In this document: positions 1 to 28,852 of the stretch, in pieces
How the letters are laid out: each line of letters starts with the position of its first letter
How positions within the stretch are numbered: the stretch's first letter is position 1
IMG/VR virus record: IMGVR_UViG_3300043772_002120
Coordinates: 1-28,852 of that record
Length of the DNA: 28,852 bases
Direction: 5' to 3' (one strand)
Origin: a virus
Made by a program: the position numbers and the translations under genes
Notes under the pieces: model-generated
What the model was told of the DNA's origin: nothing
Databases searched by the model: none
Seen by the model: the letters and a program-made list of their open reading frames with translations, nothing else

Positions 1-153
1 GAATCCCCGCGCCTTCCGAATGGTAGAACGGGCGAATTCAACGTCATCGTCATCCGCCATAGGATGAGTGAGACGAAGCAATGCGTCCATCATGTCAGGT
101 GATGCATCGATCATGTGTTGAGTGATCTTTCTGTCAGTGTGTAGTGGTATCAT
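1..153 (-). CDS. Hypothetical protein, C-terminus outside the window
   Basis: The first 51 codons of a leftward gene run off the left edge without a stop. The start is the ATG at 153-151, 12 bases after the stop of the gene upstream. The visible part begins MIPLHTDRKITQHMIDASPD and continues with an acidic stretch of four Asp near residues 33-36, then a basic segment. It looks like an ordinary soluble helical phage protein, but I recognise no family. It is the last visible member of the 1-3996 leftward operon. No Shine-Dalgarno sequence precedes the start, as for its neighbours. Confidence 0.6.
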   Translation of the reverse strand, partial: MIPLHTDRKITQHMIDASPDMMDALLRLTHPMADDDDVEFARSTIRKARGF

Positions 154-165
154 TTTGATTTGTTT

Positions 166-504
166 TTAGATTGTGTAGCGAAGTCTGTCTGATGAATTGA
201 CAAGCTCACGGAATAGCTTGCTTGGCATCTTCACCATTTTGTCGAAGAGATCCAACTGAACTCCCGCAGGGCCGAAATATCCCGAATCCACGGGACACAT
301 CTCATCCGCCACCACGTTCTTTTCATCTTCGTTCAGGACGCATATGCCATTGCATTCGGAGCCGATCAGACCGAAAGCATCGTATGCCCCATAAAGCATA
401 AGTCTGAATCGGTTTTTACCCTTCTTCACAATCCTGTCCCGCGAGACTCCGACATACGGGCCGACACGGGGATAGCTGAATATGTTTTTCTGTTCTGTTT
501 TCAT
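166..504 (-). CDS. Hypothetical protein, 112 aa
   Basis: An ORF of 112 residues that begins MKTEQKNIFSYPRVGPYVGV. Its ATG overlaps the stop of the upstream gene by one base (TAATG), so translation is probably coupled. The protein mixes beta-like segments (residues 32-60) with a C-terminal amphipathic helix and has two scattered Cys residues but no metal-binding pattern. There is no signal peptide or membrane segment. I recognise no family. It belongs to the left operon, next to other small accessory genes, so a role in host take-over is possible but is inference only. Confidence 0.6.
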   Translation of the reverse strand: MKTEQKNIFSYPRVGPYVGVSRDRIVKKGKNRFRLMLYGAYDAFGLIGSECNGICVLNEDEKNVVADEMCPVDSGYFGPAGVQLDLFDKMVKMPSKLFRELVNSSDRLRYTI

Positions 505-683
505 TAGAGTGTCTTTCCTTTCGATGGTGAGGACATGACAATAGCTTTCGCAGTAGCCCGTGCAGCCGCTTCGACTCTATCAAGCGTTTCCTGTGACACT
601 CTGGTATATTTATGCGCCCGATTATTCGTAGCGTATTCCAGAATGTATTTTTTGACTTTGGATTTATTGATCAGGTTATTCAT
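504..683 (-). CDS. Small basic helical protein, possible histone-fold-like
   Basis: I start this at the ATG at 683-681 (MNNLINKSKVKKYILEYA) rather than further upstream, because the upstream extension lies inside the neighbouring gene. The 59 residues comprise a basic first helix, a short loop with a Thr-Arg-Val-Ser motif near residues 26-29, a long second helix, and the C-terminus SSPSKGKTL. The helix, loop, long-helix order recalls half of a histone fold, and similar KSKVKKYIL plus PSKGKT patterns occur in small phage proteins, but this comparison is from memory. DNA binding is plausible from charge and order. It overlaps the upstream gene by 8 bases. Confidence 0.6.
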   Translation of the reverse strand: MNNLINKSKVKKYILEYATNNRAHKYTRVSQETLDRVEAAARATAKAIVMSSPSKGKTL

Positions 684-834
684 TGTCTTCACCCTCCGAG
701 AAAACGATGAGTGCAGGACTCCCTGCAAGATTGGAAACTTCAATCTGCATGGAATGATAGTTGTCATTCTGGACAACGATTTCTTTCTCTCCGTCAAATA
801 CGGAGAGCGATTTGATTAGGTCTTTTACTTTCAT
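676..834 (-). CDS. Small phage protein of the M-x-V-K-D-L-I type, 52 aa
   Basis: Start ATG 834-832, preceded by an A-rich leader ending ACACC and no Shine-Dalgarno sequence. The protein begins MKVKDLIKSLSVFDGEKEIV, a pattern (MxVKDLIxxLxxFDxxxEVVV) seen in many small phage proteins of unknown function. A helix is followed by three beta-strands. The gene at 5893-6069 has a similar opening (MTYKQLSGLI), so the phage may carry two distant members. The C-terminus is acidic (EGEDNE). It overlaps the following gene by 8 bases. Confidence 0.65.
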   Translation of the reverse strand: MKVKDLIKSLSVFDGEKEIVVQNDNYHSMQIEVSNLAGSPALIVFSEGEDNE

Positions 835-845
835 GGTGTGGTTTT

Positions 846-1007
846 TTATTTGGTTTTTGTGCTGTTGCGATAGGCGTTGAATGCGTCGAAGCATTGTTCA
901 AGTGCTTTGGGATCGTATGCAGTGAGGAACTTTCGGATCTCTGGTGAGAGGATGATCACTGAAACGGCGTCATTCAATTGCTTTGTGATTTCTTCAGGTG
1001 TTTTCAT
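846..1007 (-). CDS. Hypothetical protein, 53 aa
   Basis: Start ATG 1007-1005 (MKTPEEITKQLNDAVSVIIL). A longer in-frame reading would run through the hairpin-rich intergenic region and into the DUF932 gene, so I reject it. The 53 residues are predicted mostly helical, with a hydrophobic patch at residues 14-20, and end with a basic KTK tail. No family recognised. The leader is AATAAACCACACA just before ATG, and two stable hairpins lie between it and the upstream gene. Confidence 0.55.
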   Translation of the reverse strand: MKTPEEITKQLNDAVSVIILSPEIRKFLTAYDPKALEQCFDAFNAYRNSTKTK

Positions 1008-1021
1008 TGTGTGGTTTATTC

Positions 1022-1062
1022 GGGGAAGATTCCCCATTCTGCCCTCTCCGAAGAGAGGACAG
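1022..1062 (-). promoter_or_regulatory. Two leader hairpins, one with a UUCG tetraloop
   Basis: On the minus-strand transcript the sequence between the DUF932 gene and the 53-aa gene folds into a 10-bp stem (1039-1048 with 1053-1062) capped by a C(UUCG)G tetraloop. The 1042/1059 position is a U-G wobble on the minus RNA but a C/A mismatch on the plus RNA, which assigns the structure to the leftward message. A second hairpin, GGGGA-4-TCCCC, lies at 1022-1035. No U-tract follows, so this looks like an RNA stabiliser or processing site rather than a terminator. Confidence 0.6.
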
Positions 1063-1077
1063 ATGGGAAACCCTCGC

Positions 1078-2115
1078 CTAGTTGGCAAGGACTGACTGCC
1101 TGACAGCCTCGCGGCCACGGGAGAGCATCTTGTCACGATCTCCCGCGAGCATGGCGATGAAATTGCGCTTATGCTCTGCTGCTGAACCAAGCTGCGAGCG
1201 GTAAACCCGCGAGGCAAGGTTAGCTTTGCGGCCCGTGCCGTTTCCGCTTGTCCAGTATTCGGTTGCACCATTGGCGAGGTCATAGAGGTTGCGCCCATTG
1301 TTCCCGATACCATTGGCGAACAAATCAGCAATCTCTCGTGCCGCATTCATCGAACGGGTAGCGAGTTTGTTTTCCTTGGCATCTGTGGTCATGCAGAAGT
1401 ATCCCGCCGCCATAGCGAGCGCATCATTAGCGTCACATGCATGGTTTGCAAGGTATTCCATGACTTTGACCAACTCCACGCGACCCTTCAGGATAGCGTT
1501 CAGGAGGTCACCGAGCCCTTCAAGCGCGAATTCGGCGTTTTTGGTATGGTAAACCTTCAGGACGTTTTCCGCCGCATCCCGTGACCATTGGAAGGTATTC
1601 ATGCAGACAATGCGGATTGCGGAATCGAAAGATTCCATAGCAATCGTGCCATCATGCGAGGTGACAAAGTTAAGATTTGCCTTGAATTTGTCCCCATTGA
1701 TGACCATGTCAGAGTTTCCAATGTCACAGGAAATGGAAAACTTCTTTCCACGTTCCAAGGTGCAAACCGATGTGACAGCGCAATCCAGATCGCGCAAAGA
1801 TTTTTGCATAACATTCCAGATTTCCCGATTGCTTATGACTTTGTATCCTGCTTTCGGAATGTGAAGCGGAACCAAGGCATCACGCCCCGAAAGATCAGGG
1901 CGAACTTTGCGGTGATCCGCAACGAGGACTTTGTAGTCTTCAAGGGTTGCCTGTTCCCCGTCCACCTGAACGTAAGCGGGGCTTTCGATGATATCGAAGA
2001 GCATTTCTTCAACTTCTTTGTCATCGATGACCGCAACGTGTTTCGCGAGGTTATGCCATTCTGTCCCTTGGTTGCTTTTGACCATATCCCAAGGCATTTC
2101 GATTTTGTGACTCAT
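1078..2115 (-). CDS. DUF932-family phage/plasmid-like protein
   Basis: 345 residues from the ATG at 2115-2113 (MSHKIEMPWDMVKSNQGTEW). The opening, the segment that tests inputs around residues 40-110, and the central NLNFVTSHDG and VCMNTF motifs match the DUF932 family (also modelled as phage/plasmid-like protein TIGR03299). These proteins are common on phages and plasmids. Their biochemical role is unknown; links to DNA replication or repair have been suggested. Length is normal. It has its own promoter (2203-2230) and an unusually long A/C-rich leader of about 80 bases. The C-terminal 90 residues are basic (SRVYRSQLGSAAEHKRNF). Confidence 0.85.
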   Translation of the reverse strand: MSHKIEMPWDMVKSNQGTEWHNLAKHVAVIDDKEVEEMLFDIIESPAYVQVDGEQATLEDYKVLVADHRKVRPDLSGRDALVPLHIPKAGYKVISNREIWNVMQKSLRDLDCAVTSVCTLERGKKFSISCDIGNSDMVINGDKFKANLNFVTSHDGTIAMESFDSAIRIVCMNTFQWSRDAAENVLKVYHTKNAEFALEGLGDLLNAILKGRVELVKVMEYLANHACDANDALAMAAGYFCMTTDAKENKLATRSMNAAREIADLFANGIGNNGRNLYDLANGATEYWTSGNGTGRKANLASRVYRSQLGSAAEHKRNFIAMLAGDRDKMLSRGREAVRQSVLAN

Positions 2116-2159
2116 ATGTGTTTTTGTGTTTGTGTTTTTGTGGTTTTGTTCGCCGCCCT

Positions 2160-2397
2160 TTGTCACCTTCTATCGAAGGGCAGAGGTTGGCCAACGAAAG
2201 TAAAAATAGCTTGGGTTTTCGCGTTGTCAAATGTTTTTTTTGACATGGAAAGAAAAAAGATTTTGCCCCTTGTCACCTTGTTTTTCGGGAGTGTCATCAT
2301 AGCGGGGCGGGAAAGAAAATCGTTTTGCGGGGCATTTAAAGCGCGAAAATCGGGCGGGACGGGGCGGAGGATCGGACTCCGCGCACCTTGTCACCTT
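2160..2397 (+). repeat. Three TTGTCACCTT direct repeats in the non-coding leader
   Basis: The exact 10-mer TTGTCACCTT occurs at 2160-2169, 2270-2279 and 2388-2397, spaced 110 and 118 bases, all outside genes. A related TGTCAC lies at 2694-2699 in the next intergenic region. On the leftward transcript the element reads AAGGTGACAA. In the first and fourth cases GTGACA sits directly before the 3' arm of a hairpin. It could be a protein-binding site on DNA or RNA; I cannot name the binder. Confidence 0.55.
2203..2230 (-). promoter_or_regulatory. Promoter for the DUF932 gene
   Basis: On the minus strand: TTGACA (2230-2225), 16 bases, TATTTT (2208-2203). The predicted start is near 2196, leaving a leader of about 80 bases. 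The -35 is perfect and the -10 fits the TAnnTT form shared by other promoters in this window. The -35 overlaps one arm of a perfect inverted repeat TGTCAAA-7-TTTGACA (2225-2245), a likely operator. Confidence 0.6.
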
Positions 2398-2403
2398 CAG
2401 GAA

Positions 2404-2655
2404 TCAATGCGAATCCCCAGCCCGTGCCACCTTCGCCCTGACAATAGCATTGTGCATTGCGTTTCGTTTATCAATCGCAACGTCAAATTTCAGGTTTAAT
2501 TTATCGTATTCCTTTGCGAGGTGTTGCGCTGTTTCGGACTCTCCGCCCGAATAATCATCCGCAAGGGCAATCGCGGCCCCCGCAAGCTTCATTGCCTCAA
2601 AGAATAGTTCACGCAAGGCGGAATCCCCTTGCCCGTTTTCATGGTGTTTTTTCAT
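2404..2655 (-). CDS. Hypothetical helical protein, 83 aa
   Basis: Start ATG 2655-2653 (MKKHHENGQG). The 83 residues are largely helical, with alternating Ala/Leu-rich and charged segments (residues 13-33 and 40-70) that could form a short coiled coil. It ends before a 288-base non-coding leader. A second ATG 13 bases further on, in another frame, has the local ACACC-ATG context but opens only 17 codons, so I rejected it. No family recognised. Confidence 0.55.
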   Translation of the reverse strand: MKKHHENGQGDSALRELFFEAMKLAGAAIALADDYSGGESETAQHLAKEYDKLNLKFDVAIDKRNAMHNAIVRAKVARAGDSH

Positions 2656-2669
2656 TTTGGTTTTTAGTT

Positions 2670-2713
2670 GGGGATTTTCCCCGTTCCGCCCCCTGTCACT
2701 ATGCAAGGGGCGG
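2670..2713 (-). promoter_or_regulatory. Leader hairpins before the 83-aa gene
   Basis: A perfect 7-bp stem, CCGCCCC (2686-2692) with GGGGCGG (2707-2713), whose loop contains GTGACA on the minus RNA, is followed by GGGGA-3-TCCCC (2670-2682). The same order, a strong stem, then GGGGA-n-TCCCC, then an A-rich start, occurs before the 53-aa gene at 1022-1062. No U-tract follows, so it is unlikely to be a simple terminator. Confidence 0.5.
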
Positions 2714-2732
2714 CGGCGGGAAAGACAGCCCG

Positions 2733-3590
2733 TCAGTGAACACCAATTGCAATAGGAACACCGCGAAACTTCTCTGATCCGCAGGCATGGCCTGAAGGAG
2801 TGCAGTCCCCGCATTTCCCCGAACAGACAAAAACGCGCTTTCCAGCCTGTTCCCGAACGTCCCGCGCATAGTCCGCAAATCCCGCATTTCGTTTGCTCTG
2901 ATAAGCTTTCCCGTGGTCTTTGGCCGTTTCGATAGCTATAAACTCGCCCCGTGCAATGGGGAGGCGGGAAACGGCTTGTTTTTCCGCCTCTGTCCCCTTC
3001 CCTCCACTTGAAAGGTTCAGGAGGTAGTTAGACGGGAAACGTGCCCCGCTGTCCGCATAGGCGAGCAACAAGGCCCAAGATTTGCTGTATCCGTAAACCT
3101 GAAGATCAGGACGGGCGAAACAGAGGCGGAACCAGAACGCGAGGATTTCGGGGGACGCGAAGTCTCCATCTACATAAAGACGGACAATCGCCCCTTGCGG
3201 GAGAGCCATCCAAGCCGCGACAATCTCATCTTTCCCCGCTTTAGTGCGGAGGCGGATACTGTTGACCAGTTGGCGCATAAATGCCGCAGGATAACGCCAC
3301 GCTTTGAAAGAGTAGCAGAATCCCCCCATAAGATCACCTGATGCCCCGTAGAGACAGGCTCCCGCTTGTGGGCAGTCAATCCCTGCGAGACTGGAAAACG
3401 CATAGAAAGGAAGCTTGGAATTTCCACCCTCCGCAAAGACTGACGGAAGCTTCCCCGAATCAATCCGCCGATAGCAGGATTGCCAACCGATTCCGCGAGA
3501 CATAAAGAGACCGCGCAAAGGTTCGACAGATTGCGCTTCCACGCATTGCAGAGCGCCCGAATAGAGGGACAAAGTGAATTGTTTTTTCAT
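2733..3590 (-). CDS. GP88-like phage protein
   Basis: 285 residues from ATG 3590-3588. Features of the GP88 family (first named for a mycobacteriophage protein) are visible: early Cys residues (C73, C79, C92) in the CP...C...CYS arrangement, the conserved VDGDF signature at residues 140-144 (family R-x-H-x-x-GDF-x-S), a following aromatic segment PDLQVYGYSKSW (161-172), and a C-terminal Cys cluster (C256, C260, C263, C270). The Cys groups suggest a bound metal or iron-sulfur centre. The biochemical function is not known to me. The start is preceded by AATCAACACC. It lies 8 bases from its upstream neighbour. Confidence 0.7.
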   Translation of the reverse strand: MKKQFTLSLYSGALQCVEAQSVEPLRGLFMSRGIGWQSCYRRIDSGKLPSVFAEGGNSKLPFYAFSSLAGIDCPQAGACLYGASGDLMGGFCYSFKAWRYPAAFMRQLVNSIRLRTKAGKDEIVAAWMALPQGAIVRLYVDGDFASPEILAFWFRLCFARPDLQVYGYSKSWALLLAYADSGARFPSNYLLNLSSGGKGTEAEKQAVSRLPIARGEFIAIETAKDHGKAYQSKRNAGFADYARDVREQAGKRVFVCSGKCGDCTPSGHACGSEKFRGVPIAIGVH

Positions 3591-3598
3591 GGTGTTGA

Positions 3599-3784
3599 TT
3601 AGGAAACTTTTTTAAGGTCTTTTATGTAAACAAGAATATTTGCGCGCAGCGCAGGAGAATAAACAAGGGCCTTTTTTGCGTATTTTTTTGGATCTTCTAA
3701 AAGAGTGACCAAATCGGAAACTCTTTCCCCCTCATATTGTGATACTCTGTAGGAGTCAATTTTGTATTGTGCGTTATTTTTCAT
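3599..3784 (-). CDS. Hypothetical protein, 61 aa
   Basis: Start ATG 3784-3782 with the recurring context AACAACACC-ATG. The 61 residues begin MKNNAQYKIDSYRVSQYEGE and are Lys- and Tyr-rich, with an amphipathic helix at residues 20-40 and a beta-like C-terminus ending KKVS. No family recognised. It fits between the membrane protein upstream (8-base gap) and the GP88-like gene (8-base gap), so it is clearly within the same transcript. Confidence 0.55.
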   Translation of the reverse strand: MKNNAQYKIDSYRVSQYEGERVSDLVTLLEDPKKYAKKALVYSPALRANILVYIKDLKKVS

Positions 3785-3792
3785 GGTGTTGT

Positions 3793-3996
3793 TTAGTGTT
3801 GAAAAAAGAAGTTGACCAGAGAGACCCCGAAAACAAAAAGCACACTTCCCCCCACGCATAGCGCAAAGAAAGAAGCCTGCTTGAATTCACGAATGATCCC
3901 GTGAGCATAGAACGCAAAGCGGGACGGATTGCGAATAATGGCGCGAACGTGCAAGGCACAGCGTCCGCCTGATGATGATGGTGATTTGTTTTCCAT
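3793..3996 (-). CDS. Small single-span membrane protein, 67 aa
   Basis: Start ATG 3996-3994 (MENKSPSSSGG). A polar, basic N-terminal half is followed by one hydrophobic segment at residues 41-64 (SFFALCVGGSVLFVFGVSLV) that should span the membrane, with the C-terminus close to it. This is the first gene of the leftward operon and faces the control region 3997-4228. An overlapping frame on the same strand also stays open, but it lacks a membrane pattern and is His/Ser-rich junk. A role in superinfection exclusion or lysis control is possible but unsupported. Confidence 0.5.
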   Translation of the reverse strand: MENKSPSSSGGRCALHVRAIIRNPSRFAFYAHGIIREFKQASFFALCVGGSVLFVFGVSLVNFFFQH

Positions 3997-4120
3997 ACGG
4001 GGACACTATCGGACGGGGGACAAATAAAGGCAAGGGAAATTTTCAAACTATTTTTAGCAAATCGATAAACCTTAATTAGAATAATTACAAATAAGAATTG
4101 ACGTAGTGCGGGAGAGGGTA

Positions 4121-4157
4121 GGACACGAAATGTCCGAGGGGGTAAGACATTGATGTC
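4121..4157. promoter_or_regulatory. Two tandem palindromes between divergent genes (operator candidates)
   Basis: GGACA-5-TGTCC (4121-4135) and GACAT-2-ATGTC (4146-4157) are perfect inverted repeats sharing a GTA(G/A)GACA...ATGTCC core, centred about 24 bases apart. They lie between the leftward operon (first ATG 3996) and the rightward promoter at 4192. Two similar dyads in a divergent region are typical of repressor operators. The cognate repressor is not obvious; the double-HTH protein at 11884-12195 is one candidate. Confidence 0.6.
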
Positions 4158-4191
4158 CTATGCCCCAGAAAAAAAAGATCAAAAAAAACAT

Positions 4192-4219
4192 TTGACAATT
4201 AATCGGGGGATGATACCTT
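4192..4219 (+). promoter_or_regulatory. Rightward promoter
   Basis: TTGACA (4192-4197), 16 bases, TACCTT (4214-4219) followed by GG. It also reads TTG, 19 bases, TAnnTT-G-G, close to the Bacteroidota promoter form. The ATG at 4229 begins only 9 bases after the -10, so the transcript would start within about 3 bases of the start codon and be nearly leaderless. Confidence 0.65.
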
Positions 4220-4228
4220 GGCCAACGT

Positions 4229-4510
4229 ATGGGAAACACCACCACAAAAACGGGCGCGGGGAACATCACCGCCGCGCAGTTGCAAGACCTCCACAATCAT
4301 TTCGCGAAATTCTTTGGCGTGCCAGCGCGGAAGACTCGGCGGGTGCTTGTGGCGATTATGCCAGACGGGAAAGAGCATGTCATTAAACGCACGTTCGGAA
4401 GACACTATAACAGCCCAGACTCTGGGCGGGGTTGCTTCCCCCTGTCCTATGCCAAGCAAGTATGGAAAGAGGAGGGTGCGCGTATTGTCTCGCGTTCGGT
4501 TCTCGTCTAA
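4229..4510 (+). CDS. Hypothetical protein, 93 aa
   Basis: Start ATG at 4229 (MGNTTTKTGAGNITAAQLQD), directly downstream of a strong promoter and with no room for a ribosome-binding site. The 93 residues contain an N-terminal helix (14-28), a basic patch (34-38) and a beta-like IMPDGKEHVIKR stretch. An overlapping frame starting 11 bases earlier is Arg/Pro-rich and less protein-like. I see no HTH. A terminator follows 20 bases after the stop, so this is a single-gene transcript, perhaps an early control protein. Function unknown. Confidence 0.6.
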   Translation: MGNTTTKTGAGNITAAQLQDLHNHFAKFFGVPARKTRRVLVAIMPDGKEHVIKRTFGRHYNSPDSGRGCFPLSYAKQVWKEEGARIVSRSVLV

Positions 4511-4530
4511 TCGGTAGTCTCTTAATCAGC

Positions 4531-4566
4531 CCCGTCAGGCGAAAGCTTGGCGGGGTTTTTCTTTTC
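4531..4566 (+). terminator. Rho-independent terminator
   Basis: CCCCGTCA (4531-4538) pairs with the arm ending in CGGGG at 4556, giving about 8 bp with one G-U, and is followed by TTTTTCTTTT. It closes the 93-aa gene transcript. Confidence 0.75.
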
Positions 4567-4776
4567 GGGGTTTGCCCCTATGCTTGCGGGGTTGCTCCCC
4601 GTGCATGGTGCGCGTTCGCGTTGCTTGCCATTGTGCGCTTACTCTGTCAGCTTCCGAGGGTCATCATAGCGGACGCCCAATCAAAGCGCCTCTGCTGGCC
4701 GTATAAGCGGAGACTCATCTATCAAGTCATAGGATCGGGGCAGGATGGCGCGACAAGCGCGAACCAGCTATCAGTG
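4567..4776. other. Non-coding tract with GC-rich hairpins
   Basis: No credible gene lies between the terminator and the HNH gene. This first part contains GGGG-4-CCCC (4567-4578) and an interrupted 9-bp hairpin, ATGC plus CGGGG with CCCCG plus GCAT (4580-4606). The short ORFs on both strands have biased, Pro/Arg/Cys-rich translations without protein character. Confidence 0.4.
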
Positions 4777-4900
4777 CGGACGGGGGGCGGGACGGACGGG
4801 ACAGAGTAGACGGGGACGGCGGGACGCTGGCGAGCGTAGGAGCGGGACAGCGTAGCGGGGCAGGACAGCGGACAGGACAGAGCGGGACAGCCTGCGGGAA
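4777..4900 (+). repeat. G-rich tract with repeated GGGACAG units (possible origin or packaging site)
   Basis: The + strand is dominated by GGGAC and GGACAG units. AGCGGGACAG occurs exactly at 4841-4850 and 4881-4890, 40 bases apart. CAGGACAG occurs at 4861-4868 and 4873-4880. Five GGACAG copies lie within 4798-4890. A small hairpin (ACGCT-4-AGCGT) sits at 4824-4837. Iterated non-coding motifs like this can be replication iterons, packaging sites or G-quadruplex formers; nothing here decides between them. Confidence 0.45.
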
Positions 4901-5017
4901 CCCATGACACATGACTATTACCTATCATCACACAGACCCCCACCACACCCGTGTTGACCCCATGTTCTCATTAGCGAAGGCGGCATCACACACAAAATAC
5001 CTGATCTCAAATATTGT
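4901..5017. other. Non-coding spacer before the HNH cassette
   Basis: I see no gene or strong structure here. Base composition changes from G-rich to AT-rich, which marks the left boundary of the inserted-looking HNH cassette. Confidence 0.35.
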
Positions 5018-5046
5018 TTGACAAAACTAATCTTAGTAACTACATT
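5018..5046 (+). promoter_or_regulatory. Promoter of the HNH cassette
   Basis: TTGACA (5018-5023), 17 bases, TACATT (5041-5046). The ATG at 5053 follows after only 6 bases, so the predicted start falls on or next to the start codon, giving a leaderless message. Confidence 0.6.
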
Positions 5047-5052
5047 GCTAGT

Positions 5053-5628
5053 ATGAAACTCAAATACGCCAAACTTAAAAACAAAGAAGCTATCAAGATT
5101 TTTCGTAGAATTCTGGAAGAAATTGAGAAATTACACCAATTAGAGGAAGAAGAGGTTGATGATTTTAGTTCTTCCTTCTGGAAGGAGATAAAGCTCACTG
5201 ATGGAGCAAAGATCTGCTACGAGAATTATCGTAGGTGTTTACAGAGAAAACAGGCCAGAAGGGTTTATCGCGCCATGATGGACACTTATATGAATCATTA
5301 TGGGGATAGACTGGTTACCCCAGAAGCCCGCAGACGCCACTCTCAGAGACGCCGCACATTAAAGTCTGCTAAGAAAGATTCCAAGGTTCGCACAAAGATT
5401 CTTTCCATTAATGTTGGCCCTTGTAAGTGTTACTGGTGTGGTGTTAAGTTACCAACTGGTGGACACGCTGACCATATTGTGCCATTGTCCAAGGGTGGTA
5501 GCCACACCTGTGATAACATTGTAGCTGCCTGTAAGATATGCAACGAGACCAAGAAAGATACGATGCCCGACTCCAAGGATCTACCGATTCACATGGAGCT
5601 TCAGCTACCACTGATTCACCACTCTTGA
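5053..5628 (+). CDS. HNH endonuclease
   Basis: 191 residues. I use the ATG at 5053 rather than the in-frame TTG at 5014, because that TTG lies within the promoter. The N-terminal 120 residues are helical, Lys/Glu-rich and then strongly basic (RRRHSQRRR near 93-101), suited to DNA binding. The C-terminal HNH domain shows C126 and C129, the HADHI motif (138-142, catalytic His), N155, and C160/C163 completing the zinc site. It is AT-richer than the surroundings and looks like a free-standing homing-type nuclease cassette together with the next small gene. Confidence 0.85.
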   Translation: MKLKYAKLKNKEAIKIFRRILEEIEKLHQLEEEEVDDFSSSFWKEIKLTDGAKICYENYRRCLQRKQARRVYRAMMDTYMNHYGDRLVTPEARRRHSQRRRTLKSAKKDSKVRTKILSINVGPCKCYWCGVKLPTGGHADHIVPLSKGGSHTCDNIVAACKICNETKKDTMPDSKDLPIHMELQLPLIHHS

Positions 5629-5765
5629 GGGACAACACCAAGTATCAGAGGAAGTATTACTCTAAGAATAAGGAGAAGGTGAAGGATAGGGTTCGGCGTT
5701 GGAGGGCCAAGAACAGGAAGAAATACAATGAGTATATGCGGAATCTCCGCAAGAAAAAAGCCTAA
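5625..5765 (+). CDS. Small highly basic protein after the HNH gene
   Basis: 46 residues from a TTG at 5625-5627 that overlaps the HNH stop (TTGA). About half the residues are Lys or Arg, with Tyr repeats (YQRKYYSKNKEKVKDRVRRW) forming one long basic helix. Similar Lys/Arg/Asn-rich tails accompany HNH genes in phages. It could be a DNA-binding partner, or the remnant of a longer nuclease. An ATG start at 5538 is possible but would lie wholly inside the HNH gene. Stop at 5763-5765. Confidence 0.5.
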   Translation: MRDNTKYQRKYYSKNKEKVKDRVRRWRAKNRKKYNEYMRNLRKKKA

Positions 5766-5784
5766 CTACCCCCACCCCCGTCTC

Positions 5785-5800
5785 TTCTCTTTCTAGAGAA
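5785..5800. other. Hairpin between convergent genes
   Basis: TTCTCT-4-AGAGAA is a perfect 6-bp stem in the spacer (5766-5892) where rightward and leftward transcription meet. It has no clear U-tract, so it is at best a weak bidirectional terminator. I see nothing else in this spacer. Confidence 0.35.
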
Positions 5801-5892
5801 CCCCCTACCCCCTTGTTTTAAGCTATCCCCGTCTCAGATATTTTTCTCTGATATGTTTACGGCTTATACATATTGGGGGGAATGTGTCGATA

Positions 5893-6069
5893 TTATGGGG
5901 TTTTGTATACAGGTTCGGGCTGGTTGGGGTTTAGGAAGAGGTCTTCTTCTGTGGAGACGAGGTATAGGTTGGAGTAGGAGTTGTTTCCTATCCTTATCTC
6001 TACTTCCTTGTCTTCCTGCTCTTTGGTTAGGGTTGCCCTTATTAGTCCTGAGAGTTGTTTGTAGGTCAT
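5893..6069 (-). CDS. Small phage protein of the M-T-x-K-Q-L type, 58 aa
   Basis: I choose the ATG at 6069-6067 (MTYKQLSGLIRATL) because its context, AACCCCGCAACC, resembles other starts in this phage and the protein then opens like its relatives. An in-frame ATG at 6090 would add seven residues. A short helix is followed by beta-like KEVEIRIGN and an acidic, Pro-rich tail. It resembles the 52-aa protein at 676-834. It is the last gene of the long leftward train. Function unknown. Confidence 0.6.
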   Translation of the reverse strand: MTYKQLSGLIRATLTKEQEDKEVEIRIGNNSYSNLYLVSTEEDLFLNPNQPEPVYKTP

Positions 6070-6129
6070 GGTTGCGGGGTTTATCGACATATGGCCCCGT
6101 AAATGGGGATTATTTGCGTTTAAATGGGC

Positions 6130-6399
6130 CTAGGATGGGTTTTCCACCCATTCCCCATATTCATCATCATAATGAATAATAATGTCTTGTGTGGCCTTTT
6201 GGTGGTCTATGTATCTTCTAGCTTTTAAAAACGTGTAGAAGTAGATGGTATTATAACCCCCGCTTCGTCCATTGATAGGAACTTTGAAGTTGTACCAGTC
6301 TTCGCTTCCCTCTTCTTGGTATTGGGGGATGAAGATGGGGACTTCGGGGTCTTCGGTCTTCTTTACTATCCTATATGCTGTTCGTATGGAGACTTTCAT
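6130..6399 (-). CDS. Hypothetical protein, 89 aa
   Basis: Start ATG 6399-6397 (MKVSIRTAYRIVKKTEDPEV), preceded by AACCCCGAATCC and no Shine-Dalgarno. The protein is rich in Tyr and acidic residues and alternates short beta-like segments (IFIPQYQ, YNTIYFYTFL, DIIIHYDDEYGEW). No membrane segment, metal motif or known family. The gaps to its neighbours are small on both sides, which fits membership in the leftward operon. Confidence 0.6.
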   Translation of the reverse strand: MKVSIRTAYRIVKKTEDPEVPIFIPQYQEEGSEDWYNFKVPINGRSGGYNTIYFYTFLKARRYIDHQKATQDIIIHYDDEYGEWVENPS

Positions 6400-6470
6400 G
6401 GATTCGGGGTTGCGACTGTTAACTACGGGGGTTTATTCAAGCCAAAATTGAACTATTTCCCATTTTGTAC

Positions 6471-6728
6471 TCAATTGTCATCTTCTAGAAAGATTGGGGT
6501 AGCCTCCCCGACATTGGCTCCCGCTACGTTGTAGTCGAAGTATTCGTAGGCTTGCTCCTCGTCCATGCCTTCTTTAATGAAACATTGGATGGCTTTGGAT
6601 TTGGAGTAAATGGCTATCGGGTCATTGAACTGATACCCTATTCCGATAAAGGCTTCTTCTAGGCCGTCTGCGAACATGATGCTCTCCTCCCTTTCCTTTA
6701 GGAGCTTGTCTGCCTCTATGGTGGTCAT
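6471..6728 (-). CDS. Conserved small phage protein (FADG...GMxxEEAxEYFxxNVxGAxVGExTPIF type)
   Basis: 85 residues from ATG 6728-6726. The pattern MFADGLEEAFIGIGYQF, the helix with GMDEEQAYEYFDYN (residues 54-67) and the ending VGEATPIFLEDD match a small protein I have seen repeatedly in tailed-phage genomes, always unnamed. The function is unknown to me; no catalytic motif is evident. Its start overlaps the upstream stop (ATGA), so it is translationally coupled. Confidence 0.7.
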   Translation of the reverse strand: MTTIEADKLLKEREESIMFADGLEEAFIGIGYQFNDPIAIYSKSKAIQCFIKEGMDEEQAYEYFDYNVAGANVGEATPIFLEDDN

Positions 6729-6985
6729 GATGTTTCGGGGTTGGTCTCAATTGGGCCCAAGGGTATGGGTTGTTTGAGCATAAAGGGCCGCTGGTGGGCT
6801 TTTCTGCTGGTTGGCTTGCGACGATAGCCTACTAGGCACAAAGTCTCTCCTATGGCGTTGTAGATGGGGAGCAGCTTTCCCTGCTTTAGTAGTCTGTTGA
6901 TTTTGTCCATGGGTACTCTGTTTTGGGGTAATGGTACGTTTTTTCCGCTTAGTCTGTCTCTATGGAGGTGGAGGTTTTTGCTCAT
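6725..6985 (-). CDS. Hypothetical basic protein, 86 aa
   Basis: Start ATG 6985-6983, overlapping the stop of the upstream 39-aa gene (ATGA), and ending in a second ATGA overlap with the next gene. It begins MSKNLHLHRDRLSGKNVPLP and has a central helix (MDKINRLLKQGKLLPIYNA), a basic loop (YRRKPTSRKAHQR) and a Pro-rich end. Net charge is strongly positive. I recognise no family; nucleic-acid binding would fit the charge. Confidence 0.6.
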   Translation of the reverse strand: MSKNLHLHRDRLSGKNVPLPQNRVPMDKINRLLKQGKLLPIYNAIGETLCLVGYRRKPTSRKAHQRPFMLKQPIPLGPIETNPETS

Positions 6986-7101
6986 TTGGATTCGGGCTTC
7001 TTGGTGTCAACTGGTTTTTTCTTACCCCACTTGATGGAGCCGTAGTTGTCCCGATACTTCGGGCCGTCTACCTTCCTTGGCTTATCTCCTTTACCAGCCA
7101 T
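6982..7101 (-). CDS. MGKGDK-type small phage protein, 39 aa
   Basis: An ORF of 39 residues from ATG 7101-7099: MAGKGDKPRKVDGPKYRDNY, then GSIKWGKKKPVD and a basic tail. The GKGDKxR...YxxKYRxNYxxIxWG pattern is a very common tiny phage protein of unknown function. It overlaps the zinc-ribbon gene upstream by 11 bases and the 86-aa gene downstream by an ATGA junction. The frame and family pattern make it real despite its size. Confidence 0.75.
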   Translation of the reverse strand: MAGKGDKPRKVDGPKYRDNYGSIKWGKKKPVDTKKPESK

Positions 7102-7615
7102 TTCGTTTTTTTATTTCTTCAAAGTTAGAGTGGGCCATCAGTTCATCGTAATTAAACTTGCTCCCCAAGCATTGTCTTATAGATGTTCTTTCGTCGCTAA
7201 ATCCTTCGCGTTTGCCGTTTACTAGGAAAACGTGTTTGGGAACTGTTGTTTGCCCCGTGACAAAAGCGACCCCTTCGGAAGTCAGCCGCCACAGGCCAGA
7301 CCCCGATTGTTCTCGTTGCACTCTTGGATCATCGGATTCTACTGGCAAAAGCAGCCCCCAAAAACGTAGTTTGGAATACTCTTGCGCCACCGCGTTTTTT
7401 CTTTCAGCCAGAAAGGAATCAGTAACATGCAAAACCATAGATTTGGTGCTGCGACATTTCTGGTAAATTTGAATGAGCATCCACGCCATTCCGCTGTTTA
7501 ATTTACGCTTGTAACGCTTGGTGTATCGACCACAACAGGGGCATTCGTCCCCTTTGTCTAAACGTTCCATGAATTGCTTCCGAGCATCACCTAACGTTTG
7601 AAGTGTGTCACTCAT
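7091..7615 (-). CDS. Zinc-ribbon / winged-helix-like phage protein
   Basis: 174 residues from ATG 7615-7613. The segment ECPCCGRYTKRYKRKLNSGM (24-43), with C25, C27 and C28, followed by a helical region and WGLLLP...GLWRLTSEGVAFV, matches a family common in tailed phages. The second half resembles a winged-helix fold (residues 58-120). The C-terminal KFNYDELMAHSNFEEIKKR is also typical. DNA binding and a regulatory role are inferred from the fold; the biochemical function is unknown to me. Confidence 0.65.
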   Translation of the reverse strand: MSDTLQTLGDARKQFMERLDKGDECPCCGRYTKRYKRKLNSGMAWMLIQIYQKCRSTKSMVLHVTDSFLAERKNAVAQEYSKLRFWGLLLPVESDDPRVQREQSGSGLWRLTSEGVAFVTGQTTVPKHVFLVNGKREGFSDERTSIRQCLGSKFNYDELMAHSNFEEIKKRNGW

Positions 7616-7618
7616 GGC

Positions 7619-7816
7619 TTAAAACTCCAACGGATCAACAACCCATCCCAATTGGGGGTGGCGGTCGATAATTCGGCGCTGCATCCCCTTAACGAAGTCT
7701 TCTCCAGACTCCTTGATGTCGCTATCCAGCCAGTCGCGGGTGGACTCTAACAGTGTTCTTAACGTAGCTTCGGCGTGGGCCAGATCGTCGTTAAGCTGTG
7801 CAATTGTTGTATTCAT
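7619..7816 (-). CDS. Hypothetical helical protein, 65 aa
   Basis: Start ATG 7816-7814 (MNTTIAQLNDDLAHAEATLR). A heptad-like N-terminal coiled coil covers residues 5-30, followed by an acidic helix and a hydrophobic end (WVVDPLEF). No known family. It lies 3 bases from the zinc-ribbon gene and is preceded by a 62-base spacer with a GC-rich hairpin. Confidence 0.55.
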   Translation of the reverse strand: MNTTIAQLNDDLAHAEATLRTLLESTRDWLDSDIKESGEDFVKGMQRRIIDRHPQLGWVVDPLEF

Positions 7817-7826
7817 GTGAGGGGTT

Positions 7827-7860
7827 GGGGCGGGAGATAGGTCGAATTACCTCCCACCCC
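7827..7860 (-). promoter_or_regulatory. GC-rich hairpin in an operon spacer
   Basis: GGGG-c-GGG (7827-7834) pairs with CCC-a-CCCC (7853-7860), and AGGT pairs with ACCT inside it, in the spacer between the 70-aa and 65-aa genes. No U-tract follows in the leftward direction. It may modulate stability or downstream expression. Confidence 0.4.
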
Positions 7861-7878
7861 ATGGGCTGACACCCTAAA

Positions 7879-8091
7879 TTAGAATGCCTCGTCTACTTCC
7901 TCTTCCTTCTTATAAGGAGGAGAGAATTTGAGGCTGACGTAGTCCACTCCCTTTTGGGACTTCTGCTTCCAGCCCGCAACGTCGAGGAGGACGCCGTTGA
8001 CCATCACCTTACCCTTGTGGGTCGGGGCTTTGGGGTTATCACTTTTGTTCGGGAACAATGCTCCCGAATTGTCTTTTTGTTGGTTATTCAT
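7879..8091 (-). CDS. DUF736-like small protein
   Basis: 70 residues from ATG 8091-8089. The pattern NSGALFPNKSDNPKAPTHKG, then VNGVLLDVAGWKQKSQKGVD and YVSLKFSPP, follows the DUF736-like arrangement (NSGALF...GxxxVNGxxYxxxxWxxxSKxGxxYxSLKF). Members are small beta-barrel proteins of unknown function common on phages and plasmids; single-strand DNA binding has been guessed from the fold. The C-terminus is acidic (EEEVDEAF), like the tails of single-strand binding proteins. Confidence 0.7.
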   Translation of the reverse strand: MNNQQKDNSGALFPNKSDNPKAPTHKGKVMVNGVLLDVAGWKQKSQKGVDYVSLKFSPPYKKEEEVDEAF

Positions 8092-8098
8092 AGTTAGT

Positions 8099-8554
8099 TT
8101 ATTTCTTTATTATCTCTTCACTAATGGCCAGTAGGTCTACTGTAGGCACTACGGTCATCAGATCTTTTCTACCATTGCGTTGGTAAAGTCTATAGACAGC
8201 GGGTTTCAAGCTTTGTTCACTATTTTCTGTCAATCCTTCGATAAAAGGCATGAGGGTGCGGCGTTTGACCACTATCCAGTGGGCGCGGGTTTCAAAGACG
8301 ATGTAGTCTGCTTCTCCGTAAAGCCAACCTAGATCTCCGTTGACGTTGCGTAGTTCGATGTAGTGCATACGATCTGTGGGTTCGGGGTCGGCTCGATTCC
8401 ACTTCTTCATCGCCTTAACATCGTATTTTAAATTATTACTCACTACATCCCAATGCTCTTCTATGTCCTCTTGGGGGGTGGAGAATCGCGGGCTGTCAAG
8501 ATGGCGGGCAAAGCAATACTCAGCCTTTCTACCAGTGTCGTAGCATGTGTCCAT
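8099..8554 (-). CDS. Possible PD-(D/E)XK-like nuclease, 151 aa
   Basis: I start at ATG 8554-8552 (MDTCYDTGRKAEYCFARHL), which clears the upstream stop; an in-frame ATG 12 codons earlier would overlap it. The pattern E12, then D45-V-K47, then E67-L-R, then G73-D74 resembles the active-site layout of small PD-(D/E)XK enzymes, with the core order helix, strand, strand. That is inference; no specific family is recognised. A longer basic C-terminal half (RRTLMPFIEG onwards) follows. Confidence 0.5.
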   Translation of the reverse strand: MDTCYDTGRKAEYCFARHLDSPRFSTPQEDIEEHWDVVSNNLKYDVKAMKKWNRADPEPTDRMHYIELRNVNGDLGWLYGEADYIVFETRAHWIVVKRRTLMPFIEGLTENSEQSLKPAVYRLYQRNGRKDLMTVVPTVDLLAISEEIIKK

Positions 8555-8561
8555 TGCGATA

Positions 8562-8768
8562 TTAGACAGCGTAGGTCTTGAAGCGTTCAAAGTTTATTGC
8601 CATACACCGCATGGCTTTTCCATCATTCCCCACATCCTTGGCCCAGACGGCATTATCGCTCACCACCCCATATTCTTGGAGGAAGTTCATTACCTTAACC
8701 TCGTCCTCAGATCGGGTTTTGATCCACCTCTCTAGCTTATTCCCAGTATAGGAGGGCATAGATACCAT
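8562..8768 (-). CDS. Hypothetical protein, 68 aa
   Basis: Start ATG 8768-8766 (MVSMPSYTGNKLERWIKTRS); an alternative start is three codons in. It is charged and predicted helical at residues 9-32 (LERWIKTRSEDEVKVMNFLQ), followed by a short domain with a Cys and basic residues. Its start lies within the last 32 bases of the 31-aa membrane peptide gene. No family recognised. Confidence 0.55.
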   Translation of the reverse strand: MVSMPSYTGNKLERWIKTRSEDEVKVMNFLQEYGVVSDNAVWAKDVGNDGKAMRCMAINFERFKTYAV

Positions 8769-8832
8769 AGGAGAACGCTCCCCAAAAGATAATGGCTAGG
8801 ATAGAGGCTGCAACTATTGTGGTTATCTTCAT
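8737..8832 (-). CDS. Tiny membrane peptide 1, 31 aa
   Basis: ATG 8832-8830 to TAA 8739-8737: MKITTIVAASILAIIFWGAF then SYGIYALLYWE. Nearly the whole peptide is one transmembrane helix with a single basic residue at the N-terminus, so the N-terminus should face the cytoplasm. It is the last of three tiny membrane genes in a row and overlaps the next gene by 32 bases. Small phage membrane peptides include holin-like and antiholin-like factors, but nothing here identifies this one. Confidence 0.5.
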   Translation of the reverse strand: MKITTIVAASILAIIFWGAFSYGIYALLYWE

Positions 8833-8834
8833 TG

Positions 8835-8924
8835 TTATTCAGGTTTAATGCGGTCTTTGATGACCTTGAGGGCCACGATAACCATGGCACCCCAGAAAAC
8901 AATAGCCACAAATGAGTCAACCAT
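8835..8924 (-). CDS. Tiny membrane peptide 2, 29 aa
   Basis: ATG 8924-8922 to TAA 8837-8835: MVDSFVAIVFWGAMVIVALK followed by VIKDRIKPE. One hydrophobic helix (residues 4-19) with a basic C-terminal tail, which predicts the opposite orientation to peptide 1. It lies two bases upstream of that gene. Shares the FWGA motif with peptide 1, so the two may be old duplicates. Function unknown. Confidence 0.5.
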   Translation of the reverse strand: MVDSFVAIVFWGAMVIVALKVIKDRIKPE

Positions 8925-8943
8925 TGAGGTAATTAGTCAACCA

Positions 8944-9027
8944 TCAGTCAAGATGCTTGCCAGTAACTTTCCACCAGCCAACAAACAAGCAGGCCAGCAT
9001 TGCGTAGATAGATCCTATAGCTTCCAT
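8944..9027 (-). CDS. Tiny membrane peptide 3, 27 aa
   Basis: ATG 9027-9025 to TGA 8946-8944: MEAIGSIYAMLACLFVGWWK then VTGKHLD. One hydrophobic helix (3-19), with Trp-Trp at the interface and a short polar tail. It is the first gene after a terminator-like hairpin and is separated from peptide 2 by 19 bases. The three peptides are oriented and spaced as a unit. Function unknown; candidates are holin-like or exclusion peptides. Confidence 0.45.
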   Translation of the reverse strand: MEAIGSIYAMLACLFVGWWKVTGKHLD

Positions 9028-9037
9028 AAAATAAATA

Positions 9038-9070
9038 GGGAGGAGGCTAATTGCCCCCTCCCTTTGTTTC
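9038..9070 (-). terminator. Terminator-like hairpin within the leftward train
   Basis: GGGAGG-a-GGC (9038-9047), a 5-base loop, and GCC-c-CCTCCC (9053-9062) form a stem of 9 pairs with one mismatch. U-rich tracts flank it on both strands (leftward TATTTATTTT; rightward TTTGTTT), so it could terminate both ways. In the leftward operon it separates the 46-aa gene from the three membrane peptides and may reduce their expression. Confidence 0.55.
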
Positions 9071-9089
9071 TGTAGTTTGAACCCGTTGT

Positions 9090-9230
9090 CTACAGAAAGA
9101 GATACGCAAACCAGCGGCACAACCCGAAACAGTTGGGTTTATCCTGCTTCGTTTTGGGACACGGGGCGTAGCCAATCCCCCCATAGGGGCCGTAGACAAT
9201 ACCGAATTCATTGGTGTAGTAGTTGTTCAA
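9090..9230 (-). CDS. Small Cys-containing protein with a TTG start, 46 aa
   Basis: The TTG at 9230-9228 lies 10 bases after AGGAGG on the minus strand, the only strong Shine-Dalgarno I found in this window, and decides the start. The product begins MNNYYTNEFGIVYGPYGGIG, then a CP...NCFGLC segment and a hydrophobic end WFAYLFL. Gly/Tyr repeats and three Cys suggest a small folded or membrane-associated peptide. An ATG in another frame 18 bases on gives a Ser/Arg-rich product that looks less real. The stop is TAG at 9092-9090. Confidence 0.5.
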   Translation of the reverse strand: MNNYYTNEFGIVYGPYGGIGYAPCPKTKQDKPNCFGLCRWFAYLFL

Positions 9231-9248
9231 TTCCTTTCCACCTCCTTT
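9231..9248 (-). promoter_or_regulatory. Strong Shine-Dalgarno before a TTG start
   Basis: The minus strand reads AAAGGAGGTGGAAAGGAA directly before the TTG at 9230-9228. It contrasts with the Shine-Dalgarno-free starts of nearly all other genes here. Confidence 0.6.
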
Positions 9249-9281
9249 CTGTAAAAGAACGAAGCTGGAATTATGCCAGAA

Positions 9282-9440
9282 TTACTTGGTTCCGTAAAGC
9301 GTTACCCAAAGCAATCCCCATTGGGAGAAACAATATCCTCCCCAGATGACTGACAGGGCGTAGTTTCCGCGCACAGCTTGTTCCAGAGAAACAATACCAT
9401 AGCAGATGCCTACCGCCCCAATCAGCCAGATACTAGTCAT
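9282..9440 (-). CDS. Small two-span membrane protein, 52 aa
   Basis: I use ATG 9440-9438 (MTSIWLIGAVGICYGIVSLE) because it overlaps the end of the upstream gene and gives a compact membrane protein. Hydrophobic segments cover residues 3-18 and 31-50, joined by a short polar loop (EQAVRGNYA). The pattern I-GxxIxYGxVxxxxxxRGNYxxxVxxxGYxxxxxGLxW is found in small membrane proteins of many phages, always unnamed. A holin-like role is conceivable but unproven. The longer in-frame extension falls within the acidic protein gene. Confidence 0.6.
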   Translation of the reverse strand: MTSIWLIGAVGICYGIVSLEQAVRGNYALSVIWGGYCFSQWGLLWVTLYGTK

Positions 9441-9687
9441 CAGAAGATTCTTCTTTGACTTCTTCTTGTTTCGGTGTGGTGGATTCCTTGAGAGACTTAA
9501 GGACTTCTTCCATGCCATCATAGGTAAGAAGAACGTCCACAGGGTCAGAGTCCTTGCGCTCTCCTTGGATCATTACGATGTTGTCGGTTCCGCCGTTAAG
9601 CAGTGTGTAGTCCTTGGCCACATAGGCGCTATTCACGCGATTAGTAAGCACTTCGGACGGGTCTTGTTGTTTGGTTTCTTCACTCAT
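9433..9687 (-). CDS. Hypothetical acidic protein, 84 aa
   Basis: Start ATG 9687-9685 (MSEETKQQDPSEVLTNRVNS), overlapping the upstream stop as ATGA. The middle has beta-like segments (YTLLNGGTDNIVMIQGERK), then a helix, and the last 18 residues are strongly acidic (KQEEVKEESSDD). No family recognised. Acidic tails are often used for protein contacts. Its end overlaps the two-span membrane protein gene by 8 bases. Confidence 0.6.
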   Translation of the reverse strand: MSEETKQQDPSEVLTNRVNSAYVAKDYTLLNGGTDNIVMIQGERKDSDPVDVLLTYDGMEEVLKSLKESTTPKQEEVKEESSDD

Positions 9688-9905
9688 AGATTTATTTGAT
9701 AGTCTTCGCTGAATCGGACGAATAGATTTCCGTCCATGTACATATGGTCGAGGTGGACTGGCTCTTTGTCAACCCGCCAAAGAAACATTGCCTTCCCTTC
9801 TCCGACTCGTTCGGTTGTGATGTAGCCTTCGTGGTCATGTTCAAACTGCGAATACTTCTTCCAGCCACTGACCATTTCAAAGACTTTGGATAGTCCTTCG
9901 CTCAT
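9684..9905 (-). CDS. Hypothetical protein, 73 aa
   Basis: Start ATG 9905-9903 (MSEGLSKVFEMVSGWKKYSQ); a longer in-frame reading runs into the deaminase gene and is not credible. The 73 residues begin with a helix and continue as a beta-rich domain with several His and acidic residues (FEHDHEGYITTERV; LDHMYMDGNLFVRF). No family recognised. A possible promoter (9915-9943) lies just upstream, the only gap of note in this part of the operon. Confidence 0.6.
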   Translation of the reverse strand: MSEGLSKVFEMVSGWKKYSQFEHDHEGYITTERVGEGKAMFLWRVDKEPVHLDHMYMDGNLFVRFSEDYQINL

Positions 9906-9914
9906 AATTTGGTT

Positions 9915-9943
9915 AATAGAGACGAGGATTCGGGGGATGTCAA
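9915..9943 (-). promoter_or_regulatory. Possible internal promoter of the leftward train
   Basis: On the minus strand TTGACA (9943-9938) overlaps the deaminase stop, and TCTATT (9920-9915) follows after 17 bases. The ATG at 9905 begins about 9 bases later, the same nearly leaderless geometry as other promoters here. The -10 is poor, so this is tentative. Confidence 0.3.
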
Positions 9944-10386
9944 GAGAAAATAACCCTAACTCCAGCCTCGTCAAACATTTGGAGAGCGGCCTTGAAAGAG
10001 TCCGCCCAACGCTCGTAGCTATCCAGATGAGCATTGAACGGGCAATACACATCTTTAATTCCCGATTGAATGATGGACGCCGAACAATGGGCACATGGTT
10101 GGAAGGGCCAGACAAAAAGAGAGTAGCCTTTAAGTGGTTCTTTAGCTGATAGGATAGCGTTCATCTCGGCGTGGATAGTATAGAGGAGTTTGGTATCGCG
10201 ATTTGCGATACGATCATGGCAATCCTCCACCCCCCTAGGAAAGCCGTTGAATCCTACAGATGCTATGGTTCTGTCTGGTCGGACAATGACAGCGCCCACT
10301 TGTGACGAAGGGTCTTTGCTCCATGTGGAAACTTCTTCAGCTAACTTGATAAATCGCGCAACCCACTTGTCTTCAATTGTTTTCAT
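9940..10386 (-). CDS. Deoxycytidylate (dCMP) deaminase
   Basis: 148 residues from ATG 10386-10384. The cytidine/deoxycytidylate deaminase fold is clear: the zinc and catalytic motif HAEMNAIL (H72, E74) and PCAHC (C98, C101). The substrate loop SKDPSSQVGAVIV (23-35) and GFNGFPRG (45-52) are those of dCMP deaminases (ComEB/phage dCD type). It would convert dCMP to dUMP and so feed dTMP synthesis for phage DNA. Its start lies inside the end of the 87-aa gene. Length is normal for the family. Confidence 0.9.
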   Translation of the reverse strand: MKTIEDKWVARFIKLAEEVSTWSKDPSSQVGAVIVRPDRTIASVGFNGFPRGVEDCHDRIANRDTKLLYTIHAEMNAILSAKEPLKGYSLFVWPFQPCAHCSASIIQSGIKDVYCPFNAHLDSYERWADSFKAALQMFDEAGVRVIFS

Positions 10387-10636
10387 TAACTTGGAATCCT
10401 TTGTTTTCTAGATTCTTAACCATGGAGGAGATCATGGTGGACTTGAGTTTGCGCTCGTAAGCTTCCTTGCTTCTCCACATCTTGATTTCCGAAATTAGTA
10501 GATCAATTGAGATAATCGGGCTTTCTCCTTCAAAAGTCTGATATTCAGCAAGTAGCTGTTTAATCTCATCAATTTGGGCACAGGAAGGACATGGGATGTA
10601 GTCTTTTCCATTACTGCCATTGAGTAGGTCAATCAT
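10373..10636 (-). CDS. Hypothetical protein with a CPSC motif, 87 aa
   Basis: Start ATG 10636-10634 (MIDLLNGSNGKDYIPCPSCA), overlapping the upstream gene by 8 bases. One CxxC pair at 16-19 is followed by a helical, mostly charged segment (EIKQLLAEYQTFEGE; EIKMWRSKEAYERKLK). A single CxxC would need a partner to bind zinc. It overlaps the deaminase start by 14 bases. No family recognised. Confidence 0.6.
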   Translation of the reverse strand: MIDLLNGSNGKDYIPCPSCAQIDEIKQLLAEYQTFEGESPIISIDLLISEIKMWRSKEAYERKLKSTMISSMVKNLENKGFQVNENN

Positions 10637-11204
10637 AGTAGGGGTCGGTGAGTTTGGCTGGGGGGAACAGCGCGGTGTTTAAAGATATGATTTTTTCGGG
10701 CATCTGGCTCCAGATCCTTGTAGTCTCGTAACTTTTCTTGCACCACTTGCGATTATTGAATGTCCAGTGGTAGCCCAAGATATAGGCATTCGCCATTTGA
10801 GCATAGCGTTTAAGATCTACGGGTAGTTTATTGCGGGCAAGCTTCCGAATAGATCTCTTCTCGCAATCCCATTCTAGCTCGACAACAAGACGAATATACT
10901 TGTCCACATAATCTATCCGCTTGCCAGCCAGCCATTCATCTACAAACCCAAGAGCGTCTTCTTTATTTTTGTGCCACTTGGGCCTTTGGATCTGCTGATC
11001 TAGGTGACAGGTCTCGTGGACAAAGACATCAAGCCATGTGGATACGGGGCGCTTAGTGGCTATGCGTAGCTCTTTGTCATCTGCCCACCCTACAGATGTA
11101 GCCTTACCTGTGATAAGATACTTTTGAGGAACAAACGAAAGCTTGAATTGGCGGTATTTAAGAATAGACCGCCCAAGAAAGTTGATTGTCGCCTGATCCA
11201 TCAT
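10629..11204 (-). CDS. HExxH metallopeptidase-like phage protein
   Basis: 191 residues. I start at ATG 11204-11202, which shares one base with the upstream stop (TGATG); a GTG one codon earlier and an ATG one codon later are also possible. Residues 61-70 are FVHETCHLDQ, an HExxH zinc-protease motif (H63, E64, H67), and the ELEWDCEKRSIRK segment (109-121) supplies a plausible third acidic ligand. Similar proteins occur in T4-like and other tailed phages without an assigned substrate. The C-terminal third is aromatic-rich. Function as a peptidase is inference. Confidence 0.65.
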   Translation of the reverse strand: MMDQATINFLGRSILKYRQFKLSFVPQKYLITGKATSVGWADDKELRIATKRPVSTWLDVFVHETCHLDQQIQRPKWHKNKEDALGFVDEWLAGKRIDYVDKYIRLVVELEWDCEKRSIRKLARNKLPVDLKRYAQMANAYILGYHWTFNNRKWCKKSYETTRIWSQMPEKIISLNTALFPPAKLTDPYYD

Positions 11205-11356
11205 CACTCTTCTTCGACATCGGTTTCCTCAATTTGTTCAAACAGCCTTCTGATAGGATTGTCGCAAAAGCCCTCTTCTTGTTCTGGGAATGGCATCAGA
11301 ACACCCGTGTCATCGTAGGCGACTTTTAGATCATCATCAAACTGCTTTTGATTCAC
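11204..11356 (-). CDS. Small acidic protein with a GTG start, 50 aa
   Basis: The frame opens at GTG 11356-11354 inside the end of the RusA gene and runs to TGA 11206-11204. The product begins MNQKQFDDDLKVAYDDTGVL and ends with IEETDVEEE, with a net charge near -14. The only ATG in the frame would leave 30 residues. Its end overlaps the metallopeptidase start by one base, which supports translation. Acidic phage peptides can mimic DNA, but that is speculation. Confidence 0.5.
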   Translation of the reverse strand: MNQKQFDDDLKVAYDDTGVLMPFPEQEEGFCDNPIRRLFEQIEETDVEEE

Positions 11357-11717
11357 GGAACAACTCTATAATCGTCTCTTCTTTTTGACGAGTTTTTTCT
11401 TGTTTAGTTTCAATAGTGACATCTTCCGCACGGTCATCTGGAATTGCTCCAGCATAGCGGAGGCAGTCAATGAAGTATTTGAAAACGAGATTGTCTGGGT
11501 CAATAAGTCGTTTCCTTCTTGCCGTAAGGCGGATGTGAATGCGTCCTGTATTTTCTTTTTTGCCGCCGCTCTTCGCCAGTGATTCATTGCGAACAGCGCG
11601 TTTAGGCTTGGCGTTACTGCTGGCACTCTTACGGTTAAGAAAGGTTCGTTGGATTGTGTCGATTCGCTCATAGACTCCTTTGCTCACTTCCACATAGCCT
11701 GCGGGTATTTCCTTCAT
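11337..11717 (-). CDS. RusA-like Holliday-junction resolvase
   Basis: 126 residues from ATG 11717-11715. The C-terminal half shows the RusA pattern: R70-LIDPDNL (D73, D75, N76), F82-I-D84 with CLRYAGAI, D94-D95, and VTIETKQEKTRQKEE. These acidic residues bind metal in RusA enzymes, which cut four-way junctions during phage recombination and packaging. The N-terminal 50 residues are basic and disordered-looking, unlike compact RusA, so this is a variant. The upstream gene overlaps it by 4 bases (ATGA). Confidence 0.75.
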   Translation of the reverse strand: MKEIPAGYVEVSKGVYERIDTIQRTFLNRKSASSNAKPKRAVRNESLAKSGGKKENTGRIHIRLTARRKRLIDPDNLVFKYFIDCLRYAGAIPDDRAEDVTIETKQEKTRQKEETIIELFRESKAV

Positions 11718-11887
11718 TGCTCAAGCAATACTTCCTCTTTGAGTTTTTCGGCTTCGGGGTCGGGGGCGATGCACATCATCAGTGCTTGTCGGGCCTTCTC
11801 CAGTTGCTTCTCTTTCTGCTGTAACAATACTTCAAACACATCCGCATGGACGGGGTTGATGTTAGAATAGACTCGTCCAACAGTCAT
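11714..11887 (-). CDS. Coiled-coil protein, 57 aa
   Basis: ATG 11887-11885 to TGA 11716-11714. Product: MTVGRVYSNINPVHADVFEV then a helix with heptads (residues 20-40) and an acidic, Pro-containing end (PDPEAEKLKEEV). Both ends overlap neighbours with ATGA junctions, so it is translated together with the double-HTH protein and the RusA gene. Function unknown; possibly a partner of one of them. Confidence 0.6.
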   Translation of the reverse strand: MTVGRVYSNINPVHADVFEVLLQQKEKQLEKARQALMMCIAPDPEAEKLKEEVLLEQ

Positions 11888-12195
11888 TTGATGATCCCTT
11901 CTTCACGGGCAATGGCTTCAATCTGGCTTACATACTCGCGGGTACAATTGAATACTTCTGCAACAGCAGTGAAGTTGGTTTCGGGGTTGTTCATAATGAA
12001 ACCAAGAATCTTGAACGCCCTTCCCCCGCTGGACAAGCGCCTCTTGGTAGTCTTCTTCCGCCGCGCCCGAATGCCAGTTCGCTTCAACGCCGAAGCCATG
12101 GCATGGTAACTTGCTCCGTGTTTTACGGCCAGTTCGCCAATTGTGATTTCGGGGTTTTCTTGAATTTCAGTAGGTAGGATGGCTGTATCGATCAT
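11884..12195 (-). CDS. Double-HTH DNA-binding protein, first gene of the leftward train
   Basis: 103 residues from ATG 12195-12193; a GTG at 12213 would add six residues but sits inside the promoter. Two helix-turn-helix segments are visible: residues 18-44 (TIGELAVKHGASYHAMASAL) and 75-101 (FTAVAEVFNCTREYVSQIEA). A basic linker (ARRKKTTKRR) joins them. This makes it a probable transcription regulator of its operon, of the tandem operators at 4121-4157, or of the adjacent RNA genes. It resembles no repressor family I can name. Confidence 0.7.
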   Translation of the reverse strand: MIDTAILPTEIQENPEITIGELAVKHGASYHAMASALKRTGIRARRKKTTKRRLSSGGRAFKILGFIMNNPETNFTAVAEVFNCTREYVSQIEAIAREEGIIK

Positions 12196-12206
12196 ATGAT
12201 TATATA

Positions 12207-12235
12207 TTGACACTTAAACCTAGCTGTTGTTCAAT
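12207..12235 (+). promoter_or_regulatory. Possible rightward promoter for the tRNA
   Basis: TTGACA (12207-12212), 17 bases, TTCAAT (12230-12235). The predicted start near 12242 would leave a 5' leader of about 19 bases before the tRNA at 12261. It interleaves with the leftward promoter at 12217-12244. Confidence 0.4.
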
Positions 12236-12244
12236 ATCCGTCAA
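12217..12244 (-). promoter_or_regulatory. Promoter of the long leftward gene train
   Basis: On the minus strand: TTGACG (12244-12239), 16 bases, TAGGTT (12222-12217) followed by TA. This matches the TTGAC/TAnnTT form of other promoters in the window. Start near 12210 gives the ATG at 12195 a leader of about 15-17 bases. It drives genes from 12195 to about 5893 as far as I can see. Confidence 0.6.
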
Positions 12245-12260
12245 CCAAGTTCTTTTAAAT

Positions 12261-12334
12261 CGCGGGAACAAGCCTTGGTAGGCTAACCAGTCTCATAAGC
12301 TGGGGTAATGTGAGTTCAATTCTCACTCCCGCTA
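12261..12334 (+). tRNA. tRNA-Met(CAT), initiator-like
   Basis: Acceptor arm 12261-12267 with 12327-12333 and discriminator A12334. Anticodon stem CCAGT/GCTGG with loop CTCATAA (CAT at 12294-12296). T arm GTGAG-TTCAATT-CTCAC. No encoded CCA. The first pair is a C-U mismatch and the D stem has A11-U24, two marks of bacterial initiator tRNA, and the anticodon loop is identical to that of initiators. The GGG/CCC pairs of the anticodon stem are absent, position 8 is A rather than U, and 10-25 is A-A. A lysidine-type Ile tRNA (CAU) is an alternative. Confidence 0.8.
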
Positions 12335-12362
12335 CTTTTGCAAAGGTTCCACCTCAATGACA

Positions 12363-12379
12363 AAAGCCCATAGGGCTTT
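12363..12379. terminator. Bidirectional terminator between tRNA and HNH gene
   Basis: AAAGCCC-3-GGGCTTT is a perfect 7-bp stem. On the minus strand it ends in TTTTG after the HNH gene; on the plus strand it ends in TTTCTCC after the tRNA. It can serve both convergent transcripts. Confidence 0.6.
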
Positions 12380-12382
12380 CTC

Positions 12383-12685
12383 CTAGCGAGTAGTTGTGGT
12401 GGTCGAAGTTTGGCGCGGTTTCTTCGGGAGCCGCGCTCTTCTTTTGCGGGGCTTAGACTTCCTTTGTTCCTTGTGGAACAATTTGTGGCAGATCTTGCAC
12501 AGGCAGATCAAATCATCCAGATGGTTGAGTTCGTCCCCTCGGTGTTCGTAGGTGCGGTGGTGGGCCTGAAGTTCTAGCGGGCTATTGCAAACCCCACACC
12601 TCCACCCGAACCGCTTCTTCACAAGTCGGCTTACTTCCTTCCAGTAAGGGGTGTGCAAGTAGGCTTTGTAGGATTCCTTATCCAC
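12383..12685 (-). CDS. HNH endonuclease
   Basis: 100 residues from GTG 12685-12683 (MDKESYKAYLHTPYWKEVSR). The opening Y-L-x-T-P-Y-W and the HNH core match phage HNH nucleases: C30 and C33, H42-H43-R-T-Y (catalytic region), D57-D58-L, C63/C66, H67 and H71. The C-terminal tail is basic and Thr-rich. A TAAGAT lies 6 bases before the GTG, again suggesting a leaderless start. It is antisense to the RNA genes around it and may be a homing nuclease that has inserted between tRNA and ncRNA. Confidence 0.8.
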   Translation of the reverse strand: MDKESYKAYLHTPYWKEVSRLVKKRFGWRCGVCNSPLELQAHHRTYEHRGDELNHLDDLICLCKICHKLFHKEQRKSKPRKRRARLPKKPRQTSTTTTTR

Positions 12686-12705
12686 AGAAAGATCTTACTC
12701 TCTTG

Positions 12706-12734
12706 TTGACAGAGTAGCCACTCTTAGTTATTTT
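12706..12734 (+). promoter_or_regulatory. Rightward promoter upstream of a short terminated RNA
   Basis: TTGACA (12706-12711), 17 bases, TATTTT (12729-12734) followed by GG. The -35 lies within the inverted repeat TACTCT-9-AGAGTA (12696-12716), a possible operator. The predicted start is near 12741. Confidence 0.6.
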
Positions 12735-12740
12735 GGCGTT

Positions 12741-12824
12741 CGTTTGCATAGTTCTGGGTGCGGTTCCGTTTTGCGGTGTCTTATCGTTGACTTGTTATTC
12801 GGGGCCGCACCCTTTTTCTTTTTT
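12741..12824 (+). ncRNA. Candidate short RNA ending in a terminator
   Basis: The promoter at 12706 would start transcription near 12741. Nothing is coded before the terminator that ends at 12824, so the product is an 80-odd base RNA or an attenuated leader of the large RNA downstream. Its body contains a small CCG-5-CGG hairpin. No family recognised. Confidence 0.4.
12756..12824 (+). terminator. Rho-independent terminator or attenuator
   Basis: GGGTGCGG (12756-12763) and CCGCACCC (12805-12812) form a perfect 8-bp stem with a 41-base loop, followed by TTTTT-C-TTTTTT (12813-12824). It works on the plus strand only; the minus side lacks a U-tract. Confidence 0.65.
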
Positions 12825-12825
12825 C

Positions 12826-12854
12826 TTGACCCAAGTTTGAACATTTTGTAGGGT
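12826..12854 (+). promoter_or_regulatory. Promoter of the large structured RNA
   Basis: TTGACC (12826-12831), 17 bases, TAGGGT (12849-12854). The predicted start is near 12861, within the first stem of the structured RNA or just before it. It begins right after the upstream terminator, which insulates it. Confidence 0.5.
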
Positions 12855-12856
12855 CG

Positions 12857-13618
12857 CGGTGTCAACGACATGACGGACACCGTAAAGTGGGCGTGAAATA
12901 TGCCACTAGAACCTGTGACGAGGTATGCAAGGGTAAAACCGCCGCACTCACAGTTAGCCATCCGTCCCATTGCTTGATCTTATTGCGGCGTGGGAATCCA
13001 AGATAGTTGAACTGTGGTGGCGTCTCTTTTCCTCAAGCGTCATCATGCGTTTGAGGCTTCGGGAATAAACTCTAAAATACCGAAGGGGGCCATCACAACT
13101 CAGCTATCTTGGTAAGCGCGAGGGATAATACCCTCGGAGGTTGATTGCGATTGTTTGAAGGTCTATTAGCGGCTTCGGAGCCTAGATCGTGATCTGTGGA
13201 ATAAAGCGGAGGACTCACTCATAGGAATGAGAATCCAATTTTGACTATGCCTTTGCCCCTGCGGGGGCGAGGTGTAGTCAAACGGTCGGATCTAGCTCAA
13301 GGAATTATTAATCCAATGACGGCGGCGTTCGGGGTTCAAGCGAAAGAGAGCCGCTATATAGGCGGGCGCACGGCTTTAGCCCGCCGAATACCCCCAAAGA
13401 AAAAAGAAGAAAAAACATTGAACGCCCCGAAAGGGCTATGGTCTATGTATCTATGGATACTTCGGAGGGGATCATTGAGGGCAACACTGCGAATGCGGGG
13501 TTGAGCGACCTGAGTCCTCTCCCAATTTTTGGAGGCGGGGAGACTTGGCATGAAAATGCGGAAGCTTCAAAGATCGGGGGGTCGATGAAGTCGCGCCACC
13601 CCGCTTCCAATCTCTTTT
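12857..13618 (+). ncRNA. Large ornate structured RNA (GOLLD/ROOL-like candidate or new class)
   Basis: About 760 bases with no credible gene and almost continuous complementarity. Main helices: 12857-12863/12876-12882; 12913-12918/12948-12953; a 24-position helix 12998-13021/13089-13112 with one 2-base internal loop and G-U pairs, enclosing hairpins 13031-13039/13048-13056 and 13057-13062/13080-13085 as a three-way junction; 13119-13124/13131-13136; 13182-13188/13289-13295; a long hairpin 13240-13282; 13361-13367/13379-13385 with a possible pseudoknot; 13464-13471/13515-13522; and the closing stem 13531-13540/13599-13608 followed by TCTCTTTT. A GNRA hairpin, GCAT-GAAA-ATGC, sits at 13548-13559. 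An A-rich single strand lies at 13396-13417. Size, phage location and tRNA neighbour match GOLLD or ROOL RNAs. Confidence 0.7.
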
Positions 13619-13969
13619 ATGAACAGACAAGAAGCAATACAACTACAGATAGATGAAATCATGGATAGCTTTGATTTCCAATCAGCCATGAAGGTTTTGG
13701 AGGTCTACAAGTCCATGGGGCGGGGTTATCCCAAAGACTGGTTCCTAGACGATGAGCCGTTTGAGCCTGCTATTCGGGCAGCAGCCCGCGATTGCATGAA
13801 GGCGGCGGTCAAGCACAGCTATGCTGGTCATAGCTACTTTGAATCCCGCTTTGAAGAGGGCGAAGATGAGGAAGGCCCGTGGGTCAGAATTTTCTTCAAC
13901 TTCGGGGATCATAGCCACAATGATGGAATATCTTATGAAAAAACTACTACTACTAGCATTGGTCACTAG
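13619..13969 (+). CDS. Hypothetical protein, 116 aa
   Basis: Start ATG at 13619, immediately after the U-rich end of the structured RNA. The protein begins MNRQEAIQLQIDEIMDSFDF, largely helical for 40 residues, then a charged region with His and an acidic loop (FEEGEDEEGP, 78-87), a beta-like VRIFFNFGDHSHNDG segment and a Thr-rich tail. No family recognised. No Shine-Dalgarno. Its end overlaps the next gene by 35 bases. Confidence 0.6.
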   Translation: MNRQEAIQLQIDEIMDSFDFQSAMKVLEVYKSMGRGYPKDWFLDDEPFEPAIRAAARDCMKAAVKHSYAGHSYFESRFEEGEDEEGPWVRIFFNFGDHSHNDGISYEKTTTTSIGH

Positions 13970-14213
13970 CGTTCGGGCACAAGATGGTTCGTTTAGTGGG
14001 GCCATCTATGATTTAGATTCGGGGCGCACACAGGTTATTTATGGAAACGTGAGTCGCCCAGAGCCTAAAGACACCTATCTATCCACCCTTCGCCGCATCA
14101 ATGCGGAGTTGGCTGAATCAAACGCACGATTGGATGCTGAACTTGCAGCCAGCCACCAACTTTCTGAATTACGAGAGCAGACAAGACTTCTTCGCAAGAT
14201 TGCCGACCAATGA
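13935..14213 (+). CDS. Exported coiled-coil protein (possible spanin-like)
   Basis: 92 residues from ATG 13935; ATGs 12 and 15 bases earlier are also open. The N-terminus MKKLLLLALVTSVRA followed by QDGS is a clear cleavable signal peptide, so the protein leaves the cytoplasm. After a short beta-like region, residues 50-90 form a coiled coil (LRRINAELAESNARLDAELA). Export plus coiled coil plus a nearby lipoprotein gene (14830) suggests a spanin or other envelope-lysis role, but typical inner spanins keep an uncleaved anchor, so this remains tentative. Confidence 0.65.
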   Translation: MKKLLLLALVTSVRAQDGSFSGAIYDLDSGRTQVIYGNVSRPEPKDTYLSTLRRINAELAESNARLDAELAASHQLSELREQTRLLRKIADQ

Positions 14214-14860
14214 GCAACTATCTCAACGTTAATATTCCCACCTTCTTTGCTTTTGTAGACGAGGGTTTCTTCTACGATTTGGAACCATGTGTCAGCAGAG
14301 AGAGACAACTAGTCGAGGTATTTGCCTTCACCTCCATCCCCCAAAGATGTGGGTTGTTTAGCGTGATGACTGAATACGGAAGCCAGCATGCTAGAGTCCC
14401 GATTCATTATCTCCATGCAGAGGATACAGGAGGATCGTCTTACCCACTAGATTGGATACAGCTATGGGATTCTATGAGCTACTATTGCTCTGTTAACATC
14501 TTGGACTACTGCAAGAATCGGGCGGCAAACATCATGCTGAAGAACAAAACCTTTGAAAAGGGGAAATACATGTTTACGCTGGACTGGTGTTTCGGGCCTC
14601 ATTATACCTCTGGCTACGGCGAGATGGCTGCGGGGCACAAGTGTGGTCATGTGTTTGCAGGAGAAGGTGGTCAATATTTTTTACAACCCAACAACCGTGT
14701 GCTGTGGATGGACGGGGGATCGTTTATCGCCAAGCAGTTTCCCATGAAGCCCGACTGGAGGGTCTTTAGCCAAGAGTTTAGCTGCGAGCATACAGGCAGC
14801 AGATGGGTTAGCGAAAGCGAGGAGGAACTATGGTTCTACGACTTCAAAGAGCAGGGATAG
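14210..14860 (+). CDS. Hypothetical protein, 216 aa
   Basis: ATG at 14210 overlaps the previous stop (ATGA). 216 residues, rich in aromatic residues and Cys, without signal peptide or membrane segment. A Gly/His/Cys-rich centre (FGPHYTSGYGEMAAGHKCGH, 136-155) and LQPNNRVLWMDGGSFIAKQF stand out. I have the impression of similar proteins in environmental phages but cannot name the family. It sits between two exported proteins yet appears cytoplasmic. Its end overlaps the lipoprotein gene by 31 bases. Confidence 0.65.
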   Translation: MSNYLNVNIPTFFAFVDEGFFYDLEPCVSRERQLVEVFAFTSIPQRCGLFSVMTEYGSQHARVPIHYLHAEDTGGSSYPLDWIQLWDSMSYYCSVNILDYCKNRAANIMLKNKTFEKGKYMFTLDWCFGPHYTSGYGEMAAGHKCGHVFAGEGGQYFLQPNNRVLWMDGGSFIAKQFPMKPDWRVFSQEFSCEHTGSRWVSESEEELWFYDFKEQG

Positions 14861-15120
14861 GAATAGCACTACTTATTGCAAGTGGTTGTGCTTCTTATCC
14901 ACCCCGCCCCTATCCGTGGAACTTCCCCCCAGAACATGAGTGGAATGCTCCCTTGGAGACTAGCTGGATCAATGCGGTTGACGCCTTCCGCAACTTTACG
15001 GCCCCAAAGGGAAGGATCTGGAACCCAATTATTCGGCAGTATGAGCCTGACTTTGGCTATGAGATTGAGCTTCTGAAGGCTCTTCCGCCAGATACTGAGG
15101 AACATGAACTGTATCAATAA
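14830..15120 (+). CDS. Lipoprotein (outer-spanin candidate)
   Basis: 96 residues from ATG 14830. The sequence MVLRLQRAGIGIALLIASGC has a basic n-region, a hydrophobic core and a lipobox A-S-G-C, with the lipidated Cys at residue 20. The mature N-terminus is Pro/Tyr/Trp-rich (YPPRPYPW), as in many outer-membrane spanins. With the exported coiled-coil protein at 13935 it could form a two-gene lysis pair. The last 92 bases overlap an HNH gene on the opposite strand (15029-15415), an unusually long convergent overlap. Confidence 0.65.
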   Translation: MVLRLQRAGIGIALLIASGCASYPPRPYPWNFPPEHEWNAPLETSWINAVDAFRNFTAPKGRIWNPIIRQYEPDFGYEIELLKALPPDTEEHELYQ

Positions 15121-15415
15121 TCCAACCTTGCTTGCGGGCTTCTCGTCCATTCTGATGGCACCAATCATGGCAACCCCGACAAAGCGCGGCAAACAAACTG
15201 TAGTCGCAAAGATAACGTCCAATCCTGCCTGCCTTATGATGGATGTCCTGACTCTTCGCCTTTTTGCATTTCTCGCATATGGGATGCAGTGCCAAGTAGG
15301 CTTTTTTTACCTTTGCATACTCATTGTATTCACGTTGGCGTTTGGGGGATGCGCTCCGCAACCTTCCGCTGCGCTTAAGTGGAGTTTTTGAACGAAGTGG
15401 AGTTTTTCTTGTCAT
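15029..15415 (-). CDS. HNH endonuclease, antisense to its neighbours
   Basis: 128 residues from ATG 15415-15413. A basic, Arg/Lys/Ser-rich N-terminus (residues 1-30) is followed by C47-E-K-C50, D58-I-H59-H60-K-A-G-R, then C79, C82-H83 and H87 with REARKQGWI, the layout of phage HNH proteins that bind zinc through Cys pairs. It is the only leftward gene between 13619 and 18319. Its Ser/Gln-rich C-terminal tail overlaps the lipoprotein gene by 92 bases, as if the tail had extended into it after insertion. Confidence 0.8.
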   Translation of the reverse strand: MTRKTPLRSKTPLKRSGRLRSASPKRQREYNEYAKVKKAYLALHPICEKCKKAKSQDIHHKAGRIGRYLCDYSLFAALCRGCHDWCHQNGREARKQGWIIDTVHVPQYLAEEPSEAQSHSQSQAHTAE

Positions 15416-15422
15416 ACCTACT

Positions 15423-15611
15423 ATGATTACTTGGAACGATTACAATAATATAAAACCCAATGCAGAGGGAATCTACCTCATCAAAAACGATGAGTCAAAC
15501 CCTCCATTGAAGTGGGCCTGTCATTACCACCCCCACCATGGATGGAGCGGAATTGGACATATTCTTGAACGTGTGATTAAGTATTGGACACCATGGCCCG
15601 ATTCAAAGTAG
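15423..15611 (+). CDS. Hypothetical protein, 62 aa
   Basis: Start ATG 15423, eight bases from the divergent HNH start. The 62 residues, MITWNDYNNIKPNAEGIYLI onwards, have a beta-rich look and many aromatic and His residues (WACHYHPHHGW; YWTPWPDSK), similar in flavour to DUF551-type small proteins that begin with a substrate-facing W-Y...P-x-x-G-x-Y-L pattern, but I cannot confirm membership. No Shine-Dalgarno. Its end overlaps the next gene by 19 bases. Confidence 0.6.
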   Translation: MITWNDYNNIKPNAEGIYLIKNDESNPPLKWACHYHPHHGWSGIGHILERVIKYWTPWPDSK

Positions 15612-15820
15612 TTCTTACGGTAATCAATGAAGACTCCGTTTCTCCATTCGTTGTCGGCCCAAGATTTCGTAGGGGCGGGCCCATGCCGATGGAAGCACTC
15701 TATGCTGAACGTGGCGGTTACTTCTTCGATCCAGAATCAGAAATCGAGATGGCCAGAGATTGCGCTGAACAGTTTACCAAATACATCAATCAAGCAGAAA
15801 CTAAGAAAAAGAAAAAATGA
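15593..15820 (+). CDS. Hypothetical protein, 75 aa
   Basis: I start at ATG 15593 (MARFKVVLTVINEDSVSPFV) with the local ACACC-ATG context; a TTG nine bases earlier is possible. Beta-like N-terminal strand, a Gly/Arg turn (GPRFRRGGPMP), an acidic helix (PESEIEMARDCAEQF), and a Lys tail. No family recognised. It ends in an ATGA overlap with the next gene. Confidence 0.6.
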   Translation: MARFKVVLTVINEDSVSPFVVGPRFRRGGPMPMEALYAERGGYFFDPESEIEMARDCAEQFTKYINQAETKKKKK

Positions 15821-16005
15821 CTAAAGACAAAACATTCATCGTGTGCTACGGAGACAAGGTTGTGGAACTGGACAGGTTTGGCATGAGTAAAGAGGAGGCC
15901 AACCAAGAAGCCCAAAGGCTTGTGGCCCATGGCTACAAAAACGTTAGGGTGAGGCTGGAAGACCCTACCCATCCTAGCTGGCCGCTCAACTTCGACGCAC
16001 AGTGA
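15817..16005 (+). CDS. Hypothetical protein, 62 aa
   Basis: ATG 15817 overlaps the previous stop. The protein MTKDKTFIVCYGDKVVELDR and GMSKEEANQEAQRLVAHGYK alternates strand, helix, strand (VRVRLED), a compact alpha/beta unit of 62 residues like the small domain-sized proteins common in phages. It ends in a 4-base overlap (GTGA) with the glycosyltransferase-like gene. Function unknown. Confidence 0.6.
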   Translation: MTKDKTFIVCYGDKVVELDRFGMSKEEANQEAQRLVAHGYKNVRVRLEDPTHPSWPLNFDAQ

Positions 16006-17006
16006 ATATTGCTTTTGCTTATCACAATGGTGACGCCGAATTAGCCATGGAGTCAGCCAAGGCGATTACGGCTTTTGGCATCAACATGCGACATAAAGCA
16101 ACTTTATGCTGCACGAAGGATACATCTGGAGCTTCTGATATCATCCACGAACTAAAGAAAAGCTTTCCTGAAGTTGGCCAATTGTTTGTCCAAGACGGAT
16201 TTGATGGCTGGCCACTTGGCCCGAACCAGATGTTTGCCGATGTGGCTGCTGCTATGTATTCGACCAACGTTCCTTTCTACTTCTGGGAGCCAGACTGTGT
16301 TCCCATGAAAGAGGGGTGGGTTGACGATCTCGACGCCGAATACCACAAACAGGTTGGTATCCTTGGCCATCTTTACGAAGGCGGAATGGCATCCAATGGT
16401 AAAAACATCTACAAGATGATTGTGGGCAGCGCGGTGTATCCCCCCAATTTCTTAGATTTTTGTCCATCGGCACAATCGCTATCGACCTACAATCTTTCCT
16501 ATAAAAATGCAGGGACAATCCCAGAGCCTTGGGACGTTCGTTGCCGTTGGAACTTCATGGAGATTGGCCGCGATACGTCCCTCATCCGAACCTACTGGAA
16601 AAGCGTTAACTACCAATGGAAGGATGGGAAAATTGTTTTCTACGCTGAAGACCCCGAAGCCCAAGCGGTTCAGGGTGTTACTTGCCCAGACCGAATCATC
16701 TCCAGCCAAGCAGTGGTCATCCATGGGTGTAAAGACGGATCTCTCCACAAAATGGCGCAAGAGGGATTTCCAATGCCCAAAGACAACCCTGTAATGCCGT
16801 CAGATTCGACGGGATTAGAGCAAAGCGTCAGCAATGATGCACAAGTAGGGACAGTTTGCGATAAAGCATCTAAAGTGGTGCGTAAGCCGCCCAAAAATGC
16901 CAAGAAAAAGCGGGTGATCTCGGAAGCAGAGCGCGAACGCCGCAGGCAGGCGATGATGGAAATTTTGCAAAGAAAGCGTGAACGAAAGGCCCAAGAGGCT
17001 GTCTAA
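16002..17006 (+). CDS. Glycosyltransferase-like protein, 334 aa
   Basis: Start GTG at 16002 within the GTGA overlap. The first 245 residues look like a GT-A nucleotide-sugar transferase: N-terminal strand and helix, then VPFYFWEPDCVPMKEGWVDD (90-109), where E96-P-D98 is the likely metal-binding DxD equivalent, and a later H241-G-C. Related phage proteins carry the same E-x-DC-x-P-x-x-x-x-W signature. The C-terminal tail (290-334) is strongly basic with RERRRQ and QRKRERK, so it may bind nucleic acid. Modification of phage DNA, virion or host surface is possible; sugar and target are unknown. Confidence 0.6.
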   Translation: MNIAFAYHNGDAELAMESAKAITAFGINMRHKATLCCTKDTSGASDIIHELKKSFPEVGQLFVQDGFDGWPLGPNQMFADVAAAMYSTNVPFYFWEPDCVPMKEGWVDDLDAEYHKQVGILGHLYEGGMASNGKNIYKMIVGSAVYPPNFLDFCPSAQSLSTYNLSYKNAGTIPEPWDVRCRWNFMEIGRDTSLIRTYWKSVNYQWKDGKIVFYAEDPEAQAVQGVTCPDRIISSQAVVIHGCKDGSLHKMAQEGFPMPKDNPVMPSDSTGLEQSVSNDAQVGTVCDKASKVVRKPPKNAKKKRVISEAERERRRQAMMEILQRKRERKAQEAV

Positions 17007-17014
17007 CGCTTCCT

Positions 17015-18319
17015 ATGCAAGAAGTCATCTTTGAACCATCCGCCGAAACCGCCATCCTTTCATGCCTCTGTCATGCCCCGTCAGAGGATCAGCGTGAGAT
17101 CCTTTTATCTATAAAGGAAGATCACTTCTACCTTCAGGAGAACAAGATCATCTTTCGGGCGGTCATGCGCTGTATCGCCAAGGGGATGCAGGCAGACATT
17201 ATCAATGTCAAGGGGGAGATCGAAGCCGCCAACGAATACGATATCGTTGGGGGTGAGCAGAAGATCACAGAAGTTGCTACTTCGTGTGTGGCCCACAACA
17301 ACTGGAAACGCTACTACCCCAAGCTGGAGGAAGCCCGCTACAGAAGGTCGCTGGAATACTTGGCCAACGACATGGTTCACAAGGCCAGAGACCGCGAGCT
17401 AAAGATTGAAGAACTCAAGAACTGGTCAGAGACCACCGTCATGCGGGCTGACTACGAGATGGATGATGGTAGCAAGCTCTCCATTAACAATGCCTTGGAT
17501 CGCGCTGCCCAGAACATCGAATCCACGATTGCAGGAAAACCCTGCATTGGTATTCGCACTGGTATCACTCCATTGGATGACCTTCTCATGTTTGGCTTGC
17601 GCGGCGGCGACATGGTTGTCTTGGCTGCGAGACCAGCGGTTGGCAAGACGGCCAGCGCCCTTCAGATTGCCGAAAACGTGGCACTTAACCAGAAGAAACG
17701 GGTCTTGATCTTCTCTTTGGAGATGACCAGCGTTGCTCTCATGGAGCGCATGATCCGCTCGCGGGCGCGTGTGGGTGCTGCTGACATTCTATCTGGTCGG
17801 GTGACCCCGCATCAGAAACAATCTCTCGGACGGGCCGTGCAGGAAATCCAAGCATCCGAAATCATTTGCGATGATAGCTCGGCCAAATCTATCGGTTATC
17901 TCAAAGCGGTAGCTCGCCGCGCCCACCAGCGCACCCCGCTAGACCTCATCATCATTGACTACCTCCAATTGGTTAAGGGCGATAGCAAGCGCGGAAAAGA
18001 CAATCGCGTGTGCGAGGTGGAAGAGATTAGCGGCGGCATCAAGGATCTGGCCAAGACCCTCAAGGTTCCCGTTCTGGTACTGGCTCAACTCAACCGCGAC
18101 CCAGACAAGCGTGGAGGACGCCCCAGCCTCTCAGACCTTAAGGGATCTGGAGCCATTGAACAGGACTCAGACATTGTCATCATGCTTCACAGCGAAGACG
18201 CTCAAGATCATGAACAGAATCCCACCATGGAGTTTATTGTCGGCAAGCATCGTGACGGCCCCACAGGTGTGGCCAACATGAGCTTCAACAAAGCGATTAC
18301 CCGATTTGAGGTGGCGTAG
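17015..18319 (+). CDS. dnaB: DnaB-like replicative DNA helicase
   Basis: 434 residues from ATG 17015. An N-terminal DnaB domain (residues 1-110) is followed by the RecA-like ATPase: Walker A ARPAVGKT (205-212), ESLEM-type H1a SLEM (234-237), Walker B LIIIDYLQL (311-319), the glutamine motif LAQLNR (356-361), and GSGAIEQDSD (377-386). It would form the hexameric ring that unwinds phage DNA at the fork. No primase is visible nearby. The end overlaps the convergent Cys-rich gene by 23 bases. Length is normal for phage DnaB. Confidence 0.92.
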   Translation: MQEVIFEPSAETAILSCLCHAPSEDQREILLSIKEDHFYLQENKIIFRAVMRCIAKGMQADIINVKGEIEAANEYDIVGGEQKITEVATSCVAHNNWKRYYPKLEEARYRRSLEYLANDMVHKARDRELKIEELKNWSETTVMRADYEMDDGSKLSINNALDRAAQNIESTIAGKPCIGIRTGITPLDDLLMFGLRGGDMVVLAARPAVGKTASALQIAENVALNQKKRVLIFSLEMTSVALMERMIRSRARVGAADILSGRVTPHQKQSLGRAVQEIQASEIICDDSSAKSIGYLKAVARRAHQRTPLDLIIIDYLQLVKGDSKRGKDNRVCEVEEISGGIKDLAKTLKVPVLVLAQLNRDPDKRGGRPSLSDLKGSGAIEQDSDIVIMLHSEDAQDHEQNPTMEFIVGKHRDGPTGVANMSFNKAITRFEVA

Positions 18320-18899
18320 CCTTCCAGCAGAAGGCTGGGAAGTTCAATCCTTCTCCGCCTTGTGCATCAACTGGAAGATGGACGGAGACCGCATTGTAGC
18401 ATCCACAAATTCCACAGGCTTTAAGCTGCTGGTCATAAGATGTTGTTTTTGCTCCCGCAATATGGGGTAGCATTCCAGCAATTCCCTTGCACCCCCAACA
18501 GCCAGAAGTGGCAATTTGGTGCGGACAGGCCGCACAAATCTTAGCCCTGCGTTCCGCCTCCTCTTGATCGACTAGCTGGAACTTGTTGTTTTTGGCAAAG
18601 TAATACATTGCCTTGACCCATCGGACAATTTGAGAGAACCCCAAAGTTTGTTTTTCTTGGGTACACGGCACACAGTTTTCGTTTCCAGCCATCCTGTCAC
18701 AAAGATTGTGTTCTATTTGTGACACAAGATCCACGGGCGGGGTAATGTTTTTGGAGATCAGAAGCTTTTCGCAATTCGCAACCATATCATGCCAATCGCC
18801 CCCACGAACGGGCTCGCCCACAATCGGACAATTTACCCACCATCCCTGTGGGGGAACACTTGATTTTCTCTCGTAGCAAAATTTGGGTGCCTCAGTCAT
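18297..18899 (-). CDS. Cys-rich zinc-binding phage protein, 200 aa
   Basis: Start ATG 18899-18897. Cys residues come in pairs that should bind zinc: C122-A-A-C125-P, C134-W-G-C137, C162-G-I-C165-G-C167 and C191-W-K. The pattern RAKICAACPHQ ... LKACGICGC ... FPAFCWK is shared with unnamed phage proteins. No enzymatic motif is visible. Its start overlaps the terminase-small-like gene by 8 bases, so both are probably cotranscribed and made together; a DNA-packaging or virion role is possible. Confidence 0.65.
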   Translation of the reverse strand: MTEAPKFCYERKSSVPPQGWWVNCPIVGEPVRGGDWHDMVANCEKLLISKNITPPVDLVSQIEHNLCDRMAGNENCVPCTQEKQTLGFSQIVRWVKAMYYFAKNNKFQLVDQEEAERRAKICAACPHQIATSGCWGCKGIAGMLPHIAGAKTTSYDQQLKACGICGCYNAVSVHLPVDAQGGEGLNFPAFCWKATPPQIG

Positions 18900-19662
18900 T
18901 AATAACTAGCTCCGCCTCATAAGTGTTGTTTTCAGGAATCTTCATGGATTCCAGCTTGGTGGCAATGTTGATCTGAATTGCATTCTGTTGGTTGTTGCCC
19001 TCAGAAAAGTTGATGGCGGCAGCTTCTGCCAACTGCTTGATGTTCCTCATCATGCCTAGAGCCTCCATGCCGTCTAGATCTTGCGCGGCATCAGCGGCCT
19101 TCACTAAAACCTTACCAGTTAAAAACTTGATCGACTTTTTCATGGTCTCTAGAGATGCTGTGATTTCCGACATTACAGAAGGAACACCGTCATCTTCCCA
19201 AGGGGCTGGAGATTGCTCGTTGACCAGACGTTCGCGGCACTGAATCCAACGCTGGGTGTCCCGCCATAGGCAGACGGTAGACTCGCTAACTTTTAACTCC
19301 TCGGCAATATCCCGCAGGGTGCGTCCCGAACAATACATGGAGAACCCCTTGATACACTCAAGCCTACGTTTTTTATCCATCTCCTCCATTCTGGCGGGAG
19401 GAGCAACTAGAGCTACTGGACGTTCCTTATCCCAAGGATAGAGATTTTCTGCTTCGGGATTCTCTTGCCAGATTTTAGCGTATTCATCCCACTTCTCGCT
19501 ATAGATCATCTTCTCAAGAGTGGGCTTGTGCTTAGTGTCCAAAGCCTTCATTACCTCTGGCAAATCCCTACCAGCGGCGTAGAGTCGAAATGCATTCTGT
19601 TTTTTAATGCGGTTTTCTAGCGTATCCCAATCCCGTTCTCCGCTCTTGCGCTTTTTCTCCAT
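18892..19662 (-). CDS. Terminase small subunit candidate with tandem HTH
   Basis: 256 residues from ATG 19662-19660. Two similar segments, residues 22-60 (LYAAGRDLPEVMKALDTKHK) and 103-140 (SMYCSGRTLRDIAEELKVSE, then TVCLWRDTQRW), follow the YxxGxSLxxIAxxLxVSxxTVxxW pattern of small terminase DNA-binding domains. A helical region (168-215) could be the oligomerisation part. It is placed back to back with the large terminase gene, only 28 bases apart, but on the opposite strand, which is unusual. A plain regulator is the alternative. Confidence 0.6.
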   Translation of the reverse strand: MEKKRKSGERDWDTLENRIKKQNAFRLYAAGRDLPEVMKALDTKHKPTLEKMIYSEKWDEYAKIWQENPEAENLYPWDKERPVALVAPPARMEEMDKKRRLECIKGFSMYCSGRTLRDIAEELKVSESTVCLWRDTQRWIQCRERLVNEQSPAPWEDDGVPSVMSEITASLETMKKSIKFLTGKVLVKAADAAQDLDGMEALGMMRNIKQLAEAAAINFSEGNNQQNAIQINIATKLESMKIPENNTYEAELVIND

Positions 19663-19676
19663 TCGGATTAGTTTAG

Positions 19677-19690
19677 TATAAATTTCATAA
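19677..19690 (+). promoter_or_regulatory. Possible -10 element of the terminase gene
   Basis: TATAAA (19677-19682), or TAAATT in the TAnnTT form, lies 6-8 bases before the terminase ATG in the 28-base divergent gap. No convincing -35 is present. If used, the message would again be nearly leaderless. Confidence 0.3.
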
Positions 19691-21532
19691 ATGGCAACAG
19701 TTGATCAAGGGATAGAGAAATACGGGAGATTATGGTTACCCAAAGACGGACAGGCAATTACGCCAATCCGAATTGAGATGGACGCCTTCTTGCAGGGGCT
19801 TACCCCCGAAGAAGGAGGGCTCGGAAAGGCTCGGCATTATCGCAATGTTGTCTCGGCTATCTGGCCAACCTTCCAATGGCACAGGTGGGCAGAACTCAGC
19901 GCACAGGCATTCTGCAACCAAGTCTATGAGGTGGATGAGGCCACAGGAAACCGATTTGTCCGAAGCGTGACGGGACTGGCTGGTGGTACCGACTCTGGTA
20001 AATCCTACGGGATGGCGGCATTTGCACTGGTCAACTGGTTCTGCGACCCGATCAATACAATGACCATTGTGGTCTCTACGTCCAAAATTGATGCAAAACA
20101 GCGTATCTGGGCGGCTTTGGTTAAGATGTACCGCGAAGCCCGAAACATGGGCTTGGCTTCTGGAAGACTCATTGAGTCCATGGATATTATCAAACTCTCG
20201 GATGAAGAGGGCGCTGTTATCGATCCCGAAACAGGGGTAAGCGATGCGTCCTCAATCATGCTCCTAGCGGCTGGCGATGAATACAAAGACGATGCCCAGA
20301 AACGCCTTCAGGGTAAGAAAAATCGTCGTATCGTGTTGATTATTGACGAGTTACAAGACTGCTCTGCTTCCGTGATCAATGAGGCAGTCTGGGGATTTAA
20401 GGGCGCACAAGAGCTTTATATCGTCGGCGCTGGTAACCCGTCATCCATCTTTGATCCCCATGGGAAGTTCTGTGAACCCATCAAGGGGTGGATGAGTGTG
20501 GATGAGCAAACCCCGAACTGGAAGATACGGGTGGCTGGTATCGAGGGTGTATGTATCAGATTTGATTCAGAAAACGACAATCCGAACCAACAGTCTTTCG
20601 ATGCTGGCAAGGGGTTGCGCTATCCATTTCTACCAAAGCCTAATGATGTGGCTCTTGCCAAAAAGGAACTCGGAGAACTCAATCCGCAGTATTGGAGAAA
20701 GTTTAGGGGGTTCTGGCCCCCTGCCGATGCCGATGACTCCACGATTGTCTCTGATATCCTATTGGCTCGCCACGGGGCGCTAGACAAACCGATCTGGGAT
20801 GGAACTCCGAAAGATATTGCTGGTATTGACCCAAGTTATACTGAAGGCGGCGATAGGTTTGTATTTACCCACCTCAAGTATGGCAGGCTGATTAGTGGCA
20901 AGTGGGCGATAGCTGTCGAAAAACAGTATGTCCTCAACCGAAGAGCGGGATCTCAAGAGGACTTTCAATACGAGATGATCCAGCAAATCCACGACCTCTC
21001 TCTCAAGTTGGGAATTCCTAATCAGTGGATGGGGGTAGATGCTTCGGCTGGCGGTATTTTCTGGTCAATCGGAGAACGAGAACTCCTAAAGGGTTGGCAT
21101 GCAGTGAGTTTTGCAGGAGCGGCATCCGACCTTCCCGTCAGCGCCCAATATGCTATGAGGAACGAAGTCACTGGAAAACCGCAAGTCGGCAAGGAGTTGT
21201 TCCACAACATGGCTTCAGAACTCTGCTTTGCTGCCAGATACTTCTTAGAGTGCGAACAACTCAAGGGTATTACCCCTGATTTGGCTTGGGAGATGACACA
21301 AAGAAAGTATGTGCGTCGAACCCGAAAGATTATCATTGAGTCCAAGACGGACATGAAAAAAAGGATCGGAAAGTCTCCTGACTTATTTGACTCATTTGCA
21401 GTTGGATTGTTTGTAGCCCGAAAAGTATTTGGAGCCATGGCTGGCAGTGAGGCGATTGAGGAAAAGAAACGGCTCAACAAAGAGACATTTAAAAAACTCA
21501 AACAGTCCTTGACTATAAGGAAAAATTGGTAG
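19691..21532 (+). CDS. terL: Terminase large subunit
   Basis: 613 residues from ATG 19691. ATPase motor: Walker A GGTDSGKS (98-105) and Walker B IVLIIDE (214-220). Nuclease domain: the D380-P-S-Y pattern in IAGIDPSYTEGGD, D450 in WMGVDASAGG, and a late acidic pair, SPDLFDSF (562-569, D564 and D567), giving the three-acid RNase-H-like site that cuts concatemers. It docks on the portal and translocates DNA into the procapsid. Length is usual. Downstream come fibre genes rather than a portal gene, which is an uncommon order. Confidence 0.93.
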   Translation: MATVDQGIEKYGRLWLPKDGQAITPIRIEMDAFLQGLTPEEGGLGKARHYRNVVSAIWPTFQWHRWAELSAQAFCNQVYEVDEATGNRFVRSVTGLAGGTDSGKSYGMAAFALVNWFCDPINTMTIVVSTSKIDAKQRIWAALVKMYREARNMGLASGRLIESMDIIKLSDEEGAVIDPETGVSDASSIMLLAAGDEYKDDAQKRLQGKKNRRIVLIIDELQDCSASVINEAVWGFKGAQELYIVGAGNPSSIFDPHGKFCEPIKGWMSVDEQTPNWKIRVAGIEGVCIRFDSENDNPNQQSFDAGKGLRYPFLPKPNDVALAKKELGELNPQYWRKFRGFWPPADADDSTIVSDILLARHGALDKPIWDGTPKDIAGIDPSYTEGGDRFVFTHLKYGRLISGKWAIAVEKQYVLNRRAGSQEDFQYEMIQQIHDLSLKLGIPNQWMGVDASAGGIFWSIGERELLKGWHAVSFAGAASDLPVSAQYAMRNEVTGKPQVGKELFHNMASELCFAARYFLECEQLKGITPDLAWEMTQRKYVRRTRKIIIESKTDMKKRIGKSPDLFDSFAVGLFVARKVFGAMAGSEAIEEKKRLNKETFKKLKQSLTIRKNW

Positions 21533-21548
21533 ATTCTATTTGCCATTT

Positions 21549-21911
21549 ATGGCTCAACTACCAATTGCCGAAGCGGATATTTGCATATTCCAAGGTGCCA
21601 CATTCAATCAGACTCTGTTCTATGAGACTGGGGAACCCTCGGCTCCCGTTGATCTTACGGGATTTACAGCCAAGATGCATATTCGGTCAAAGCCCGAATC
21701 CAAAGCACTAATTCTTGAATTGTCTACAACTAATGGTAGAATCGTATTGAATGAAGCTACGGGATCTATTAGGCTACTTATTTCGGCATCTGACACGGCA
21801 TCGCTCTCGGTCTGTGATAAAGCCGTATATGACCTTGAGCTTTACAACGGGGCCGTCACAACCCGAATCCTGCAAGGCAATGTTATCATTTCACCAGAGG
21901 TTACCCGCTAA
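21549..21911 (+). CDS. Small beta-rich fibre-associated protein, copy 1
   Basis: 120 residues from ATG 21549; a TTG nine bases earlier is possible. The pattern I-x-QGATF...F...APVDLTGFTAKMHIR...NGRIVLNEATGSIRLLISA..TA.L....YDLELYNG.VTRILQGNV..SPEVTR is common in phages just upstream of fibre genes. It looks like an Ig-like beta-sandwich. The gene at 24964-25332 is a paralogue. Placement before a fibre gene suggests a baseplate, adaptor or fibre-attachment role; this is inference. Confidence 0.7.
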   Translation: MAQLPIAEADICIFQGATFNQTLFYETGEPSAPVDLTGFTAKMHIRSKPESKALILELSTTNGRIVLNEATGSIRLLISASDTASLSVCDKAVYDLELYNGAVTTRILQGNVIISPEVTR

Positions 21912-22235
21912 ATGAGCAAGATCTGTATCCCTATTCCCTCTAGTAGTGTTATCGGCGTTTCCTCAACCCCGATCCAAACACCTAGTGTAAACATTCTTCG
22001 TGTTGAGCCCTCGATTACTGGATTGGATGGTGGTGGATCAACTAACCTTGACAGCCTTAATACGGTTAGCGGAACCTATGCTGTTGGAATTGTTATATTT
22101 TTGGTTATTGGTGGAATTCCTGCCATCTACCAACTTGCCAACGGCACTGACGCCGAAAACCTACCATTTGTAGTCAGACCAAATGACTATGATAGCCAAA
22201 CTGGAACAAAACGTGTTTGGAAGCGACTAATGTAA
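21912..22235 (+). CDS. Hypothetical fibre-module protein, 107 aa
   Basis: ATG 21912 follows the previous stop directly. The first half is Ser/Pro/Ile-rich (IPIPSSSVIGVSSTPIQTPS), then a Gly-rich turn and LDSLNTVSGTYAVGIVIFLVIGGIPAIYQ, hydrophobic enough to span a membrane but more likely a buried strand pair, then VVRPNDYDSQTGTKRVWKRL. The vRPxDY...vW ending is seen in phage proteins linked to tail fibres. It lacks a counterpart in the second module. Confidence 0.6.
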   Translation: MSKICIPIPSSSVIGVSSTPIQTPSVNILRVEPSITGLDGGGSTNLDSLNTVSGTYAVGIVIFLVIGGIPAIYQLANGTDAENLPFVVRPNDYDSQTGTKRVWKRLM

Positions 22236-22237
22236 AA

Positions 22238-24967
22238 ATGAAATATATTCTCTCACTTATTATCGGTGGAGCCTTGGTTGTTTCTGGCTTCGGACAAACT
22301 CGCAACGTTCTGGTTGGAACCAACAATGCTGTTGTTCAGCCTACTAATTTTTGGAGCGCCGATGCATCCAATGCTCGCACGGGCCTTGGCTTGGGTAGTG
22401 CCGCGACAAGCCCCGCATCCGCATTCCAACCAGCATCTACCAATCTTACGCTTCTTGCTTCAAATGACGGATCATCGCTTACTAATCTTAATATTTCTGG
22501 GTTAGGAACTATTTCCATTAGCAATATTTCTGGTCTTCAGTCGGTTTTAGATGGAAAGCTGGCAACCAACGGAAGCGCTGCAAATCTTACATCATTTCCA
22601 TCCACCATTCTTCAAACAACATCCGCCATTACTAATTTTCCCGCTGGGCTTCTTCGGGCGAACGGAGACGGATCTGGCCTGACAAACCTCCCCATTCCAG
22701 CAACTGCCAGCAATGTTCTCTCTACTATTGCTGTGGCAAAAGGTGGAACTGGGGCCACCAATGCTCCTGATGCCAGAATTAATCTTGGAGCAACAACTGT
22801 TGGTAATGCTGTATTTATTGCAACCAACGCCGCTTCGGCCAGAAGCGCTCTTTCTTTAGGAACAGCTTCTACCAGTTCGGTTGCAGATTTTCAGCCCTCT
22901 TCTTCTATTTTGACAAATCTTGCGGCAAATAACGGGGGTGGTCTAACGAATATTACTGCCGCAAATATCACTGGAACAGTGGGGCTTGCCTCTAACATTA
23001 CTGGAACGGCGGCACTCGCAACCAATGTTACTGGTGTTGTAGCGTTGGCTAATGGCGGAACAGGGGGAACCAATGCTGCAACTGCAAGGTCTGGAATTGG
23101 TGTTGGAACTACCAATACACTTACCATCGCTGGATTGGTTTCTCAAAACCTAACAATCAGCGCAGGCGGAGGAATCACACTTCAATCCGCAATTACAAAT
23201 GATGCATCATTTAGGACTAATATCGGTCTTCCTTGGGTTGGCCTTACAAATACTACAGCATCTGGATTTAGAACAGCACTTGAGCTTGGAACGGCGGCGA
23301 CAAATCCATCAACCGCATTTCAGCCGTCTTCTTCGGCACTTACAAATCTTGCCGAAAACAATGGAATTTCGCTAACAAATTTACAGGCCAGCAATTTGGT
23401 CGGAATTATTGCATCTTCAAATATCCAAGCTGTAAACCTGACAAATATTTCTGGTGTTCTTGCGGTCAGCAAAGGTGGAACTAGTGCTACAAACGCATCA
23501 GATGCCAGAACCTCCTTGGGTATTACAACTGTTGGAAATTCACTTTTTACAGCAACTAACACATCTGCCGCAAGAACCGCAATCGGCGCGTTGGCATCAA
23601 ATGATAATGGCTCTGGATTAACAAATCTTACAGCCGCAAATATTACTGGTTCTGTAGCCATTATTAATGGCGGAACTGGAGCAACCAACACTACAACCGC
23701 CAGAACGAATCTTGGATTAGGCTGGTCTGCGCTTACTAATACAGATGCCACAAACTTCCGTAATGACATCGGGCTTGGAGCAACATGGTTGACTAATACA
23801 AATGTCACTAATTTTAGAACGGCGATTGGATTGGGGGTGACAAATGTTGCGTTCTTTGACGGCTTGCAAGTTTTAGGTTCTGGAATTGAGGCAAGCGGCA
23901 TTCTTCTATCTGGAACAAATGCGACTTTAGTATTTGATGAGGAATCCGCAAAAGCTAAAACGCGCACTAACCTTGGATTCCCTTGGAGCGGGCTCACAAA
24001 TACAAATTCTTCAACATTCCAAGCGGCACTATTTGGATCTAATACCAATCCAGTTTTGGTAAACACTAATGGAGAAGTGGTAAGCCCAACCAACTTTTGG
24101 GCAGCGGCCCCGATATCTACAACTGTACAATACCAGACAAACATTACTGGAACATCAACAAATGCCGCCACAAATAGTCGCAACCTATTCTTGTTCAGTC
24201 TTTCTCCTTCGGTGTCGGGAATTACCAATACGGTCACATTGCCCACGAACCCCGCAACCACATTTGAAGGAGATAGAGCTACTATTACCCATTTGGCCCA
24301 GACAACTAATACAGTGACGGCTATTAGGCAATTGGGCGCAGTAACCAATCTAATCACTCTCAACCAACTTGATGAAACGGTTCTATTGATGTATCGCAGT
24401 GGTGCATGGAGGTTGGCCGACAACATCTCCTACATTGAGCCCATCTATTTTTCTGGCACCAACGCATCGGCCAATGCGGCGGCAAGTAGAACAAATTTGG
24501 GATTAGGAGCGACGAATGATGTTGTATTTAGAGGAATAGAGATTGGCGGAACAAATCCTACATTTTATGTCCCCTCAGATGGAACTCTTTTTGAGGTGTA
24601 CAAACCCATCTGGTTTGGTGATAGAAATGGAACAAATAATATTTTTGAGTTTGAAGCAGAAGATGAAGATATTGCCCGCACCAACCTCGGCCTCCCGCTC
24701 CCAGCCCTCACCAACACCAACAATGCCAATTTCCGCAATGCCATAGAACTCGGAGCCACTAACAACGTCTCCTTCTCCAATGTCACGGCATCTGGAACTC
24801 TGACAGCTACTGGCACTGTGACGGCAACCACCAATCTTGTGGTTAATGGGTTTGTAGACTTCTCCACCAACCACACCAACTCAAATCCCGCAACCAACAA
24901 CCAGATCAATGACTTCATTGAGATTCGTGTTGGAACCAATCAATTCTGGCTACCAGTTTATAAATGA
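22238..24967 (+). CDS. Repetitive tail-fibre-like protein 1 with a signal peptide
   Basis: 909 residues from ATG 22238, just after the previous stop. The N-terminus MKYILSLIIGGALVVSGFGQ is a convincing signal peptide, which is not expected of a tail fibre. The body consists of degenerate repeats built on AxGGTGATNAxxARTNLGLG, GSGLTNLxAANITGT and ALTNTxATNFRxxIGLG. The C-terminus has a different fold (residues 600-700, Thr/Asn-rich beta). Such Asn/Thr/Gly repeats form beta-helical or triple-beta fibres. It may be a secreted or surface adhesin rather than a virion fibre. Synonymous codon use becomes C-rich after about 24675. Confidence 0.7.
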   Translation: MKYILSLIIGGALVVSGFGQTRNVLVGTNNAVVQPTNFWSADASNARTGLGLGSAATSPASAFQPASTNLTLLASNDGSSLTNLNISGLGTISISNISGLQSVLDGKLATNGSAANLTSFPSTILQTTSAITNFPAGLLRANGDGSGLTNLPIPATASNVLSTIAVAKGGTGATNAPDARINLGATTVGNAVFIATNAASARSALSLGTASTSSVADFQPSSSILTNLAANNGGGLTNITAANITGTVGLASNITGTAALATNVTGVVALANGGTGGTNAATARSGIGVGTTNTLTIAGLVSQNLTISAGGGITLQSAITNDASFRTNIGLPWVGLTNTTASGFRTALELGTAATNPSTAFQPSSSALTNLAENNGISLTNLQASNLVGIIASSNIQAVNLTNISGVLAVSKGGTSATNASDARTSLGITTVGNSLFTATNTSAARTAIGALASNDNGSGLTNLTAANITGSVAIINGGTGATNTTTARTNLGLGWSALTNTDATNFRNDIGLGATWLTNTNVTNFRTAIGLGVTNVAFFDGLQVLGSGIEASGILLSGTNATLVFDEESAKAKTRTNLGFPWSGLTNTNSSTFQAALFGSNTNPVLVNTNGEVVSPTNFWAAAPISTTVQYQTNITGTSTNAATNSRNLFLFSLSPSVSGITNTVTLPTNPATTFEGDRATITHLAQTTNTVTAIRQLGAVTNLITLNQLDETVLLMYRSGAWRLADNISYIEPIYFSGTNASANAAASRTNLGLGATNDVVFRGIEIGGTNPTFYVPSDGTLFEVYKPIWFGDRNGTNNIFEFEAEDEDIARTNLGLPLPALTNTNNANFRNAIELGATNNVSFSNVTASGTLTATGTVTATTNLVVNGFVDFSTNHTNSNPATNNQINDFIEIRVGTNQFWLPVYK

Positions 24968-25332
24968 CCAACTACTGGAGACTTGAGAGAGATATTGAAA
25001 TCGTCCAAGGAAAGACATGGACGGCGAAGTTTCGTTATCTGACCAAGTCCTGCAAGGGGAAGTCTAATGTCCCAGTCAATCTTTCGGGCTATGGGGCCAA
25101 CATGGTCATCCGTGAGTGCGCCAAGGATAGTGCTACTTTGCTCACATTGACCTCTGGAAGCGGGATTACGCTCGGCGGAAGCGCGGGCACCATCGAAATC
25201 GAAATTACCGCCACACAGGCCGCAAACCTCACAGCAGGCGACAACGTCTACGAAATCGAACTCTACCTCGGCTATACCTATATCGCATTCGCCACAGGTA
25301 AAGCTAAAGTCTATCAGGAGATCGCCCGATGA
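24964..25332 (+). CDS. Small beta-rich fibre-associated protein, copy 2
   Basis: 122 residues; ATG 24964 overlaps the previous stop (ATGA). It aligns by eye with copy 1 at 21549: IxQGKTW...FRY...VPVNLSGYGANMVIRE...LTLTSGSGITLGG.AGTIEIEITA.QAANL......YEIELYLG...IAFATGKAKVYQEIAR. It lacks the DLTG/EVTR exact residues but keeps the order of strands. It heads the second fibre module and likely attaches the following fibre to the particle. Its end overlaps the fibre gene by 4 bases. Confidence 0.7.
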   Translation: MTNYWRLERDIEIVQGKTWTAKFRYLTKSCKGKSNVPVNLSGYGANMVIRECAKDSATLLTLTSGSGITLGGSAGTIEIEITATQAANLTAGDNVYEIELYLGYTYIAFATGKAKVYQEIAR

Positions 25333-28298
25333 GCCAAGAGGTCATTGAGATCACAGAGAGGGAGATTGAGATCATTGAGGTGGTGGAGCGCGGCCCTGCT
25401 GGGCCTAGTGGCCCGCAAGCCAACATTAATTATACAGTAGTTTCTAGTCCTCAGACACTTAGCAATTCGCAGAATATCGCAGCCGATACTTCTGGAGGGA
25501 CGTTTACTCTTACTCTCCCACTCAATCCGAATGAAGGAGATTCTATCGATATCTTCGACTATTCGGAGACTTTTGACACTAATCCTCTGACCATCGCCCG
25601 AAACGGACAACCCATCGAAAGTTTGTCAGAAGATCTTATCTGCAACGTCGAAGGAGCTTATTTCACTTTAATCTACACTGGAGCCACAAGGGGATGGCAA
25701 GTATTGCCCCGCTATGGAACTTCTGGCGGAGGGGGAGAAACGGTTCTAACAACCCAAGGTGACACACTTTATCGCGGTGTCGGCGTTAACGCCCGCCTTC
25801 CCATCGGCACCGCAGGCCAGATTCTAAAAGTCAACGCAGGCGCAACGGCACCCGAATGGGGCGCGGCCCCAGCGAGCGGCGTGTCCTCGGTTAATGGCGA
25901 GACAGGCACCGTTATCCTCGACGGCTCCGACATCGACACCAGCGGAAACGACGATTTGGCCGCCTTCACGATGAGTTCGTTTGGCGATGGTGACGGCATT
26001 TATTACCCGCTGCCCGACCTGTTCATCAACACCAAGCCCGTCTACAGCACAACCTCTGGCTACAGTGTGTTTTTTGAAAATGCCCGTTGGCACATCACGG
26101 ACGGCTCGCCCATCACGGCAAACATCATCGAATCCAGCGACAATGACAACGCCGCGTGGCCGTGGCTGTCGGCGTGGAGCGGCGATGTATTAAAGGCAAA
26201 GCTCGCTGATGTTGTGGGCCGCGCGCGCGACACCTTTTTGTTTGTCGGCGACAACCTCAAAGTCGGCACAAGCAGCGGCCTCCCGCTCAAAACTGGCAGC
26301 GGGGGAGCGGTAGAGGCGGGTTCTTTTTCCAACACGGCAGGGAGCTTTTGCGAGGGCAACGATGCGCGGTTAAGCGATGCGAGGACGCCAAGCAGCACCC
26401 TCGCGCACAAAGCCTCCCATGCGATTAACGGAACGGATTTTTTGGCTCCCAGTGATATTGGAGCGCAGGACAAATTTGTCGCAGCCAGCCAAGTATTAAC
26501 CTCATCTTCAACCACCCTTGCCGCTGGCAGGGCGCGTAGAATTGAGCTTGCGACCACAAACAACGGCGACACCGAAGTTGTCTTGCCGACATCGGGCAAC
26601 CAGCAAGATGATGTTTTTCAGTTAATCCGCGCAGGCAGCGTAGCTGCTGGCCGCATATTCGTAGTCAACAGTGCAGGCGGTTCGGAGCTAGCAAGCCTTG
26701 GCACAACCGAAAATGGTGGCCGCTCTTTTACGTTCCGCTATCAAATCGGAGCAAACGCTTGGTTTCTTGTCCCCGTCGATGCCCACACCCACGTTGTCGC
26801 AGACGTTACAGGCGCAGCCGCCAGCGGCTCCATCACTTCATCTGGCCTCACGCAATCCACCGCCCGCATCCTCGGACGCACAAGCAGCGGCACGGGCGCG
26901 CCAGAAGAACTTTCCGCCAGCGATGTCCGCAGCTTCCTAAATGTCGCAGACGGCGCAACCGCTTACACCCACCCCAACCACACGGGCGATGTGACCTCGG
27001 TGGGCGATGGCGCGACAACGATTGCCAACAACGCAGTCACAAACGCCAAGCTCGCACAGGTGGCGACCTCCACGCTAAAAGGCCGCGCCACGGCGGGAAC
27101 GGGTAACGTGGAAGATTTGAGCGCGGCGGATGCGCGGACGCTGCTCGGCCTCGCCGCCTCGGCCACCACGGACGCGACAAACGCCTCAAACATCAGCAGC
27201 GGCACACTTGCTGTGGCGCGGATGGGCAGTGGCACACCTTCGGCGAGTAACTTTTTGCGCGGGGATGGTAGCTGGCAGACTGTCGCGGCGGGAGTGTCAG
27301 GCAGCACTGGCTCCACCGACAATTCTATTTTGCGGAGTGACGGCACGGGGGGTAGCACGTTGCAAGATTCGGCCTTCGTCATTGCCGACAATGCCACGGC
27401 CAGCCCGAACAACACAGTCAACCACGCCTCCATTCAAGCCACAGGCGGCAGCACCAACGTCTCGGTTTCTATTGTGCCGAAGGGAACAGGCAGCATTTCA
27501 GCGCAAGTGCCAGACGCAACGACAACTGGCGGCAACGCCAGAGGCGTAAATGCCACAGACTTTCAGCGGGTGCGCGGCAACGCCAACCAAGTGGCTTCTG
27601 GAGAGCGTTCATTTTTGGCGGGCGGCTCGAATAATATTGCCAGCGGAACCAATGCCTTCGTCGGTGGAAGCAATGACAGCACAGCAAGCGGAACCAGTTC
27701 TTGTGTCATCGGAAGTTGGCTTGGCACTGCGTCATCGAATCGCGCCACCGTGATTTCGTCCTACTTTTCAACAGCAAGCCAAGAACAGACGACAGTAATC
27801 AATGGTAGTAGTTCCTCGGCCACACAAACGCACGCGCTTGCCGTAGGCCACAGTGCGGTTGCTGATTTGGCCTGCTTAATTGCCGAAGGCTTTGGAGCAA
27901 TAGGGGCCACTGGATCGTCGCAGGCATTGCGCTATATGGTGCGCGGAACAACCACGACAAACTCTGCGGTAGAGCTATTTGGTGGGCCAAATGCAAATGC
28001 TCGCCTTCGCTGCCCAAGCGGCAAGGTTATGTTTATGGACATAATGATTGTCGGCGTGGCTAACGGCGGCGGAACTGTCGCCACCTTTCAGCGCCAATAC
28101 GCCATCAAAAATGTCAGCGGCACGACTTCGGAGGTTTACGCGCCAGTCACCATCGGCTCTGACAGCGCGGCCTCGACCAGCATCACGGTGGACGCCAACG
28201 ACACCAACGATGCGCTCCGCATCCAATGCACAGGACTTTCCGCCACCACGATACGATGGGTGGCCCACGTTTCAGCAGTGGAGGTCGCTTATGGTTGA
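25329..28298 (+). CDS. Tail fibre protein 2
   Basis: 989 residues from ATG 25329. Order: a charged N-terminus (EITEREIEIIEVVERG), a short collagen-like GPAGPSGPQ, a beta-rich anchor domain (residues 32-135), a Gly-rich hinge, then fibre-shaft repeats (NAKLAQVATSTLKGRATAGT; AARTLLGL; STDNSILRSDGTGGSTLQDS), trimeric-adhesin-like head repeats (ANQVASGERSFLAGGSNNIA and following), and a C-terminal receptor-facing domain (RYMVRGTTTTNSAVELFGG to the end). It probably trimerises and binds host surface. Base composition rises sharply in GC after about 25730, between anchor and shaft, suggesting recombination. Confidence 0.85.
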   Translation: MSQEVIEITEREIEIIEVVERGPAGPSGPQANINYTVVSSPQTLSNSQNIAADTSGGTFTLTLPLNPNEGDSIDIFDYSETFDTNPLTIARNGQPIESLSEDLICNVEGAYFTLIYTGATRGWQVLPRYGTSGGGGETVLTTQGDTLYRGVGVNARLPIGTAGQILKVNAGATAPEWGAAPASGVSSVNGETGTVILDGSDIDTSGNDDLAAFTMSSFGDGDGIYYPLPDLFINTKPVYSTTSGYSVFFENARWHITDGSPITANIIESSDNDNAAWPWLSAWSGDVLKAKLADVVGRARDTFLFVGDNLKVGTSSGLPLKTGSGGAVEAGSFSNTAGSFCEGNDARLSDARTPSSTLAHKASHAINGTDFLAPSDIGAQDKFVAASQVLTSSSTTLAAGRARRIELATTNNGDTEVVLPTSGNQQDDVFQLIRAGSVAAGRIFVVNSAGGSELASLGTTENGGRSFTFRYQIGANAWFLVPVDAHTHVVADVTGAAASGSITSSGLTQSTARILGRTSSGTGAPEELSASDVRSFLNVADGATAYTHPNHTGDVTSVGDGATTIANNAVTNAKLAQVATSTLKGRATAGTGNVEDLSAADARTLLGLAASATTDATNASNISSGTLAVARMGSGTPSASNFLRGDGSWQTVAAGVSGSTGSTDNSILRSDGTGGSTLQDSAFVIADNATASPNNTVNHASIQATGGSTNVSVSIVPKGTGSISAQVPDATTTGGNARGVNATDFQRVRGNANQVASGERSFLAGGSNNIASGTNAFVGGSNDSTASGTSSCVIGSWLGTASSNRATVISSYFSTASQEQTTVINGSSSSATQTHALAVGHSAVADLACLIAEGFGAIGATGSSQALRYMVRGTTTTNSAVELFGGPNANARLRCPSGKVMFMDIMIVGVANGGGTVATFQRQYAIKNVSGTTSEVYAPVTIGSDSAASTSITVDANDTNDALRIQCTGLSATTIRWVAHVSAVEVAYG

Positions 28299-28788
28299 TC
28301 CCAACACAATGTATACAGTCGGCCTTGTGCCGTCCCAGCAACTCGTCAGTCTTCTCACCGATGACCAAGGCAACTGGCGCGATGTGCCAGAGGGCGAGAC
28401 CGTAGTGCCGCTGGTTAAAATCCCGAAGCCCGAACAAGGCGCATGGGAGCCGAATGTGGTGTGGTTTGAGGATCGCGTCGAGCGGCAGTGGGTCGAGGGA
28501 ACGCCTGCGCCTGTGGCTACGATGACCGCCGAAGAGGCTGTCAGCCAATACTTCTCTCCCTACCAGACGCTCGCCCTCCAGCGTTTTGAGATGGCGCTTG
28601 CTCAAGCAAACAAACCCCTCGGTGTGAAGATGACCGCCGCGAAGCAGTGGCTTGAAGGCGTGATGCTCGCATGGGCCGCATCCCCGACACCCGCACCAGC
28701 GGAGTCTTTCGGCCAGCCGCAGGCGAGCTTTGCGGAGGCGAGTGGGGAGGCTGTTGCTGATCTCGCCAGCCCGAACCCCGAAACATAA
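28291..28788 (+). CDS. Hypothetical protein after the fibre gene, 165 aa
   Basis: ATG 28291 overlaps the fibre gene end by 8 bases; an earlier in-frame start would lie deep in the fibre gene. The protein begins MVDPNTMYTVGLVPSQQLVS. It has a beta-like N-terminal half, Pro-rich linkers, a helical segment (SPYQTLALQRFEMALAQANK) and an Ala/Glu/Ser-rich tail. Its place directly after a fibre suggests a fibre chaperone or assembly factor, but I recognise no family. Composition matches the GC-rich part of the fibre gene, so it may have moved with it. Confidence 0.6.
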   Translation: MVDPNTMYTVGLVPSQQLVSLLTDDQGNWRDVPEGETVVPLVKIPKPEQGAWEPNVVWFEDRVERQWVEGTPAPVATMTAEEAVSQYFSPYQTLALQRFEMALAQANKPLGVKMTAAKQWLEGVMLAWAASPTPAPAESFGQPQASFAEASGEAVADLASPNPET

Positions 28789-28828
28789 TAGTCGCCTCCA
28801 ACCCCGAATCCAGATATACTAAATAGAA

Positions 28829-28852
28829 ATGGCCTCCCTCTCCGCATATTAC
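28829..28852 (+). CDS. Start of a possible further gene, cut by the window edge
   Basis: An ATG at 28829 opens MASLSAYY before the window ends. TATACT lies 8 bases upstream (28815-28820), again the nearly leaderless spacing seen elsewhere. Eight codons cannot prove a gene. Confidence 0.25.

Follow-up and report, generated by a model that had tools for sequence, protein, structure and literature searches.

Introduction

Only a handful of large, ornate noncoding RNA classes have been described, and what the phage-borne ones do is still an open question. GOLLD RNAs are large, ornate and phage-borne, often lie near tRNA genes and have no known function, while ROOL RNAs occur in phages or prophages near tRNA islands, contain pseudoknots and are likewise of unknown function (PMC12286853). 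Both form RNA-only cages (PMC12286853). A further, independent class found in comparable surroundings, and with homologues numerous enough to yield a dependable secondary structure, would make it possible to study why RNAs of this type are retained by phages and to ask if RNA-only assembly is a general property.

Here we describe a structured region of the virus record IMGVR_UViG_3300043772_002120 from IMG/VR; the whole stretch analysed (positions 1 to 28,852; 28,852 bases) is referred to as the window, and loci used for comparison carry L numbers. The larger part of the region, unit A, is best read from comparison of its homologues as a new noncoding RNA family, large and structured, that belongs to one phage lineage. 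Like GOLLD (RF02032), unit A is large, ornate and phage-borne; however, its core is about 340 nt long, compared with more than 800 nt in many GOLLD members, and it does not match the GOLLD model. With ROOL (RF03087) it shares the phage setting and a pseudoknot but again no model match. OLE RNA is also a large ornate noncoding RNA but is bacterial rather than phage-borne, and no Rfam match to it was obtained here. The likeness of unit A to GOLLD and ROOL lies in size, ornateness and setting only.

Genomic setting and phage lineage

The genes of the window include those for a DnaB-like helicase (17015-18319), the terminase large subunit (19691-21532), a deaminase and HNH proteins. Genes run mostly leftward to the left of ~12.7 kb and mostly rightward to the right of 13.6 kb, with the RNA region between them. 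Searches of cultured phage records by blastn and tblastn gave no match to the RNA region or to the window terminase. Among viral contigs, the terminase query retrieved 185 related stretches, 80 of which were kept for comparison. All unit A carriers compared belong to one phage lineage, their terminases being mostly 77-95% identical and their DnaB proteins 55-96% identical. The position of unit A is constant across these carriers, and its core is still recognisable even though the proteins are widely divergent.

The earlier note on this DNA had placed the RNA next to a tRNA. The tRNA-Met exists; however, it lies upstream at a distance of ~600 bases, an HNH gene on the opposite strand comes between, and no tRNA was called in most of the carrier loci fetched. 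The HNH gene occurs both with and without unit A: it was not found in the carrier loci L104, L106, L111, L117 and L136, and it is present in L042 and L058, where unit A is absent. It is no obligate partner of unit A.

Folding of the region and its division into two units

On the plus strand, the region 12850-13620 had a predicted folding energy of -306 kcal/mol, compared with -253 ± 8 kcal/mol in shuffled sequences (z = -6.6; none of 20 shuffles folded as well). The minus strand was weaker, with a z of -3.6. When both strands of the whole window were scanned in 300-base bins, the lowest z (-5.5) fell in bin 12901-13200 of the plus strand and the second-lowest (-4.6) in bin 1501-1800. The stretch 1501-2400, where the plus-strand z goes down to -4.6, lies opposite or next to a DUF932 gene (1078-2166, minus strand).

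Folding strength in the RNA region, together with covariation in homologues (see below), bears out the proposal that it holds structured RNA. The proposal of a single RNA of ~760 bases was wrong: the region comprises unit A (12870-13318) and unit B (13464-13610), with a promoter-like site (13418-13446) between them (Table 1). This second site, and the retention of unit B, whole or in part, in relatives from which unit A is absent (L024, L042, L058, L062, L067, L073 and L086), indicate that the two units are separate RNAs. Comparison with relatives by blastn showed the region to be modular; positions 13001-13109 are missing from most relatives, some carry ~300 additional bases at 13513-13527, and some lack the whole stretch from 12857 to ~13400.

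Table 1. Features of the RNA region and its upstream neighbours, in window coordinates.
Feature	Coordinates	Strand	Evidence
tRNA-Met (CAU)	12261-12335	+	ARAGORN
HNH endonuclease gene beside unit A	12383-12685	-	PHROG HNH families, E = 5e-9
Putative unit A promoter region: TTGACC 12826 / TAGGGT 12849; overlapping phage-type TTGAAC 12837-12842 / GTCAA 12861	12826-12866	+	Motif
Unit A, large structured RNA (both ends inferred)	12870-13318	+	Homologue alignment, covariation, no coding signal
5' H-type pseudoknot: S1 12880-83 / 12891-94, interleaved with S2 12886-90 / 12903-07	12878-12907	+	Covariation
Helix P3	12913-12953	+	Two-sided changes in 5/6 pairs
Helix P4 (CCCAU/GUGGG)	12966-12994	+	100% of cells paired; two-sided changes in 2/5 pairs
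Helix P5 with 24-position extension and two inner hairpins	12998-13112	+	Basal 6 bp conserved
Helix P6 (CGAGGG/CCCUCG)	13119-13136	+	Two-sided changes in 3/6 pairs
Helix P7 (GAUUGCGAU/AUCGUGAUC)	13143-13194	+	98-99% paired; two-sided changes in 5/9 pairs
Helix P10, long hairpin with invariant GGGGCG side	13243-13279	+	Two-sided changes in 5/10 outer pairs
Two variable hairpins (GCGGC..GCCGC; GGCGGGC..GCCCGCC) between units A and B	13319-13386	+	Sequence comparison
Second phage-type promoter-like site, TTGAAC-N17-GTCTAT, before unit B	13418-13446	+	Motif enrichment
Unit B module 1, small RNA with 9-bp closing stem	13464-13522	+	Covariation, 41 distinct sequences
Unit B module 3: 12-bp closing stem, two inner hairpins	13529-13610	+	Covariation, 24 sequences

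Distribution of unit A

Used as a query, the conserved core AGGTATGCAAGGRTHAHACCGCCG retrieved 43 viral stretches, and a second motif led mostly to the same contigs. The family amounts to ~35 distinct sequences, all from a single lineage of uncultured phages. The core is ~340 nt long in most relatives and the window copy ~440 nt. A scan of genome contigs gave a single core-motif match, L158, which was judged a chance hit as no unit A surrounded it.

A model of the 5' 123 nt of unit A, run against 70 sources, matched only the window, L106 and L136, all of which were in its training set; it gave nothing above chance where the locus of a relative carries another gene. Seven relatives have other sequence in the unit A slot, exemplified in L058 by a leftward frame of 180 residues (1799-2341). 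Since the slot is occupied in this way and the model finds no match there, unit A appears to be accessory.

The two variable hairpins that follow unit A are found in many relatives and are missing or different in L104, L106, L111 and L117; they may be part of the unit A 3' end. Between L106 (767-1107) and L111 (4615-4956), the 3' part of unit A is nearly identical and the 5' pseudoknot domains differ, a pattern that suggests recombination between unit A domains.

Covariation and coding tests

The proposed structure of unit A (56 pairs in the 5' pseudoknot, P3-P7 and P10) was evaluated in 26 homologues, using alignments made with MAFFT alone, without structural realignment. Overall, 91.4% of cells were paired, compared with 79.7% (sd 0.5) for shuffled partners and 37-43% for slid partners. 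Two-sided changes were observed in 34 of the 56 pairs, versus 19.6 (sd 2.4) in shuffles, and the covariation score was 0.379 versus 0.179; none of 500 shuffles reached the observed paired, two-sided or score values. The structure was drawn by hand from these same sequences, which somewhat favours it in the slid control, so the two-sided counts are the stronger evidence; as the sequences are related, independent changes are fewer than cells. A separate alignment of 18 sequences covering domains 1-2 alone left the picture unchanged.

Substitutions relative to the window were spread evenly over the three codon phases (530/594/599). Every homologue has stops in all plus-strand frames, and indels are mostly not multiples of three. 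Codon periodicity, which the earlier note had named among the observations that would refute a structured noncoding RNA, is thus absent from unit A, and covariation exceeds both the shuffled and the slid controls. The alignments show the pseudoknot and at least six further helices to be under selection, with no conserved reading frame.

Secondary structure of unit A

At the 5' end, two-sided changes occur in all four S1 pairs and all five S2 pairs of the pseudoknot. S1 is 75% paired across the alignment and forms only three pairs in the window copy; its score and that of P6 are lowered by a register shift in divergent sequences. P3 encloses the most conserved motif, AGGUAUGCAAGGRU.A.ACCGCCG, which was used for the homologue search. 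Since a GGC/GCC helix at 13176-13187 is not conserved in divergent homologues, it was excluded from the structure put to the test.

The helix to which most weight had been given originally is present in the window as described: between 12998-13021 and 13089-13112, 22 of 24 positions pair, with G-U pairs and one 2-base internal loop, and two hairpins are enclosed. That weight was misplaced, however, because the long form is an optional extension of P5 found in 3 of ~32 sequences (the window, L012 and L130), and the conserved part is the basal 6 bp (CCAAGA/TCTTGG), where 5 of 6 pairs show two-sided changes. L036, L125 and L135 carry a different insert at this point, able to form two hairpins, and most others have a short loop. 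As the alignment reads, P5 is an expandable arm whose extension is peripheral.

Comparison with known RNA families

At gathering thresholds, Rfam models identified no family in the window except tRNAs, and matches below gathering were weak chance ones. No GOLLD or ROOL match was obtained in 12200-13700 even at E ≤ 5, and the unit A homologues matched no family, including GOLLD, ROOL, introns and HEARO. In searches of 12 whole phage records, RF02032 gave nothing above the cut-off and RF03087 nothing at E ≤ 1, with control sets that held no positive genome. Whole-record searching with the group I intron model RF00028 also yielded no hit above the cut-off. By the GOLLD and ROOL models unit A is not a member of either family; this check, which the earlier note had proposed, was negative for the window, the homologues and the whole records. 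The suggestion in that note of a possible new class of large phage RNA gains support from the strong covariation and the lack of a coding signal.

Promoter-like sites

From the sites upstream of unit A, transcription would start at about 12860-12873. TTGAAC and the downstream GTC are retained in almost all unit A homologues. A related motif, the TTGAAC-N17-GTCTAT of the second site, resembles an ECF sigma promoter (GAAC / GTC) and also stands before unit B in L003, L036, L058, L083, L106, L111 and L136. In the form TTGAAC-N16-18-GTCTA it gave 130 matches in 2.26 Mb of fetched loci, which are not independent since the loci overlap, against an expectation from mononucleotide shuffles of 0.15 per strand per 121-kb sample. 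In these phages it precedes unit B and several genes. Many sites of the form TTGAAC-N17-GTCTAT were seen in L058, L083, L106, L111 and L117. When the records of eight relatives were searched for a sigma factor, no region-2 match was found, and region-4 matches were weak and below the cut-off.

Interpretation of unit A

We consider it rather probable that unit A is a trans-acting structural RNA, GOLLD/ROOL-like in its setting. During infection it would be transcribed from a TTGAAC/GTC promoter belonging to the phage, accumulate as a stable molecule and, by analogy with GOLLD and ROOL, work in trans as a scaffold for itself, a protein or a translation component. Stability and action in trans are suggested by its length, its own promoter-like site and its setting. 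It would be an accessory element, given that close relatives have a gene in its place. The downstream unit, with a promoter-like site of its own, carries two small structured elements.

A long cis-regulatory leader (riboswitch or attenuator) of the 13619, 13821 and 14210 operon would explain why unit A is always on the same strand and upstream of the same operon region, and module 3 of unit B does abut the next ATG in many relatives. This reading is nevertheless unlikely, because the second promoter-like site separates unit A from the operon, the operon and parts of unit B persist where unit A is lost, and no terminator-like site was found on this strand at the unit A 3' end.

Phages encode decoy and regulatory RNAs, and a sponge for host defence or for an RNA-binding protein would be in keeping with the combination of changing stems and invariant segments such as AGGUAUGCAAGG, which would suit a protein-binding RNA. 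We give such a role a low probability: no target or defence-related neighbour is known, and simpler decoys are short.

The adjacent HNH gene, and the alternative cassettes that the slot holds in relatives, would fit the RNA of a mobile element (a group I or II intron, or an HNH-associated RNA). With no intron or HEARO match in Rfam, no RF00028 match in the window, no interrupted gene at the locus and the HNH gene distributed independently of unit A as described above, this is very improbable. Short open frames such as 13438-13656 might speak for chance folding of a GC-rich stretch, intergenic or coding, but this is refuted: in each of three separate elements the two-sided changes far exceed those of the shuffled and slid controls, and codon periodicity is missing in unit A.

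Small structured elements of unit B

We infer that unit B is noncoding from its covariation and frame-breaking indels. It was considered as a protein-coding stretch, given an open frame (13438-13656) that is longer in relatives, and rejected because the frame varies among relatives and the elements covary. A tmRNA reading, based on GGGGGAGA..TTGGATTCGACG in L106 and L117, was also rejected; neither ARAGORN nor Rfam calls one, and the elements covary.

In module 1, 96.7% of cells were paired in 41 distinct sequences, compared with 65.9% after shuffling and ~40% with slid partners, and the covariation score was 0.794 versus 0.204 in shuffles. Its invariant parts, CAUUGAGGG / AGCGACCUGA in the window and CAYUGAGGG over all copies for the first, sit between two helices that are variable in sequence but paired, and look like a kink-turn. 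ARAGORN called no tRNA at this element, which has the invariant CAYUGAGGG/AGCGACCUGA in place of a cloverleaf with a T arm. Under a loose rule, 25 of 56 copies have NCCA or NCC at their end, with T-rich DNA behind it; the window copy ends in CCCAAT.

The module 1 pattern was found in 63 viral stretches, including several phages without detected protein similarity to the window (L194 and L180) and also L174 and L167. In L194, a copy (7811-7883) directly follows a tRNA-Leu gene inside an array of 15 tRNAs. Judged on its sequence and pairing, module 1 is a separate new RNA family, with ends like those of a tRNA acceptor, common to unrelated phages. That it turns up in such phages and within an array of tRNA genes points to uncharted RNA families in phage tRNA islands, overlooked by both tRNA finders and Rfam. 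The stable RNAs C and D of phage T4 are non-tRNA RNAs within a tRNA cluster; the small RNAs described here are likened to them by setting, not sequence, and no similar cultured phage record was found for the window region. The tRNA-like part also offers an analogy with bacterial Y RNAs (YrlA, Ro60/TROVE). A TROVE (Ro60-like) protein is encoded by L194, one of the phages that carry module 1, and a search of 13 further records, including eight relatives of the window, yielded no other; the TROVE/Y-RNA link was dropped because only this one carrier phage has the protein.

A broader proposal, which we hold tentatively, is that unit A represents a new class unrelated to GOLLD and ROOL with a structural role in infection, and that module 1 is a new small RNA of wide distribution whose end resembles a tRNA acceptor and which is carried along in tRNA arrays and matured by tRNA processing. 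If true, unit A and module 1 would both belong to an RNA-island toolkit of uncultured phages.

Module 3 was 96.5% paired in 24 sequences, with two-sided changes in 15 of 24 pairs, and none of 500 shuffles reached these values. The closing stem with its U-rich tail (13529-13540 / 13599-13610), earlier taken for the 3' end of the large RNA, is real and covaries over 12 bp, but it belongs to this separate module of ~85 nt and does not end the large RNA. No other part of unit B had been picked out in the earlier note. Module 3 stops 8 bases before an ATG (13619) and lies similarly before an ATG in many relatives; from this position it may well be the leader of the following gene rather than a free RNA.

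Further small elements were seen in relatives. Behind unit A, L036, L106, L117, L121 and L124 carry an element of ~66 nt (GGGGGAGA..TTCGACG..CTCCTCC) that begins like a tRNA or tmRNA and in some cases ends in ACCA. An extra module of ~170-200 nt (GCTGGGCAG..CCCAGC), whose hairpins show two-sided changes, lies between modules 1 and 3 in relatives (L003:3790-4230, L022, L083, L151 and, in similar form, L200) and is absent from the window. The L194 array (2100-9800 of a 205-kb phage contig) contains, besides the 15 tRNAs called by ARAGORN, many genes that resemble tRNAs but have odd T arms and escaped ARAGORN; a count of non-tRNA elements as new RNAs in this array was discarded, as it consisted mostly of these genes.
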